Positions 1-64,000 of a DNA stretch of 64,000 nt are shown here, in pieces (the first letter of the stretch is position 1; each line of letters begins with the position of its first letter). The translations under genes and the position numbers were made by a program. The notes under the pieces are model-generated. The model did not search any database and was not told the DNA's origin. It saw only the letters and a list, made by a program, of their open reading frames with translations. The stretch is from Kofleriaceae bacterium (GTDB lineage Bacteria > Myxococcota_A > Polyangia > Haliangiales > Haliangiaceae): positions 1 to 64,000 of the forward strand of contig JAGPCY010000006.1 in assembly GCA_018057825.1 (NCBI GenBank). The letters are read 5' to 3'.

Positions 1-150
1 GGTGGGGGTGGCTCGCGGGGTGGGCTTGGCGGCGGCCAGGTGGTGGTGGGCCGGCGGGATGTCGACGACGGTGACCTGCGCGGCCCAGTCGAGGGCCGGG
101 GCGGCGACGAAGGCGTCGAGGTACCGGCACGCCCACTCGAGGGTCAGCAT
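1..150 (-). CDS. hypothetical protein, N-terminal part only
   Basis: An ATG-initiated frame runs leftwards off the window edge for 50 codons without a stop. It begins MLTLEWACRYLDAF and includes VTVVDIPPAHHH. Residue use is balanced, unlike the Arg/Pro/Gly-rich shadow frames nearby, so it is probably the start of a real gene divergent from the toxin gene. No clear ribosome binding site precedes the ATG, and no family was recognised. The product is truncated by the window, not by mutation. Confidence 0.5.
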   Translation of the reverse strand, partial: MLTLEWACRYLDAFVAAPALDWAAQVTVVDIPPAHHHLAAAKPTPRATPT

Positions 151-213
151 CGACGCGGTTGTAACACGAGGCCGGCGGTGGCGAGACAGCGTCGCGACGT
201 GCGGTCGGCGGTC

Positions 214-237
214 GCGATCACCGGGCGCGGGTGAGCG
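214..237. repeat. dispersed intergenic motif, copy 1
   Basis: This 24-nt stretch, starting GCGATCACCG, matches 17899-17922 at 23 of 24 positions, with looser similarity extending about 20 nt upstream in both places. It lies in the 220-nt gap upstream of the toxin gene, which otherwise shows no clear feature apart from the ribosome binding site near 359-366. Its function is unknown. Confidence 0.4.
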
Positions 238-370
238 TCCGGGTCAGGGCGGGACGTCGCCTGGGCGGAGCGACCGGAGCCACCGCGAACCGGAGATGCG
301 ATATCGTCGGGGCGTCGCGCTGGCGGGGTCGGCCCGTCCGCGCGCTCGGCTCGAACGTGAGGAGGTCTCC

Positions 371-2539
371 GTGGCATCCACCCCTGCTTTGGCCCGCACC
401 CTGACCTGGGCGACGGCCGTCTTAGCGCTCGCGCTGGTCTGTCGCGCGGGGACGCCGGCGCGCGCCGATGAGAAGAGCGACCTGATCCGCAAGATCGAGG
501 ATCTCCTCGAGGACGCGGCCGACGCCCTCGAGCGCCTGCCGGGCGACTCGGGGACCGACGCCCTCGGCAACGCCGACCGCTACGTCCGCGACGCCCGGAG
601 CCAGGCCGACAACCTGGCGCGCGTGGCGGGCGACGACTCGACGGCGCGGCGGATCGCGGAGGGCTTCCGCGACACCCAGGACGACTGGAATGACGCGTCG
701 GGGTACCTGCGGCTCCTGAAGGGCGGGCTCAAGCGCCACGAGCAGACGGTCAAGCTGTGCGCCGACAAGGACAAGGAGCTGACCGCCAAGGCCGAGGCCT
801 ACCGCGCGGCCGATGACCCCGACGGGCTCACCGAGCTGCCGCGCCTGGCGACGGCGGCGCGCGAGGTGGTCGAGCGCGAGCTGGGCGAGCTGGCCCGCCA
901 CGACGATCGCCTCGAGGATGTGGTCGACGACGCTGACGACTTCCGCGGCGACGGGCCGTGGGGCGACCTGGTGTCGATGGTCGATCGGGTCGCGGACCAG
1001 ATGTACGGCCAGTGGCAACGCGACCTCGAGCAGACGCGGCGGAGCTGCGAGCCGGTCATGCGCGGCCCCGAGCACCCGGTCGTGCGCGAGACGCTGTCGC
1101 GCCTGGGCAGCTCGGCCGGTGGGCGCAAGGCGATCATCGAGCAGCTCCGCAACGACGCTCGCGCCCTGGCGTCGGCCTTGGCCAACGTGTCCGAGGACTC
1201 GGGGATGAGCTCGGTCGAGCGCGCCAAGGGCCTCCTCGACAACCTCGACCGCGGCCTCCAGAACCTCGCGCGCAACGCCACGACCGACAAGGAGACCAAG
1301 CTCATCATCGAGAAGTGGCCCGAGGGCGTGCGCCAGCTCCGCGAGGCCATGGACGACCTCGAGGACCTGAAGCGTCACCAGCGCGACATGGACCCGCTGC
1401 CCGAGCGCTGCCGGCAGAAGGAGGCTGAGCTGCGCGACGCGGTGAGCCGAAACGGCGACGACCCCGACGGCATCGACGAGCTGCCGAAGCTCGCCGAGGC
1501 GCTGGCGGCCCCGGTGCGGGCCGGCATGGCCAAGGCCGACGAGCGGCTGCGCGAGAACGAGTCCGACCTGGGCCGGGCCAAGGCGCTGTCGTTCTCCGAG
1601 GCCGAGTGGAGCGCGATCCGCGATGCCGGGCAACGCGACGCCGACGAGACGCACCGGACCTTCGTCGACGGCCACCGGAAGACCACCGAGGCCTGCGCCG
1701 AGATCATGCTGGGCGGCAACGGCAAGATCGTGAACGAGGCGGTCAGCCGCTTGCGCAGCCGCGCCGCCGAGACCGGCGACAGCCTCGATCGCGAGGTCGC
1801 GCGGTGGGTGGAGGCGGCGCGCGCGACCTACATCCTCGACTGCAGGTCGATGGAGACCCTGTGGCAGGCCTACTGCGGCACCGACTTCGAGCCCGGCGAG
1901 GACGGCGAAGACGAGCGGGCGCGCCAGACCGCCGCCAGCCTGCAGAGCGAGATGCAGGGCAAGATGGGCCCGCTCCTGCGCGAGCTCGAGGCCCTGCGGC
2001 CGCGCATCCTCGAGCTGATCAAGAAGCGGCAGACCAAGACCCGCGGCGAGAGCCTCCTGGCCGACGTGAAGAAGGAAGAGGGCCGTCTGAGCCGGCTCCA
2101 GGACCGCGGCGTGTGGCGCGGTCAAAACAACCCGCTGACCCAGTACGCCAACCGCTACGGCGAGGAGCGGCACCAGGCCGAATGGAGCTCCCACGGTTGC
2201 CAAGTGCCGACCTCATCGACCGGCGTCGCGGTGTTCGGCAGCGGCGAGCACACCAAGCCCGACTGCATCATCGCCCGTTCGGGGAAGTGCGAGATTATCG
2301 AGTTCAAGCCGGATAGCCCGGAGGCCCGTCGCATCGGCGAGCAGCAGCTCGATGCCTACGAGCGCGCGGTGCCGACGTACTACGCTCAGTTCGTTCAGAA
2401 GGGCGAGCCAGATAGCGCCCACGGCGGGCGCGAGTTCATGGAGGCAGTCCGCGCCCACTGCACGCAGGCTGGCGTCGTGCGGTTCGGCCGGCGCCTGGTT
2501 CCCTATCGTATGTGCGACAAGCAGTACACCTGTGAGTAA
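371..2539 (+). CDS. secreted polymorphic toxin with PD-(D/E)xK nuclease-like C-terminal tip
   Basis: Predicted exported contact- or release-dependent toxin of 722 aa. The GTG start is chosen because a GAGGAGG-like site lies just upstream and a signal peptide follows at once (hydrophobic core about residues 10-23, probable cleavage after ARA near 32). Residues 33-570 are almost wholly charged alpha-helix and contain an internal duplication: Cys-led units starting near 130 and 347 share DDPDG, a LP(R/K)LA segment and a closing C-x-x-x-M. The tip, about 576-722, has KPDCII followed by EIIEFKP, a pattern that fits the D...ExK core of restriction-endonuclease-fold nucleases. Nuclease activity is inferred. 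The stop overlaps the immunity gene start by 8 nt. Only the tip and immunity gene are duplicated downstream. The delivery route is not evident. Confidence 0.75.
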   Translation: MASTPALARTLTWATAVLALALVCRAGTPARADEKSDLIRKIEDLLEDAADALERLPGDSGTDALGNADRYVRDARSQADNLARVAGDDSTARRIAEGFRDTQDDWNDASGYLRLLKGGLKRHEQTVKLCADKDKELTAKAEAYRAADDPDGLTELPRLATAAREVVERELGELARHDDRLEDVVDDADDFRGDGPWGDLVSMVDRVADQMYGQWQRDLEQTRRSCEPVMRGPEHPVVRETLSRLGSSAGGRKAIIEQLRNDARALASALANVSEDSGMSSVERAKGLLDNLDRGLQNLARNATTDKETKLIIEKWPEGVRQLREAMDDLEDLKRHQRDMDPLPERCRQKEAELRDAVSRNGDDPDGIDELPKLAEALAAPVRAGMAKADERLRENESDLGRAKALSFSEAEWSAIRDAGQRDADETHRTFVDGHRKTTEACAEIMLGGNGKIVNEAVSRLRSRAAETGDSLDREVARWVEAARATYILDCRSMETLWQAYCGTDFEPGEDGEDERARQTAASLQSEMQGKMGPLLRELEALRPRILELIKKRQTKTRGESLLADVKKEEGRLSRLQDRGVWRGQNNPLTQYANRYGEERHQAEWSSHGCQVPTSSTGVAVFGSGEHTKPDCIIARSGKCEIIEFKPDSPEARRIGEQQLDAYERAVPTYYAQFVQKGEPDSAHGGREFMEAVRAHCTQAGVVRFGRRLVPYRMCDKQYTCE
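2092..2311 (+). repeat. toxin-tip homology block, copy 1
   Basis: This 220-bp segment encodes the conserved first half of the nuclease tip and is nearly identical to 3339-3558, with only a few substitutions. Both copies are in the same reading frame relative to the tip, so crossing over between them would exchange tips without breaking the frame. Confidence 0.9.
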
Positions 2540-3314
2540 CGTGAGTAACCCAATCACTGCTGCCCTCACGCTCGTCCTTCGCTCAGCGATGCAGCGTCCC
2601 GGCGACCTCGCACCGTGCGTCGAAAGCCTATTCGCCGCGACTGCGTGCGTGCCCAAGCGGCTGACGATGCGAGGATCGAGGGTGGTCGAGCGCGCCTTCC
2701 GGCCAAAGACCTTCGTCGGACACCTCACGGACCCGAACACTCGTTCCGCCATGATCAGCGCTGAGCCAGAAGAGGGAAGTACCTTCTCTCAGGTCTTCTT
2801 GCGCGACGATCCGGACGTCGCCGAGGTCTACCAGCGTCGGTGGTGCTACGCGATCGTGGCCGACATGGGCCAGGTGACGGCACTCCTCGCGTTCGCCACT
2901 GCGCTGATTGCGCAGGGAGGATGCGTCGGCGGCGGACTCGCAGCCCACCGTGATCACTGGTATGCGAGGACGGAGGGCTCTGGGATGATCACCGACGGAC
3001 GCGTTGACCTGGCGACAGATCGCCGGCTCTACGAAGACGCGATGCTGAGCCACCGGGCCCAGACGCGGCTGCGCCGACTGTATCCGATCACGATCATCGG
3101 GCCGGCGCTGTGGGCCGAGCTGCCGCCGATGCCGCGGTTCGACCCGATGCCGACGATCGAGGACTTTGGGGACGCCAAGCTGATGCGGGCGTGGCCGACG
3201 TTGTGCGAGCCCCGCGACCCGGCGTTCTTGCGCGCCAACCGCGAGCTGCGCGCCTGGCTCTGGCCCTACACGATCCAGAACCCGGCCGACCACGTCGACC
3301 AGGACCCGGCGTGA
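2532..3314 (+). CDS. cognate immunity protein for the resident toxin tip (predicted)
   Basis: A cytoplasmic-type protein of 260 aa with no signal peptide. The GTG at 2532 overlaps the toxin stop and aligns with the overlapping ATG of the second immunity gene at 3773; a second GTG at 2541 is possible. The first ~170 residues are divergent from the second copy, with recognisable shared positions (for example a KTF/KTL segment and YxRRW). The last ~90 residues, from RAQTRLRRLYP to DHVDQDPA, are almost identical. The immunity role is inferred from position directly behind the toxin and from coordinated variation with the toxin tip. It was not matched to a named immunity family. Confidence 0.65.
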   Translation: MSNVSNPITAALTLVLRSAMQRPGDLAPCVESLFAATACVPKRLTMRGSRVVERAFRPKTFVGHLTDPNTRSAMISAEPEEGSTFSQVFLRDDPDVAEVYQRRWCYAIVADMGQVTALLAFATALIAQGGCVGGGLAAHRDHWYARTEGSGMITDGRVDLATDRRLYEDAMLSHRAQTRLRRLYPITIIGPALWAELPPMPRFDPMPTIEDFGDAKLMRAWPTLCEPRDPAFLRANRELRAWLWPYTIQNPADHVDQDPA

Positions 3315-3334
3315 CGTGCACGCTCGAGGCCCTG
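3032..3334 (+). repeat. immunity 3' homology block, copy 1
   Basis: This 303-bp block covers the conserved C-terminal part of the immunity gene, its stop and 20 nt beyond. It is nearly identical to 4258-4560. It ends only 4 nt before the second toxin-tip block begins, so the two cassettes abut. Confidence 0.9.
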
Positions 3335-3786
3335 ACATCCGGCTCCAGGACCGCGGCGTGTGGCGCGGTCAAAACAACCCGCTGACCCAGTACGCCAACC
3401 GCTACGGCGAGGAGCGACACCAGGCCGAGTGGAGCTCCCACGGCTGCCAGGTGCCGACCTCATCGACCGGCGTCGCGGTGTTCGGCAGCGGCGAGCACAC
3501 CAAGCCCGACTGCATCATCGCCCGCTCGGGGCAGTGTGAGATCATCGAGTTCAAGCCGAAGAATCCTGACGCGATGGCTCTTGGCGAGCGCCAGCTCGCG
3601 GCGTACGCGGCGAGCGTGCCCAGCTATTGCGAGAGGTTCCTCAAGGGTGGCGATCCCGACAGCGGCCATGGCGGCAAGGACTTTATGGAGGCAGTGCGTC
3701 GCCACTGTGTGAACGACGGCCAGCTCAGGTTTCAGGCCAGGGTGGTGCTCTATCAGATGTACGAGAAGCAGTATGTCTGCGAGTGA
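3316..3786 (+). CDS. orphan toxin-tip module (PD-(D/E)xK-like), lacks secretion and helical regions
   Basis: A 156-codon frame opening with GTG one base after the upstream stop. From the ninth codon it repeats the tip of the full-length toxin: nearly identical through KPDCIIARSG and EIIEFKP, then divergent to a shared KQY(V/T)CE ending. It has no signal peptide, no helical delivery region and no obvious ribosome binding site. It therefore fits a stored, translationally weak alternative tip of the kind known from CDI and Rhs loci. It may be expressed at low level by coupling to the gene before it, which would explain retention of its own immunity gene. Confidence 0.75.
   Translation: MHARGPDIRLQDRGVWRGQNNPLTQYANRYGEERHQAEWSSHGCQVPTSSTGVAVFGSGEHTKPDCIIARSGQCEIIEFKPKNPDAMALGERQLAAYAASVPSYCERFLKGGDPDSGHGGKDFMEAVRRHCVNDGQLRFQARVVLYQMYEKQYVCE
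3339..3558 (+). repeat. toxin-tip homology block, copy 2
   Basis: Second copy of the 220-bp block at 2092-2311. The offset between copies is 1247 bp, while the offset of the immunity blocks is 1226 bp, so the variable segment between them is 21 bp shorter in the orphan cassette. Confidence 0.9.
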
Positions 3787-4540
3787 CCCGCCTGTCGTTT
3801 GCTTGTCGATGATCGCGCAGCGCGTCCCTGATGACCGCGAGGCTTTCTGCGAGGCCACGCGGCGCTTGGTCGAGCACCTTCCTTTTCAGAAGGGCCGCGT
3901 CATGTGGTCCGCCAAGAAAACGACGAGCCGGGTCTACAAGGCGAAGACGCTCGGTGAGGCGTTTGCGGATCCCCTTACCTGGGGGCTGTCGATCTACGAC
4001 GAGCGGCCGCTGTGGAACGTCGATTTGCACTTCCGCGCCCCTGAGCCGGGCTATCGGTACGAACGCCGCTGGCAGACGGTCATCGGTACCGTCGCGGAGG
4101 TTCCTGCCATGCTGGCCTTCGCTCAGGAGGTCGGGCGCCTGATGGGAGTGATCAGCGGGAGCGTGTCGGGGCAGGCCAACTACTGGCACGCGCTTCAGGA
4201 GGGGACCTTGGTCGCGGTCGACGGGCGTGTCGATCCTGAGATCGACCGCCGGCTCGGCGAAGACGCGATGCTGAAGCGCCGGGCCCAGACGCGGCTGCGC
4301 CGGCTGTATCCGATCACGATCATCGGGCCGGCGCTGTGGGCCGAGCTGCCGCCGATGCCGCGGTTCGACCCGATGCCGACGATCGAGGACTTCGGGGACG
4401 CCAAGCTGCTGCGGGCGTGGCCGACGTTGTGCGAGCCCCGCGACCCGGCGTTCTTGCGCGCCAACCGCGAGCTGCGCGCCTGGCTCTGGCCCTACACGAT
4501 CCAGAACCCGGCCGACCACGTCGACCAGGACCCGGCGTGA
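3773..4540 (+). CDS. immunity protein of the orphan toxin cassette (predicted)
   Basis: A 255-aa protein whose ATG overlaps the orphan tip stop by 14 nt. It starts MSASDPPVV and has no signal peptide or membrane segment. The N-terminal ~170 residues differ strongly from the first immunity protein although they align along their length (YERRW matches YQRRW; KAKTL matches RPKTF). The C-terminal ~90 residues match almost perfectly. The pattern suggests a variable toxin-recognition half and a constant structural half. Function is inferred from synteny and paralogy. Confidence 0.65.
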   Translation: MSASDPPVVCLSMIAQRVPDDREAFCEATRRLVEHLPFQKGRVMWSAKKTTSRVYKAKTLGEAFADPLTWGLSIYDERPLWNVDLHFRAPEPGYRYERRWQTVIGTVAEVPAMLAFAQEVGRLMGVISGSVSGQANYWHALQEGTLVAVDGRVDPEIDRRLGEDAMLKRRAQTRLRRLYPITIIGPALWAELPPMPRFDPMPTIEDFGDAKLLRAWPTLCEPRDPAFLRANRELRAWLWPYTIQNPADHVDQDPA

Positions 4541-4560
4541 CGTGCGCGCTCGAGGCCCTG
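4258..4560 (+). repeat. immunity 3' homology block, copy 2
   Basis: Second copy of the 303-bp block at 3032-3334, including the 20 nt after the stop. No third toxin tip follows, so the array ends here. The remaining ~96 nt to the convergent gene hold nothing recognisable. Confidence 0.9.
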
Positions 4561-4656
4561 TCGCGACGTCGGGGCGAAGGCGAGGTCCGATCTCAGCGAC
4601 GAGCCGGTCGAGCCTGCCTCTCAGGCTCCGCCGCCCGGCGACATCGCGGACCGTCG

Positions 4657-7600
4657 CTAACGCTTGGCCATCGCGAGGACGTCGTCGCAGGCGACGCTGA
4701 CCTTCTTGAGGCGCTCGGCCGACACCTCGCGGATGTGGGCGATCTCGTTGCGGGTCGGCGCGATGATGTCGACGGCGGCGAGCAGGCGCTGCTTGTCGGG
4801 TGGGTTGCCGAGGCGGGCCTTGGCGTCGGCCCAGACGTCGTTGGCAGTGAGCAGGGTAGGAAGCTGCTTCAGGTACAGGTAGTCGACGACGGTGAGCGGC
4901 TCCGCGCCCGGGGGACGCGCCCGCAGCGCCCGGGTGAGCGACTCGCGCTCGTGCTCGGGCAACGCGTTCTCGATCCGACCCGCAGCGCCGGCGCCGTACT
5001 TCGCGCCGTAGACCTCACGGACGACCTGCCGGAGGGCACGCTCGACCGCGCCGATCTGCGCCCACACGGCATCGGCACCAGGGAAGAACCACGCCGGGAC
5101 GGCGGCGGCACCATCGGACTCGCCGCCGAGCTCACCGTAGGCGGCACGGATGATGTGCGCCATGCGAACCCGGCGCGCAGCGAGAAAGTCCTCGTACGCC
5201 ATCGTGGCCCAGTCCACGGGGAGGGCGTGCTGAGCGCACATCGTCGCCCACCGTGCGTCGTCGAGCTGCAGCTTGTCGCGCAGCCTGGGGACGTAGTCGG
5301 CGGGGCCCTTGGCGCCGATCTCGAGGTTCACGTTCCAGTTGATGTCGGCGAGGTTCGCGACCTGATTGAACGCGCGACGATCGGTGATGCCCTTCTTGGC
5401 GAGCCACGCCTTGGGGAACAGGTGGTGCTGCTCGGTCGCGGACTTGCTCGCGCTGGGCCCCGGGGTCAAGAGCGTTCGCAGGTCGACGTCCGAGAAGAGC
5501 GCGCGATGGCCCAGCACGATCTGCGCGGCGCGGAACGCCAGGGCCGAGGGCGCGCGGCCCCGCTGGGTCTCGAGCGCGGTCACCAACGTCCGGGACCAGT
5601 AGTCGCCGGTGAAGGTCGACTCGAGCATCTCATCGAGCGCGCTCACGAACTTGGCGCCATCGCCCGCGCCGAAGCGACGGACGCGCGCGAGGTCGGCCTC
5701 GAACACGGTCTCCGATGAGGTCGAGTACCGCGCGGTCACCAGCGTGCCGAACACCCAGCGCGAGATCAGCCGGTCGAGGACGTGGCGCTCGACCTGCGCC
5801 CGTTGCCCTTTCACGTAGAACGCGAACGCGTTAGCGACGGCGCTGGGCGCGGCGACCAGGCTGGCGGCCACGAACCCGGCATGATGGACGCGCTTCAGGT
5901 AGTCCGACCAGGTGGTCGTGTTGACACAGGCATCGGCCGCCGCATCGAGTTCGGCCAACCGCCGCGCTCGCGCGCCCGGATCGGTGTCACCGGTATCTGG
6001 GTCGACGCCGCGCAAGAACTTGTAGATGGCCGACATGCGCGCGCGCTCGAAGGCCACGGCGCAGGCCGCGCGCAGCAACTGCTGCGCGTCGACACCGATC
6101 ACCGATTCCTCCGAGATCGTCGCCGCGCGCTTCTCGATCTTGTCCCGCAGCGAGCCGTGGAAGACCGACAGCAGGGTCAGCACGAAGTCGGCTTGCCCCA
6201 GGCGCGTCCCCTGGTTGTTGATCCGGACGAAGATGTCCGCCACCTGTTCGTCCGTCGCCTCGCCCTTGCGGATCTCGATGACCGGGAACTCGAACTTCTC
6301 GATCGCGGCGGCCGCCGCCAGGTTGTGCTCGACGGCGTCCTGGTAGGCCTGATCGACCACGCGTCCACGCGCCGCTAGCCCGGCGAAGATCTCCCGGCGC
6401 AATACAGGGAGTGACTTGCCGCCTCGCCACAGCACTCCGACATCAGCGAGGTACTCGGGATCGTTGCGGATGGCCGCATCGGCGACATCGAAGCGCCCGT
6501 CGCGCGGCCGGAAGGCGATCGTGATCGTACGCGGCTCGCCGTCGGCGTCCTTGACCTCGCGGCCCTTGATGACCGCGAAGAGCGAGGTCAGGCGCTGCTG
6601 ACCATCGATCACCAGCGCCGACGCCTTGGACGCCTTGTCGCCGGTCCCGAGCGCATGAGCCTCGACCGGGGCGTCCGGCTGCCACAGCACGACCGTGCCT
6701 GTGGGATAGCCGACGAACAGCGAGTCCAGCAGGTCTCGGACCTTGCTGTCGGTCCAGACGAAGGGGCGCTGCAGGTCGGGCAGCGCGATCGCCCCGCTCT
6801 CAACGTCGTCGAGCAGGCTCTGCACCTTGCGATGACTCTTGTCGAAGATCGGTCCGCGACCGCGGGGATCCGGCGTGTGGTTGGCCGGGGCGGCGTCGGC
6901 ATCGCGGTCGTCGCCGTCGTCGACCTCTCCGGCCTGGGCCGGCGCCTCGAACGCTGGCTGGGGCACGTCGCGCCCGAGCTCCTCTGCGAGGTACGTGACG
7001 ATCTCCGGCAGGTGGCTCTCCGGGTCGAGCCGGCGACCCATCCGCGCCATCGCCGCGTCGACGAAGCGATCGAACGGATCCCGCAACAGATCGAGGGCGA
7101 CGCCCGCCTTGCTGGCGGGGAACTTCAGCCAGAGGCCACCGGGGATCGCCTTCCAGGCCTCGCTCTCGTCCTCCTCCTTGGCGGCGAGGGCGGCGCGCAC
7201 CTCGGGAGAGATCGGACCGATCACGCTCAGCGCGACCATGCCGCCACGAAGCCGGTACGCGTACAGGCGTCCGGTCTGCAGCACCAGCGCCCCACCGCGG
7301 TTCTCGAGGACCCACCCGCCGGGACGCTCATCGTGCGCGTTGTCGACCGCGTACGCGAGGAGCTCGAGGGCGGCGCGGCGATCGACCGGGTCGGGTGCGG
7401 CCTTCTCGACCTTGCGACGGATCCGCGCTACCGCGTCGTCTTCGCCGTCCTCGGCGCTGCGCTCATCGACCATGCTGGCGAGCGCGGCCTGGGCGGCCGC
7501 CGTCAGCTCCAGCTTCGCGACGTCGAGGAGCGGCGCGCCGCGCCCCGGCAGGTGGGCGCGATCCGAGAACTCGAGCTTGAGCAAGGCGGCGTGGATGCAA

Positions 7601-8154
7601 CGCTCGAAGGCCAGGGCGGCCCCGCCGGCGATGGTTCCACCCGGCAGCTCGACCCGCGCCAGCTCGACGCGCCGTCCGCGCGGTTCCAGGCCCGAGGTCT
7701 TCACGAGTGACCGGAGCGCCGCGTTGATCGCGTTCTGTTCCGGGAGGTCCCGCTTCAGGATGGCCATCAGGCCCAGGAGCGGCGCAGCCGCCACGCCCTC
7801 CTCCTGGGCGTGGGCGATCGCGGTCTTGACGTTGACCACGACCAGCCATCGATCGGGCGACGCCACGCGCAGACACACGGACCCGCGGTATTTCTCGGCG
7901 CTCTCTCGGAAGTAGTCGACCGTCAGCAGCACCTTGCCCCCGGGCCAGGTGCACTCGGCCACGACCGAGGGTGGCATCGTCGCTCGTGGGGCCACGCCAT
8001 CGAAGCCCTCGGCCGGCCACGGCGCCGCCGGTGAGTGGCTGACAGCGATCGCGACGGGCGTACCAGCGACCGAGAGGGTGAATGGGTGCGCGCCGCCGAG
8101 GATCGCCTCGACGGCCTCGAAGGCCAACTGATTGGGGGAAGCACTGTTCGCCAT
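4657..8154 (-). CDS. DUF262/DUF1524 (GmrSD-like) protein fused to a Swt1-type HEPN domain
   Basis: Putative defence nuclease of 1165 aa and last gene of the four-gene operon. The ATG at 8154 has a GAGAGG site 6-10 nt upstream. Residues 1-440 are an unrecognised N-terminal region. Near 460-495 is the DUF262 start (LQRPFVW), and near 515 the ParB-like VIDGQQRLTS motif. Near 905 the HNH-type DUF1524 motif EQHHLFPKAW appears. The C-terminal ~150 aa end with RNEIAH near 1133, the Rx4H signature of HEPN domains, in a Swt1-family-like context (DYLYLKQL, NDVW). GmrSD enzymes cut modified phage DNA in an NTP-dependent way; HEPN domains are often RNases. It follows the ATPase gene after a 141-nt gap. 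At about twice the usual GmrSD length, the extra N- and C-terminal modules are unusual. Confidence 0.85.
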   Translation of the reverse strand: MANSASPNQLAFEAVEAILGGAHPFTLSVAGTPVAIAVSHSPAAPWPAEGFDGVAPRATMPPSVVAECTWPGGKVLLTVDYFRESAEKYRGSVCLRVASPDRWLVVVNVKTAIAHAQEEGVAAAPLLGLMAILKRDLPEQNAINAALRSLVKTSGLEPRGRRVELARVELPGGTIAGGAALAFERCIHAALLKLEFSDRAHLPGRGAPLLDVAKLELTAAAQAALASMVDERSAEDGEDDAVARIRRKVEKAAPDPVDRRAALELLAYAVDNAHDERPGGWVLENRGGALVLQTGRLYAYRLRGGMVALSVIGPISPEVRAALAAKEEDESEAWKAIPGGLWLKFPASKAGVALDLLRDPFDRFVDAAMARMGRRLDPESHLPEIVTYLAEELGRDVPQPAFEAPAQAGEVDDGDDRDADAAPANHTPDPRGRGPIFDKSHRKVQSLLDDVESGAIALPDLQRPFVWTDSKVRDLLDSLFVGYPTGTVVLWQPDAPVEAHALGTGDKASKASALVIDGQQRLTSLFAVIKGREVKDADGEPRTITIAFRPRDGRFDVADAAIRNDPEYLADVGVLWRGGKSLPVLRREIFAGLAARGRVVDQAYQDAVEHNLAAAAAIEKFEFPVIEIRKGEATDEQVADIFVRINNQGTRLGQADFVLTLLSVFHGSLRDKIEKRAATISEESVIGVDAQQLLRAACAVAFERARMSAIYKFLRGVDPDTGDTDPGARARRLAELDAAADACVNTTTWSDYLKRVHHAGFVAASLVAAPSAVANAFAFYVKGQRAQVERHVLDRLISRWVFGTLVTARYSTSSETVFEADLARVRRFGAGDGAKFVSALDEMLESTFTGDYWSRTLVTALETQRGRAPSALAFRAAQIVLGHRALFSDVDLRTLLTPGPSASKSATEQHHLFPKAWLAKKGITDRRAFNQVANLADINWNVNLEIGAKGPADYVPRLRDKLQLDDARWATMCAQHALPVDWATMAYEDFLAARRVRMAHIIRAAYGELGGESDGAAAVPAWFFPGADAVWAQIGAVERALRQVVREVYGAKYGAGAAGRIENALPEHERESLTRALRARPPGAEPLTVVDYLYLKQLPTLLTANDVWADAKARLGNPPDKQRLLAAVDIIAPTRNEIAHIREVSAERLKKVSVACDDVLAMAKR

Positions 8155-8295
8155 GTCACGACCTCTCAAAGGAACACCGTGGGTTGCTTGTCGTCCCAGG
8201 CGCCGCCGCGGCTGCGGGGAGCGGCTTCGGTGGCGCCCTGGTAGTAGATCATCCATCCGAACCGGCGAAGACGACGCGGGAGCAGAGAGACGCTG

Positions 8296-10149
8296 TCATG
8301 CGGGGACCTCGGGGTCCTTGTTGCCGGCGAGGAGCTTCTGCACGAAGGCGCGCAGGCTCGCGGCGCCGGGGGAGTTGAGGCGCAAGGCGGTGGCGGCGAG
8401 CATGCGGTCGTGGGTCGTCTTGCGGAAGGCCACGGTGTCACCGAAGAAGTGCTCGAAGGTGGCCTCGAGGACGCGGGCGCCGTGGACCTTCTTGCGCCAC
8501 TGCTTCGGGTCGTCGGGTCGCTTGCCGGTCAGGAAGCGCTTGGGATCGTCGAGGCCGTCCCAGAAGGCCTCGAGGTCCGGAGGGCTCACCTTCACCCGGA
8601 CCTTCTCGGCCCTCGCGACCTGGTGCAGGGCGTCGACGACGACCTCGGCGTCGAGGAACAGGTTCTCGAGCATGTGCTCGTCGTAGAGGGCGAGCTTGGG
8701 GCGTGGCTCCTTCGTGGGAACGTTGCCTTCGATCGCGCGCCGGAGATCCTCGAGTTGGGTCTCCTTGCGCCGCTCGCGGTCGAAGACGAAGGCGATGGCG
8801 GGTGGGATGAGGGCCGAGGAGGTGCTCAGCGTGGTGTAGATCTTGGTGATCAGGGCGGGCCGCTTGCCGCCCGGGTCGGGTTTGGCGTCGTGGCCCTCGA
8901 AGTCGCCGGTATGGAGGATGGGGCGCACCGCGATGCCACGCGGCGCGCGCAGATCGCGGAGGACAAGCTCAAGCACGTCGGCGTCAGAGGGGCCTTCGGT
9001 CCAGATGATCCGATCGGCGCCGAAGACGTCGGAGAGGGAGGAGCCGACCTCGCGCAGGAGTCGTCGCGCGTCGGCGGCGGGACCTGAGCCGCAGTTGACG
9101 ACAGTCGCGTGCTCGTCGCCGGGCTTGCGTTCGCAGAGTGAGAACGAGGCGTCGGGGAAGCTCTCGAGGCCAACGAAGGAGTGGGTCGCGAAGATGTACT
9201 GGTGTTGCTTGTGCTCGGCAAGGACCGCCAGCAGCTCGCGCACCGCGCGGGGATGGAGGTAGGTCGTCGGCTCATCGATCAAGATGATGCGCCGCGCGTG
9301 CGGGTCGGATATGACAGCGAATAGAATGGCGAGCGCGTTCGCGGTGCCGTAGCCGACCTCAGATAGGTTGAATCCGAGGGAATGCCGGTCGTCCGAGCCG
9401 AACCAGAGTTGGAGGGAGGTGTGGCCGTCACGCGATGGCACTGACTCTAGCCGCCTGATCTCGGGGAGTACTCGCTGGACGGTGTCCAGAAAGGCAAGCT
9501 TCCGCTGCGAGCTCAGGCCGTTGAAGAGGGTGATGAGTTCATCGCCACGTGAGTCAAGCTGAGCCGCCGAACGCACGAGCTTCTCATGTGCGCGAGACCG
9601 GTCGGCGTCGAAGCAAAAGAATCGGACGAGTGTCGCGAAAGGGGCGAGATGGCTGATTTGACGATGACGGACGTCGTCGTAGCCGACGCACTCGAGGACA
9701 TCGCCCTCCAGTCTATACACCCCGACGCGTGATGTCGGCGTTGAAGTAGAGATCGTGTCACTATTCCGTTCTCGCCAGGGTGGCGATGTTCGAATGCGCA
9801 CTTGTCCTTCATCGATGGCGTCAAGGGGCTTCGCCCAGTCTACCCCTGCTGGCAACGGAACCAGAACTGTGCCCTGGGATCTGGCGAGCTCCATGAGGTC
9901 TTCACGCTCCACCTCGAATTCCCACTCGATGATGCGCGGTAGTGTCTCGCGCTCGTGTTTCGTGAGTTTGGCCACGGCCAGGGTGCGCGGAGGGCCAGGT
10001 TCAGATCTGGAGTCTGTCGTGATGGCCTTGAGGAGGCTGGTCTTGCCGCTGTTGTTCTTGCCGGCGATGACGGCGGCGTTGCGGCCGAGCTCGACGGTGG
10101 CGTCCGTGAAGAGCCCGATGTTCTGGAGCTTGAAGGAGCGCAGGCGCAT
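8296..10149 (-). CDS. OLD-family ATP-dependent nuclease-like protein (AAA ATPase + TOPRIM)
   Basis: 617 aa. The ATG overlaps the methyltransferase stop (ATGA), implying translational coupling. The P-loop GKNNSGKTS lies near residues 30-38, in the SMC/RecF-like context usual for OLD proteins (RLRSFKLQNIG at the start). The Walker B region is IILIDEPTTYLHP, followed by ATHS. A TOPRIM-like second half carries TEGPSDADVLE and FVFDRERR, the acidic metal-binding elements. OLD proteins are DNA nucleases in several phage-defence systems, for example as GajA relatives. The role here is inferred from these motifs and from the operon. No UvrD-like GajB partner is seen, so it is not a standard Gabija pair. 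Confidence 0.85.
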   Translation of the reverse strand: MRLRSFKLQNIGLFTDATVELGRNAAVIAGKNNSGKTSLLKAITTDSRSEPGPPRTLAVAKLTKHERETLPRIIEWEFEVEREDLMELARSQGTVLVPLPAGVDWAKPLDAIDEGQVRIRTSPPWRERNSDTISTSTPTSRVGVYRLEGDVLECVGYDDVRHRQISHLAPFATLVRFFCFDADRSRAHEKLVRSAAQLDSRGDELITLFNGLSSQRKLAFLDTVQRVLPEIRRLESVPSRDGHTSLQLWFGSDDRHSLGFNLSEVGYGTANALAILFAVISDPHARRIILIDEPTTYLHPRAVRELLAVLAEHKQHQYIFATHSFVGLESFPDASFSLCERKPGDEHATVVNCGSGPAADARRLLREVGSSLSDVFGADRIIWTEGPSDADVLELVLRDLRAPRGIAVRPILHTGDFEGHDAKPDPGGKRPALITKIYTTLSTSSALIPPAIAFVFDRERRKETQLEDLRRAIEGNVPTKEPRPKLALYDEHMLENLFLDAEVVVDALHQVARAEKVRVKVSPPDLEAFWDGLDDPKRFLTGKRPDDPKQWRKKVHGARVLEATFEHFFGDTVAFRKTTHDRMLAATALRLNSPGAASLRAFVQKLLAGNKDPEVPA

Positions 10150-13100
10150 CAGGACTCGTCGTCGGTGAGGAGGGAGGGTTGGGACGGGGAGGCTTTGGGC
10201 TTCTTGGGTTTGGCGGCGCGGGGCTTGGGGGTGGGGGACGCGGAGGGGGCGGTGGCCTCGGCGGCGGCGCGCTCGGCGTTCAGGGCGAAGAGCCGATCGA
10301 TGACGGTGTCCTCGAAGAGGGCGAGGGCGGCCTGGCCGGCGCGATCGGTGGGGCGCGGCGGGAGGTAGGGCGGGACGGGGATGTCGGACCAGCCGTAGGC
10401 GGCGAGGACGGCGCGGTCGAGCTCTTCGTGAAGGTGGCGGAGGTGCTCGATGTAGGCGACGCGGGTGGTGGGCTCGCGCAGCTCGGGATCGGCGGCGAGC
10501 GCGGGGATGGCCTCGGTCAGCCCGGCGGGCACGGCCCACGGAGCCTGGGTGCGATCGGGATCGGTGGGGCGCTCGGCCGAGGACGGCGCGAGGTCCCCGG
10601 CGAAGTCCGGGTCCTTGAGCTGGTTGTACGTGGTCGTGAGTCCCTGCCAGGTCACGGCCATGTAGTACGCGCGGCGATCGCTGGTACATCGGCCAAGAGA
10701 GGCGAGCATCGCGTTCCTATCGGCCCCAGGGAACGGAAACGTCTCCAAGCAGTCTGCCGGCCGATAGCCGGATCGATCTTCCAGTGTCGATGAAAGCAGG
10801 GCAGCCCAGACGAGATGCACACGAGACTGTAGAAGGGTGAAGCACGAGTCGTCGCTCAATGGGAAAATTGTGACGTTGTGTGACCAAGTGCGGTCTGCGG
10901 GTTGCCAGGCGAACGCTCGATGCTTGGCGACGGACGATGTCGCTAGGCAGCGTGGGAGTCCATGGAGAGCTGCTACGAGTGCCGGGACGGTTTCGCCGAA
11001 GCGCCACCAGTAGCGTCGACGGCCTTCGCGGGGGTTCCGGTCTCGTTCTGGCTTCACTCGCTCTCGAGCGATTGTGAGCAATTGTGGCCACCTGCTGGCT
11101 TCGTCAAGTGACATGTCTCCGAAGTTGATGACGCTACGCTCCGAATCATGGAGCGGATGGGCGTTGACGTCCTCGCCTCCGATATAGGTCCTTAGAAGAA
11201 TGGAGTGTTCCGGGTCGCGCTCGATGAGGCTGCGACATTCCTTGGGGTCAAGAAGAAACCCGGTGCCGACGAGGTTGCTGCCTACGAAGCTCTTCCCCGC
11301 GTTCTCCGCCAAGGCGACCGGATCTGGCCGCTCGGCTCCCGCTCGCAGCCGCGAGTTGATCCCCGCCACACGCAATCCGTCGAGCCTCCGCTCGAGACCC
11401 TTCGCGGCGCGGCCGGTCGCGAGGTGGACGACCGACACGGTGACCGCGGCCTCGCCGGGCCAAGGCAAGGTCTTGGTGGCGTCGTAGATCACGCCGCCAT
11501 CGGCGACCAAGGCCTGGAGCCCCGTCGCGCGCGTGTCTCCTTGCGCGATCGTGTTGGTCGCGATCAGGCCCATGGTGCCGTGATCGCCGATGAGGTGCGC
11601 GCAGCGCCGGAAGAAGTGCGCGGAGTAGTCGGCGTTGCCGTGGGCGCCCTCGTGGAGCACCTTCAGCCACGCCAAGAGCGCCTCGCCGCCCTCCATGGAC
11701 AGGAGCGTGTTCTTGCCGGCGAAGGGCGGATTCCCCACGAACCCGTCGATCCACGCAGCGCCGCCGCGCTTGCCGCCGTCGAGGGGATCCGGTCGCTCGA
11801 TCCAGAAGACCTCGGGCAGCTCGATCATCCAGTGGAAGGCCGGGATGCGCTTCCGGAACTCGGCGGCCAGCTCGAGGAGCTCGGCGCTGGGCGGGCCCCC
11901 CGACGCGAGCCAGGTCGCGACGAGATCGCGCCGCCGCACGCGCTCGGCCTCGCGCTCCTTGTCCTTGGTGCTCGAGAAGAACGCGCCGAGGACCAGATCG
12001 CCGATCAGGCGCAAACGGCCGACGGCGTCCTCGGCGTCGCCCAGGAGGCGGCGCTTCTCGGCCTGGGCCTCGGGGGAGTCGTCGTTGGCGAGGGCGACGA
12101 TGCGCTCGCGGGCGTCGACGGCCTCTTGCAGGACCTCGCGGAGCTCGCGCGCGATCAGATCGAGCTGGTGGCCCGGCTTGGCGGCGTCCCAGTGAAACGC
12201 GGTGAGCTGCGCCAGGTCGAGACCGACCAGCGAGTCGCCGCACTTGAGGGCGTGATCGACGAAGGAGAAGGGCTTGTCCTTGGCCAGGGTGACGAGCCAG
12301 AGCGACAGCTTGGCCAGGGTGACGGCCTGGGGGTTGCGATCGACGCCGTAGATACAGCGCTGGGCGACCAGGCGGCGGGCCTGGGCGACGGCGTCCTCGA
12401 CGCCGTGGGCGGGGCCGTGGGAAGGCAGGAGATCGCGGGCGCGGCCCTCGCGGCGCCACGCGGCGACGACGTGATCGGCGAGCTGGCGCACGGCCTCGAC
12501 GAGGAACGCTCCGGAGCCCATGGCGGGATCGCACAGCTTGAGGCTCAGGAGATCCTCGGACGACGGGCCCTCGGCGACCGGCCCGCCCTTGCCGGCGGCG
12601 CGGCGAGGCAGCGCGGCCAGGAGCGGCGCCAGGGTCTTCTCGACGATGGGCGCGGTCAGGCTGCGCGGCGTGTAGTGCGAGCCGGAGCGACGGCGCTCGG
12701 CGCCGGGCTGGATCACGAAGCGGCCGGCGGCGGTGCGGCTGCCGGCGACGGCGGCGCCGCTGTCGAGGAGCGCGTCGAGGATGGCGTCGGCCTTCTTGGC
12801 GCCGGCGATGGCCTTGGCGACCTTCTCGGCCTCGGCCTTGGCCAGGCCGGCCTCGTCTTGCAGCCAGCGCGCGCGGGCGCCGGGCGGCTCGTTGGCCAGA
12901 TCCTCGCCGGTGATCCAGGCCCGGGTCTTCTTCAGGCACACCGCCGCGGTCGACAGCTCGATCACGCGGTAGCCCATCAGGTTCTCGTAGACCGAGCCGA
13001 GCTGCTCGACGTCGAGGGCCTTGTAGGACAACCGCTCGTCGCCCAGGAGCAAGAGGCCGCGCAACACGCGATACACGACCTCGTCGTCGATGGCCGGGAC

Positions 13101-14327
13101 GTCGAGGCGGCGGCGGCCGGCGGGATCGCCGGGGCCGGGGGCGGCGGGTTCGCGGTTGCCCTCGAGGAAGCGATAGACGTGGGGCGAGAACAGCTCGCCG
13201 TGGCGCGGCGGCATGCGCAGCGAGCCGTGGGATACGCCGAAGTAGATCGCGCGGAAGAGCGCCAGCAGCCGACCGTAGGCGCCGTAGCGCCGGGCCATGG
13301 CGTCGGGGTACGCGCCGGCGTCGGCGGCCAGCTCCTCGTACAGCGCCAGGACCGACAGGTGCTCGGCGTAGAGATCGTCGTCGACCGGCAGGAGATCGTT
13401 GTCCTCGGCGTACAGCACGAAGACCAGGCGGAGGAGAAAGGTCAGGAGCCCAGCGTAGACGTGATCGGGGCCGAGATCGGGATCGCGGTAGGCGGCGGCG
13501 AGGGCGCCGTCGGTGGCGCCGCCGTGGGCGGACTCGAAGCCCGCGAGGAGGACGTGGAGGGCCTCGAGGACCTGATCGGCGAGGGCCCGGGTGACGCGGC
13601 CCTGGGCCTCGCGCGAGGCGGCGAGGAGCGCGGGGAGCTGATGCTCGGGCGCGACGCTCCACCAGCGCGTGCGGTGGAGCAGCATGACGAAGGCGTCGAG
13701 GATGGGCCGGCCGTCGGCGCGGGCCATGGCGCCGATCGGGAAGGTGAGGGCGCCGGTCGAGGCGCCGTGGGGCGCGTACAGCAGGCGGACGTGGGTGCCG
13801 TTGGACAGGAGGCCGATCGCGACCCCGACGTGGCGCAGCAGGCGATCGAACTTGGCCGACGGCGGGTAGTCCCAGCCGCCGGTGACGGTCTCGCGAACGT
13901 CGAGGGGTAGGCCGGGCGGCAGCTCCCACAAGAGCGCGACCGGCTCGGCGGCGTCATCGCGCGCCAGGGCGGCGGTGGGCGCCAGGAGCTGACCGGTGTC
14001 GGGGATGGCGAGGCGGAAGCGATCGGGCAGGGCGGCGGCGGGGCGCCAGCGCGACGGCCCGAGCTCGAGGAGGTCGGCGAGGAAGGCCGAGAGATCGGCG
14101 ATGCGCGCGGTGGCGGGATCCGCGGTGGTCAGGTGAGCGAGGAGGCGATCGCGCAGCGTGCGATCGGTGGGGCGCGCGACCTGGGCGTCCTGGAGGGCGG
14201 GCTTGGACACCACCAGGCCGTCGATGGGCTGGACCATGCCCAGCCACTCGTCGTGAAAGCGCTCCATGGGATCGCGCGACGACCCGCGACCGCGGCCGGC
14301 GCCGGGGGCCTTGCGGCGCGCGGTCAC
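10149..14327 (-). CDS. Eco57I-class adenine-specific DNA methyltransferase, DrmMI-like
   Basis: 1392 aa. The GTG at 14327 overlaps the helicase stop in a GTGA junction, which decides the start; an ATG 20 codons later (MERFHDEWL) is an alternative. SAM motif I DPAMGSGAFL is near residue 598, preceded by the SHYTPRSL segment typical of large type IIG/type I-like N6-adenine methylases. Catalytic motif IV NPPF is near 864. The long N- and C-terminal parts probably serve target recognition. Size, motif order and pairing with a SNF2 helicase resemble DrmMI of class 1 DISARM, which marks host DNA. A lone IIG restriction enzyme is less likely because no PD-(D/E)xK core was noticed at the N-terminus. 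Confidence 0.85.
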   Translation of the reverse strand: MTARRKAPGAGRGRGSSRDPMERFHDEWLGMVQPIDGLVVSKPALQDAQVARPTDRTLRDRLLAHLTTADPATARIADLSAFLADLLELGPSRWRPAAALPDRFRLAIPDTGQLLAPTAALARDDAAEPVALLWELPPGLPLDVRETVTGGWDYPPSAKFDRLLRHVGVAIGLLSNGTHVRLLYAPHGASTGALTFPIGAMARADGRPILDAFVMLLHRTRWWSVAPEHQLPALLAASREAQGRVTRALADQVLEALHVLLAGFESAHGGATDGALAAAYRDPDLGPDHVYAGLLTFLLRLVFVLYAEDNDLLPVDDDLYAEHLSVLALYEELAADAGAYPDAMARRYGAYGRLLALFRAIYFGVSHGSLRMPPRHGELFSPHVYRFLEGNREPAAPGPGDPAGRRRLDVPAIDDEVVYRVLRGLLLLGDERLSYKALDVEQLGSVYENLMGYRVIELSTAAVCLKKTRAWITGEDLANEPPGARARWLQDEAGLAKAEAEKVAKAIAGAKKADAILDALLDSGAAVAGSRTAAGRFVIQPGAERRRSGSHYTPRSLTAPIVEKTLAPLLAALPRRAAGKGGPVAEGPSSEDLLSLKLCDPAMGSGAFLVEAVRQLADHVVAAWRREGRARDLLPSHGPAHGVEDAVAQARRLVAQRCIYGVDRNPQAVTLAKLSLWLVTLAKDKPFSFVDHALKCGDSLVGLDLAQLTAFHWDAAKPGHQLDLIARELREVLQEAVDARERIVALANDDSPEAQAEKRRLLGDAEDAVGRLRLIGDLVLGAFFSSTKDKEREAERVRRRDLVATWLASGGPPSAELLELAAEFRKRIPAFHWMIELPEVFWIERPDPLDGGKRGGAAWIDGFVGNPPFAGKNTLLSMEGGEALLAWLKVLHEGAHGNADYSAHFFRRCAHLIGDHGTMGLIATNTIAQGDTRATGLQALVADGGVIYDATKTLPWPGEAAVTVSVVHLATGRAAKGLERRLDGLRVAGINSRLRAGAERPDPVALAENAGKSFVGSNLVGTGFLLDPKECRSLIERDPEHSILLRTYIGGEDVNAHPLHDSERSVINFGDMSLDEASRWPQLLTIARERVKPERDRNPREGRRRYWWRFGETVPALVAALHGLPRCLATSSVAKHRAFAWQPADRTWSHNVTIFPLSDDSCFTLLQSRVHLVWAALLSSTLEDRSGYRPADCLETFPFPGADRNAMLASLGRCTSDRRAYYMAVTWQGLTTTYNQLKDPDFAGDLAPSSAERPTDPDRTQAPWAVPAGLTEAIPALAADPELREPTTRVAYIEHLRHLHEELDRAVLAAYGWSDIPVPPYLPPRPTDRAGQAALALFEDTVIDRLFALNAERAAAEATAPSASPTPKPRAAKPKKPKASPSQPSLLTDDES

Positions 14328-17300
14328 GACCGGGCCTCGCGATCGGGCTTGCCGGGCTTGCCGGGCCACAGGTAGACGAGGCCGATGGGGGTGACGCGGG
14401 TGAGGGCGACGTCGTAGAGCGCGGCGATCCGCTCGGGCTCGGTGGCGCGCTCGGCGGAGATCGCGGCGAGGCGGTCGGTCATGGCCTGGGTGTCGGCGAG
14501 CCAGGCGGCGCGCTCGCGAGGATCGGTGAGCTCGATGGGGAGCTGGGCGCGGCCGGCCAGCTCGTGCTGGATGCTCTTCTCTTGCGCCGACAAGAGCTCG
14601 CGCATGGCGTCGGCCTCGGTGCGGGCGCGGGTCGCCAGCATCTTGCGCGCGCGATCGGCCTCGGCGTCGGCCTCGTGCTCGAGGGCCGGCCACAGCGCGG
14701 CGAAGTCGGCGGCGGCGCCGTGGGCCAGGGCCTTGGCGATCGACTGCGGCGGGGCCTTGGCGGCGGCGTGGAGGTGGGCGTCGAGCTCGGCGCGCAGCGG
14801 CTGGGTATCGGCGTCGTCGAGGGGGCGCAGGGCGGGGCCGCGGCGAGCTTCGTCCCACCACGCGGCGACGTCGATGATCGCGTCGTGGAGACGGGCGGCG
14901 CCGGGGCCGAACAACGACAGGCGGGCCAGAGCCAGGGCGACCGGCTTGGCGACGTCGGCGACCAGGGCGGTGACCCGGGTCAGGTCGCGCGCGGAGAAGC
15001 CCTGGGCCAGGAGCCGCGACAAGATGCGCTGGGTCACCGGGTGCGAGAGGTGGAGGTGGGCGACGTCCTCGGTGAGCTGGGCCGGCGGCTCGAACACCAC
15101 CGGCAGCGGCGGACGACGGCGCCAGTCCCACAGATCTTCATCGTGCTCGCGCGGTGGTCGCACGGTGTCGAGGGTGCGCTGCCAGGTGGCGGGCAGCGCG
15201 GGGAGCGAGAAGGTGCCGGGGGCGCCGTCGGCCTCGGCCAGGGGCTCGGCGCCGTCGAGATCGACGGCCAGCTCGAGGCCAACGGTCAAGGTCTCGCGCA
15301 GGAGCGCCGGCGAGAAGTCGAGGGCGCGCCGCGACACCTCGAGGATGCGGGCGTTGTCCTTGAGATCGCGTTCGATGCGGGCGCGATCGCGCTGGGTCTC
15401 GAGCTCGGCGGTGACGACCTGGACCCGGACCGCCTCGGGGGCGACGCCGTCGAGGGCGGCCAGCGTGGTGGCGTCGATGCCGCGGGCCAGGGCGCGGTCG
15501 AGGTCGGCCTGGACCACGGTGGCCAGGGAGCCGAGCTCGCGCTGGATGGTGGCGACCTTCTTGACCAGGGCGTCGAGGACGACGTCCTCGGCGCGGTGGC
15601 GATAGACGAAGTAGTGGCAGCGCACGACCGGCGCCGGCTGCAGCGCGCGATCGATGCGGCCGTTGCGCTGCTCCATGCGCGCGGGGTTCCACGGCACGTC
15701 GAAGTGGAACAGATCGGCGCAGTAGCCCTGGAGGTTCAGGCCCTCGCGGGCGGCGTCGGTGGCGATCAAGATGCGGACCGGGTGCTCGTCGGGAGGACCG
15801 TTCCAGGCGCGCTGCACGACGGCGCGCTGGTCGTCGGACATGCCGCCGTGGAAGGTGGCGATGCGGGCGTCGCGCTCGTCGGGATCGTCGGCCAGGCCGA
15901 GGGCGGCGGCGAGCTGCTCGACGAGGTAGGTCTTGGTGTCGCCGTACTCGGTGAAGATGATGACGCGGCGGTGGTTCCAGGTCGGGGCGGCGGAGGTGGC
16001 GCGGCCGGCCCGGCCGGGGGGGGCGGTGAAGAGGTTGGCGCGCAGCCAGGCGACCAGGGCCTCGACCTTGGCGCACGGCAGCTCGCGGCGCTGGAGCGCG
16101 AGCCGGCGCAGGCGGGTGAGCAGGTCGGCGGCGGTGGCGTCGGGCGCGGGCAGGGCGGCGGCGCGGGCGGCGTCGGCGGTGGCCTCGGCGGCGTCGCGCA
16201 GCTCGTCGTCGAGATCGTCGTCGTCGTCGTCGCTGGGCTCGGGGGGGGGCGGGGCGCCGGTGGCGGCGGTGCCGGGGGCGTGCTTGTCGAGGGTGCGGCA
16301 GAACGCCGGGACCGACGACAGGAGTCGCTTCTGCAGGTTGATGAAGGCCAGGCGATCGCGGCCGCGGCTGGGCGCGACCCGCGCGGTGTACTCGGCGAGC
16401 AGGCGGGCTAGCTCGAGCTCGGGGGCGTCGGGGGTGGTCAGCTCGAGGGCCAGGACCTCGCGCTCGGGGAAGCGATGGGCGACGTCGTGGCCGCGCAGAT
16501 CGGCCTTGAGGCGCCGGACCATGACCGTCTCGAGGGCGCGGGCCGAGGGCGGCACGCCGCGGGTGAAGCGCTGGCGATCGAGGAGCGCCAGGAGCGTCGA
16601 GAAGCTGTTGGAGTGACCGTTGTGCGGCGTGGCCGACAGGAACAGGCGGTGATCGAACAGCGGCGCCAGCTCGGCGACGACGCGCGTGGTGTCGGAGAAG
16701 ACCGCGTAGCGGCTGCTCGAGGCCGGGGCGGCGGTGTGGGCCTCGTCGAGGATGAGCAAGGTGCGGCGGCGACCCTCGCGCAGCATCTGGTGCAGCGGCT
16801 CCTTGTACTCGGGGCGGCGCAGGGTCTGGTACGAGATGACGAAGCGGGCGTGGGTGACCCACGGGTTCACGCCGAAGCCGCGGTCCTGGCGGCGGCGCTG
16901 CACGAACGCGCGGTTGTACAGCTCGAAGGCCTGGCCGAAGCGGGTCGACATCTCGCGTTGCCACTGCGGGCACACCGAGGCGGGCGCGACGATCAGCACG
17001 GTGTCGATCTGGTTGCGGAGCAAGAGCTCCTGCATGACCAGGCCGGCCTCGATGGTCTTGCCCAGGCCGACGTCGTCGGCGATGAAGAGGTTGGCGCGCG
17101 GCAGCTCGAGGGCCCGCTTGAGGGGCGTGAGCTGGTGGTTCATGAGGTGGACGCCGGCGCGAAACGGCGCCTGGAACAGCCGGGCGTCGGTGGCCGTGAC
17201 CATGTTCCAGCGGAGCGCGTTGTAGTAGGCCGAGAACGTGCGCGGCGGATCGAGCTGGCCGGCGTCGCCGAGGCCGTGGTCGCGCTCGGACAGCACGCGG

Positions 17301-17800
17301 GCGCCGAGCTCGAGCTCCCACAGGACCTCGGTGCGTCGGCCTTGATGATCGTCGTCGAGGCACAAGAGCGCCACCCGGGTGGCGTCGGTCGGCGCGATCG
17401 GCGGGTGGACGGCGTCGACCAGCCAGGTGCGTCGACGCAACACCACGACGTCGCCGGGGGCGGGGGTGTCGCGCGGGCCGACCGCGGTCGGCGGTGGCGG
17501 GGTGACGTCGATCGTCGGCGGCAGGCCGGCGGCGGTCAGGAGGTGACGCGCGAGCTCGGCGCGCGCGCGGCTGTCGGCGGGCAGGCCGTGGTCCTTGCAC
17601 GCGGCGCGCAGCTCGTCGCGGTAGAGGTGGCCGAGGAGGCCGGGCAGCGCGAGGGGCGCGGCCTCGAGGAGGCGCGCGATCTGCGCGTCCTTGCGGGCCG
17701 AGGTCGGCAGGGTGACGCCGAGCCCGCGGGCGAGCTCGAGGAGACGAGCCTGGGTGAGGCCGATCAAGACCGACCCGGCGGTAGGTGACGACGCGCCCAT
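14324..17800 (-). CDS. SNF2-family helicase, DrmD-like
   Basis: First gene of the defence operon, 1158 aa. After an N-terminal ~110 aa of SAP-like short helices come SF2 motifs: ADDVGLGKTIEAG (P-loop, near 242), VIVAPASV, LILDEAHTA (DEAH, near 351), FLSATPHNGHS, VIIFTEYGDTKTYL, and the C-terminal ATDAAREGLNLQG and QRNGRIDR near 684-710. This is the RapA/DrmD type of SNF2 ATPase rather than a type I HsdR, since no nuclease domain is evident. The ATG at 17800 has only a weak ribosome site. DrmD is the helicase of class 1 DISARM, but DrmA, DrmB and DrmC are absent from this window. It probably translocates on DNA for the complex; that is inference. Confidence 0.88.
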   Translation of the reverse strand: MGASSPTAGSVLIGLTQARLLELARGLGVTLPTSARKDAQIARLLEAAPLALPGLLGHLYRDELRAACKDHGLPADSRARAELARHLLTAAGLPPTIDVTPPPPTAVGPRDTPAPGDVVVLRRRTWLVDAVHPPIAPTDATRVALLCLDDDHQGRRTEVLWELELGARVLSERDHGLGDAGQLDPPRTFSAYYNALRWNMVTATDARLFQAPFRAGVHLMNHQLTPLKRALELPRANLFIADDVGLGKTIEAGLVMQELLLRNQIDTVLIVAPASVCPQWQREMSTRFGQAFELYNRAFVQRRRQDRGFGVNPWVTHARFVISYQTLRRPEYKEPLHQMLREGRRRTLLILDEAHTAAPASSSRYAVFSDTTRVVAELAPLFDHRLFLSATPHNGHSNSFSTLLALLDRQRFTRGVPPSARALETVMVRRLKADLRGHDVAHRFPEREVLALELTTPDAPELELARLLAEYTARVAPSRGRDRLAFINLQKRLLSSVPAFCRTLDKHAPGTAATGAPPPPEPSDDDDDDLDDELRDAAEATADAARAAALPAPDATAADLLTRLRRLALQRRELPCAKVEALVAWLRANLFTAPPGRAGRATSAAPTWNHRRVIIFTEYGDTKTYLVEQLAAALGLADDPDERDARIATFHGGMSDDQRAVVQRAWNGPPDEHPVRILIATDAAREGLNLQGYCADLFHFDVPWNPARMEQRNGRIDRALQPAPVVRCHYFVYRHRAEDVVLDALVKKVATIQRELGSLATVVQADLDRALARGIDATTLAALDGVAPEAVRVQVVTAELETQRDRARIERDLKDNARILEVSRRALDFSPALLRETLTVGLELAVDLDGAEPLAEADGAPGTFSLPALPATWQRTLDTVRPPREHDEDLWDWRRRPPLPVVFEPPAQLTEDVAHLHLSHPVTQRILSRLLAQGFSARDLTRVTALVADVAKPVALALARLSLFGPGAARLHDAIIDVAAWWDEARRGPALRPLDDADTQPLRAELDAHLHAAAKAPPQSIAKALAHGAAADFAALWPALEHEADAEADRARKMLATRARTEADAMRELLSAQEKSIQHELAGRAQLPIELTDPRERAAWLADTQAMTDRLAAISAERATEPERIAALYDVALTRVTPIGLVYLWPGKPGKPDREARS

Positions 17801-17898
17801 GACCAGAGGCGTGTATACGACGAGTCGGCGGGGGGCGGGCGCGGGCGGGGGCGGCGGTCGGCGGGCGGCGGCGGGGGGATCGCGACGGGCGGTGGTGG

Positions 17899-17922
17899 GC
17901 GATCACCGCGCGCGGGTGAGCG
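17899..17922. repeat. dispersed intergenic motif, copy 2
   Basis: Matches 214-237 at 23 of 24 positions. It lies upstream of the defence operon and directly beside the hexamer array. The two copies both precede accessory cargo but in opposite orientation to the downstream genes, which argues against a simple promoter element. Confidence 0.4.
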
Positions 17923-17927
17923 AGGAC

Positions 17928-18083
17928 GAGACCGAGGGCGAGACCGGGACCGAGACCGAGGCCGAGACGGAGGCCGAGACCGAGACCGAGACGGAGGCCG
18001 AGACGGAGACCGAGACCGAGGCCGAGACCGAGGCCGAGACCGAGACCGAGGCCGAGACCGAGGCCGAGACCGAGGCCGAGACC
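17928..18083. repeat. hexamer tandem array A (GAGRCS)26
   Basis: Exactly 26 units of a 6-bp repeat, mostly GAGACC and GAGGCC with some GAGACG. It fills much of the 373-nt gap between the helicase start and the Gly-rich gene; no gene is seen in the rest of the gap. It would lie in the 5' region of the defence operon transcript or just upstream of it. The same family occurs at 52568-52746 and 55040-55255. Confidence 0.9.
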
Positions 18084-18173
18084 GGCTGGCGAGCCGACCT
18101 CGAGTCTGCGCAGTGGCTCGATCGCGGGCGGCCGCTCGCGGGTGTCCGCTTGCCCTACCGTGGTTGCGCCCGG

Positions 18174-18401
18174 TCAGCCGCCGCTGCTGTTGTTCCCCCG
18201 GCCCGGACCTGACGGCTTGCCCGTGCCGCTCGGGAAGTTGCCGCCGACCCCGCTGAACGGGTTGCCGGTGCCGCCACCTCCTCGTCCGCCGACGTTTCCA
18301 CCGCGGCCGCCGCCGCCTTGTCCGCCGCTGTTTCCACCGCGGCCGCCGCCGCCGCTGCCACCGCGTCCGCCGTTGCCAGAACCACCGGATCCTTTGGCCA
18401 T
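18174..18401 (-). CDS. small glycine-rich protein of unknown function
   Basis: 75 aa beginning MAKGSGGSGNGGRGG, more than half glycine with interspersed Arg, Asn and Ser, ending GRGNNSSGG. It has no signal peptide, membrane segment or cysteine. The ATG is well supported by AGGAGA about 8 nt upstream, so this is probably not a composition artefact. It points the same way as the defence operon and diverges from the XRE regulator, sharing the short intergenic region that holds a 12-bp palindrome. It could be a disordered RNA-binding or structural peptide. No family was recognised. Confidence 0.6.
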   Translation of the reverse strand: MAKGSGGSGNGGRGGSGGGGRGGNSGGQGGGGRGGNVGGRGGGGTGNPFSGVGGNFPSGTGKPSGPGRGNNSSGG

Positions 18402-18445
18402 GTGACGTCTCCTGATAACGGGTTGAGAGGACAAAATGGAAGCTG

Positions 18446-18457
18446 CCCATTAATGGG
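18446..18457. promoter_or_regulatory. 12-bp palindrome, candidate XRE operator
   Basis: CCCATTAATGGG is a perfect inverted repeat in the 86-nt divergent region between the Gly-rich gene and the XRE gene, 30 nt before the regulator start. The AT-rich centre stands out in this genome. Helix-turn-helix dimers of the XRE type commonly bind such sites; binding here is inference. Confidence 0.5.
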
Positions 18458-18487
18458 TGGCATGTCAATTGGGAATCTGAACCGGAT

Positions 18488-18880
18488 ATGTTCGACGCCA
18501 TGACGCACGAACGGCAGGTCTACGCCGCAGTGGTGGGGCGACTCATCCAGCGCGCACGGACGAAGACCGGGGCCCGTCAGGAGGATCTCGCGCTCCGGGC
18601 TGGCTTGTCGCAGTCGTCCTTGTCCCGTTTCGAGAACGGCCAGAGCCTTCCGGACCTGTACGAGCTGCGCGGCCTGGCGCGGGCCCTCGATGAAGAGCCG
18701 GACGAGTTCGTCGCGCGATCCGAGCGCGCGTTCGAGCTGACCAAGGCCGCCGCGGACAAGGTCGCGCCGGGCGCCGGCTGGGCCGAGATCGTCGCGGCGG
18801 GCGTGCTGTCCGCGGTGGTGTTGGTCGGCATCGCGGCGCTGTTCGAACGGTCGAGCAAGCGAGGTCGCGCGAAGGGCTGA
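18488..18880 (+). CDS. membrane-anchored XRE-family transcriptional regulator
   Basis: 130 aa. Residues ~15-75 form a helix-turn-helix of the Cro/CI type (RQEDLALRAGLSQSSLSRFE is the recognition core). The C-terminus carries one hydrophobic helix, AAGVLSAVVLVGIAALF, followed by a basic tail, so the protein should sit in the inner membrane with its DNA-binding domain in the cytoplasm. The ATG at 18488 is used; an ATG four codons later is possible. It diverges from the Gly-rich gene and is the nearest regulator to the defence operon. It may sense envelope or membrane state, by inference from topology. Confidence 0.8.
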   Translation: MFDAMTHERQVYAAVVGRLIQRARTKTGARQEDLALRAGLSQSSLSRFENGQSLPDLYELRGLARALDEEPDEFVARSERAFELTKAAADKVAPGAGWAEIVAAGVLSAVVLVGIAALFERSSKRGRAKG

Positions 18881-18941
18881 AGCGCGCGATCGCCGCGCCA
18901 GGGTGATCGCGTCGGCGCGGGGCGTGGGCGATGCTCGCGGC

Positions 18942-19595
18942 GTGCTGGCTCGGCTGGTCTTGATCGGCGACATCCACGGCGAGCGCGCGCACCTCGAGCG
19001 CGTGTTGGCCCACGCGGCGGCGGTGCGGCCGGATGGGGTGCTGGCGGTCGGCGACCTCGTCGACGGTGGCGACGACGTGGTCGGGTGTATCGAGAGGCTG
19101 GCGGCGGCGGGGGTGGTGGCGGTACGCGGCAATCACGAGCGGTGGTTGCTCGATGGTCATCCGCTCGAGCCGTTCGCTGGCGGCGAGGCGGAGCTGGCGT
19201 GGCTGCGCGGGCTGCCGGCGACGCGGCGCCTCGAGACGGTGGCGGGGCCGCTGCTCCTGTGCCACGGGGTCGGCGCCCACGACATGCAGCAGCTCGGGCC
19301 CGACGATCGCGGCTACGCGCTCGAGAGTAACTTCGCGCTCGCGGAACTGCTCGGCGCCGGCGTCTACCGCTGGATGGTCGGCGGCCACACGCATCGGCCG
19401 ATGATCCGGAGCTTCGCGCGGCCGGGGGCGGCGCCGGCGCTCACGGTGCTCAACCCCGGCACGCTGTGTCGGCGCGATCGCCCGGGCTTCCTCGAGGTCG
19501 ACCTGGGGGCGGGGACGGGGACCTGGTACGGCGTTGACGACGCGGGCGTGACACGGCTCGGGCAGGTGGCGCTGGCGGTCGATAGCGCGCCGTGA
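18942..19595 (+). CDS. calcineurin-like metallophosphoesterase
   Basis: 217 aa. Metal-binding motifs appear in family order: GDIHG near the N-terminus, GDLVDGG, GNHE, then CHG and GGHTH. These bind two divalent ions for phosphoester hydrolysis in the YfcE/MJ0936-like family. The GTG at 18942 places the GDIHG motif close to the N-terminus as in relatives; a GTG at 18903 would add 13 residues. No signal peptide, so cytoplasmic. The substrate is unknown. Confidence 0.85.
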   Translation: MLARLVLIGDIHGERAHLERVLAHAAAVRPDGVLAVGDLVDGGDDVVGCIERLAAAGVVAVRGNHERWLLDGHPLEPFAGGEAELAWLRGLPATRRLETVAGPLLLCHGVGAHDMQQLGPDDRGYALESNFALAELLGAGVYRWMVGGHTHRPMIRSFARPGAAPALTVLNPGTLCRRDRPGFLEVDLGAGTGTWYGVDDAGVTRLGQVALAVDSAP

Positions 19596-19675
19596 CCGCG
19601 GGGCGAGGTCGATGCGGTGCGCCCGAGGCGTTCGCGCGGCGCACGGGCGCAGAAGGATCGCGGTACGATCGCACG

Positions 19676-20485
19676 ATGACGATCGATCACGATCTGGCGC
19701 GCGCGGTCGTTCGAGTCGGCGGGGCGGCGATGGTCGTCGGGATCGCGGTCGTCGCCGGGAGCGGGACCGCGGGATGCCAGCGGGCGGGCGCCGGCGCGCC
19801 AGGCGCGGCGGGACCGATCTCGTCGTCGACGGACGCCGCTCCGCCGTTCTCGATCGAGCCGCTGTTCACGGCGGCCGAGCTGCGCTTCGACGCCGTCCGG
19901 GTGTTCACGACCTTCCACGCCGACGAGGACGGCCGGACGACGTCGTCGGACTCCGAGACCCACTGGACCTTGACCTGCACCCAGACGCCGCGGCCGGCGC
20001 CGGCGGGGCGTCGCGTCGCCGAGCTGACCTGTCACAGCCGCCAGGTGCCCGACGACGAGGACGTCGCGCCGGCCGCGCCGACGACCGATGCCGCCGGCGA
20101 GGACGACGACGCCGACCTGGGCGAGCCCTTCCCGCTCGACCTCGACGGCTTCTGGATCGCGACCGCCGACGGCGTGTGGCACGTCACCGACGTCGACGAG
20201 CCCCTCGAGCCCCTCGCGCGCCTGATGTCGCTGCCGCCCGCGGCCCGCCTCGACGAGGTGCCCGATCCCGACGGCGATCCCGACGAGCATCCGCCGGCGC
20301 AGTTCACCTACCAGACCCGGCGCGGCGACGACGGCGCGTGGTGCTACGAGTACATCGCCGATCCGGGCGGCGGCGGCGAGGCCTCGACCTGGAGCCTGTG
20401 CCTCGACGCCCGCGGCCTGCTCTCGGCCAGCACCAGCGACGGCCACGGCGCCGTCGTCTGGGAAGCCAGCGTCACGCGTCGCTGA
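19676..20485 (+). CDS. putative lipoprotein, unknown function
   Basis: 269 aa. The ATG at 19676 is followed by a hydrophobic segment ending GTAGC, a plausible lipobox, then a Gly/Ala/Ser linker. The mature part is acidic (DDED and EDDDADLGE stretches) with a few cysteines that could pair. An upstream in-frame ATG at 19592 would put the hydrophobic segment too deep. No known domain was recognised. It sits alone between the phosphoesterase and a convergent envelope gene. Confidence 0.6.
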   Translation: MTIDHDLARAVVRVGGAAMVVGIAVVAGSGTAGCQRAGAGAPGAAGPISSSTDAAPPFSIEPLFTAAELRFDAVRVFTTFHADEDGRTTSSDSETHWTLTCTQTPRPAPAGRRVAELTCHSRQVPDDEDVAPAAPTTDAAGEDDDADLGEPFPLDLDGFWIATADGVWHVTDVDEPLEPLARLMSLPPAARLDEVPDPDGDPDEHPPAQFTYQTRRGDDGAWCYEYIADPGGGGEASTWSLCLDARGLLSASTSDGHGAVVWEASVTRR

Positions 20486-20512
20486 GCGCCGGGCGGCGGG
20501 GCCGGTTGCGGC

Positions 20513-21580
20513 TCATGGTCCGGTCGGCGCGACGGCCGGGACGGCGGGCGGAAGCGCGGGTGGGAGCGCGGGCGGAAGCGCGGGCGGAAGCGCGGGCGGG
20601 AGCGCGGGCGGGACGGCCGTGGTTTTCGCCTGCCGGTCGCCGCCGCCGACGACCTCCCACGGCAGGAGGAACGTGAGACCGGTCTGGAGCTGGACGCCAC
20701 TCAGGCCGGGGATCGGCTGGTCGAAGTTGGAGAGCGCGGTGGCGCGGGCGTCGAGGATGAGGTTGCCAAGCTGGACCGCGACCGCGAGCTCGCCGCCGAA
20801 GAGGACGCGCCTGTCGGTCGACACCACGAGCCTACGGCCGCTATCGGACACGTCGCCGCTCAGGATCCGGACGGTCGGGCCGATGGTCCCGGAGATCATC
20901 AGACCCCCGCGCGCGGTGACAAGTGATTCCGGCGGGATGCCTTCGATGCGACCGGTAAGGCCCGCGGTCACCGCGATGGGCACGAGGTGGCCGCTGACCA
21001 GGGTCGTGCCGGCGTCGTCCACGACGTTGAGGTCGAGGTCGGCGACCTCCAACGAACCGAAGGCGCCCAGGCCCCACTTGGCGGTGACCGCAGCGTCGTC
21101 CGAGTCGGCGGAGGCCGTACAATCGACGCGACAGCGGACGTAGGAGATGAACCTGCGTTCGGCGTGGATCGCGAGGCTGACGTTCGCCAAGGCGGGACGC
21201 AGCACGGCGCGGCCGAAGTCGCGGGCCGCTGGCAGGCCGGTGAGCGTGCTGTCAGCGACGTTCTTGCGCAGCGCGATGCGCGCCAGGTGAAATGACGTCG
21301 CCACCTCCAGGCCAAGACCGGCCGAGGGCTGAGAGACGTCCAGGGATGAGACGTTGCTGTCGGCGAAGAGGGTCCAGACCGGATCGAGCGATCGCGAGAG
21401 GCCCGTGAGGCCGCTGGTGTTCTGGTAGAGGCGGGTGTCAGACTCGCGGACGCGCGCCGCGGTCTTCTCGGCCTCCACGCGCGTGTCCCGCTCAGCTTGG
21501 GTTTCGGCCGCCGCGGTCAAGGGCACGGATAGCCCGGCGGCGAGAGTGGCGAGGAGGGCGACGCGATGGAGCTGCGGCAT
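20513..21580 (-). CDS. secreted envelope protein with (ALPP) repeat tail
   Basis: 355 aa. The ATG at 21580 gives a clear signal peptide (LLATLAAGLSVPLTAAA), preceded by an AAGG site. The mature protein is rich in alternating polar/hydrophobic strands (DLDLNVVDDAGTTLVSG, RVLFGGELAVAVQLG) and may be a small beta-barrel or sheet protein of the outer membrane. The C-terminal ~35 residues are a perfect P-A-L-P repeat from 12-bp tandem units near 20530-20615, likely a length-variable stalk. Unknown family. Confidence 0.65.
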   Translation of the reverse strand: MPQLHRVALLATLAAGLSVPLTAAAETQAERDTRVEAEKTAARVRESDTRLYQNTSGLTGLSRSLDPVWTLFADSNVSSLDVSQPSAGLGLEVATSFHLARIALRKNVADSTLTGLPAARDFGRAVLRPALANVSLAIHAERRFISYVRCRVDCTASADSDDAAVTAKWGLGAFGSLEVADLDLNVVDDAGTTLVSGHLVPIAVTAGLTGRIEGIPPESLVTARGGLMISGTIGPTVRILSGDVSDSGRRLVVSTDRRVLFGGELAVAVQLGNLILDARATALSNFDQPIPGLSGVQLQTGLTFLLPWEVVGGGDRQAKTTAVPPALPPALPPALPPALPPALPPAVPAVAPTGP

Positions 21581-21740
21581 GTCGCGACCTTGAGCAAGGC
21601 CTAGGCCGGCGTCGCGGGCTCTCGGACGCCGCCCGTCACCCCGCGGGGTGTCCAGCGCGCTTGACACCGTCGGCCGCGTCGATGGCCATGAGTTGACACT
21701 GGCCCCCGCGGCCGCACGCCGTGCGGTATCGTCACCTCGG

Positions 21741-22487
21741 ATGTCGACCGACGTGTCCGCGCGGGGTGCCGCGGAGCCAGCGTTCTATCGCCGCTTGCTC
21801 GATCTCGGGACCCAGAGGGAGCTCGGGCCGCTGCTCGATGAGGCGCTGGCCCTGATCGTCGAGGTCGCGGGAGCGGAGGTCGCCTACCTCGAGCTGCACG
21901 GTGATGGTGATGGCGCGTCGTGGTGGCGGAGCGCTGGCTGTGACGATGATGACGTGACCGAGATCCGCGCGTCGCTGTCGAGTGGGATCATCGCGCGGGC
22001 GATGGCTGAGGGGCGGACGATCGATACCCCCTCGGCGCGGGCCGACGTTCGGTTCGAAGACCTGGCCAGCGTCCGGACCCATCAGATCGATGCGGTCTTG
22101 TGCGCGCCGGTCGGCGCGCCGGCGATCGGCGTGGCCTACCTCCAGGGGCGGCGCGGCGGTGGCAGCTTCACCACCGCGGATCGCGATCGCGTCGAGCTCT
22201 TTGCGCGGCAGCTCGCGCCGTTGGCGGATCGCCTGCTCACGCAGCACCAGCGGACGAATACGACCGATCACACCTGGGAGGTGAGGCGACGGTTTCGCTG
22301 CTCCGAGCTGGTCGGACGGTCGTCGGCGCTGGCGCGGGTGTTGCGGGAGGCGGCGCAGAGACGCCGCCGCGCAGGTAGCGCCTCACCGTGCTGCGAGCGC
22401 CGCCGAGCTCGCGAGCGATCCGCTTCGCGCCCCACCTCTGCGCGGCCAGCCCGCGGACCTGCTTCACGACCTCGGGGGCAACCATGA
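21741..22487 (+). pseudogene. GAF-domain sigma54 activator, truncated by an IS remnant
   Basis: From ATG 21741 about 200 residues read as a GAF domain (LLDLGTQRELGPLLDEAL start, VLCAPVGAP and GVAYLQG core), followed by SELVGRSSALARVLREA, the usual entry to an NtrC-type AAA+ domain. At about 22360 the sequence switches to Arg/Ser-rich antisense of a transposase start, and the frame stops at 22487. The ATPase with GESGTGKE and the DNA-binding domain are gone, so sigma54 activation is impossible. Confidence 0.75.
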
Positions 22488-22521
22488 CCTCCGCGGGTCC
22501 CATCCCTGCGACGTGACTCAT
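22237..22521 (-). pseudogene. IS21-like transposase (IstA) N-terminal fragment
   Basis: The ATG at 22521 has a strong GGGAGAG site. About 53 residues are genuine, including VVKQVRGLAAQRWGAKRIA and ARSTVRRYLRGG, a helix-turn-helix like the N-terminus of IS21-family IstA. After RGG the frame runs antisense through the GAF gene, so the catalytic domain and IstB are missing. The remnant, roughly 22360 to 22570, is the likely agent of truncation of the GAF gene. Confidence 0.55.
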
Positions 22522-22622
22522 CTTTTCTCTCCCTGCGTCGCAAAGGGTCACTATCACTGTCGCCCTGCAGCGTCCGAGCCTGTCGGTTGAGGGCGCTTGC
22601 CAGAAGAGCTAGACTACGTCCT

Positions 22623-23486
22623 GTGCCCAAGCAAGACTCGACGAGCGAAGATGCGTCGCCACCAGGCGCCGAGGCACATCCGGCACGACCCGTACCGGGT
22701 CGATCTCAACCCGCACAGCGAGCCGGCCTGCGGGCGACATTCATACTCCCGGTCGCGATAGCGGCGCTTGGGAGCATTATCGCGGCCGTATTCGCCTATC
22801 ACTATGGGCAAGTACTCGGGGGCGAATCTGCTTCGAACGCCGCAGCGGCGAAGACCGCGGTAGACTCAAGCGTGCCGACTTCGAGCGCGCGGGCCAACTC
22901 GACCGACCGCGCGATGTCGACACGCTCGATGGACGCGGCGCCAGCGCGAGCAGCTGCTCTGTCAACATCACCCGCGGGTACCGTTCGCCCACGCGAAACG
23001 ATCAACACCGCAAAGTGGGCCGCGACGCATGCGCCAGCAGGAAATGACGACGGCGCAATCGTCGTGGTCATGGACGCTGGCGCTCCGGGCGTGCTCGACG
23101 GAGTCCCGATACTCGAAAGCATCGTGGCCGCCGCCGCGGAGGACGTCGGCACCACTCTTCATTGGGTCGACGGCGCGACGATGGACGCGACGGAAAGCAT
23201 GCGGCGGTCGCGAACCTCTACGGCTCTTGTCATTGCGCTCGATGTGACGACCCCCGAAACGTCTCAGACCGCGGGGCATCCGCTGGAGACTGGTCTCGTC
23301 CGAGTCAAGATCGTGTTGTCGGTCTCGCTCATGCGCGCGGGGAGGGGACGCAGCCCTCTTTGGCACGACGAGGCGACCATGACGCGGCCAACGCGTGACG
23401 CGGCGTTCACTGAGGCGCTCAAGGAACTCGCGCCAAAGATGCGCGAGGCGCTCGTCGAGGCCTTGTCGCGAGAGAGAAGAAGATGA
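22623..23486 (+). CDS. membrane-anchored protein, partner of the FlgO/CsgG-like lipoprotein
   Basis: 287 aa. A GTG start precedes a short basic N-terminus, then one transmembrane helix (about residues 37-60, ILPVAIAALGSIIAAVFAY), an Ala/Ser/Thr-rich linker and a C-terminal ~150-aa folded domain (AIVVVMDAGAPGVLDG; LVIALDVTTPE). The C-terminal domain resembles the synthesis/secretion-type alpha/beta folds found beside CsgG-like lipoproteins, but no family is assigned. Its stop overlaps the next ATG, indicating a two-gene operon. Confidence 0.65.
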   Translation: MPKQDSTSEDASPPGAEAHPARPVPGRSQPAQRAGLRATFILPVAIAALGSIIAAVFAYHYGQVLGGESASNAAAAKTAVDSSVPTSSARANSTDRAMSTRSMDAAPARAAALSTSPAGTVRPRETINTAKWAATHAPAGNDDGAIVVVMDAGAPGVLDGVPILESIVAAAAEDVGTTLHWVDGATMDATESMRRSRTSTALVIALDVTTPETSQTAGHPLETGLVRVKIVLSVSLMRAGRGRSPLWHDEATMTRPTRDAAFTEALKELAPKMREALVEALSRERRR

Positions 23487-24583
23487 GAATGAGCCGAACG
23501 CGGGTCTTGCTGGCAGCTGCTGGCCTCGTGCATGTCTCATGTGGCGGACCGTCCTCGGCTCGGAGGACATCGGACTCCGCCGATGCCGTCGAGCATGCGA
23601 TGTTGTCGTTGGTCGAGCAGCTCGTGACCTGGCTTCCACAAGATCGAAGGGCACATGTTGCGGTGCTCGACCTCGAGCCGCTTTCGGGACCGGCGACCGA
23701 TCTGGATCGATTTCTTGCGGAGGAGATCACGGCACGTCTGTTCGCCACTCGCCGCGTGGAAGTAGTCGAACGTGTGTTCCTCCGTCGGGTAATGGACGAA
23801 CTCAATCTCTCGAAATCGATCACCATGGATCCAGACGCCGCGAAACGGCTCGGACAGTTGACTGGCGCTGAGTACGTCGTGGTGGGCCGAACGAGTGACC
23901 TCGGCGACTCAGTACGTGTGAGCATACGTGCGCTCGATACGACGACCGGGTCCGTGGTCTCAACCGGTGTCGTGACGCTCCTGAAGGAGGCAAGCCTGGC
24001 CTCGCTCATGGGCGGGCGCGGAGTTGCCTCAGCGAGGGACGCTTCACGCGACAGGAAGCGGCCACCGAATACGCTGTATTACGAAGATTTCGAATCGGTC
24101 AACGAGGGCGACGCGCCTCCTGGCTGGCTTGGTGTCGACCACTTCGCAGTCCGCGTGGAACCCCGCGGGCGCGTCTTTTCGTGCTTCGAGAAGGGACCGA
24201 TGAAATTCACTATTCCCAGCATTCGCCTTCCCGAGAGCTACCAGATGGAAGTCGTTGCCCGGCAGACGCACTGGACGCAGTCGGAACTGACCATCACAGT
24301 CGGGGTGAATCGCTTTGGAATCAAACGAGGCTCGTTTAGCAACGTAGCTTTTCTCAACAAGACCGACAAGGAGTTGCCTGCAATGCTCCAAGACGGAGCT
24401 TCCGTCCGCCTCACGCTTGAGCGCCGCGGGTCGAACTATCGCCTTTCTGTCGACGGTACCGAGACGCTCCTCGGACGGTATCCCGATGGTGGTTCATCGG
24501 AGACGTGGACTATCGAGTTCAGGAATCCCGGCGCATGCTTCGGAGAGGCCCTGCAACGGCTAGCGGTCTATGCCGTCGAGTGA
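23483..24583 (+). CDS. FlgO/CsgG-like lipoprotein with C-terminal beta-sandwich
   Basis: 366 aa. The start overlaps the preceding stop (ATGA). Lipobox VHVSC lies near residue 20. Residues ~55-170 show the FlgO/CsgG-type pattern: HVAVLDLEPL, ITARLF, VEVVERVFL and GAEYVVVGRTSDL. Such domains assemble or sense envelope machinery in the periplasm. The C-terminal ~180 residues (YYEDFESVNEGDAP, then alternating strands) look like a lectin-like jelly roll. GC is slightly lower than that of its neighbours. Confidence 0.65.
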   Translation: MRMSRTRVLLAAAGLVHVSCGGPSSARRTSDSADAVEHAMLSLVEQLVTWLPQDRRAHVAVLDLEPLSGPATDLDRFLAEEITARLFATRRVEVVERVFLRRVMDELNLSKSITMDPDAAKRLGQLTGAEYVVVGRTSDLGDSVRVSIRALDTTTGSVVSTGVVTLLKEASLASLMGGRGVASARDASRDRKRPPNTLYYEDFESVNEGDAPPGWLGVDHFAVRVEPRGRVFSCFEKGPMKFTIPSIRLPESYQMEVVARQTHWTQSELTITVGVNRFGIKRGSFSNVAFLNKTDKELPAMLQDGASVRLTLERRGSNYRLSVDGTETLLGRYPDGGSSETWTIEFRNPGACFGEALQRLAVYAVE

Positions 24584-24705
24584 GCGAACTTCGTGTCAAG
24601 CGACAATGGTCTTGACCCAAATGCGCCAGCAAGACTGATCTCCGCAGAAGTCGGCTGGCTGGTGGTCGCGCCGGCAACGAGGGGCGTGGTTCCATCGGCT
24701 AGTCG

Positions 24706-26235
24706 CTACTTTCGCTGCTTCCAGACCGAGTCACTCAGGTCGACACCGAGTCGCATGCACGTTTCCCGCACCGAAGTCGCCATTGCGGCCGGCAAGCGTC
24801 TTGCAGAGTCTGCCGCCATCTCGCTGTCGCCTAGGTTGCAGGCCGCCTGACCACGGATCCGAAGTGCATAGACGTTGCTCGCCTCCATCTGAAGCATTTT
24901 AGTGGCAGTGTCAACTGCGTCCTTCCAGCGCTTTGCTCGCAGCGCCGATATCCCCGCGTCGTACAGCGCAGAGATGTCACGTGGTCGCTGCCCCTTGCGT
25001 TCGATCGCACCTGCGTCGAAGGCAAGCTCGCGAGCGTCCTCAGGCGGCAACACAGGCGCTGTCCAGTTTGCGTCCATCGCCACGCCAGATGGCTCACGCG
25101 CATCCGGTGAGCCATGCATCGACTGGGTGCCGGTGGCTGCGCCGCCTGCATCTTCACTGGCGTGGTGCTCTAGCCAGCCGTCAGCGGAACCCAGCCATGT
25201 GATCACGACAAAGACAACCGCTGCTCCAACTGCCGCGCCACCGGCGGCGTAGCGGAGCCTTCGCATGGGTGGTGCGCCCCCCGGGTCTGGCAGAGCAGCG
25301 AGTCGCCCCGCGATGGTTTCATCGAGTGCGCTCCTTCTACGGAGTAAACTCGGGGCTACCAGAGAGGCAACTCTGGTGCCGTCGCGGGTCGAATCGATGA
25401 GGGGTGAGGAGAAGGTCCGAACGGTGAGAGGCCTGCACGTCGCATCGAGACTGATCGCTGCATCAATGGTTTTGATCCACTCCTCTGGAATGTCCCTTCG
25501 CCTTTGCCTGATCGAGGGCTGTGGAGCGCTTCCGCTCTGGATGGCCCGGAAGTGTGTCAGCAACGACGTGTGGCTGTCGGCGTCATATGGAGTGGTCCTT
25601 GTCAGTAGCTCGAATGCGATCACGCCGATGCTGAATATGTCGGCAGCGAATGAGGCCGTTGCAGACCTTGTCGCTTGCTCTGGCGACATGTATCCGGGTG
25701 TGCCCAGAACCATGTTCGCGGTAAGGTTCGGGCTGACGCCTTGGAGAAGTGATTTTGAGATCCCGAAATCAAGCACCTTGATTGTGCCATTGGTGCAGAC
25801 AAAAACGTTGTCGGGCTTCAGATCGCGATGCACGATGCCAGCTCCATGGGCTGCCTGGACCCCCGCGCAAATCTGCAGAAGAATTGGCAATGCCTCCGTG
25901 GTCGTAAGAGCAGGGCGTGTCCTCAGGTGATCGGCGAGGCTCTCGCCATGCAAGAACTCCATCGCCATGAATGTGCGCCCCTCCAACTCGCCGACCCCGA
26001 GGAGCTCTATCACGTTGGGATGTCGAATCGAGGCCATGCTCTTTGCCTCGGAGAGGAAACGGGCGTCGCCGTCCGGCGTTCCACTGTGTAGGATCTTGAT
26101 CGCGATCTCATGGCCGAATTCGGAGGTGGCGCGATAGACAATACCCATTCCGCCTTCTCCGAGGCGTTGTTTGAGCGTATAGCCGGACTGAACTTGACGC
26201 CCGATGAATGGGTCTTTGACATCGGATGAGGTCAT
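24706..26235 (-). CDS. eukaryotic-like Ser/Thr protein kinase, single-pass membrane
   Basis: 509 aa. The N-terminal kinase domain (~20-285) is complete: GEGGMGIVY, IAIKIL, HRDLKPDN near 136, DFGIS and GTPGYMSPEQ. One transmembrane helix near 330-350 separates it from an extracytoplasmic part that ends in TPR-like helices (ALRAKRWKDAVDTATKML, YALRIRGQAACNLGD). Probably an Hanks-type sensor kinase. It lies convergent to the lipoprotein operon across a 122-nt gap. The substrate is not apparent. Confidence 0.9.
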   Translation of the reverse strand: MTSSDVKDPFIGRQVQSGYTLKQRLGEGGMGIVYRATSEFGHEIAIKILHSGTPDGDARFLSEAKSMASIRHPNVIELLGVGELEGRTFMAMEFLHGESLADHLRTRPALTTTEALPILLQICAGVQAAHGAGIVHRDLKPDNVFVCTNGTIKVLDFGISKSLLQGVSPNLTANMVLGTPGYMSPEQATRSATASFAADIFSIGVIAFELLTRTTPYDADSHTSLLTHFRAIQSGSAPQPSIRQRRRDIPEEWIKTIDAAISLDATCRPLTVRTFSSPLIDSTRDGTRVASLVAPSLLRRRSALDETIAGRLAALPDPGGAPPMRRLRYAAGGAAVGAAVVFVVITWLGSADGWLEHHASEDAGGAATGTQSMHGSPDAREPSGVAMDANWTAPVLPPEDARELAFDAGAIERKGQRPRDISALYDAGISALRAKRWKDAVDTATKMLQMEASNVYALRIRGQAACNLGDSEMAADSARRLPAAMATSVRETCMRLGVDLSDSVWKQRK

Positions 26236-26242
26236 GGCAGTT

Positions 26243-26911
26243 TCACTCTAGCATCAAGGGCGACGTGTTCGCCGGTGGGCGTGTGGCTCTCATCCTGGTC
26301 ACCGACCGGCAATGGTCGCTGGCCGGGCCGGTCGCGATCACCGCGTCGAGCATGTCCGCATCGAGGATGCCGGTCCGGATCGCCCGCTCTTCTCCGCCGC
26401 GGATCAGCACGCCGTTCGGCATCACCGTCACCACCATGCCACCCGGCCGCAGCACGGCCAGCATGTGCTGCACGAACATCAGGTCGGCCTTCTTGCCGCC
26501 CTCCGGGCAGAAACCGAACCGGAACCGCTCCTTGAACGGCAGATACTCCTGCGAGTAGTTCTGCGAGAACGGCGGGTTGGTGATGACGCGATCCTTGTTG
26601 AGCCCATCGCCGATGTTGTGGTGCAACTCGTTGTCGAGGTGCTCCCACCGCGCGTCGGGTGGCACGAAGAACGTGTCGGCGTAGAAGCTCGGGTGGGCTG
26701 CCTTCTTGGCGGCCTCGGCCTTGAGCCGATCCTTCTTCAGCTCCTTGTCGAGCAGCTCTTGGTAGCGGCCGTCGAACACGTCCGAGCACCGCTTCAGGAA
26801 CAACATCCCGAAGATGTATTCCTTGAACTCCGACGCATCCATCTTGCCGCGGAGGATGTCGGCGGCCGCGAAGAGGTGGCGCTCGAGCTGGGAGAGGGTG
26901 AGGCGAGCCAT
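26243..26911 (-). pseudogene. type I restriction methylase HsdM remnant with internal and 3' deletions
   Basis: 222 aa versus about 500 or more in intact HsdM. The N-terminal HsdM_N domain is normal ([32 protein letters not shown]) to ~105. It then jumps straight to [13 protein letters not shown], catalytic motif IV, omitting the segment that carries SAM motif I (DPxxGSGG). It continues to the PNGVLIRGG region and after AVI turns into unrelated sequence. Without the SAM-binding motif it cannot methylate. No HsdS or HsdR lies beside it. Confidence 0.8.
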
Positions 26912-26987
26912 GGGACCTGCGGAAAAGTCCTAGGTGACGGTAGCGGCACGACCGACGGCTCAATCGCCGGCCGGTGGTCGAGGGAGG

Positions 26988-27485
26988 CTACTTCCGGTTC
27001 AGCAGCGTGGCGCCGCGCCCACGTGGGTTCGCGACGAGATCCCAGAGGATACGCTGCTCCAGGTACAGCCGGAAGCGGCGCGCGCGCGATAGCGGCGCGT
27101 CGGTGTCGCCCTCGTCCGCGAACCAGATCGGCAAGGCCGCGACGCACAACGTCTCTCGAAGCCCCGGCGCTCCGGCCGTCCACGCTCGGTACGTGTGACC
27201 GCCCGAGTGGCCTGGCAGCCCTCGGAATCCGGACCGCGCGAACTGGTCCCAGCGCCGACCGAGCCGACTTCCCTCCCCGACGTAGAAGACGGCGGGGGCG
27301 CGGTGGTCGGCCGGGCCAGCGGGCAGGTCGCGGGGGAAATGGGCGAGGAGGTAGACCCCGCCGTAGGCGAGGACGCGGTCGGTGCTCACGCCGTCCGGGA
27401 TCTCGCGCCGATCGGCCCACCGGTACCAGCGCGTGAACTGGGGCATGACGTTGTCGGCGGGGATCGCAAGCCGAGCGTCCTGCAT
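26988..27485 (-). CDS. GIY-YIG nuclease-superfamily protein
   Basis: 165 aa. The GIY-YIG core can be read: GGVYLLAHF for the first strand, FYVGEGS for the second, the catalytic Arg in LGRRW, a Glu in YLEQRILW and an Asn near the end (LLNRK). These are the five hallmark positions of the superfamily. The rest of the chain is compact, with no added DNA-binding domain. The ATG at 27485 is preferred over the GTG at 27509. It lies between the broken hsdM and an unknown ORF, so it may be residual cargo of a restriction or homing element. Confidence 0.65.
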   Translation of the reverse strand: MQDARLAIPADNVMPQFTRWYRWADRREIPDGVSTDRVLAYGGVYLLAHFPRDLPAGPADHRAPAVFYVGEGSRLGRRWDQFARSGFRGLPGHSGGHTYRAWTAGAPGLRETLCVAALPIWFADEGDTDAPLSRARRFRLYLEQRILWDLVANPRGRGATLLNRK

Positions 27486-27598
27486 CGAACCACGATAGCG
27501 CACGACCACCCAGGCCCGCGCGCCGCAGACGTCGGAGATGATCGCTCACCCCGCCGGTGCGATTGCCTCTGCCGTCGCCGCCGGCGACACTTGAGCGC

Positions 27599-28804
27599 AT
27601 GGCCGACGGTGGACAGCGCGCGCGGAAGGTCCACTTGCCAGTCTGGATCTCGCCGGAGGAGAGCGACCGGTTCCTCAAGGGCGACTGGAAGCCCTACGCG
27701 GCGGAGATCGAGGACCTTGCTCACAAGGGGATCCAGACCACGGACCTCGCGCTGTTCACCTACGGAATGTTCGTCGAATGGGACTCGGCGCACGAGACCA
27801 CCTACAAGGACTTTGCACGAGCGCTGCCGGCCTACCGCGGTGCCTATGATCGCTACTTCGACGTCGATGACGGCGAGATCCGGTTCCGGCGTGACCCGCG
27901 CGTCGAGTTCGTTGAGCGCATCGGTGTGGGCGCGGCGCTCGCGACGACAGCCAAGGTCGTCGGCCTGACCGATGCCGATTTCGAGATCATTCCCGTCCAG
28001 AAGGTGAAGGCGCTGGACTTCCGCCATCAGATTCATGCTTTCGGAAACACGTTCGAACTCGAGGTCGAGGCGAAGGGCACCCACGACGGGAAGGGCAGTT
28101 CGAAGCACCGCGGCGAGATCCGGGACAAGAAGGCGGTCCAGGCCAGGCGCGGGCGGAGGAGCCACCGCGTGCTTCGCATCGGCGTCATCGCAGACATCGC
28201 GACCGACCCGAGCAAGACGTCGAGCGTCGAGCTGGTTGATCCACCCGGCGATGGACAGGATGAGGACCTCTCCAGCGAGCGCTTCCTCAGGCGGCTCGAC
28301 TTCTACCGCTCGCGCCTCGCGCTGGTGACTCCGCGAGGTCGGATGGTCGCGGCGCTGGCCAACCGCATCGCGGTGCTGAAAAGCATGTCGCCAGCACGGC
28401 GGGCGGAGCTCGACGACGTTCCGCTCGTTGGCGGATCTATGGAGCCTCTCAAGGGACGCCCGCTACCTGGGACCGAGCTCGCGTTGCTCGGCCCTCGATC
28501 GCGGCGCGCTCAGGTCAAGCTCTACCCGCTCGGGGCGACCGCCGCGGCTGGCAACGACTCGGTATCTTGCTACGTGCATGGGATCGTTTCCTCCGTCGTA
28601 CAGCGCCTGACGACGCCGGCCATGAGCGATGTCCTGGATCTCCGCGAGACGGAGGCCACGGTCGAGGTGCGCGACAACGGCATATACGGGCAGGTCGCGG
28701 TCCTTCCGTCGGGGCTGGTGGGCGGCCTGGTCTCGGTGAAGCGGTGGCGGCTCAGGATTCCTGACGAGGACGTTGCGCAGGCGTCGACGTTTCTCCGGCG
28801 GTAG
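27599..28804 (+). CDS. hypothetical protein, possible nuclease-fold core
   Basis: 401 aa, family unrecognised. The ATG at 27599 is followed directly by folded-looking sequence (KVHLPVWISPEESDRFLKG). The middle holds LDFRHQIHAFGNTFELEVEAKG-type sequence, in which an Asp lies about 13 residues before an E-A-K triad; that could be a PD-(D/E)xK core but the spacing is not diagnostic. A basic stretch (KHRGEIRDKKAVQARRGRR) and a hydrophobic strand follow. No signal peptide, so cytoplasmic. It is divergent from the GIY-YIG gene across 113 nt. Confidence 0.65.
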   Translation: MADGGQRARKVHLPVWISPEESDRFLKGDWKPYAAEIEDLAHKGIQTTDLALFTYGMFVEWDSAHETTYKDFARALPAYRGAYDRYFDVDDGEIRFRRDPRVEFVERIGVGAALATTAKVVGLTDADFEIIPVQKVKALDFRHQIHAFGNTFELEVEAKGTHDGKGSSKHRGEIRDKKAVQARRGRRSHRVLRIGVIADIATDPSKTSSVELVDPPGDGQDEDLSSERFLRRLDFYRSRLALVTPRGRMVAALANRIAVLKSMSPARRAELDDVPLVGGSMEPLKGRPLPGTELALLGPRSRRAQVKLYPLGATAAAGNDSVSCYVHGIVSSVVQRLTTPAMSDVLDLRETEATVEVRDNGIYGQVAVLPSGLVGGLVSVKRWRLRIPDEDVAQASTFLRR

Positions 28805-29385
28805 CGCCCACGGCGGCGGTGAGCGCAGCGGGCTCTCCGACTTCCCGCGCTCACTGCGCGCGCCGCGCGCAGGCGAACGGCTAGGAAGCCGGCGGGGCGG
28901 CGGCGGAGCCTTTGCGGGTCACCCGCTCGCGATCGCCGGGCCGTGCGGCGAGGTTGGCGGGGTGGTCGCGGGGGGTGGGCCCAGCGGGCGGTTGCGCGGC
29001 ATCGGATCGCGCATATGGGCCGAGGTTCGCGGCAGGGATTCCCATTGGCCTCGGGGTTGGCGGCGAGATCGCCGCAGCTGGCGGCGAGGTCACGATGCTC
29101 GCCCTCATCCCCTGCTGAGATCACCTGCGCGTGCCGAGCACGTTTCTCACACGGATCCAGATGTTTACGCCCACCTTCGTGGGTCCGCGGCCACGTCCGC
29201 GCCGACCGCCGCCGCAACCGCGCATGCCAAGAATCCGCGCGCCCTGGTCGTTCACGCGTGCCCGAGGCCCGAATTCTCAACAGTAGACAGTAGAGGGCCG
29301 CGATTCGATCGGCCCCTGCCCCCTCACAGGGAGGGGTGCGCGTGCGCGCATCGCCGCTGGCGTGCGCGTGCCCCGGGAGGCCCCC
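28805..29385. other. 581-nt stretch without a supported gene
   Basis: Only Arg/Ala/Pro-rich open frames are seen, none with a ribosome site. Base composition is uneven, with less GC-rich patches near 29130-29170 and 29270-29300, which suggests assembled debris between the unknown ORF and the recombinase remnant. Confidence 0.5.
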
Positions 29386-29622
29386 ATGTCCGAACTCGCG
29401 ATCAATCAATACGGCGAGGCGTTCTCGCTGCCGGCCGAGGCCGCGCACTGGCTCGTGCGGCGCATGCACGACAACAAGCACGGCGGGCCGACGCCGACCT
29501 TCGGCCAGGACGGCAAGCCGATCACCGTGGCGGTGGCGGCGTCCATGGCCGACTTCCAGGCGACGCTGAGCGGCCACAACGCGCTGGCCGGCAAGTACCG
29601 CCTGGATCTGCTCGACGGCTAG
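29386..29622 (+). CDS. small conserved-looking protein, possibly cut by an in-frame TAG
   Basis: 78 aa from ATG 29386, with GGGAGG 6-11 nt upstream. It reads MSELAINQYGEAFSLPAEA and continues as a compact mixed alpha/beta sequence (ITVAVAASMADFQATLSG) to LDLLDG and TAG. The same frame then continues through the amber with GRALKGAPIAYLWRRG to TGA at 29671-29673. The extension looks as protein-like as the rest, so the TAG may be a nonsense mutation. Unknown function. It sits directly before the tyrosine-recombinase remnant. Confidence 0.5.
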   Translation: MSELAINQYGEAFSLPAEAAHWLVRRMHDNKHGGPTPTFGQDGKPITVAVAASMADFQATLSGHNALAGKYRLDLLDG

Positions 29623-29686
29623 GGCCGGGCGCTCAAGGGCGCGCCGATCGCCTACCTGTGGAGGCGGGGGTGACGTCGCGCGCGGG

Positions 29687-29842
29687 GCCGACGCCCTGGG
29701 GCATGAGTCGTTCGCGACCACGGCGCGCAGCTACGCGCGGCCGGAAGCGATCGGCCATGCCCGCCAGGCGCGGGCGCTGCGGATGCTGGCGGGTGGCGAG
29801 GTCGGCGGCGACCTCGCCGCAAACGTAGGCGACCCAACGTAA
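29687..29842 (+). pseudogene. tyrosine recombinase (integrase) C-terminal fragment, interrupted by IS66
   Basis: About 50 codons read ADALGHESFATTARSYARPE, the LGH-x-S-x-x-TT-x-x-x-Y signature at the end of phage-type integrases (catalytic His and Tyr), then a helical tail (HARQARALRMLAGG). Upstream Arg-containing boxes are missing. The stop codon TAA at 29840 is created by the first bases of the IS66 end at 29839. Beyond the IS the original frame resumes at 32231 and runs towards tRNA-Ala, the expected position of an island integrase. Confidence 0.6.
29831..29838. repeat. IS66 target-site duplication, left
   Basis: GACCCAAC, identical to 32231-32238. Eight bases is the usual IS66-family duplication length, and a perfect match indicates a fairly recent simple insertion. 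Confidence 0.95.
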
Positions 29843-29860
29843 GTCCTCGCGCTACCCCGT
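29839..29860 (+). repeat. IS66 terminal inverted repeat, left
   Basis: Begins GTAAGTCCTCGCG. It differs from the right end at two positions near the tip. It supplies the stop codon of the disrupted integrase frame. Confidence 0.93.
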
Positions 29861-30015
29861 GTTGAGGCGCGCGGTGGGCGGTGGTACTCGTCCGCGCCTT
29901 TCGGGTCAGGGCTGCGTGGCCGCGGGCGCCGCCGGGGTGGCGCTCTCGGCGGTGGCCGCGGTGGTCGCGGCGGCGAAGTCCCAGGGCAGCAGCGTCTCGC
30001 CGCGATCAGCAGCGA

Positions 30016-31413
30016 TCACGGCGGCGGCGAGGTATTGGGCCGATCGAGGCGATGCAGCTTGGCGGTCTCGAGGATCGTGTAGAGCGTGGTCGCGACCTGC
30101 GTGCCGAGCCGCGACTTCGAGCCGTAGTGGTTCTTGCGCCCGACGACGGGGCCGCGAATGGCGCGCTCGGTCGCGTTGTTGTCGAGCGGGATGCGTGCGT
30201 CGTCGACGAAGCGCGTGAGGCGCGGCCAGTTTGCGACGGCGTAGGCGGCGGCCTTGCCGATCGAGAGGGTCTTGAGCGTGGCCTGGTGCCAGAGCCAGTT
30301 CTTGAACGCGTCGAGGATCGCCGGCGCCTCGGCGCGCTGCAGCTCGGCGACGCGCGCGAGGTCGCCGTCGGCGCGGCGATCGATCTCGTAGAGCGCACCG
30401 ATCCACTGGAGTGCCGGTTCGGCCTCGGGATGATCGGGCAGCGCCTCCTCGAACTTGCGGTAGACGTGCGCCCAGCAGCCGGCGAGCGTGATGCCCGGGC
30501 CCTCGCGCGCGCCGGCAGCGTGTGTGGCGAGCGCGTCGCAGACGATCGTCCCCCGGTACGTGCCGACGAGCGCGCCGAACGTCGCGGCGCTCTTGTCGTC
30601 GCGGATGCGGTGCACGACGACGCCCGGCGTCGTCAGGCACCACATCTGCCACGGCTTCTTGGCGTCGTGCTCGAGCCGCGGCCAGCCGGTCTGATCGAGG
30701 CCCATCACCGGCTGCGCGAGCGTGTGGTCGTAGAGCGCAGCGTCGACGCGCGCGAGGCGCTTGGCGATCGCACAGACCATGTCCCACAGGGTCTGCGACG
30801 TGACCACGAGGTGGTGGCGCGCGAGGATGCGCACCTGCCGTTCGAGCGGGATGTGGTCGAGGTACTTGTCGATGACGGCCTTGATCGCGAACGCCAGCGA
30901 GTAGCGACTGCCAGGCAGCGCGCGCGCGGGGCCCGGCGCGGTCTCGACGCAGCCGCCGCAGGCGCAGACGTACTTCGGCTGGCGCACGTCGACGATGCGG
31001 TAGCTGACCTCGACGACGTCGATCATCTCCGAGGTCTCGGCCTGGTCGCCCATCGGCTTCAGCGCGCCGCCACAGCTCGGGCACTGCCGGTCGGCGTCGT
31101 CGAGCGCGCACGTGAGCGGGACGTGCGGCAGGTCCGGCTGCGGCGTCGTCCCGCTCTTGCCGCGTGGCTTCGGCGCCGCCTTCGGGCGCGGGTGCTTCGC
31201 GGCCTCCTCGGCGGCCTTGGCCTGGCCGGTCAGCTGCTCGATCAGCGCCAGCGTCTGCTGCAGCTCTTCCTTGTTGCCGGTGTAGAACGCCAACTGGTTG
31301 CACTTGCGCTGCAGCTGGCGGATCGTGTGCTGCAGCTGCGCGTGCAACGCCATCGCCACCCGCCGCAGCTCCTCGATGTCCGACTCGCGTTCGAGTAGAT
31401 CGTCGAGGCCCAC
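30016..31413 (-). CDS. tnpC: IS66 transposase TnpC, frameshifted near its C-terminus
   Basis: 465 aa from GTG 31413, chosen over an ATG at 31449 because AGAGAAGAG precedes it and the usual leucine-zipper-like start follows. A zinc-finger-like CPSCGG and CACGG region precedes a DDE catalytic core: GLDQTGW, GTIVCDAL and DNNATERAIR with GRKNHYG. At codon ~455 (near 30046) the frame shifts and ends in NTSPPP. The expected IS66 ending (AQYLAAA, then GETLLPWDF) is present in the next frame down to 29906, as if one C was lost. The catalytic residues remain, but the normal tail is missing. Confidence 0.9.
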   Translation of the reverse strand: MGLDDLLERESDIEELRRVAMALHAQLQHTIRQLQRKCNQLAFYTGNKEELQQTLALIEQLTGQAKAAEEAAKHPRPKAAPKPRGKSGTTPQPDLPHVPLTCALDDADRQCPSCGGALKPMGDQAETSEMIDVVEVSYRIVDVRQPKYVCACGGCVETAPGPARALPGSRYSLAFAIKAVIDKYLDHIPLERQVRILARHHLVVTSQTLWDMVCAIAKRLARVDAALYDHTLAQPVMGLDQTGWPRLEHDAKKPWQMWCLTTPGVVVHRIRDDKSAATFGALVGTYRGTIVCDALATHAAGAREGPGITLAGCWAHVYRKFEEALPDHPEAEPALQWIGALYEIDRRADGDLARVAELQRAEAPAILDAFKNWLWHQATLKTLSIGKAAAYAVANWPRLTRFVDDARIPLDNNATERAIRGPVVGRKNHYGSKSRLGTQVATTLYTILETAKLHRLDRPNTSPPP

Positions 31414-31426
31414 CTCTTCTCTATGA

Positions 31427-31807
31427 TCAAATCGCCGCGCGCTCCGCAAGAGGGCGCGGCACGATTTCGTCGGGCGAGAGCGTCTGCATGCCGATCAGCG
31501 TGCAGCCCTCGATGAATAGCCCGAGCTCGCTCGCCGTCAGCCGCACCGTCTGCGCGTCGTCGCGCCAGAGCGCGGCGAACCGCCCGCGCTCGAGCCGCTT
31601 CTGGAAGATGCACAGCCCGGTCCCGTCCCACACCAGCACCTTGCACGTGTCGCGGCGCCGGTTCACGAACAGGAACAGGTCGCCCGACAGCACGTCGCCG
31701 CCCATCGTCGTCGTCACGAGCCCGTAGAGCCCGTCGTACCCCTTCCGCAGATCCGCCGGCCGCGGGAACGCGAACACCCGCACCCGGCGACTCGTCGCCA
31801 GGATCAC
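31427..31807 (-). CDS. tnpB: IS66 accessory protein TnpB (Orf2)
   Basis: 126 aa. The GTG start overlaps the tnpA stop by 4 nt (GTGA). It contains the family signatures DLRKGYDGLYGLV, LFLFVNRRRD and DGTGLCIFQKRLERGRF. It is required with TnpA for IS66 transposition, though its exact biochemical role is unsettled. Length is normal and the gene looks intact. Confidence 0.95.
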   Translation of the reverse strand: MILATSRRVRVFAFPRPADLRKGYDGLYGLVTTTMGGDVLSGDLFLFVNRRRDTCKVLVWDGTGLCIFQKRLERGRFAALWRDDAQTVRLTASELGLFIEGCTLIGMQTLSPDEIVPRPLAERAAI

Positions 31808-32172
31808 CGCAGCCTCGTCAGCGCCCGCAGCGCGTCCTCGAGCGTCAGGCCTTCGACCCGGTAGCCGCTCGGCGACACCAACACCACCTGCGTGGCCTTC
31901 GTCGGCGGCACGCGGTCCGGCACCACGACGACCTCCACTGGCACCAGCGCAGCCGACTTCGCGGGAGTCGCGCTCGCGCTCAACCACGCCGCGAGCGTCG
32001 TCGCGTGCAGTGCGACCTCGCGCGCCACCGCGTTCACGCTGTCGCCGCTCGCCAGCCGGCGGCGCGCCCAGCTCGTGATCCGTGCCCGCAGCGCCGGCGG
32101 GTAGTGCCGCCCGCGGCCGCGCTCGATCGTCGTCAGTTCTCGTCGGAGGTCTCGCAGCTCTTGGTCTTGCAT
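31804..32172 (-). CDS. tnpA: IS66 accessory protein TnpA (Orf1)
   Basis: 122 aa from ATG 32172 (MQDQELRDLRRELTTI); an ATG 8 codons upstream is possible. The N-terminal helix-turn-helix of the IS3/IS66 Orf1 type (YPPALRARITSWARRRLASG, then SVNAVAREVALHATTLAAWL) should bind the element's ends. First gene of the IS, 37 nt from the inner edge of the right inverted repeat. Confidence 0.93.
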   Translation of the reverse strand: MQDQELRDLRRELTTIERGRGRHYPPALRARITSWARRRLASGDSVNAVAREVALHATTLAAWLSASATPAKSAALVPVEVVVVPDRVPPTKATQVVLVSPSGYRVEGLTLEDALRALTRLR

Positions 32173-32208
32173 CGCTCGACGCGAGCACGCGCTCACGCCG
32201 CCGTCAGG

Positions 32209-32230
32209 ACGGGGTAGCGCGAGGTGTTAC
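32209..32230 (-). repeat. IS66 terminal inverted repeat, right
   Basis: On the plus strand it ends with GGTGTTAC. Reverse complement matches the left end at 20 of 22 positions. Confidence 0.93.
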
Positions 32231-32238
32231 GACCCAAC
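32231..32238. repeat. IS66 target-site duplication, right
   Basis: GACCCAAC, the perfect partner of 29831-29838. Confidence 0.95.
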
Positions 32239-32304
32239 GGTCTGCGAAACGGAACGTTCCGCATTTCGCTACGCAGGAACGGATGCGCCGCCCCGAAACG
32301 CCGA

Positions 32305-32340
32305 AGGGCCTCGCATCGCTGCGAAGCCCTCGACGTTTTT
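32305..32340 (+). terminator. intrinsic terminator, plus strand
   Basis: An 11-bp stem (AGGGCCTCGCA paired with TGCGAAGCCCT, one G-U or mismatch) with a TCGC loop is followed by CGACG and five T residues. It lies downstream of the integrase frame once the IS is discounted and immediately beside the tRNA 3' end. The hairpin could also serve the convergent tRNA, but its T-run is on the plus strand. Confidence 0.7.
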
Positions 32341-32344
32341 CCGG

Positions 32345-32417
32345 TGGAGCCATGGGGGATCGAACCCCAGACCTCTAGAGTGCGATTCTAGCGCTCTCCC
32401 AGCTGAGCTATGACCCC
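32345..32417 (-). tRNA. tRNA-Ala (anticodon CGC)
   Basis: 73 nt that folds as a complete cloverleaf. The acceptor stem GGGGTCA pairs with TGGCTCC allowing one G-U. The D-arm is GCTC...GAGC. The anticodon stem CTAGA/TCTAG encloses loop ATCGCAC with anticodon CGC. The T-arm is TGGGG-TTCGATC-CCCCA. The 3' CCA is not encoded. Its 3' end faces the integrase remnant, the usual arrangement when a tRNA gene serves as the attachment site of an island. Confidence 0.95.
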
Positions 32418-32548
32418 GGAACGGCTCGCTAGGTACCAAGGTCGCCGGGGGTTGTCAAGCGCTCGTGTGCGCGGCGGAGGCGAGGGGCGGTCGGGCCCGG
32501 TGGGCGGGGCGGCCGGTAACCGCCGCGCCGGGCCGGCGTAGGCATGGC

Positions 32549-33448
32549 ATGACGACCCGCTGGCTCGCCCTCGCGCTCCTGGCCGCCGCGTGTACCGACG
32601 ACGGCCCGGCGGCCAAGGATCCGCGGACGGCGGAGCGGGCGCCGATCGATCGCTTCGGGGCGGGGGCGACGCACCACCGCCGCGCGGTCGACGCGACCTT
32701 GCCGGGGCCGAACCAGGCGATCGACTACGACGCGCGCTTCCGCGTCGAGGCGCTGGGCCCGGCGGGGCAGCGCATTTCGCTCTACGACTTCGACGCGCAG
32801 CCGCGGACGCCGGCGCCGATCTACGTGCTGTTTCGCGACGGCGAGGACACGCCGGTCAAGGACCAGAAGAACCTGGTGACGGTGATCCCCGGCGACCCCG
32901 GTTATAGCGACCTGTGGCAGCCGGTCCGCGTCGACGTGCCGGCGGACTACGTGGCCAACACCTACACCAGCTTCGACGAGCTGGTGGCCGACGGCCTGAC
33001 GCTGACGCCGATGCCGGCCCTGGTGAACTGCCCGGTGGTGCCCGAGGGCTCGGTGGCGCGGACCCGCATGCCGGGCGGCTACAGCGAGCTGACCCAGGGC
33101 TGGTACGGCGGGCGCATCATCCAGTACTTCCATTTCGGCGAGCGGCCGAGCCTGGCGCCGGTCGACGGTCAGGTGCCGCTGGCGACGATGCACGTGGCCT
33201 TCGCGATCAACCCGGGCGAGGCCGGCGGCGGGCTGGCCTCGGGGTTCGCGACCGAGGCCGGCAGCGCGCAGACGCACAACGTCGCGGCGGCGATCCCGGC
33301 CGACGCCGGCTACTCGCCGCTGTGGTCGCTCCGGGCCTACGACACCGCGGCCTTCGCGACGGTGACCGACCTGGCGACCGCGACCGCGGCGCCGACGGTG
33401 GCGCTGCCGACGACGATCCTGAACGCGCCGATCGTGGCGGTGCGCTGA
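32549..33448 (+). CDS. lipoprotein, unknown function
   Basis: 299 aa. The ATG at 32549 gives a short signal peptide with lipobox LAAAC near residue 15. The mature chain is a single globular domain with recurring DxGYSxLWxxR/Y segments (PGDPGYSDLWQPVRV at one end, ADAGYSPLWSLRAY at the other), suggesting an internal duplication. No known family was recognised. Likely anchored to the outer membrane. Confidence 0.75.
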   Translation: MTTRWLALALLAAACTDDGPAAKDPRTAERAPIDRFGAGATHHRRAVDATLPGPNQAIDYDARFRVEALGPAGQRISLYDFDAQPRTPAPIYVLFRDGEDTPVKDQKNLVTVIPGDPGYSDLWQPVRVDVPADYVANTYTSFDELVADGLTLTPMPALVNCPVVPEGSVARTRMPGGYSELTQGWYGGRIIQYFHFGERPSLAPVDGQVPLATMHVAFAINPGEAGGGLASGFATEAGSAQTHNVAAAIPADAGYSPLWSLRAYDTAAFATVTDLATATAAPTVALPTTILNAPIVAVR

Positions 33449-33470
33449 CGGTCGGTCGCGGACCGCGGGC

Positions 33471-34385
33471 CTACACGCACTCGGCGCGATCGGGCTCGGC
33501 CGGATCGATCGCCGCCAGGCGCACGCCGAGATCGTCGCCGCCGTCCTTCCAGTAGCGGTACTCGCGCTCGCTGATCGGCACCGCCGAGGTCAGCGTGATG
33601 ACCGGCGGCCCGGCGTCGAGCGGCAAGGGCACGAGCCACCGCCGCGGCACCGCGAAGTACAGGTGCGGGAAGCGGTTCGACAGCTCGCCGACCCGCGACA
33701 CCGCGACCAGATCGCGGACCACCGAGCCCGGGGTCGGATAGAACTGCGCGTCGATGATGTGGAACGCGGTGTTGGCGAGGAGCTGCGGCACGGCGCCGCT
33801 GTCGACGGTGGTGGCGAACAGCACCTCGAGGCGCGGGCGGCCATCGGCCCACTCGTGGTTGCACAGGCCGTGGGTCGCGTAGGTGACCTGGCCCGGCACC
33901 GGCACGTCGGGGTAGCGCGCGACCTCGACCTGGCGGTTGGGATCGGTGCCGTGGCGGAACGCGCGCACGCTGGGCGGCCCGAAGGCCACCCGCAAGAGCT
34001 CGCCGGCGTAGTTCGAGACCGCGAGGTACGAGTTGAGCGTGGTGACCGACCGCGCCATGTCGATCCAGCTCGGCTGTAGCGTCAGGGCGCGCTTCAGGTA
34101 GTTCTGCGCGATCGGCTTGTGGCCGAGGTCGGCGTGGGCCAGCGCGCCGCCCCACAGCGCGGTGGCGCTCTCGGGGCGCAGGCCGATGGCGCGATCGAAG
34201 GCGCGGGCCGCCTCGACGGGACGACCGAGGCACAGGAGCGCGTGGCCCAGGCCTTTCCACGCCAGGTGATGGCTCGGGAAGATCGTCGCGGCGCGCTCGA
34301 AGCGCTCGGCCGCGCTGGCGAAGTCGCCCTGCTGGAAGAGTTCGTTGCCCTCCGCCGCGAGTCGGTCGGCCGCCACCTGGGTCAT
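33471..34385 (-). CDS. TPR protein with suppressor-of-fused (SUFU) domain
   Basis: 304 aa from ATG 34385. Residues ~5-105 hold TPR units (AAEGNELFQQGDFASAAERF, LGRPVEAARAFDRAIGLRP, ALTLQPSWIDMA). Residues ~130-300 match the bacterial SUFU domain (VTYATHGLCN, RLEVLFAT, REYRYWKDGG). SUFU domains in bacteria are often immunity or protein-binding modules; a toxin partner is not evident next to it. No signal peptide. Its stop lies 22 nt from the convergent lipoprotein stop. Confidence 0.8.
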   Translation of the reverse strand: MTQVAADRLAAEGNELFQQGDFASAAERFERAATIFPSHHLAWKGLGHALLCLGRPVEAARAFDRAIGLRPESATALWGGALAHADLGHKPIAQNYLKRALTLQPSWIDMARSVTTLNSYLAVSNYAGELLRVAFGPPSVRAFRHGTDPNRQVEVARYPDVPVPGQVTYATHGLCNHEWADGRPRLEVLFATTVDSGAVPQLLANTAFHIIDAQFYPTPGSVVRDLVAVSRVGELSNRFPHLYFAVPRRWLVPLPLDAGPPVITLTSAVPISEREYRYWKDGGDDLGVRLAAIDPAEPDRAECV

Positions 34386-34457
34386 CGCGGCCGGAAGGTA
34401 ACAGACTGCGCGCGAAACCGCTTGCGAACGATGCCGGGCGCGACCGAGGATCGCACC

Positions 34458-35309
34458 ATGCGTCTGGCCTCCGCATTCGTCGTACTGCTCGTGGCCTGCG
34501 CTTCGTCGCGACCGTCGGGGACCGAGGTCGACGGCGCCACCGACGGCGCCTCCGATGGCGAGGTGGCCGACGGCGCGGGGGGCGAGGACGGCGCCAGCGG
34601 CCCCGACGGCGCGGGCCTCGACGGCGCGAGCCCCGACGGTGCGCCGGCGATCGACGCCGCGGTCGACGCCGCGATCGACGCCAACACCTGCCCGACCCAG
34701 CCGTGCACGCTGTTCCCGCAATGCGGTTGCACGCCGCCGCTGACCTGCGACATCGACTTCACCGACCTGATGGGGACGTCGTGTCGCGGGATCACCACGC
34801 CTGGCACCGAGACCTCGGCCTGTACGACGTTCACCGACTGCGCCGCCGGGTACGTGTGCGCCGGCGGCCGCTGCCACGAGTGGTGCGGCGCCGACAGCGA
34901 CTGCCCGCAGCCCCGGGGCCTGTGCGCGATCCCGATCACCGACGGGACGACGCCGGTGACGACCACGCTCACCTGCTCGGCCAACTGCGACCCGACCAAC
35001 ATCGCCGCCGGCGGGTGTCCAGCCGGCCAGAAGTGCGGGTTCTTCTCGGTCGACCGCGGCGGCACGCCGCTCCGGGTCCTCGACTGCGCGGCCGCGGGGC
35101 CAGGGGCCCATGGCGCGGCCTGCACCGCCGACTCCGGCTGCGCGGCCAACACCTTGTGCTCGACGGTGAGCGCCCAGCAGCGGTGCCGGCGGGTGTGCAA
35201 CCGCACGACCGGCGGCCAGGAGTGCGCGACCCTGCCGGGCACGACCTGCATCGGCTTCACCGGCCCGCTGACGGTCGCCGGGGTCGAGTACGGCGTGTGC
35301 GGGCCCTGA
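34458..35309 (+). CDS. cysteine-rich lipoprotein with DGA linker
   Basis: 283 aa. Lipobox LLVAC lies near residue 14. A low-complexity linker of Asp-Gly-Ala units spans ~25-75, followed by a mature domain with about 20 cysteines (CPTQPC, CGCTPPLTC, CADSDC-like CGADSDC, CGFF). The spacing recalls EGF- or DUF-like disulfide-knotted repeats common on myxobacterial surface lipoproteins. No enzyme motif. Divergent from the TPR-SUFU gene with a 72-nt gap. Confidence 0.75.
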   Translation: MRLASAFVVLLVACASSRPSGTEVDGATDGASDGEVADGAGGEDGASGPDGAGLDGASPDGAPAIDAAVDAAIDANTCPTQPCTLFPQCGCTPPLTCDIDFTDLMGTSCRGITTPGTETSACTTFTDCAAGYVCAGGRCHEWCGADSDCPQPRGLCAIPITDGTTPVTTTLTCSANCDPTNIAAGGCPAGQKCGFFSVDRGGTPLRVLDCAAAGPGAHGAACTADSGCAANTLCSTVSAQQRCRRVCNRTTGGQECATLPGTTCIGFTGPLTVAGVEYGVCGP

Positions 35310-35316
35310 GGCTCGG

Positions 35317-35856
35317 TCAGCGAGCGGGCGTCGCGTCGCGCGGCCACTCGCGCGCCAGGAGGCTCATCCGCACCATGTCGTGCCAGCCGCCGTCGTGGAA
35401 GTACTCCTCGCGGAGCACGCCCTCCTCGACGAAGCCCAGGCGGCCGTAGGTGCGCCGGCTGCGCTCGTTGGTGCGGAAGATCATGAGCCAGACCTTGTGG
35501 AGGCCCAGGGGCCCGAAGGCCTGATCGAGGGCGCCGCGGATCGCCGCCGACCCGAAGCCGCGGCCCATGTCGGCGCGGGCGGCGATGATGCAGGCCAGGC
35601 GTCCGACCTTGGAGCGGTCGTGGATCTGGTGGACCCCGACCTGGCCCAGGTAGCGGCCGGTGCCGGTCTCCTCGACGCTCCACACCCGGTCGGCGGCCGA
35701 GGCCAGGGTCCGGCGGATGTAGGCCAGCTCCTGGTCGCGGGTGAAGGCGGCCCCCGAGAAGGCCGCGATGTTGCCGACGATGGCCGGATCGTTGACCCAG
35801 GTCAGGATGTGGTCGACGTCGGACTCGGCCAGCGGACGTAACGACACCAGGCTCAT
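35317..35856 (-). CDS. GNAT N-acetyltransferase, RimJ/RimL-like
   Basis: 179 aa, the usual length. It opens VSLRPLAESDVDHIL, has the acetyl-CoA binding loop MGRGFGSAAI (R-G-x-G-x-A type) near 98-107, and ends with the RimJ-like NERSRRTYGRLGFVEEG segment. It likely acetylates an N-terminal or side-chain amine of a protein; the substrate is unknown. The stop is 7 nt from the convergent lipoprotein stop. Confidence 0.9.
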   Translation of the reverse strand: MSLVSLRPLAESDVDHILTWVNDPAIVGNIAAFSGAAFTRDQELAYIRRTLASAADRVWSVEETGTGRYLGQVGVHQIHDRSKVGRLACIIAARADMGRGFGSAAIRGALDQAFGPLGLHKVWLMIFRTNERSRRTYGRLGFVEEGVLREEYFHDGGWHDMVRMSLLAREWPRDATPAR

Positions 35857-35903
35857 GCCCGGACCGTAGCGCGGCGGGCGCCGACGCTGTATAGACGGCC
35901 GCC

Positions 35904-36413
35904 ATGAGCGCCGCAGTCGGAGCCGATATCGAGTCCCTGTGCAGCAAGTGCGGTGACGTGTGGCACGTGGTGGTCGCCAAGGTCGGCGAGCAGATCGTCC
36001 GGGTGATCTGCAAGGAGTGCGGTGGGCAGCACCGCTACCGCAACCCCAAGGCGCCGGCCGGCACGCGCACGCCCACCGCGGCCCGGGCGGCGCGACCGTC
36101 GCGGCCGATGAAGGTCGTCGAGCGCTTCGAGACCCCGGCGGTGGCCGCCGATCTCAACCTGCCGCCGCGCCGCTACAGCGCGAGCGAGCGCTTCGCGGTC
36201 GGCGAGCGGGTCGAGCACCCGACGTTCGGCCAGGGGGTGGTCGAGCTCCTCGAGACCGGCAAGATGACCGTGTTCTTCGCGGTCGGGCGCAAGGTGCTGG
36301 TGTGCGGCAAGGGCGACGGCGGCGGCGGGCTGGCGCGGCCCAAGCCCTTCGAGCACAAGGTCGTCGTCGCGGCGGCGCCCGACAGCAAGGTCGGCGGCTC
36401 GACCGACGAGTGA
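35904..36413 (+). CDS. zinc-ribbon protein with KOW/CarD-like C-terminal segment
   Basis: 169 aa. Two CxxC knuckles (CSKCG near 13 and CKECGG near 38) form a zinc ribbon. After a Pro/Ala/Arg linker, ERVEHPTFGQGVVELL resembles the small beta-barrel seen in CarD/UvrD C-termini (H-P-x-F-G-x-G-x-V). This suggests a transcription- or repair-associated role, inferred from the motif only. It has a long upstream gap of 47 nt from the divergent GNAT gene. Confidence 0.7.
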   Translation: MSAAVGADIESLCSKCGDVWHVVVAKVGEQIVRVICKECGGQHRYRNPKAPAGTRTPTAARAARPSRPMKVVERFETPAVAADLNLPPRRYSASERFAVGERVEHPTFGQGVVELLETGKMTVFFAVGRKVLVCGKGDGGGGLARPKPFEHKVVVAAAPDSKVGGSTDE

Positions 36414-36490
36414 GCCCGGCGGGGGGGCGGGGCGGCGGCTGGTCGGCAGATGAGGCTGATTCGAGTCGGTTAGCGATTATTCGACTAGAA

Positions 36491-36522
36491 TTAGAGCTTA
36501 ATCAGACAACGGGAAGCTCTAA
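36491..36522. promoter_or_regulatory. inverted repeat in AT-rich amt leader, candidate operator
   Basis: TTAGAGCTT and AAGCTCTAA form a perfect 9-bp inverted repeat with a 14-nt spacer, 18 nt before the amt start. A second partly nested pair, GCGATTA (36473-36479) and TAATCGC (36520-36526), brackets it. The ~60-nt segment is strikingly AT-rich for this genome. It could be a dimer-binding site or a transcript hairpin near the ribosome site. Confidence 0.55.
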
Positions 36523-36540
36523 TCGCGTACCATCAGCTCG

Positions 36541-37797
36541 ATGGACGCCACCCCGACGATCGACTCCGGCTCCACCGCGTGGATGCTGGTCAGCTCCGCG
36601 CTCGTGCTCCTGATGGTGCCCGGCCTGGCCCTGTTCTACGGCGGCATGGTCCGCCGCAAGAACGTGCTGTCGACGATGATGCACTCGTTTTTGGCGATGG
36701 CGGTGATCGGCGTGCAGTGGGTGGTGATCGGCTACGGCCTGGCCTTCGGCGACAGCCAGGGCGGGCTGGTCGGCTGGGACCCGTCGCTGGTCGGCCTGAC
36801 CGGCCTCGATCACACGACGATGTTCGGCGACAAGCGCATCCCCGAGCTGGTGTTCGTGATGTTCCAGGGCAAGTTCGCGATCATCACGCCGGCCTTGATC
36901 TCGGGGGCGCTGGCCGAGCGGGTGAGCCTGCGCGGCTACCTGGTGTTCATCGCGCTGTGGGTGACGCTCATCTACTGCCCGCTGGCTCACTGGGTGTGGG
37001 CCGAGGGCGGTTGGCTCTACACGTACGGCGTCCTCGACTTCGCCGGCGGCACCGTGGTCCACATCTCGGCGGGGGTGAGCGCGCTGGTCCTGGCGCGCAT
37101 GGTCGGCCCGCGCCGCGACTACCGCCCGGCGGGCGGCGCCGCGATCTTGCCCAACAACCTCACCATGACCCTGACCGGCGCTGGGCTCTTGTGGTTCGGC
37201 TGGTTCGGGTTCAACGCCGGCTCGGCGGTCGCGGTCGAGAGCCCGGTGTCGGGCGCGGCGGCCGGCCTGGCCTTCACCACCACCCAGGCCGCGGCGGCGT
37301 CGGCGGCGCTGACCTGGATGATCATCGAGGGCTGGCGCCACGGTAAGGCGACCTCGGTGGGCATGGCTTCGGGCATCGTCGCCGGGCTGGTCGCGATCAC
37401 GCCGTGCGCGGGTCACGTCTCGCCGTGGGCGGCGCTGGTGATCGGCGCGCTGGCGGCGGTGGCGTGCTTCGCCGCGGTCCAGCACAAGACCCGGCTCCGC
37501 GTCGACGACTCGCTCGACGCCTTCGGGGTCCACGGCGTCGGTGGCCTGGTCGGCGCCCTCCTGGTCGGGGTGTTCTGCTTCACGCCGGCGCCCGGGGTGA
37601 TCCACGGCTCGTTCGCGCAGCTCGGCAAGCAGGTGGTCGGCGTCGGGGTCGCGGTCGCCTTCGCCGCGGTCGGGACCTGGCTGGTCGCCAGCGTGGTGCG
37701 CCGCCTGGTCGGCCTGCGCGTCGACGAGCGCCACGAGCGCGACGGCCTCGATCTGGCCCTCCACGGCGAGCGCGGCTACCACCTCGAGGCGGCGTGA
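36541..37797 (+). CDS. amt: ammonium transporter Amt
   Basis: 418 aa with about 11 transmembrane helices. Signatures include ALFYGGMVRRKN near residue 30 (the conserved Amt N-terminal motif), DFAGGTVVHISAGVSAL near 170 (the conserved pore His) and DAFGVHGVGGLVGALL (second pore His). It conducts ammonium across the inner membrane as a trimer. The P-II gene follows after 124 nt, the classical amt-glnK pairing in which P-II plugs the pore when nitrogen is plentiful. Start ATG at 36541. Confidence 0.97.
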   Translation: MDATPTIDSGSTAWMLVSSALVLLMVPGLALFYGGMVRRKNVLSTMMHSFLAMAVIGVQWVVIGYGLAFGDSQGGLVGWDPSLVGLTGLDHTTMFGDKRIPELVFVMFQGKFAIITPALISGALAERVSLRGYLVFIALWVTLIYCPLAHWVWAEGGWLYTYGVLDFAGGTVVHISAGVSALVLARMVGPRRDYRPAGGAAILPNNLTMTLTGAGLLWFGWFGFNAGSAVAVESPVSGAAAGLAFTTTQAAAASAALTWMIIEGWRHGKATSVGMASGIVAGLVAITPCAGHVSPWAALVIGALAAVACFAAVQHKTRLRVDDSLDAFGVHGVGGLVGALLVGVFCFTPAPGVIHGSFAQLGKQVVGVGVAVAFAAVGTWLVASVVRRLVGLRVDERHERDGLDLALHGERGYHLEAA

Positions 37798-37921
37798 GCG
37801 GTCGGTCGGCCACGGCGGCCACCCGCCAGGTACCCTCGCAACGGTTCCCCACGCCACGCCCCTCCAACCCGACGGTCCGCGCGGCCTGCGCGTGGTCCAA
37901 CGCTAGCCCAGGCGGCGCCCC

Positions 37922-38281
37922 ATGAAGCTCATCATCGCCATCATCCGCCCCGAGCGCCTCGAGGACGTCCAGCGCGAGCTGCAGCAGGTCCTCGACGAGG
38001 CCGACCGCTACCGGATCACGGTCGACGCGGTCGAGGGCCACGGCGCCCAGCAGGGCGAGCTCGAGTGGTTCCGCGGTCAGCAGGTCCGACCCGGTCTGGT
38101 GTCGCGGACCCGGATCATGATCGCGGTCAACGATCAGTACGCGCAGCCGGCGGTGAACGCGATCCTGGCCGGGGCGCGCTCGAACGGCGCCGGCGCGATC
38201 GGCGACGGCAAGATCTTCGTGGTGCCGCTCGAGGACTGCATCCGGATCCGGACCGGCGAGCGCGGCGGCAACGCGATCTGA
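37922..38281 (+). CDS. glnK: P-II family nitrogen regulator lacking the uridylylated tyrosine
   Basis: 119 aa. P-II family features: KLIIAIIRPERLEDV start, GAIGDGKIFVVPLEDCIRIRTGERG C-terminal signature (split here: GDGKIFV and IRIRTGERG). The T-loop differs from enteric GlnB: where GlnB has LYRGAEY with Tyr51, this protein has EWFRGQQV, so both Tyr46 and Tyr51 positions are non-tyrosine. Regulation by GlnD uridylylation should be absent; ATP and 2-oxoglutarate binding may suffice. The gene is likely co-transcribed with amt and modulates it. Confidence 0.92.
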   Translation: MKLIIAIIRPERLEDVQRELQQVLDEADRYRITVDAVEGHGAQQGELEWFRGQQVRPGLVSRTRIMIAVNDQYAQPAVNAILAGARSNGAGAIGDGKIFVVPLEDCIRIRTGERGGNAI

Positions 38282-38384
38282 GCTCGAGCGCGCGCGCGGG
38301 TGGTCCAGCCGGCTCGGGGCGGTGGGCGCTCTTCCGCACTGCAGGGCTTGCCGATCGGTGGTTTCCGAGGCACTTTCCCGCCCC

Positions 38385-38621
38385 ATGGAAGCCCACGACG
38401 AGACCGACACCCCCGCCGACGCCCCCAAGACCCCCGGGACCGCGCGTTACGGTGAGCTCAAGGCCCTGGTCGCCTCGATGGAGGCGGACTTCAACAAGTT
38501 CTTCAACGACGGCAACAAGGCGGCCGGCACCCGCGTGCGCGCGGCGATGCAGCAGCTCAAGGCCTTCGCCCAGGCGGTCCGGACCGAGGTCCAGAACGTC
38601 AAGAACGAGGGTAAGTCCTGA
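38385..38621 (+). CDS. histone H1-like (Hc1-type) DNA-binding protein
   Basis: 78 aa. After an acidic, Pro-rich N-terminus, the core (LKALVASMEADFNKFFNDG, then NKAAGTRVRAAMQQLK and AQAVRTEVQN) matches the Hc1/bacterial histone H1-like family, known for example from Chlamydia and Bacteroidetes. These are small nucleoid-associated proteins. The basic tail of classical Hc1 is short here. It is preceded by a start at ATG 38385 and stands alone. Confidence 0.75.
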   Translation: MEAHDETDTPADAPKTPGTARYGELKALVASMEADFNKFFNDGNKAAGTRVRAAMQQLKAFAQAVRTEVQNVKNEGKS

Positions 38622-38785
38622 TCGAGGTCGGACGCGGCTGACCGCCGGGGCACGTCGACGTCTGGCGCGGGGCGCTGTCCGGTTTCGGACGCGCCGCGCT
38701 GTCCGATGTCCGGGCCCAGGTGGCCGACGTTCGGACAACTTGTCCGGGTTTCGGACGGGTTGGACGGCGGGACGCGGGGTTGGCG

Positions 38786-39478
38786 ATGGCGCGCGACGTG
38801 CTCAGGGTCCCTGGGCGCGGCGCGGCCGCGTGGCGGGAGGCGACGGTGATCCAGATCGTGAGCGGTGGATGTGGGGTCGAGGTGGCGCGGCGGCGCCTGT
38901 TGCGGCGGTGCGACTTCGATCGGCTACGGCTGGGCGGCGCGTTCGATGACGTGCAGGTCGAGCTCTTGGCCGGCGTGGTCGCCGAGGTCGGCGAGGACGG
39001 CGAGCACGACGGCGTGGCGGCGCGGGTGGCGGCGCGGCTGCGCGCGGGGGGCACGGTCCAGCTCCAGGCGCCCCTGGCCCTCGATCCCTACTCGCTGCCG
39101 CGGCCCGACGTCGCGGTGCTCGTCCCGCGCCCCGACGGGCGCATGGTCGTGCGGCTGATCGTCGAGGTCGCCGCGCAGTCGCGCGACAAGGACCGGACCG
39201 TCAAGGCGGAGCTCTACGGGCGGGCCGCGGTCGGGGAGTATTGGATGGTCGATCTGCGCGAGCACCGGATCGAGCGGTGGGCCGGGCGGGATCCTATCCT
39301 CGGCACCTGGACCGTGCGCGAGGTGGTGACCGGCGGGGCGCCGGCGATCTGCGCGGCCGATCCTCGGCTGCGGCTGGCCTACGCGTCGTTGCGCGCGGTC
39401 GAGGCGCCAGGGGTCAGCGGCGCGAGCGTGTCGCCGGAGCTGCGGGTGGCGGCGGCGACCGCGGGGAGCGTCGGGTGA
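38786..39478 (+). CDS. Uma2-family (DUF820) putative endonuclease
   Basis: About 230 aa. The Uma2 core is readable: HDGVAARVAARL, LPRPDVAVLV (PD), LIVEVAAQSRDKDR (E and K positions) and KAELYGRAAVGEYWMVDL. This is a PD-(D/E)xK fold widespread in cyanobacteria and myxobacteria with unclear biology. The ATG at 38786 is used; GTG 38848 or ATG 38720 are alternatives. The upstream 164 nt shows no clear promoter. Confidence 0.85.
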   Translation: MARDVLRVPGRGAAAWREATVIQIVSGGCGVEVARRRLLRRCDFDRLRLGGAFDDVQVELLAGVVAEVGEDGEHDGVAARVAARLRAGGTVQLQAPLALDPYSLPRPDVAVLVPRPDGRMVVRLIVEVAAQSRDKDRTVKAELYGRAAVGEYWMVDLREHRIERWAGRDPILGTWTVREVVTGGAPAICAADPRLRLAYASLRAVEAPGVSGASVSPELRVAAATAGSVG

Positions 39479-39498
39479 GCGCGGCGATCGCGCGGCGC

Positions 39499-40620
39499 CT
39501 ACCGGCGGCGGCGACGGCGCAGGAACAGCCCGACCGCGGCCACGCCGATGAGCGAGGTCGGCACGCCGCCGTTGCCGGTGCTGCAGCAACCGCCCTCGTC
39601 GGTCGGCCAGCACACACCGCCGGCGCCGCCGCTGGTGTCGCGGCACTCGAAGCCGTCGGGGCAGGCGCCGTCGGTGCCGGTCGCGCACGCGAAGGTGCAC
39701 AGCGACTCCTCCGACGACGACGCGCACTGGCCGGACTCGCACTCCGGGCCGTCGGCGCACTCGCTGCCGATGCCGCCGGGCGAGAACGGATCGGCGATGC
39801 AGGTGCCCTGGAAGCAGGTCCGGCCCTCGGCGCACGGGTTGTCGGCGTCGCACGGGTTGAGCTCGGGCACGTGCTCGAGGACGAAGGCCTCCTCGGCGTC
39901 GGTCCGGGTGTCGGCGCCGAACTGCTGACAGTTCTGGTCGCCGAAGGAGGTCACGCCGACCTGCCACTGCTGGCCGTCGATCGTGGCGAACGACGGGCCG
40001 CCCGAGTCGCCGACGCACTTGCCCTTGCCCGCGACCTGCGAGAAGCACAGGAGATCGGCGTCGGAGCCACCGCCGATCGCGCACGACACCGAGGTCTGAT
40101 CGACCACCCGCTGGGTGCCGGCGCTGTTGGGGTTCGAGCGGCTGGTGACGCCGTAGCCGACCATGGTGACCGCGATCCCGACCGGGGCCTTGGCTGGGTC
40201 GAAGTTCACGCGCGCCGGAGCGCGGTCCGTGACCGGTGTGGCCAGGCGGACCAGCCCGATGTCGTGCATGCCGAGGTTGTTGAGGTCGAAGCCCGGGTGC
40301 TTGAAGATCTGGCTGGCCCGAACCACCGTGCCCTGGGACTGGAAGATGTTGACGGTGTCGAAGTGGATGCGCAGGCCCGAGGTGATCTGGGCCTCGCTCT
40401 GACCGACCACGTTGGGGTCGATGCAGTGAGCCGCGGTGAGGACCCAGTCCTTGGTCAGGAGCGTGCCGGTGCACAGGCCGCCGCCGACCTGCAGCGCGAC
40501 GACGTTCGGGAACTGACCGACCGTGGTGTTGGTGCCGCCGATGATCGGGGCCTGGGTCGGCCCGGCGAGGGCCGGCGAGGCGAGGGCGCAGGTGGCGAGG
40601 ACCAGACCGGGGATCCGCAT
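39499..40620 (-). CDS. secreted trypsin-like serine protease with MYXO-CTERM-type anchor
   Basis: 373 aa. A signal peptide (LVLATCALASPALA) is followed by IIGGTNTTVGQFP, the mature start of S1 proteases. The triad is complete: LTAAHC, HDIGLVRL and GDSGGP. After ~250 a Cys-rich segment (CDADNPCAEGRTC, CADGPECESGQC) leads to GGCCSTG, a hydrophobic helix and RRRRRR, the tripartite MYXO-CTERM sorting signal. It is probably displayed on the outer surface after C-terminal processing at the Cys pair. It is the clearest taxonomic marker in the window. Confidence 0.95.
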   Translation of the reverse strand: MRIPGLVLATCALASPALAGPTQAPIIGGTNTTVGQFPNVVALQVGGGLCTGTLLTKDWVLTAAHCIDPNVVGQSEAQITSGLRIHFDTVNIFQSQGTVVRASQIFKHPGFDLNNLGMHDIGLVRLATPVTDRAPARVNFDPAKAPVGIAVTMVGYGVTSRSNPNSAGTQRVVDQTSVSCAIGGGSDADLLCFSQVAGKGKCVGDSGGPSFATIDGQQWQVGVTSFGDQNCQQFGADTRTDAEEAFVLEHVPELNPCDADNPCAEGRTCFQGTCIADPFSPGGIGSECADGPECESGQCASSSEESLCTFACATGTDGACPDGFECRDTSGGAGGVCWPTDEGGCCSTGNGGVPTSLIGVAAVGLFLRRRRRR

Positions 40621-40777
40621 GCGCGCATGCTTCCCCAGCTCGCGGTCCGGGCGCACGGCGGCGCGGCTAACCACCGATGGCAGTGTTGCGATGACCCCGC
40701 CTCGAACCACTCCCCGCCCGGCGCCCCGTCGATACCCCGGCGCATCCCGGGTGCGCCGGGAGATCACGGCGAGGTCC

Positions 40778-41155
40778 ATGCGAGGGTGCGGCGTGGTCCA
40801 TGGAACGCCGCCGGCGCGACGGGTCGTGAGCGAGCTCGCCGACGACGAGGTCATCGGACCGCTGTTGCCGGAGTTCACCCGCGAGCTGGTGGCGCGGGCC
40901 GTCGAGATCGACGCCGCGGCGCGTCGCCGCGACCGACGTGCGCTGCGCGAGCTGTGTCACCGCCTGTGCGGGACGTCGGCGCTGTTCGGCTTTCCGGCGC
41001 TGTCGGCGGCCTCCGGTGCGGTCGAGGCGCTCCTGGTGTCGCGTCGTGCAGACGACGCCAGCCTGACGGCAGCGGTGGCCCAGGTGGTCGAGGAGGCGCG
41101 GGCGATCGACCTCGGTCGCGGTGCCGAGGCCCTGGTCCTGTCCGCGGCGGGCTGA
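40778..41155 (+). CDS. HPt (histidine phosphotransfer) domain protein
   Basis: About 125 aa. The four-helix HPt pattern is seen: LLPEFTRELVARAVEIDAAA, then RALRELCHRLCGTSALFGF, where the His is the phospho-acceptor (the usual K-G is C-G here), then ALSAASGAVEALL. It relays phosphate between response-regulator receiver domains. The ATG at 40778 is used; GTG 40826 would give a tighter domain. There is no kinase or receiver next to it, so its partners lie elsewhere. Confidence 0.7.
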   Translation: MRGCGVVHGTPPARRVVSELADDEVIGPLLPEFTRELVARAVEIDAAARRRDRRALRELCHRLCGTSALFGFPALSAASGAVEALLVSRRADDASLTAAVAQVVEEARAIDLGRGAEALVLSAAG

Positions 41156-41175
41156 ACGGTCCGGAGCCCGGCGCG

Positions 41176-42072
41176 CTACCGGTTGATGACGACCTCGCGG
41201 GCGCCGCGGACCTCGTCGACCGAGACCTTGACGACCGCGGTGCAGCGGACGGGGTTGCAGCCCTGGAGCGTGAACGACGCGCCCTTCACCCCGCTCACGC
41301 GGCCGCGCTGGCCGTCGGCGGCGCCGTCGCTGGTGCCGGCGCCGATGACGATGCGGGCGCCGGCGTTGTCCGGCTTGACGTCGGTGATCGTGGCGGTCAG
41401 CGGGCCCGGGCCGCCAGTGGGCGGCGGCTTGTCGGGGGGCGGCGGCGGCGGCCGGCGGACGCACTTCGGCTTGCCGGGCACGCCGCACCGCGCCGGTGGG
41501 GGCGCCTTGGCGGGCGTGTCGTCGACCGGCGGGACCGCGGCGAGGTCGCCGAGGAACGCCACCTGGTTCGGGAAGTCGGACTTCCACACCTTGGTGCCGC
41601 GCTGGAAGGCGACCTTCAGATCGAAGTCGGCGCTGTCGAGGCGGCCCTGCAAGTAGACGTGGATGAGGTAGGTGCCCTCGTCGAGGTCGGCCAGCTTGCG
41701 CTGCTTCTTCTGCTCGTTGACGTCGTCGGAGTCGGCGTCGGCCCGGACCAGCACCTTGTTGTTCGGGTCGAGGACCTCGAACGCGACGTCCATCTCCTCG
41801 TCACCGCTCGGCACGAACTCGAAGTCGAGGGTGATCGTGCCCGGGCCGGGCATGGTCAGGCTGTACCAGCGGGCCCGCTTGAAGTCGGCGTAGTCGAGCT
41901 CGCCCGAGACCTTGGCCTTGAACTCCTCATCGAGCTCGATCGGCTTGGCCTTGGTCCAGGGCGTCGGCTTCTTGCCCTTGTACCCGCTGTGCTGGGGCAC
42001 CTGCTTGCCGCCGCAGGCCGCCGCACCGGCGGTGGCCAGGGCCACCGCGACCAACAATGGGGCTCGACGCAT
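41176..42072 (-). CDS. lipoprotein, unknown function
   Basis: 298 aa. A signal peptide ends in lipobox GAAAC near residue 20. Residues ~45-160 form a pre-peptidase-like beta sandwich (WYSLTMPGPGTITLDFEF, DVAFEVLDPNNKVL, GTYLIHVYLQG). A Pro-rich linker (RRPPPPPPDKPPP) separates a C-terminal ~80-aa beta domain (IVIGAGTSDGAADGQRG, RGRVSGV). Probably periplasmic or outer-membrane. Divergent from ftsK. Confidence 0.75.
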   Translation of the reverse strand: MRRAPLLVAVALATAGAAACGGKQVPQHSGYKGKKPTPWTKAKPIELDEEFKAKVSGELDYADFKRARWYSLTMPGPGTITLDFEFVPSGDEEMDVAFEVLDPNNKVLVRADADSDDVNEQKKQRKLADLDEGTYLIHVYLQGRLDSADFDLKVAFQRGTKVWKSDFPNQVAFLGDLAAVPPVDDTPAKAPPPARCGVPGKPKCVRRPPPPPPDKPPPTGGPGPLTATITDVKPDNAGARIVIGAGTSDGAADGQRGRVSGVKGASFTLQGCNPVRCTAVVKVSVDEVRGAREVVINR

Positions 42073-42171
42073 GGGCGAACCATATCACCGAGATCGGAGG
42101 GGATCACGCGCAGGAGCTGGCAGATCAGAAAAAGCCCCGTGAACTTCGGGACCTCGGCCTGCGTCAGAAAC

Positions 42172-42199
42172 TTGCCCTACCAGATCTCACATGTAGGAT
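42172..42199 (+). promoter_or_regulatory. sigma70-like promoter of ftsK
   Basis: TTGCCC, 16-nt spacer, TAGGAT, ending 18 nt before the ftsK ATG, which itself has CCGAGG as ribosome site. It lies in the 145-nt divergent region with the lipoprotein gene. Confidence 0.5.
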
Positions 42200-42217
42200 A
42201 AAGTCCTCCGAGGTACC

Positions 42218-44938
<2,721 letters not shown>

Positions 44939-44983
44939 GCCGGGCGCGTAGACCAGCGCGCTGCTGCGGGATCCGGTGGCCGG

Positions 44984-46252
44984 TCAGGGGATGACCCGGG
45001 CGAACCGGGTGAACGCGGTGCCGAGACCACCGGCGTCGATGCGCGAGCCGTCGACCTCGATCGCGTAGGTGCCATCGGCGTTGACCCCGAGAAGCGCGGC
45101 GTTGACCGAGGCGTTGTCGGCCCCGCCCCGCGCGAGGCCGGGGATGTCGAGGCGGGCGATGCCGGCGGTGCCGAAGCTCGGGTCGAGGCCGCCGGCCGCG
45201 AGGTCGACGCGCGCCAGGCGCAGCTCATCGTCGACGTCGGTGCTGCTGACGACCAGGCGACCGGCGGTGTCATAGCGCGCGGCGCTGGCCGTGCCGGTGA
45301 CGAACCCGACGGTGATCGGCGCGGCGGCCTGGCCGCTCGTGTCGTGGCTGGTGATCGTGGTGGTGGCGCCGGGCGCGACGAACGCGAAGCGACACGCGGC
45401 GTCGACGGCGAGCAGCGCGCCGGTCGGGATCGCGACCTGGCCGGCCACGCCGAACGTCGGGTCGTCTTGCCAGGTCGCGGCGGTGACCCGAACCAGCCGG
45501 TCGCCCTTGCGGGTCAACAGGTACGGCGAGCCGGGGCCGCAGCTCCACGCGGTGCGGGTCGGCGAGGTCGCGGTCACCGGCGCGCCGGCGACGTAGGTGG
45601 ACGCGTCGTAGCGCAGGACCGAGGTGCTCGAGCCGCTCGCGAGATCGAGTTGACCGTTGGCCCGGACCGCGGTCGACATCGACGGGAAGGCCGGCAGGTT
45701 TGCGGCCACGGTCAACGTCGGCGTGAGGACCTGGGTCGAGGCCAACATCGTCGAGGCTACGACCAGGCGCCCGTCATCGAGGGGGACCCACCACGACATC
45801 GGGAACGGCGTGCCCGACCATGCGACGACCGCGCCGGTCGCGGTGCACAGCTCCGGCCACTGGTTGCTGCCGATGACCGCGTAGCGGATGTAGCGGATCG
45901 TGCCGTCGGGGTGGACCCACGCGTCGCCGATCCCGAACAGGCGGGCCTCGAGGCCACACGCCAGCCCGTAGCCGGGGTCGAAGCGAACGCCCGTGACGGC
46001 GGCGTCGGGGGGCGCGGCGGCGTCGGGGGGCGCGGCGGCGTCGGGAGGCGCGTCGGCGATCGGGGCGTCCTCGAGCGGCGCGTCGAGCGCGGGGCCGTCG
46101 GGGCGGGGGCCGTCGGCCCACAGGATCGGCCCATCGACGAGGGGGGCGTCGGCCAGGGCATCGGCGCCGGCATCCGCCGGCGTCGCGCCATCGTCCCCAC
46201 ACGCACCGACCAGGACAAGGGATATCACCACCGCGACGGGCGACCGGTTCAT
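44984..46252 (-). CDS. lipoprotein with Asp/Ala/Pro linker, beta-propeller-like
   Basis: 422 aa from ATG 46252. Lipobox LVGAC lies near residue 17. A linker rich in DGP and PPDAA units spans ~25-85. The mature part has repeated WQDDPTFGVAGQVAIPTGA and LDPSFGTAGIARLDIPG strands, the DxxFGxxG pattern of delta-60/propeller-type repeats. It is probably a surface-anchored beta-propeller. No catalytic motif was seen. Confidence 0.75.
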   Translation of the reverse strand: MNRSPVAVVISLVLVGACGDDGATPADAGADALADAPLVDGPILWADGPRPDGPALDAPLEDAPIADAPPDAAAPPDAAAPPDAAVTGVRFDPGYGLACGLEARLFGIGDAWVHPDGTIRYIRYAVIGSNQWPELCTATGAVVAWSGTPFPMSWWVPLDDGRLVVASTMLASTQVLTPTLTVAANLPAFPSMSTAVRANGQLDLASGSSTSVLRYDASTYVAGAPVTATSPTRTAWSCGPGSPYLLTRKGDRLVRVTAATWQDDPTFGVAGQVAIPTGALLAVDAACRFAFVAPGATTTITSHDTSGQAAAPITVGFVTGTASAARYDTAGRLVVSSTDVDDELRLARVDLAAGGLDPSFGTAGIARLDIPGLARGGADNASVNAALLGVNADGTYAIEVDGSRIDAGGLGTAFTRFARVIP

Positions 46253-46320
46253 GCGCGGTTGGTGGACCGACCACGACGCGGTGTTCACGCGCATCGCGCC
46301 TTTGTGCGAATGGCTCGCGC

Positions 46321-46404
46321 GGATATGCCGCTCGTCACATCATCTCGGGCTCGGACACCCTCGGATATGCCGCTCGTCACATCACCTCGGGCTCGGACAC
46401 CCTC
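46321..46404. repeat. 42-bp tandem direct repeat, two copies
   Basis: Two adjacent 42-bp units starting GGATATGCCGCTCGTCACAT, at 46321-46362 and 46363-46404, differing at one base. They lie in the 180-nt gap between two convergent-in-order minus-strand lipoprotein genes. Each unit contains TCGTCACATCA and CTCGGGCTCGG. They might be a duplicated regulatory site upstream of the propeller lipoprotein. Confidence 0.85.
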
Positions 46405-46431
46405 CGACCTACCTTCGACCACTGCGGCGAA

Positions 46432-48339
46432 TCAGCGGGTTTGGTAGTCGAGCTGCACCCGCTCGACCGCCGGCTCGTGGTCGCCGTCGGTGTTGAAGGT
46501 CAGGCGGTACTGCAGGTAGCGGCGCGCGGGGACCGCGGCCAGGGAGGCGCCCGACGCCAGCTCGCCCGACCACGGGGCCGCGTCGCAGCCCGAGGGCGTG
46601 TCACAGGTGCGGACCGCGATCATGACGTTGGCGCCGGCCGCGGCCCGGACGGTGAACTGGATCGCGGTCAGCGCGGCCACCGCGGTGTCGCCGGTCGTCA
46701 GGAGATCGCGGACCGAGCTGACGAAGGTCGCGGTGGTCGGGGTCGGGCCGAGGTCGTCGTCGCGGAACCGGACGGTCAGCCAGGACTCGGGCAACGAGCC
46801 GCCGTTGTTCGACATGAACGACAGGCCCCAGGTGGCGGTCAGGGCGTCGCCGGTGAACGCGGTCGGCGCGAACCGCTCGACGCCGTCGAAGCGGAAGCGC
46901 GACTCGAGCTGGGTGTTGTCGCCCATGCTGCGCAGGGTCGTGGTGATGTTGGCGCCACCGCCCGGGACGTCGATCAGGTAGCCGGTGTCGACGCCGGTGA
47001 CCACCGCGCCGTTCGGCGTGTCCAGCGTGAACACCGCGGTGCCGCCGGCGTTGGTGCCGCCGACGGTGGCCGACTCGAAGCGCTCGGCGCGGCCCTCGGC
47101 CGGGCGCAGGCGCGCCGCGGGGAAGGGCCCGGCGCCGTCGGGACCGCTGGCGATCGACAGGCGCGACTTGGCGCCCAGGGCGGACTCGGTGGTGTCGTAG
47201 ACGACGTCGTGCCAGCCGGTCGCCAGGGTCAGGTCGCCGGTGGTCACGTCGAAGATGCCGTCGCCCAGGTTGCTGATGATCGCCTGACCGTCGATCCACA
47301 GGCGATAGCCGTCATCGCTCTCGACCTGCAGCCGGTAGGTGCCCCCGGTGGCGATGAAGAACTGTCCGGCCCAGCGCACCGCGAAGGTGTCGTTGGCGGT
47401 GATGCCGAGATCGCCCGGTCGGTTGAAGCCCCAGTCGACGTTGGCGGCGTCGGCGCTGGCGATGGTCGTGCCGCGGACGTCGTTCCACCGCGCCTCGTCC
47501 CAGCCGGTCAGGGCCAGGCCCGAGATCGCGTCGACCCGACACCGGGTCAGCCAGCGCGAGATCGTGACGCCGTCGAGGCGCGGGTACAGATCGACCCCGC
47601 CGCCGCGCTGGGCCAGCGCCATGCGCACGCCGTACCAGCCGGTGGTCGGGGCGTTGTAGGTCGCGGTGTCGACGGTGCCGACGTTGGTGCCGAGGACCGT
47701 GGTGAAGCTGTCGCTGCCCGGCGGCGCGAGCTCGAGGAAGGCGTGGTCGTCGGCGGTGAGGTCGAGGTTGTGGGCGCCGGCGGTGAGGTACAGCTCGCCG
47801 AACCACCACAAGGTCCAGTCGCCGCCGTCGGTGATCCCGACCCCGGCCGGGAAGCCGCCGCTCGGCAGGTTGAGATCGACGGTGCGGGACAGGCCGTACT
47901 TGCTCGGGGTCGCCGGGATCACGGCCCAGGTCGCGGTGGTGCCGTCGTCGAACAGCCGGCTGTTCGACCCACCGGCGCACAGCGAACCCTGATAGTAGGC
48001 GCGCGGGGCGACCGCGCCCGCGGCCTCGACGCGGGTCTCGACGTAGGTCGGCCCATCGCGGCCGAAGTCGGCGGCGGTGTCGTCGATCATCATCCGTCCG
48101 GTGAGCGGCCCGGCGTCGGGGCCGGTGCCGGCGTCGGGATCGGGCGTCGCGTCGGGGCCGGCGCCGGCGTCGGGATCGGGCGTCGCGTCGGGATCGGTGC
48201 CGGCGTCGGGATCGGTGGTCGCGTCGGGGTCGGCGGCGTCCTGATCGTCGCTGGCGTCTGGCGAGACGGATTGCCCGCGCGGGTCGAAGGCACAGGCGCC
48301 GAGGGAAGCGGCCGCGAGGACGAAGACGACGCGGTTCAT
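46432..48339 (-). CDS. large lipoprotein with PA14-type domains
   Basis: 635 aa. Lipobox LGAC lies near residue 16. A linker of TDPDAG-like units spans ~30-75. Two carbohydrate-binding PA14-like domains follow: the first around FGELYLTAGAHNLDLTADD, the second around WAGQFFIATGGTYRLQVESD and DGYRLWIDGQAI. The C-terminal part is beta-rich. Probably a surface protein for polysaccharide or matrix binding. The repeats in the linker are encoded by imperfect 12-18 bp units near 48110-48240. Confidence 0.85.
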   Translation of the reverse strand: MNRVVFVLAAASLGACAFDPRGQSVSPDASDDQDAADPDATTDPDAGTDPDATPDPDAGAGPDATPDPDAGTGPDAGPLTGRMMIDDTAADFGRDGPTYVETRVEAAGAVAPRAYYQGSLCAGGSNSRLFDDGTTATWAVIPATPSKYGLSRTVDLNLPSGGFPAGVGITDGGDWTLWWFGELYLTAGAHNLDLTADDHAFLELAPPGSDSFTTVLGTNVGTVDTATYNAPTTGWYGVRMALAQRGGGVDLYPRLDGVTISRWLTRCRVDAISGLALTGWDEARWNDVRGTTIASADAANVDWGFNRPGDLGITANDTFAVRWAGQFFIATGGTYRLQVESDDGYRLWIDGQAIISNLGDGIFDVTTGDLTLATGWHDVVYDTTESALGAKSRLSIASGPDGAGPFPAARLRPAEGRAERFESATVGGTNAGGTAVFTLDTPNGAVVTGVDTGYLIDVPGGGANITTTLRSMGDNTQLESRFRFDGVERFAPTAFTGDALTATWGLSFMSNNGGSLPESWLTVRFRDDDLGPTPTTATFVSSVRDLLTTGDTAVAALTAIQFTVRAAAGANVMIAVRTCDTPSGCDAAPWSGELASGASLAAVPARRYLQYRLTFNTDGDHEPAVERVQLDYQTR

Positions 48340-48465
48340 CGCCGTTATCGTACCGCCGGGGTAGGGCCGAGGTCGACGTGGCTGCCGTCCCTACCTCGCG
48401 GCACACCTGCGCGAACGCGGTTCGGCGCGGTGGACGGCTCGCCCACCTATCGCTAGCGTCGCGCC

Positions 48466-49137
48466 GTGCCCGCGCCAGACTTCGTCCCCCTCGATCACGC
48501 CCGGTTTCGCCGGGTCGATCGCAACATCTTCGTCCGCCGCGTCGTCGCCGACTGCATGAGCCACGGGTGCGTGCAGGTCGCCGACGAGGGCGTCGCGCTG
48601 CCGCGCCCCCGGCCGCTGCTCGAGGCCTGCTGTCAGTACGGCGCCGACGTCGACCTGGCCGAGCGCGACAACATCCTCGCCCACGCCGCGCAGATCCGAT
48701 CGCTCCTCGACGTCGCCGCCCAGGACGCGCCGTGGTTCACGACCGAGATCCAGATCGATCCCGACTACCCGTCGGGCCAGCACGTCCGCACCGCGACCCA
48801 CCAGCGCGCCGACGGCGAGGTCGGCTGCGTGTTCCTCGCCCATGACCGGCGCGGCTGCGCGATCCATCGCGCCGCGCTCGAGGGCGGCTGGGACTTCCAT
48901 CAGGTCAAGCCGCACATCTGCCGCCTGTTCCCGATGAGCTACGAGGACGACGCGATCTGCATCTCCGACGACTACGAGGACTACGACTGCGCCGACGCCG
49001 CGGGCGCGCCGACCCTGTACCGGGTCGCGCGGCCGACCCTCGACGCGGTGTTCGGCGCCGAGCTGGTCGCCGCCCTCGATCGGGTCGAGGCGACCGTGCC
49101 CGCGCCGGGGCTGGTCACGCTCGGCAAGAAGTCGTAG
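48466..49137 (+). CDS. DUF3109/YkgJ-like cysteine-cluster protein
   Basis: 223 aa from GTG 48466. Cysteines are arranged as in the metal- or Fe-S-binding DUF3109/YkgJ class: DCMSHGC near 25, EACCQYG near 48, CVFLAHDRRGCAIH near 125 and KPHICRLFP near 150. The family probably coordinates Zn or an Fe-S cluster; the function is unknown. No signal peptide. Divergent from the PA14 lipoprotein. Confidence 0.8.
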   Translation: MPAPDFVPLDHARFRRVDRNIFVRRVVADCMSHGCVQVADEGVALPRPRPLLEACCQYGADVDLAERDNILAHAAQIRSLLDVAAQDAPWFTTEIQIDPDYPSGQHVRTATHQRADGEVGCVFLAHDRRGCAIHRAALEGGWDFHQVKPHICRLFPMSYEDDAICISDDYEDYDCADAAGAPTLYRVARPTLDAVFGAELVAALDRVEATVPAPGLVTLGKKS

Positions 49138-49548
49138 CGCGGACACCGCTCCGGGGTGGTCGTCGGGTAGAGATCGGGTAGCTGCGGTGCGGGCCGCGCC
49201 GCGCTGGCGTCTCGTCGATTCACGTTCGATCTCGAGGGCTTGGCCCGGCAGGTGGGGCCCGGCGGTTTCGATGAGGACGGAATCTTGTGGGGTGGCCGGA
49301 ACGAATTTCGGCGACTTTCTGCCGGCTCGCTGCGTCTTCGCACCGTGACCGATTCGATTCCCCGCGTCGTCCGCGTGCTGCGCGAGCTGAGCGCTCGCCG
49401 CACGAACTCGCTCCCGGCCGTCGAGGGTGAGCACCGACCGGAACCGGGTGAGGATGCGCGCACCGAGCCGTTCATCGGGCGGGTGCCGCCGCCGCCGTCG
49501 CCGGACCGCCGGTAGCGGGGGCGGCGCGGGTTGGCTACACTGCGGCCG
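49138..49548. other. 411-nt stretch without a supported gene
   Basis: An open frame from 49240 to 49515 exists but has no ribosome site and shadow-like composition. A slightly less GC-rich patch (49255-49330) is present. No hairpin with a T-run or other defined feature was seen. Confidence 0.5.
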
Positions 49549-50169
49549 GTGAGCCTGACCCGCCGCATCCTGGAGAGCGCGCGCTCCGGCCTGTCGCAGT
49601 TGACGTCCCTGGTGATCGTCGACGACGAGCCGCTGTCGAACGTCGAGGCGGCGGCGCTCGAGGTCGAGCTGGCGGCGCGCAAGGCGGCGCGGACCGGGAC
49701 GCCCGGGACGTCGGCGATCGCGCGGCTGGCTGGGGCGAGCGGGCGCGCCGAGCGGGCCCGGCTGGCGGCGGCGCGGGCCCAGCGGATCCAGGGCGCGGCA
49801 GCGGCCCGCGCAGCGGCCGACAAGCGCGCGGCCGACGAGGCCTTCCGGCGGATGAAGGAGCAGGCGGCGCGGGGCGGCGGCCCGGCGAGCGGCGGTGGTG
49901 CGGGGACGGGCGGTGGCGCGGGGGCGGGCGGTGGCGCGCGGCCGCGGCCCAAGGCCGGTGCCGACGCCCAGGTGGCGGAGTGGTACCGCACGCTCAACCT
50001 CGCGCCCGGCGCTGACTTCGCCGAGGTCAAGGCGTCCTACCGCGCGCTCATGCGCAAGTACCACCCCGACATGCACGCCGGGAACCCGGGCAAGCAGAAG
50101 GCCGCCAACGAGCTGTCGATGAAGGTGACCGCGGCCTACAACGGCCTGCAAGAGCACCTCGGCAAGTAG
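49549..50169 (+). CDS. J-domain (DnaJ-like) protein with long Ala-rich N-terminus
   Basis: 206 aa from GTG 49549. Residues 1-140 are an Ala/Arg-rich helical region with a Gly-rich linker (GGGAGTGGGAGAGGG). The C-terminal ~65 residues are a J domain: WYRTLNLAPGADFAEVKASY, RALMRKYHPDMH with the HPD motif near 175, and AYNGLQEHLGK. It recruits and stimulates a DnaK partner. The J domain at the C-terminus is the usual layout for co-chaperones of this type in myxobacteria. Confidence 0.85.
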   Translation: MSLTRRILESARSGLSQLTSLVIVDDEPLSNVEAAALEVELAARKAARTGTPGTSAIARLAGASGRAERARLAAARAQRIQGAAAARAAADKRAADEAFRRMKEQAARGGGPASGGGAGTGGGAGAGGGARPRPKAGADAQVAEWYRTLNLAPGADFAEVKASYRALMRKYHPDMHAGNPGKQKAANELSMKVTAAYNGLQEHLGK

Positions 50170-50277
50170 CGCGTCGGCGCGTCGCACCGCAGCGAGCCGC
50201 ACCTGCGGCAAGGGCATCGCGGCAAGCGCGCCTCCGCACGTAGCGCGACGCGGGCGGCCGGCGGTACGATGGTCGCG

Positions 50278-50862
50278 ATGTATCGCTTCGGGCTCGTGGT
50301 CCTGGCCGGGTGTTCCAGCTACGGCCTGGGCGTATCGCAGACCTCGACGGTCGGGCGGGTCGAGCGCGAGGCCGCCGACATGACGATCGAGCGCCGCAGC
50401 GGCGAGTTCACCCTCCACGGCCGGCGCGGGCCGTGGTTCGCGTTCTTCGACGCCGGCCTGGGCGTGTTCTCTGTGCGGCAGCGCAGCGGCGGCCAGGCCC
50501 TGGAGACCGACGAGCTCGGCCTGGGCATCCGCGAGGCCATCGGCGCCGGCTACCGGTTCGAGCGCGGCCCGCTGTGGCTGACCCCGTTCGCGAGCTTCTC
50601 CGGCCCGATGGTCATGGCGCTCGTGGATGTCGAGGAAGGCGGTGATTTCGAGCAGAGCGAGCTATCCGGCGGACTCGGGGTCGGCGTCGAGGTGGCCCTG
50701 GCGCGCGACGGCGTGTCGCCGTTCGTGCGGCTGGCGGTCGAGCAGACCACCGGCTACGCCGCCGGCGCGCTGGCGCCGTTCACGCCCGACGACGAGCTGT
50801 CGACCCTGGGGCCGGCGGTGACGATCGGGTTCCGGGCGACGGTGAGCGGGGGTGACCGATGA
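50278..50862 (+). CDS. small outer-envelope lipoprotein/beta protein
   Basis: 194 aa from ATG 50278, with a second ATG three codons upstream. Lipobox VLAGC lies at ~12-16. The mature chain has alternating strands typical of small barrels (WFAFFDAGLGVFSVR, IGAGYRFERGPLWLTPFASF, AVTIGFRATV). First of three coupled genes: its stop overlaps the next start (ATGA). Unknown family. Confidence 0.65.
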   Translation: MYRFGLVVLAGCSSYGLGVSQTSTVGRVEREAADMTIERRSGEFTLHGRRGPWFAFFDAGLGVFSVRQRSGGQALETDELGLGIREAIGAGYRFERGPLWLTPFASFSGPMVMALVDVEEGGDFEQSELSGGLGVGVEVALARDGVSPFVRLAVEQTTGYAAGALAPFTPDDELSTLGPAVTIGFRATVSGGDR

Positions 50863-51749
50863 GGTGGACCGCGGCGCTCGTGACCGCGTTCGCGCTCGTC
50901 GGCGCCGGCTGTGGTGCGACCCTGACCGCGTCGTCGGGGAACGCCCTGGTCGCGCCGGGCACGGCCAGCGGCACGACCACCAGCGTGCGCCTGTACGACC
51001 GCGGCGGACCGGCCAGCAAGCTGGTCTTGAAGGTCCTGACCTTGTCGGCCAGCGCGGTGGCCTTGGCCGGCGCCGCCAGGCCGGTCGGCACGACCACCTC
51101 GTCGTCGAGCCGCGACGAGTGCTACGGCTCGAGCTGCCAGCGGGTGACGACCACGACCACGACCACGACCTACGTCGTCGACCCGGCGACCGGGCAGCAG
51201 GTGGCGGCGACCCAGGCCGCGATCGACGACGCGATCGCGACGACGCCGTACCGCGCGTTCCCGTTTGAGACGATCGTCGAGCTGGCGACCGACAGCCTGG
51301 GCGGCGACACCTCGGGCTGGATGGCCTGGTACTTCTACGCCCCGCCGGCTCGTCGGGTCGGGCCGGTGGCGGTGGCGTTGGCCGGAGGCCTGGGCGCCGG
51401 CCAGCTCTCGATCGCGGCCCGCGAGCGCAAGGTGCTCGTGCCGGCGGGTGGGGGCTTCGCCGCCGGCACGGTGATGGCGCCGTCCGAGCACGCCTACGTC
51501 GGCACGCCGCTGCGGCTGACGATCTATCCACGGCCGTGGCTGTGGACCTACGCCCAGGCCGATCTCAACTGGGCCTCGGCGTGGGAGGACTGGTTCGACC
51601 CCGACGAGCGCGATGACATCGAGGCCAACCCGTGGCGCATCGGCGCGCGCGCGCGCTGGCGGCGGGTCGAGGTCGGCGTCGAGTGGCTGTCGGATCGCCT
51701 GAGCGCGCAGGCCAGCTCGCTCGGCGTGGAGGCCGGCTTTGTCTACTGA
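50859..51749 (+). CDS. outer-envelope lipoprotein, unknown function
   Basis: 296 aa. ATGA overlap with the gene before. Lipobox GAGC near residue 18. Contains a Thr run (TTTTTTTT) near 105 and C-terminal strands ([40 protein letters not shown] ending in an aromatic residue as in outer-membrane barrels). Likely assembled with its two operon partners at the outer membrane. No homologous family was recognised. Confidence 0.65.
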   Translation: MRWTAALVTAFALVGAGCGATLTASSGNALVAPGTASGTTTSVRLYDRGGPASKLVLKVLTLSASAVALAGAARPVGTTTSSSSRDECYGSSCQRVTTTTTTTTYVVDPATGQQVAATQAAIDDAIATTPYRAFPFETIVELATDSLGGDTSGWMAWYFYAPPARRVGPVAVALAGGLGAGQLSIAARERKVLVPAGGGFAAGTVMAPSEHAYVGTPLRLTIYPRPWLWTYAQADLNWASAWEDWFDPDERDDIEANPWRIGARARWRRVEVGVEWLSDRLSAQASSLGVEAGFVY

Positions 51750-52554
51750 GCGTCGTCGCGCTCGCGTGGCCGGTGCGCTGGTGGCGCTCGCGACGGGTGC
51801 CGCGACAGCGGTCGCGCAGCCCACGCCGCCGGTCGAGGCTGCGCCGCCGGTTGAGACGCCGCCGCCGCCGGTCGAGACGCCGCCGCCGCCGGTCGAGACG
51901 CCGCCGCCGCCGGTCGAGGCTGCGCCGCCGACGGTCGAGGCTGCGCCGCTGGTCGAGGCTCCGCCGCCGCCGGTCGAGCCGCCGCGGCCGGCACCGCGGC
52001 GCGACGCGCGTGGGCTGGTCCTCGGCTTCGAGCTCGGCGTTGGCCTCGCGCCCGGCGGCGAGGGCGTCTTCGGGCCCGGCCTCGGCAAGGCCATCGTCGT
52101 CGGCTATCGCATCGGTCGCTTCGGCTTCGAGTACCGCCTGGCCGAGTCGTACGATCTGCGGGCGTCGACGGCGGGCCTGCGCGACGCCGGTGTGCGTGGC
52201 GCCCTCGACCTCGCCGGTGGAGGCTTCCGCTACCTGCTCGCCGAGGGCGCGATCCTCCCCGAGATCTTCCTCGGTGGCGCGCGGCTCGAGCGCCCGCTCT
52301 TGCTCGCCGACGCCACCCGCGCCCGGCAGTTCGGCGTCGGGCTCGCGGTCGGCGCTGGCGTCGCGTACCCGATCGGCGGCGGCCTGCTCGCCACCGCCGA
52401 GCTGCGCGGGTACCTCGTGCAGTGGGACAACCCGCCGGGGGTGGTGGCCTCGGCGCCGATGGACACCGACGCTGGCACCTCCTTCACCGCGACGACCGAC
52501 GTCGGAGACGTGGTCCCGCTGACCGTGTCGACCGGGCTGCGCGTGTTGTTCTAG
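51739..52554 (+). CDS. secreted protein with VETPPPP repeat linker and outer-membrane beta-barrel-like domain
   Basis: 271 aa from TTG 51739, which overlaps the preceding stop by 11 nt; GTG 51766 is an alternative. A basic n-region (RRRAR) and hydrophobic core give a signal peptide ending near AVA. Residues ~28-90 are tandem V-E-T-P-P-P-P units, likely a periplasmic or wall-spanning stalk. The rest alternates strands ([37 protein letters not shown]) and ends with LRVLF, as in barrel proteins. Third gene of the operon. Confidence 0.65.
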
Positions 52555-52566
52555 CGGGCCGGATCG

Positions 52567-52746
<180 letters not shown>

Positions 52747-52863
52747 GAGCTCCTCGCGCGGACGAGCGGGGAAGATCTGCGACTGGCATCGTATATAGGG
52801 CGTGACCGCGCTACCGCTGTCGACGGCCTCCCGATCGATCCACGTCGCTGCAGAGGGTTGCCG

Positions 52864-55041
52864 ATGATGCGCGACCGCGCGGGGGAGGAAGGACCCGATG
52901 GACCGACCGCCGGGTCATCCGGCGGGACCCCCGGCAAGCGCACCGCATCAGAGCGGCTCGCAGGCGTGCAGCGGCGTGCCGCGTCCGCGCCCGCGACGGC
53001 TCCGGCCGCGTCGACGACGGCCGCCGATGCCGGCGGCGATCCCTTCGGGCTACACCTGCTGCCGACGGCGAGCGGAGGCGCCGCGGTGGTCCAGCGCCAG
53101 GCCCACGTCGGCTGGGCCGGCGCGGGCGGGATGAATCGCGGTGAGGCGACGATCGGCGCCGACGGTCGGGCGGCTGCCCAGGGCGTGCGGCGCGTGCCGC
53201 TCGAGGGGCTGACCACGGTGGCCGCGGAGCGCGGTCAGGGCCGCGCGATCGTGCTCATCCCGCCGAGCGTGGCGGCAGCGCCGGCCAACGCGACCATCGA
53301 CGCGCTGGTGCATCTGCACGGCAACGGCGCCGCCCGCTACGACGACCACGGCCACGCGCCGATGGACGTGCGCATCTACCACCTGGAACAGCAGCTCATG
53401 GCGAGCCAGCGGCTGATCGGCATCTTGCCGCAGTCGAACAACCCGGGCAGCGACGGTCAGTTCGGACCGCGCGGCGGGTTCCATCCCGGCGACCTGGTGG
53501 CCGAGGTCTTCGAGGTGCTGCGGGCGCGGCAGCCGCCGGCCCTGCCCGCCAACGTGCAGCGCGGTCAGCTCACGCTGTCGGCCCACAGCGGCGGCGGCAC
53601 CGAGCTGCGTCGGCAGATGGCGCGCGAGCTCGACGCCAGCGGGGGTGACGCGCCGGCCCTGCCTGGCGACGCGATCAACCACGTCATGCTGTTCGACTGC
53701 ATCAACAGCTCGGCGCCGCGGCATCACGGCGACGACACCGACGGCTACGTCGGGCCGAACGGGATCTTCTGGCGCTGGACCCGCCACCGCCTCGAGCGCG
53801 ACCTGGCCGCCCTCGCCGGTCGGTCCGAGGCAGAGCGACTCGCCTATCTGGCGACCAGCACGCGGCTCATCGGCACGTCGAGCAACGACAGCGATCCCGC
53901 CGACCCCGGCGCGTATCCGCGGCGGTGTCGCAAGCTGCAGCGGCTGATCGATCAGTGGTTCGACGGCCACGCGACCGCGTTCCCGCGCGGCGGTGGGACC
54001 GGGGCGCCGACCGTCGGCGACCTGTGGCACGACAACTACGTCGCGACCCTGCGGGCCGGCGGCGAGCACGTCGAGGTGCTGGCTCATCGCGACAACTTCG
54101 CGCGCGCGCTGGCGCACCTGCCGGGCCAGGGGACGGCGACGACCGCGACGAGCGCCGCGACCACCGCGACGGCGGCGACCGCGACGACGGCGACCGCGAC
54201 CGCGACGAACACCGCGACGACCGCGACGACGACGACGACGACGACGACCACGACGACCGACGCGACGACCGCCACCGCCACCACGCCGCCCGCCCACGAG
54301 GGCCACGCCGAGCCGACCGCTCACGAGTCGCCGCGGGCCGCGACCCGCGGCGTCCGCGATCGGCCCTTCGCCGCGGCCGACATGGACGATCGCGCCGGCA
54401 GCCCCGAGGAGGCCGACTTCATCCGCGAGGTCTACCAGGCCCAGCTCGGCGGCATGAACCTGCGGCGGTTTCACCCCGCGGTCGACCCGTCGGAGTTGAC
54501 CACCGTCGAGGGCGTCCGGGTGCGCGAGGTGATCGCCGCCGACCTGAGCGCGCTCCTGGCGGCCGCGCGCGCGGCTCTCGAGGCTGCCCAGGGCGACGCC
54601 GCGGCCGCCGATCACGCCGCCGCTGCGCGGACCCGTTCGGTCGGCGTCCACAACGGCTACCGCGACATGGTCACCGAGCGCGTGGCGTGGATGGACACGA
54701 TGCGTGGCCACCTCGCGCGGACGGCCGCGCACCGCGCGACGCTCGACGACGGCCCGTTCGGCGCGGCCGCGCACCGCGAGGCCCTGCGGTTCATGCGCGG
54801 CGCGAAGGCAGTGCCGGGCTTTAGCAACCACTCCCAAGGGCTGGCGGTCGACTTCAAGACCACGGTCGACGGTCACGGGCTGGGGCCGTCGACGTCGCAG
54901 CGCCCGGCGTGGCGGCGGGCGTGGTTCTACGAGTGGCTGCGCGCGCACGCCGGGAGCTTCCACTTCCGGCCGATCGCGACCGAGGAGTGGCACTACGATC
55001 ATCGAGAGGGAGGCGCCGGCTTGCCGTCCCACGATCACTGA
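52864..55041 (+). CDS. two-domain protein: alpha/beta hydrolase-like plus M15 (VanY/DacB-like) peptidase; possible injected effector
   Basis: 725 aa. The ATG at 52864 follows AGAGGG. There is no signal peptide. Residues ~1-75 are disordered with LAGVQRRA and AVVQRQ, motifs that recur in cargo of extracellular contractile injection systems. Residues ~95-420 look like an alpha/beta hydrolase ([19 protein letters not shown] with the probable nucleophile Ser). A Thr/Ala linker spans ~423-475. The C-terminal M15 fold has [12 protein letters not shown] and EEWHYDH near 706, giving the zinc ligands H, D, H. Such peptidases cut D-Ala linkages in peptidoglycan. The gene runs into array C. Confidence 0.75.
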
Positions 55042-55255
55042 GGCCGAGACCGAGACCGAGGCCGAGACCGAGGCCGAGACCGAGGCCGAGGCGGAGACCG
55101 AGACCGAGACCGAGGCCGAGACCGAGACCGAGGCCGAGACCGAGGCCGAGACGGAGGCCGAGACCGAGGCCGAGGCCGAGACGGAGACGGAGACCGAGGC
55201 CGAGACGGAGACCGAGACCGAGACCGAGACCGAGACGGAGACCGAGGCCGAGGCT
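55040..55255. repeat. hexamer tandem array C (GAGRCS)36
   Basis: Exactly 36 units. The first overlaps the stop codon of the M15 gene and the last ends 7 nt before the stop of the convergent cyclotransferase gene. The array thus fills the whole region between two gene ends. Confidence 0.9.
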
Positions 55256-55261
55256 GTGGGG

Positions 55262-55678
55262 TCAGCCGGTCTCGGCGCGGTAGCGGGACCAGTCGCCGTG
55301 TTCGATCCGGACGCCGTGGCGGGCGAGCTCCGGCGAGGTCAGGGCATAGAGCCACACCCACTGTGGCCCGGTCGCGGTCGTGGCCTCGACCATCACCCGG
55401 ATGAAGTCCTCGCCCTCGAAGGCGTCGAGGAGCGGGAACGCGGCGGCCAGCTCGCGCAGGCGGAGCACCTCGCCGACTACCGCGCCGCCGTCGTCGGGGA
55501 CGACGCCGGGGTAGCCGCTGGGGAACGCGTAGAGCGAGCCGCGCACCGTCGCGGCCTCGGAGCCGACGACGAACGGCGCGATCACGTCGCGGGCCGACTG
55601 TCCGGTCCGTAGGGAGCCGTACACGAACAGCCGATCGACCACGGTCGCCGGCAAGGTCCTGCGATCGTCGCGGGCCAC
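55262..55678 (-). CDS. gamma-glutamylcyclotransferase (AIG2-like)
   Basis: 138 aa from GTG 55678. The substrate loop VYGSLRTGQ lies near residue 19 and the catalytic Glu in DAFEGEDF near 88, the two hallmarks of the fold. LYAFPSGYPG is the conserved middle segment. The family releases 5-oxoproline from gamma-glutamyl amines or peptides; the exact substrate is unknown. Divergent from the cyclase gene, sharing ~66 nt. Confidence 0.9.
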   Translation of the reverse strand: MARDDRRTLPATVVDRLFVYGSLRTGQSARDVIAPFVVGSEAATVRGSLYAFPSGYPGVVPDDGGAVVGEVLRLRELAAAFPLLDAFEGEDFIRVMVEATTATGPQWVWLYALTSPELARHGVRIEHGDWSRYRAETG

Positions 55679-55744
55679 GCCTCGGTTGTAACAGGTCCGG
55701 TGGTCCGTCGCATCGTGAAGATCGACCGTGGTACCGTCGGCGCG

Positions 55745-58270
55745 GTGCCTCGCTCGCTGTCACCGCGCGCTCGCAAGCTCATCGCCGCGGGGCTGGTGGG
55801 CGCGGCGATCGGCGTCCTGGCCGCGGTCCTGGCCTACCTGCGGCCGGCGATCCTCGAGGGCGGCGAGCTGTGGAGCTACGACCTGCGGGCGCGCGCGGCG
55901 GCGCGGTCGGCCGAGGCGTCGCCGGAGATCGTGCTGGTCGAGGTGTCGGAGCAAGACATCGAGGACGCCGAGGACAACCTCGACGTGACCTGGCCGTGGC
56001 CGCGGGCGATGTACGGCTACATCGCGGCCTACGCCAAGACCGCCGGGGCCAAGGTCGTGGTCTTCGACTGGCTGTTCCAGGATCGCGGCCAGTACTCGGT
56101 GGGCGACGCCGAGGAGTTCGCCCAGGCGATGCGCGACGCTGGCAACGTCGTGATCGGCCTGGCGCTGACCCGCGAGCCCCTGGTCGCGCGATCGCGGACC
56201 GGGGCCTGGGCGGCCAAGCTGCGCACGTTCGCGACCGCGGCCGAGGCGACCGCGGCGGCCCACAAGCTCCTGGCCTGGAACACCCGGGTGTTCGTCGTCC
56301 CCGACGGCGCCGGCCACGCGCTGTGGTACGGCGGCAAGGATCACGCGGCCGACGTGGTCGCGGCCTGGCGGCGGATGTCGTCGGCCGAGGAGCTCAGCGA
56401 GGTCTTCGCGCCGCCGACCGAGCCGACCGAGCCGACCGAGCCGACCGAGCCGACCGAGCCGCCGCCGCCGACCGAGCCGACCCCGCGCGAGCTGACCGCC
56501 GCCGAGCTGGCCGGCGAGATCACGGCGACCACGATCATCACCGACCGCGACGGCCTGCTCGGCGGCGACGGCGGGCTGGCGATCGAGCGCAAGGACGGCC
56601 TCGATCCGCCGCTGGCGGTGATCGCCGCCGCGCCGCGCCGCACCGGCAACGTCTACCAGGGCACCGACGCCGACGGCATCATGCGCCAGCACGCGCCCCT
56701 GGTCCGCCACGGCGATCGGCTCTATCCGTCGCTGGCGCTGGCGGCCTACCTGGTCGCCCACCCGGAGGTGGCGGCGACGCTGGCCGACCACCACCTGCGC
56801 CTGACCATGCCGGGCGCCGCAACCCGCGCCATCCCCCTCGACGAGCGCGGTCGGTTCAGCCTGCGCTTCTACGGCGCCGGGGTCTACCCGCGGATCGCCG
56901 CCTACGACCTCCTTCGCTCGCAAGCGCAGCTCGACGAGGGCCAGGCGCCAACGGTGGGCTTCGAGCGCCTGCGCGGCAAGTACGTGATCGTCGCCGCGAC
57001 CGCCCAGGCCCTGCGCGACGTGCGGATCACGCCGCTCGGCACCCCGGTGCCGGGCTCGGAGATCCTGGCCGCGGCGATCGACAACCTCGAGTCGGGACGG
57101 GTGATCGCGCGGGCATCACGCGGCGAGGACGCGGTCGCCGCGTTCCTGCTATGTGCGCTGGTCGCGGTGCTGGTGACCGCGGTGTGGGGCGCGACCCGGC
57201 GGACCTTGGTCGCCCTGGCCGCGACGACCGCGATCACGACCGCCTCGCTCCTCGGCTACTGGTGGCTCGCGCGCTGGGCCTTCGTCGCCGGCGGCGACTG
57301 GTACGCGGTGGTCACGCCCTGCCTGGGCGCGGTGACCTCGGTGTTCGCGATCATCCTCGTGACCTCGGCGGCCGAGCGGCGCAATCGCCGGTTCGTCCAG
57401 GAGGCACTGGGTCGCTACACCTCGCCGGCCTTGGTCAAGGAGCTGATCGAGCATCCCGAGCACCTGTCCCTCGAGTGGGGCGAGCGCCGCGGCATGACGG
57501 TGTACTTCTCCGACCTCGCCGGGTTCACGACGATCAGCGAGGGCCTGTCCCCCGAAGATCTGGTGGCGCTCCTGAACGACTACCTGACCCACATGACCGA
57601 TCTCGTGCTGGCCCACGGCGGCGTGGTCGACAAGTACATCGGGGACGCGGTGATGGCGTTCTGGGGCGCGCCGATCCCCAACGCCGATCACGCCGCGGCC
57701 GGGGTCCGGTGCGCGATCGCGATGCGCGCGAAGTGCGACGAGCTGCGCCCGCAGTGGAAGGCCCGCTACGGGGTCGAGCTCCACGCCCGCGCCGGGCTGT
57801 CGTCGGGCGACGCGGTGGTCGGCAACATGGGCTCGCGCCACAAGTACAACTACACCGTGATGGGCGACATGGTGAACCTGGCGTCGCGGCTCGAGGGCGC
57901 CAACAAGCCCTACGGCACCAGCCTGATGATCTCCGAGGCCTGTCAGGCCAAGGTCGCCGAGCTCGTCGTGACCCGCGAGCTCGACTTCCTGGCGGTCAAG
58001 GGCAAGGAGCGCCCGGTCCGGGTGTTCGAGGTCATGGGCGAGGTCGGCCGGGTCGGCGCCGACGTGATCGCGCTCACCGAGGCCTTCGCCGCGGCGCTGG
58101 CGCGCTACCGCGACCGGGATTTCGCTGGCGCCGAGGCCGCCTTCACGGAAATCTTGATGAAGCATCCCGACGACGGACCGTCCAAGGCCTACGTCGAGCG
58201 GTGCCAGACCTTGCGCGCGGACCCGCCGGGCCCAGACTGGGACGGCGTGTGGCACCTGAAGGAGAAGTAG
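55745..58270 (+). CDS. CHASE2-domain adenylate/guanylate cyclase
   Basis: 841 aa from GTG 55745. One transmembrane helix near 12-33 is followed by the extracytoplasmic CHASE2 sensor (~40-440; IVLVEVSEQDIEDAED, AKVVVFDWLFQDRG). The sensor is interrupted by a (PTE)n linker near 224-245. Three transmembrane helices follow (~460-560). The class III cyclase domain (~580-765) has VYFSDLAGFT and DKYIGDAVMAFWG with both metal Asp residues, and the substrate region NYTVMGDMVNLASRLEG. It makes cAMP or cGMP in response to an unknown periplasmic cue. First gene of a three-gene operon. Confidence 0.95.
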   Translation: MPRSLSPRARKLIAAGLVGAAIGVLAAVLAYLRPAILEGGELWSYDLRARAAARSAEASPEIVLVEVSEQDIEDAEDNLDVTWPWPRAMYGYIAAYAKTAGAKVVVFDWLFQDRGQYSVGDAEEFAQAMRDAGNVVIGLALTREPLVARSRTGAWAAKLRTFATAAEATAAAHKLLAWNTRVFVVPDGAGHALWYGGKDHAADVVAAWRRMSSAEELSEVFAPPTEPTEPTEPTEPTEPPPPTEPTPRELTAAELAGEITATTIITDRDGLLGGDGGLAIERKDGLDPPLAVIAAAPRRTGNVYQGTDADGIMRQHAPLVRHGDRLYPSLALAAYLVAHPEVAATLADHHLRLTMPGAATRAIPLDERGRFSLRFYGAGVYPRIAAYDLLRSQAQLDEGQAPTVGFERLRGKYVIVAATAQALRDVRITPLGTPVPGSEILAAAIDNLESGRVIARASRGEDAVAAFLLCALVAVLVTAVWGATRRTLVALAATTAITTASLLGYWWLARWAFVAGGDWYAVVTPCLGAVTSVFAIILVTSAAERRNRRFVQEALGRYTSPALVKELIEHPEHLSLEWGERRGMTVYFSDLAGFTTISEGLSPEDLVALLNDYLTHMTDLVLAHGGVVDKYIGDAVMAFWGAPIPNADHAAAGVRCAIAMRAKCDELRPQWKARYGVELHARAGLSSGDAVVGNMGSRHKYNYTVMGDMVNLASRLEGANKPYGTSLMISEACQAKVAELVVTRELDFLAVKGKERPVRVFEVMGEVGRVGADVIALTEAFAAALARYRDRDFAGAEAAFTEILMKHPDDGPSKAYVERCQTLRADPPGPDWDGVWHLKEK

Positions 58271-58762
58271 ATGCGACAACGAAGCAGATGGATCTCGGGA
58301 GCGATCGCGGCGGTCATGCTGACGGCGGCGACGGCGGCGGTGGTGGCGGCGCCCAAGGCCGGCTCGGTCGTGACCGTGCGGGTGATGAGCGCCAAGGTCA
58401 TGAAGTCGCCGAAGTTCATCGGCCCGTCGGCCGGCGCCGTGGCGCGCGGAGATCAGCTCACGATCGCCGAGATCAAGGGCGACTGGTACCGGGTGACCGG
58501 CGCGGCCAAGGGCTGGATCAACCGCACCAACGTGATGGAGGGCAAGGTCGCGCTGTCGAGCAAGCCGGGCGGCGGCGGCACCGCGTCGCGCGACGAGGTC
58601 GAGCTGGCCGGCCGCGGCTTCACCCCCGACGTCGAGGAGGAGTATCGCGGCAAGCACCCCGATCTCGACTTCAGCCACGTCGACGCGATCGAGGCGACCG
58701 GCGTCGACTTCGCCGAGCTCGAGGCCTTCGTCGCCGAGGGTGAGCTGGGAGGTGCGCCGTGA
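58271..58762 (+). CDS. periplasmic SH3-domain protein
   Basis: 163 aa, starting directly after the cyclase stop. A signal peptide (SGAIAAVMLTAATAAVVAA) is followed by a bacterial SH3-like domain (VTVRVMSAKVMKSP, GDQLTIAEIKGDWYRV, KGWINRTNVM). The C-terminal part (VELAGRGFTPDVEEEYRG, FAELEAFV) is a small helical motif seen in M48-linked proteins. It probably binds cell wall or the neighbouring peptidase. Confidence 0.85.
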   Translation: MRQRSRWISGAIAAVMLTAATAAVVAAPKAGSVVTVRVMSAKVMKSPKFIGPSAGAVARGDQLTIAEIKGDWYRVTGAAKGWINRTNVMEGKVALSSKPGGGGTASRDEVELAGRGFTPDVEEEYRGKHPDLDFSHVDAIEATGVDFAELEAFVAEGELGGAP

Positions 58763-59658
58763 CCCGGCCGGCGCTGGCAGCGGCGCTGGCCGCGGCGGTG
58801 GCCCTGGCTGGCTGCAAGCTCAGCCTGACGCCCGAGGGTCTGGCCAAGACCTGGGACGCGATCACCGACGCCCAGAAGGAGCTGACGCCCGAGAACGAGT
58901 ACTGGACCGGGCGATCGGTGGCGACCAACCTCCTGGCCCGCCACGACTACCAGTACGCCGACGCCGAGGCCCTGCAGGCCGGCCGCCTCGAGGGCGTGAC
59001 CGCCTACGTGTCGGCGGTCGGCGGGGTGATCGCGGCGTCGGCGATGGAGACCCGGCGCGACGGCGATCGACCGGCGCCGATCGGCGGCTGGCACTTCACG
59101 ATCGTCGAGAGCGACGCGATCAACGCCTTCGCCGCCCCCGGCGGCTGGGTCTTCGTCACCACCGCGGCGGTCCAGGCGGCGCGGTCCGAGGACGAGCTGG
59201 CGGCGCTCCTGGCCCACGAGGTCGCCCACGTCGTGCGCGGTCACGCGCTGGGGTCGATCAAGAAGGGCCGCTGGGCCAACGTCGCCAAGACCGCCCTCGA
59301 CACCTCGGTCACGCTCGATCAGCAGGCGCTCGGTGAGCTGACTCAGGTGTTCGAGGGCGCGATGGACGACATGATCGACAACACGCTGGTGAAGGGCTAC
59401 TCGCGCGACACCGAGTTCGAGGCCGACAAGGTGGCGATGGCGATCTTGGCCCACGCCGGGTACGACCCTCAGGCGTTGGTCCGCTACCTCGGCACGCTCG
59501 AGGAGCACCACGGCGGCGGTGGCGGCGGGTGGAGCGCGACCCACCCCAAGCCGAGCGATCGCATCGCCAAGGTCTCGGCCCAGGCCCAGACCTTGGGCGC
59601 CCGCGCGGTGCCCAAGGTGCGGATCAAGCGGTTCGAGGTCGCGATCGAGAAGCTGTAG
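58759..59658 (+). CDS. M48-family zinc metalloprotease lipoprotein
   Basis: 299 aa from GTG 58759, overlapping the previous stop (GTGA). Lipobox VALAGC lies near residue 18. The zinc motif HEVAH is near 153, with the downstream EFEADKVAM supplying the third ligand. Preceding INAFAAPGGWVFVTT is the conserved M48 segment. The BepA/YcaL-like group degrades misassembled outer-membrane proteins. Operon position suggests co-regulation with the cyclase and SH3 protein. Confidence 0.93.
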   Translation: MTRPALAAALAAAVALAGCKLSLTPEGLAKTWDAITDAQKELTPENEYWTGRSVATNLLARHDYQYADAEALQAGRLEGVTAYVSAVGGVIAASAMETRRDGDRPAPIGGWHFTIVESDAINAFAAPGGWVFVTTAAVQAARSEDELAALLAHEVAHVVRGHALGSIKKGRWANVAKTALDTSVTLDQQALGELTQVFEGAMDDMIDNTLVKGYSRDTEFEADKVAMAILAHAGYDPQALVRYLGTLEEHHGGGGGGWSATHPKPSDRIAKVSAQAQTLGARAVPKVRIKRFEVAIEKL

Positions 59659-59672
59659 CGCGCCGGCGCGGA

Positions 59673-62549
59673 TCACTCGGGGTGGCGGGTCGACCACTCG
59701 GCGACCACCGCGGCGAGGTCAGGGCGATCGGGCGCGCTCGCGGCGATCCGCCGGGCCACCGCCGCGGTGGCGCGGGCCGCGGCGCGCTGGCCCAGGCGCC
59801 ACTGGGCCTCGGCGAGGATCGCGTGGGTCTCGACGACGATCAGCAGGTCGAGATCGGTGCGCGGGGCCAGGGCGGCGGCCCGCGGCGCGAGCAGCGCGCG
59901 GGCCTCGGCGGTCCGGCCGGCCGCGAGGTGGGTCTTGGCCAGCTCGACCCGGAGGTTGTGGACGCCCGGGTGATCGTCGCCGACCGTGGCCTGGCCGATC
60001 GCCAGGGCGCGGATGAACGCGGCGCGCGAGTCCTCGAGGCGACCCTGCTCGCGGGCGACGTAGCCGACCATGAGCAGCGGATCGATCAGGTCGCCGTCGT
60101 TTGGGCCGTCGGCGGCCTCGATCCGCCGGACGATCTCGGCGCCGGTCTCGGCCGCGCGGTCGAGTTGCCCCATCCCGACGTAGGCGATGCCCAGGCGGTT
60201 GAGCAAGCGCGCGATCTGATCGGCGTCGTCGAGCTTGCGCGCGATCTCTAGGCCGCGCTCGAGCTGCACGACGCCGGCGGGGTCGCCGCGCTTGATCCGC
60301 GCGAAGCCGACGCTGCCGAGGACGTCGAGCAGGCGGTGGTCCTCGGGGCCGTACCAGGCTCCGAGGTCGGCCAGCGCGCGATCGCCCAGCGCGATCGCCT
60401 GATCGAGCTGGCCGAGGTTCTCGTGGGCCATCGCCGCGAGCACCCGGTAGCGGGCCACGGTCGGATGGCGGAAGCCCCAGTGGGCCACGCCAAGCGCGAC
60501 CGCGCGTTCGGCCGCGCTCGCCGCTTCCTGGTAGCGCCCGGCGTTGGCCAGCTCGGCGGCGAGGTTGTACTGATCCGAGGCCGGCCAGCTCGGTGGCGCG
60601 TCGGGATCGCGCGCGGTCTGCGCGATCAGGTCGCGCAAGGTGGCGAGGGCGTCGTCGTGGCGGCTGGCCCGCGAGGCGACCGTGACCGAGGCGCTCTCGG
60701 CCCGGCGCACCACGTAGCGGTCGCCGGTGCCGGCCGCCAGGGCGCGGGCCAGGTCGAGCGCCAGGGCGGCCTCGCCCGGACGGTCCTCGAGGGCCAGGCC
60801 GGAGGCCAGATCGGCCAGCGCGTAGGCGGCCGCGCCATCGGCGCCGGCCCCGAGGGCGAGCGTCGCCGCCTCGCGGAACGCCGCGAGACCGGCCGTGTCG
60901 TCGCCGGCCTCGGCGGCGATGTTGCCGTGGGTGGTCAGGGCCCGGGCGACGACCGGGGCCCAGCCGCTGGCGCGGGCGGCCTCGACGGCGCGCTGGCCCT
61001 TGCCGACCGGATCGAGGTGGCCGCGATCGAGCTCGGCGGCGCGCGCAGTCGCCAGCAAGCGCTCGGCGAGGTCGACGCGAGCGCGGGCGGCGGGGTCGGC
61101 CGGCGGCGCGACCTCCTTGGCCAGGGCCGCGACGTCGGCGCACACCGTGAGATCGGGGAGCAGCTCGAGGGCGCCGAGGGCGCCGGCGCGGGCCTCGGCG
61201 CCCGGCGTCGCTAGCGCGGTCAGGACCGCGTCGAGCTGGGTCCGCGCTCGCGCCAGGCAGCGCATCCGGCGATCGAGGAGGTCCTCGCTCTGCGAGCGCG
61301 CGACCCGGGTGGCGCGGCAGGCGTCTCGGTGGCTCGTCGCCCACGCGCGGGCGTAGGCGTCGAGGCGCGGCGCGAGCGACGACCACTCGGAGGCGAGCAA
61401 CTTGCGGAGCGGCGCGGCGCGCGTCGGCGACCACACCGCGGCGATCAACGTCGGGCCATCGCCGCACGGCGCCGGGCCGCGCTGCGCCGACAGGGTCAGC
61501 GGCACCGCGATCGCCGCGGCCAGGGCGGCGCCACCGCCGACCCAGGCCAGCCGTCGTCGGGCCGCGCCGGGATCGCGGCGCAGCTCGCGGACCAAGGTCG
61601 CCAGATCGGGCCACCGCGCGTCGCGCTCGGCGCGCAGGCCGCGGCGCAGCGCGGCCACCACGTGGCGAGGCACGCCGCGGATCCGTCGGCGCTCGTCGCC
61701 GACCGCGGGCGGTGACGACGAGATCGCCGCGCGCACCTGCTCTGGCGTGTCGCCGGCGAACGGCCGGGCGCCGTACAGCGCCTCCCACAGCGACGCGCAG
61801 AACGCGAACTGATCGGCGCGGGCGTCGAGATCGGCGCCGGCGAGCTGCTCGGGCGGCATGTAGGCCGGGGTCCCGACGATCGCGCCGGCGCGGGTCGCGG
61901 TCAGCGTCGGCGCGGGCGCTCCGTCGGACGCCGCCGTCAGCGCGCCGTCGTCGTCGAGGATGGCGCGGACCAGGCCGAAGTCGGCGACCCGCGGCCGATC
62001 GTCGTCGCCGACCAGCAGGTTGTCGGGCTTGAAGTCGCGGTGGATGAGGCCGGCGGCGTGGGCCGCGGCCAGGCCGTCGCCGGCGGCGGCGTACAGAAGG
62101 ACGATCGCGCGCCAGGTCCGCGGCTGGCGCGCCAGCCAGGTCCGCGCGGTGCCGCCGCCGACGTACTCCATGGCCAGGAACACCCGACCGTCGTGCTCGC
62201 CGACCTGATGGACCACGACGACGTTGGGGTGGGCCAGCTTGGCCAGGGCCGCGGCCTCGCGTTCGAGGCGCGCCAGGGCGCTGGCCGAGCGCGCGGCGCC
62301 GACCTTGATCGCCACGGTCCGATGCAGGCGCTCGTCGGAGGCCTCGTAGACCACGCCCATCCCGCCGCGCCCGAGGGGCTGGCCGATGCGATACTGGCCT
62401 GCGATCAGCGTGCCGGGCGCCAGGTCGACCTCGCCCGGCCCGGTGCGCGCGACCTCGCGCAGGAGCGAGCCCAGCGAGCCGACCGAGCCGTCGGCGGCGG
62501 CGGTGGTCGCGGCGGAGTCGACCGGATCGTCGTCGATGGCGTCGGTCAT
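59673..62549 (-). CDS. Ser/Thr protein kinase with C-terminal TPR array
   Basis: 958 aa. The ATG overlaps the sigma-factor stop (ATGA). Kinase domain ~50-320: GRGGMGVVYE, VAIKVG, HRDFKPDN near 171, ADFGLVRA and GTPAYMPPEQL. The transmembrane helix is near 335-355. A long extracytoplasmic region follows, with at least eight TPR-like units (for example NAGRYQEAASAAERAVAL, LGQLDQAIALGDRALADL, QGRLEDSRAAFIRALAI). It probably phosphorylates targets tied to the ECF sigma factor made from the same transcript. Confidence 0.93.
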   Translation of the reverse strand: MTDAIDDDPVDSAATTAAADGSVGSLGSLLREVARTGPGEVDLAPGTLIAGQYRIGQPLGRGGMGVVYEASDERLHRTVAIKVGAARSASALARLEREAAALAKLAHPNVVVVHQVGEHDGRVFLAMEYVGGGTARTWLARQPRTWRAIVLLYAAAGDGLAAAHAAGLIHRDFKPDNLLVGDDDRPRVADFGLVRAILDDDGALTAASDGAPAPTLTATRAGAIVGTPAYMPPEQLAGADLDARADQFAFCASLWEALYGARPFAGDTPEQVRAAISSSPPAVGDERRRIRGVPRHVVAALRRGLRAERDARWPDLATLVRELRRDPGAARRRLAWVGGGAALAAAIAVPLTLSAQRGPAPCGDGPTLIAAVWSPTRAAPLRKLLASEWSSLAPRLDAYARAWATSHRDACRATRVARSQSEDLLDRRMRCLARARTQLDAVLTALATPGAEARAGALGALELLPDLTVCADVAALAKEVAPPADPAARARVDLAERLLATARAAELDRGHLDPVGKGQRAVEAARASGWAPVVARALTTHGNIAAEAGDDTAGLAAFREAATLALGAGADGAAAYALADLASGLALEDRPGEAALALDLARALAAGTGDRYVVRRAESASVTVASRASRHDDALATLRDLIAQTARDPDAPPSWPASDQYNLAAELANAGRYQEAASAAERAVALGVAHWGFRHPTVARYRVLAAMAHENLGQLDQAIALGDRALADLGAWYGPEDHRLLDVLGSVGFARIKRGDPAGVVQLERGLEIARKLDDADQIARLLNRLGIAYVGMGQLDRAAETGAEIVRRIEAADGPNDGDLIDPLLMVGYVAREQGRLEDSRAAFIRALAIGQATVGDDHPGVHNLRVELAKTHLAAGRTAEARALLAPRAAALAPRTDLDLLIVVETHAILAEAQWRLGQRAAARATAAVARRIAASAPDRPDLAAVVAEWSTRHPE

Positions 62550-63178
62550 CCCAGGGCGCTCGCGCTCCCGAGCCCGGCGGCCTGCGCCAGGGCGCGCAGC
62601 TCGTCCTTGATCCGCTCGAAGCGCTTGCGCAGCGCGGCCGCGCGCCGCACCAGCTCGGGCTCGGTCAGCGTCTCGCCCTCGTCGGCCATGATCCGGGCGA
62701 TGTCGCGCCACGGCAGATCGCGATCGACCCGCAAGACCAAGATCGCCTGATCGTCGGGGGTCAGGCGATCGCGCAGCGCCCGGACCTGATCCTTCACCTC
62801 GGTCAAGAGATAGGTCGCGGTCCGCGAGCGGACCTCGGCGGCGAGGTCGGCCCAGGCGTGAGACGGCAACGCGACCTGGCGTCGGCGAGCCGGGGTTCGC
62901 AGGGTCCGGGCCAAGGCGTGGCGGGCCAGGCGGTAGCACCAGGTGCGCAGGCTGGCGTCGCCGCGAAAGCCGGGCAGGCCGCGCCACAGATCGACCGCGA
63001 ACACCGCGAAGGCGTCGCCACCGTCGGTCGGGCTGCGCGCGACCGCGGCCAGGTACTGGGCCAGCTCGTCGCCCCAGGCCCGCAGCACCACCGACGTCGC
63101 GTCGTCCCAGCGACCCCGCGCGCCCAGGGCGCGGACCTCGTCGTCGACCGCCGTGGAGGCCGGCGCCGGGGTGGACAT
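62546..63178 (-). CDS. ECF-type RNA polymerase sigma factor
   Basis: 210 aa from ATG 63178. Region 2 is read in VFAVDLWRGLPGFRGDASL and RTWCYRLARHALARTLRT. Region 4 is read in LTPDDQAILVLRVDRDLPWRDIA and RAAALRKRFERIKDELR. Translationally coupled to the kinase downstream; sigma-kinase pairs of this type are common in myxobacteria and the kinase often activates the sigma factor. No anti-sigma gene is adjacent. Confidence 0.88.
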   Translation of the reverse strand: MSTPAPASTAVDDEVRALGARGRWDDATSVVLRAWGDELAQYLAAVARSPTDGGDAFAVFAVDLWRGLPGFRGDASLRTWCYRLARHALARTLRTPARRRQVALPSHAWADLAAEVRSRTATYLLTEVKDQVRALRDRLTPDDQAILVLRVDRDLPWRDIARIMADEGETLTEPELVRRAAALRKRFERIKDELRALAQAAGLGSASALG

Positions 63179-63364
63179 CACCCCATCGTAACCCCGGTCG
63201 GGTGACCGCCCCAACGGCGATCGGCGCCCAGGCCATCGCACCTACATCGATCGCATCGGGATCGCGGCCGCGTCGATTGACCCCAACCGAGGCCACCTGC
63301 GATGCTCATCCATGCGCTCGCAGGGAGGAGCGGGGGAGGGACCGGTGCGCACTCCAGGGGGCCC

Positions 63365-64000
63365 GTGACTACCCAAGCCTTGCCCGTCATCACCCGCGCC
63401 GCACTCGGCCTCGCCTTGATCGGCGCCCTGGCCGTCCCGGCTGTCGCGCAGTCGTCGCTCACCACCGAGGTGCCGGTCGAACGCATGCGCTGGATCGCCG
63501 ATCGCGACGGCGTCCTCGACGTGCCCTGGGGCACGGTCTTGCCCAGCCTGTCGCTGGCGGTCGGCCTCGGCGTGTCCTACGCCAACGATCCGCTGACGAT
63601 CTACCGCAGCAGCGGCGAAGGCCGCGAGCGGGTGGCGGCGCCGGTCTCCGATCGCACCGGCGCCGAGCTGGTGGCCGCCCTCGGGGTCAGCGACTTCCTC
63701 GAGTTCGGCGTGTCGATGCCGATGATCTTGCAGCAGTCCTCCAACGCCGGCGGGCTGATGTTGCCGACGACGTCGGCGGCGGCGGTCGGCGACCTGCGGG
63801 TCAACGGCAAGCTCGGCCTCCTGCGCCAGCGCCAGTTCGGCTTCGACCTGGCGGCCATGATCTCGGTCGGGTTCCCGACCGCGACCTCCGACACCTACGT
63901 CGGCGAGAAGGCCCCGGTGGCGGAGCCGGGCGTCGCGATCAGCCGGCGCTTCACCGACGCCTGGCGGGCCACCGCGTCGTTCGGCTACCGGGCCCGCGAG
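63365..64000 (+). CDS. secreted or outer-membrane protein, N-terminal part only
   Basis: 212 codons from GTG 63365 to the window edge, with no stop. CAGGGGG precedes the start; an in-frame ATG at 63302 is an alternative. The signal peptide VTTQALPVITRAALGLALIG ends near AVAQS. The mature part has alternating strands (LPSLSLAVGLGVSYANDPL, FDLAAMISVGFPTAT) with KLGLLRQRQFGFDLA, resembling the N-terminal barrel of OmpA-like proteins in myxobacteria. Divergent from the sigma-kinase operon. Confidence 0.8.
   Translation, partial: MTTQALPVITRAALGLALIGALAVPAVAQSSLTTEVPVERMRWIADRDGVLDVPWGTVLPSLSLAVGLGVSYANDPLTIYRSSGEGRERVAAPVSDRTGAELVAALGVSDFLEFGVSMPMILQQSSNAGGLMLPTTSAAAVGDLRVNGKLGLLRQRQFGFDLAAMISVGFPTATSDTYVGEKAPVAEPGVAISRRFTDAWRATASFGYRARE

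Follow-up and report, generated by a model that had tools for sequence, protein, structure and literature searches.

A Kofleriaceae locus that is probably the drmD-drmMI half of a class 1 DISARM system, with accessory nuclease genes in the drmMI-drmA gap

Introduction

Class 1 DISARM comprises DrmD, DrmMI, DrmA, DrmB and DrmC, encoded in that order. In the DISARM core, methylation marks self while DrmAB binds unmarked DNA with 5' overhangs (PMC9142583), and the PADLOC rule for class 1 requires all five genes (PMC9252829). Two further protein families are relevant here. OLD-TOPRIM proteins serve as stand-alone nucleases (class 1 OLD) or as guards sensing anti-restriction proteins (PARIS) (PMC10568477; PMC12839542), and OLD ATPases paired with HNH nucleases have been described beside BREX (PMC12839542). 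GmrSD proteins target DNA carrying modified cytosines, which they recognise and cleave, and they are found within type I restriction-modification and Hma clusters, for which a complementary role has been proposed (PMC11411939); a GmrSD beside BREX is reported, in a study cited in the same paper, to give complementary protection. Embedded GmrSD-like genes are already a known phenomenon represented by the HEC families of PADLOC, and the principle of 'guilt by embedding' and Hma-embedded candidates go back to a preprint (Payne et al. 2024, as cited in PMC11411939 and PMC12988326).

Here, we analyzed four consecutive minus-strand genes at the beginning of a 64,000-nucleotide stretch of DNA (the window). 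Our analysis makes it probable that the locus represents one half of a class 1 DISARM, namely drmD-drmMI, and that an OLD-TOPRIM and a GmrSD-HEPN protein are encoded behind it in the same operon as accessory nucleases, occupying the slot that separates drmMI from drmA. The drmABC half lies on a different contig of this genome, most likely because an assembly break cut the locus in two.

Results

Four genes at a contig end

The window comprises bases 1-64000 of the 290 kb contig C32, and its left edge is therefore a contig end. All four predicted open reading frames, running from 17800 to 4657, were confirmed at the sizes first assigned to them (Table 1), and the family matches of the four proteins to Pfam, PADLOC and NCBIfam profiles are far above chance. 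The original prediction had also described GTGA and ATGA overlaps between the first three genes; the former is present at the drmD/drmMI junction, whereas the junction of drmMI with the OLD gene instead reads TGATG, with a one-base overlap. The fourth gene does begin 141 nt behind the third, as proposed, if the ATG at 8154 is the start, and an alternative in-frame ATG upstream at 8256 would yield a protein of 1199 aa. The third-position GC content (GC3) is 0.82 for the OLD gene versus 0.95 for drmD.

Table 1. Genes of the split locus, with positions on their contigs.
Feature	Contig	Position	Strand	Description
drmD	C32 (window)	14324..17800	-	1158 aa SNF2-like helicase, class 1 DISARM
drmMI	C32 (window)	10149..14327	-	1392 aa, GTG start, N6-adenine methylase, class 1 DISARM
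embedded cargo gene 1	C32 (window)	8296..10149	-	617 aa, predicted OLD-type ABC ATPase + TOPRIM; start coupled to drmMI stop
embedded cargo gene 2	C32 (window)	4657..8154	-	1165 aa, predicted GmrSD-type (DUF262 + HNH) with C-terminal HEPN-like motif
drmA	C65	13378-16635		51% identity to Myxococcus DrmA query
drmB	C65	16665-18461		45% identity to Myxococcus DrmB query
drmC homologue	C65	18494-19237		behind drmB

The first two genes are genuine drmD and drmMI. DrmD scores 978 bits against the NCBIfam equivalog NF038317 (DISARM_DrmD, cut-off 610) and 962 bits against the PADLOC DrmD model, and displays the helicase motifs Walker A (GLGKT at residue 245), DEAH (at 352), SAT and motif VI (EQRNGRIDR at 710). 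Analogously, DrmMI reaches 1153 bits with the PADLOC DrmMI model, matches the Pfam families MmeI_Mtase, Eco57I and MmeI_TRD, as in an MmeI-type methylase with a TRD, maintains intact DPAMGSGAF (residue 600) and NPPF (866) motifs, and carries a K/P-rich tail. The profile scores are congruent with the DrmD-like and DrmMI-like identities originally suggested. In genome-wide searches, the drmD of the window was the sole DrmD-grade match in the assembly, and its drmMI the single drmMI, while the class 2 markers drmE and drmMII are absent from the matches listed for the four window proteins. Hma (HmaABC, with HmaA as helicase, HmaB as methylase and HmaC as DUF499 ATPase) was considered for the helicase-methylase-ATPase set and rejected: HmaA scores 200 bits against 962 for DrmD, the DrmMI model also scores far higher, the ATPase is of OLD type rather than DUF499, and neither HmaB nor HmaC is among the top matches listed.

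The two cargo proteins

Judged from its sequence, gene 3 encodes an OLD-type ATPase-TOPRIM protein with the catalytic residues in place. The protein matches Pfam AAA_21/AAA_15 and has intact Walker A, Walker B and H-loop motifs; when it is aligned with four homologues of 22-27% identity, the TOPRIM residues E385, D416 and D457, together with K577, do not vary. Its best PADLOC matches are the generic AriA, NsnB and Old models, none of them decisive, and the AriAB model attains only 49.9 bits, below generic ATPase models. Gabija, a class 2 OLD system, was ruled out as anticipated, since the OLD gene is flanked by drmMI and the GmrSD gene and no GajB-type (UvrD/PcrA/Rep-like) helicase adjoins it.

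Gene 4 has the features of a GmrSD type IV restriction enzyme, namely a DUF262 domain with DGQQR and an HNH/DUF1524-like region. It matches Pfam GmrSD_N with 99.9 bits and, among PADLOC models, HEC-05 (91.7 bits, the best) and PDC-M55C (87.4 bits), and contains DGQQR at residue 517, an HNH-like HHLFPK at 910 and RNEIAH at 1135. The Pfam GmrSD_C and HEPN models do not match it. Three homologues from other genera (57, 52 and 37% identity) all keep DGQQR, HHLFP and RNxxAH, and R, N, A and H of RNEIAH are invariant across the four sequences; it is on this conserved motif only that we refer to the C-terminus as HEPN-like. HEPN ribonucleases are characterised by an RX4-6H motif within a domain that is all-helical. 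Single-sequence structure modeling rendered the tail all-helical, with a poor pLDDT of 45, and the N-terminal 436 residues were likewise modeled poorly (pLDDT 37). The two closest homologues, at 57% and 52%, lack anything comparable to residues 1-225. The domain calls of the original prediction, OLD ATPase-TOPRIM and DUF262-HNH-HEPN, thus stand, the HEPN part with the qualification just given.

The drmABC genes are located on a second contig

The original prediction took an absence of DrmA, DrmB and DrmC as the sign of an undescribed system. This claim must be abandoned: the genome does encode all three, on its contig C65, and a relative of the same family has them linked to drmD-drmMI. Myxococcus DrmA and DrmB queries, validated by PADLOC, each detected a single match in the assembly, and drmA, drmB and drmC sit together near the left end of C65 (Table 1).

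In the relative (G065/G290, contig C201, JAIOQA010000219.1), drmD is truncated by the contig start, and its remaining end is followed in one orientation by drmMI, about 12 kb of cargo, drmA, drmB and drmC. Bases 1-5728 of C201 align with window positions 15900-10203 at 78% DNA identity, and bases 17829-23624 with C65 13392-19181 at 77%; the protein identities amount to 79% for DrmD, 75% for DrmMI, 73% for DrmA, 76% for DrmB and 69% for DrmC. Both halves thus share this sister at similar identity, as expected of one co-inherited system. The homology to the window ends about 50 bases short of the end of drmMI and that to C65 begins at the start of drmA. The 12 kb in between, encoding HNH and GmrSD_C proteins and one eCIS/Scabin-like toxin protein, among others, is unrelated to the OLD and GmrSD-HEPN genes of the window. 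Hence, the five genes that the PADLOC rule demands in one locus are found together on C201, whereas in the window genome they are divided between C32 and C65.

Most likely, the two halves formerly constituted one locus that was cut by an assembly break, a join that we infer; the ends of C32 and C65 share no overlap, and no sequence spans the junction. Positions 233-4540 at the left end of C32 repeat a region of contig C43 (87%/74%), and the part of C43 next to that region is repeated, at 92%, at the right end of C65. Such repeats might account for the contigs ending there, without being proof of the join. Comparison of the right flank of C65 in five genus mates, whose synteny is too poor for an empty-site test, revealed no flank in common with C32.

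The drmMI-drmA gap is a recurrent site of insertion

We then compared gene spacing across class 1 DISARM loci. Taken as descriptive counts from non-independent loci (including several Nostocales and two Myxococcus), more than 700 bp separate drmMI from drmA in 20 of the 27 loci that have both genes on one contig (26 if a doubly counted plasmid is merged), compared with 4 of 27 for drmD-drmMI, none of 22 measurable loci for drmA-drmB and none of 13 for drmB-drmC. Six loci have no real insert (L009, L010, L011, L023, L027/L120 and L118). The cargo includes PtuA with a PtuB-like HNH protein, resembling Septu (L036), and a PARIS-like ATPase (AAA15) with DUF4435 in L018, in Trichormus plasmid C and, by position, in Nostoc pn3. 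Elsewhere the gap holds DarT, Macro and IrrE (DarTG), Schlafen, HTH-IrrE, an exo/endonuclease-phosphatase or a RloC-like AAA_13 protein. Among 49 loci encoding DrmMI relatives, drmD adjoins in most full-length cases, and a homologue of the window's OLD protein follows drmMI in none; nor did we find a second DISARM with the exact OLD and GmrSD-HEPN pair.

It is possible, if somewhat doubtful, that the two cargo genes are standalone defence genes functionally unrelated to DISARM, retained merely as the site tolerates inserts, a variant that is compatible with the genomic part of our reading. Indeed, both families occur alone elsewhere. Relatives of the OLD protein, in three genomes of the same class and on a Rhizobium plasmid, sit among unrelated genes; the class-level scan scored four candidates per genome and may have missed distant copies. 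Relatives of the GmrSD-HEPN protein are solitary, except in one genome, where the gene comes immediately after a type I restriction-modification operon. A scan of viral contigs recovered no relatives of either protein. The slot moreover accepts many kinds of genes, including toxin and IrrE/HTH-type genes. On the other hand, defence-related genes are frequent among the cargo, as is translational coupling to drmMI, and the complementarity reported for GmrSD beside BREX argues for cooperation, albeit from elsewhere rather than from this locus.

Going further, the drmMI-drmA gap might be a dedicated slot for sensor-nuclease modules that have translational coupling to the methylase and fire as a fail-safe when a phage inhibits DISARM, represented here by OLD-TOPRIM as the sensor-nuclease and GmrSD-HEPN as a dual nuclease. 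We put this forward tentatively and regard it as rather unlikely.

Alternative arrangements of the two halves

It is unlikely that the genome harbors two DISARMs, with C65 bearing a complete class 1 system whose own drmD-drmMI fell into an assembly gap, and the set in the window being a separate truncated copy that perhaps borrows DrmABC in trans or is inactive. C65 does start with the 21-residue K/P-rich tail of an upstream gene, ATGA-coupled to a second OLD-TOPRIM gene, which mirrors the coupling of drmMI to the OLD gene in the window; several DrmMI proteins have K-rich tails, and the one on C65 could belong to a second drmMI with an unassembled body. Furthermore, the left end of the window is a toxin-immunity cluster with the 87%-identical copy on C43, and could be ordinary chromosome. 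However, the assembly, rated 99.7% complete, has only one drmD and one drmMI, and the two halves resemble the same sister contig to a similar degree.

Finally, a new autonomous four-gene system, in which DrmMI would mark self, DrmD patrol, and OLD and GmrSD-HEPN act as effectors with DrmABC dispensable, appears highly improbable and is already largely refuted: although the genes are directly consecutive and tightly packed, with coupled starts in genes 1-3 and no drmA, drmB or drmC at this contig end, these three are present in the genome and linked to drmD-drmMI in the closest relative, the OLD gene has no counterpart behind drmMI in any of the 49 loci, most lineages carry different cargo in the slot, and in the genomes found, relatives of genes 3 and 4 show no linkage to genes 1 and 2, so that the candidate failed the linkage test originally set for it.

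Discussion

Assuming that the locus is a class 1 DISARM with two accessory nucleases, its likely operation can be outlined from known families. DrmMI would mark host DNA by adenine methylation, and DrmAB together with DrmD would engage unmarked incoming DNA. The roles of the cargo are drawn by analogy with the families to which the two proteins belong. GmrSD-HEPN may restrict those phages that evade DISARM by virtue of their modified DNA, a role that BrxU plays alongside BREX, and its HEPN part might supply an RNase back-up. For OLD-TOPRIM, the probable role is that of a fail-safe combining sensor and nuclease, which anti-restriction proteins might trigger as they do in PARIS; alternatively, it could cut DNA in the manner of class 1 OLD.

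The analysis removes a false new system and illustrates that a contig end can make half of a known system look novel. It also provides a usable rule: because the drmMI-drmA gap holds an insert in most loci of our comparison, often of known defence genes, unknown genes located there make good candidates for novel defence genes. Moreover, DISARM callers should permit a long drmMI-drmA gap.

Relative to class 1 DISARM as described, the drmD-drmMI order is kept and drmA, drmB and drmC occur in the same order in the genome, whereas the halves reside on two contigs in the assembly and the OLD and GmrSD-HEPN genes directly follow drmMI. A similar layout is found on Trichormus variabilis plasmid C (NC_007412), where drmD and drmMI are followed by an ATP-binding protein, a second cargo gene and drmA-drmB-drmC, and where the start of the ATPase gene overlaps the drmMI stop; its nuclease partner is however DUF4435, forming a PARIS-like pair, and not a fused TOPRIM plus GmrSD-HEPN.

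The cargo proteins themselves can be placed in the same manner. Like OLD-family nucleases (class 1 OLD, GajA and the PARIS AriAB fusion), gene 3 is predicted to combine an N-terminal ABC ATPase with a C-terminal TOPRIM domain bearing acidic residues and a distal lysine, yet it has no adjacent UvrD-like helicase, reverse transcriptase or separate AriB. Gene 4 shares the DUF262 domain with DGQQR and the HNH (DUF1524-like) region with the type IV restriction enzymes GmrSD, BrxU and TgvB, to which it adds the 225-residue N-terminal region and the HEPN-like C-terminal region. The embedded defence genes of Payne et al. (2024), as far as they are described in the papers citing that preprint, likewise include a GmrSD-like gene (here HEC-05, of the BrxU group) that lies, together with an ATPase gene, within a defence cluster of several genes, but the host system is here a class 1 DISARM and the GmrSD protein bears a HEPN-like C-terminus. 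The closest published parallel to the OLD and GmrSD pair is provided by the OLD ATPases and HNH nucleases that are paired beside BREX (PMC12839542).

Neighboring and related loci

Features of the window and of related loci
Feature	Location	Strand	Description
Toxin-like cluster	window 2-4540	+	end of first protein Tox-REase-9-like (Pfam match sub-threshold)
Repeat run	window 17900-18110		extended tract of ctcggt/ctcggc hexamer-like repeats, a short distance upstream of drmD
HsdM-like ORF	window 26243-26911	-	resembles N-terminal part of type I HsdM methylase
Likely IS66-type transposase genes	window 29906-32417	-	adjoin tRNA-Ala(cgc) gene
Region ahead of drmA	G000:C65:1-12143 (L059)		OLD-TOPRIM, CHAT, metallophosphoesterase and repeat-protein genes
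Second drmA of relative	G290:C272:78695-81784 (L080)		diverged, 43%

The left end of the window has the appearance of a polymorphic-toxin/immunity cluster that includes an orphan cassette. The gene for the Tox-REase-9-like protein is followed by an unknown gene, and the toxin-like end recurs as a second copy (3316-3786), again followed by a gene, with the C-terminus ...IQNPADHVDQDPA common to both downstream genes. Another contig of this genome carries a copy of the cluster (C43:37180-40239; identity 87%/74%). Further along, the HsdM-like ORF is apparently truncated and lies within a low-GC stretch (22-28 kb, GC 0.61-0.66).

On C65, the OLD-TOPRIM ATPase gene (63-1853), the second of its kind, is ATGA-coupled to a cut-off gene, present as its K/P-rich tail. 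CHAT-domain protein and metallophosphoesterase genes also precede drmA, as does a large repeat protein gene that contains a 100-base run of N.

Since a second, diverged drmA is present, the same-family relative G290 may hold two DISARM-like loci. On the Sphingomonas parapaucimobilis plasmid NZ_CP155757 (L118), a type I-E CRISPR-Cas locus encloses class 1 drmD-drmMI-drmA-drmB, placed between cas3 and casA. At locus L129, a homologue of the window's GmrSD-HEPN protein (8639-11527; 52%) is encoded directly 3' of an hsdM-hsdS-hsdR operon, giving this family of embedded nucleases another type of host system.
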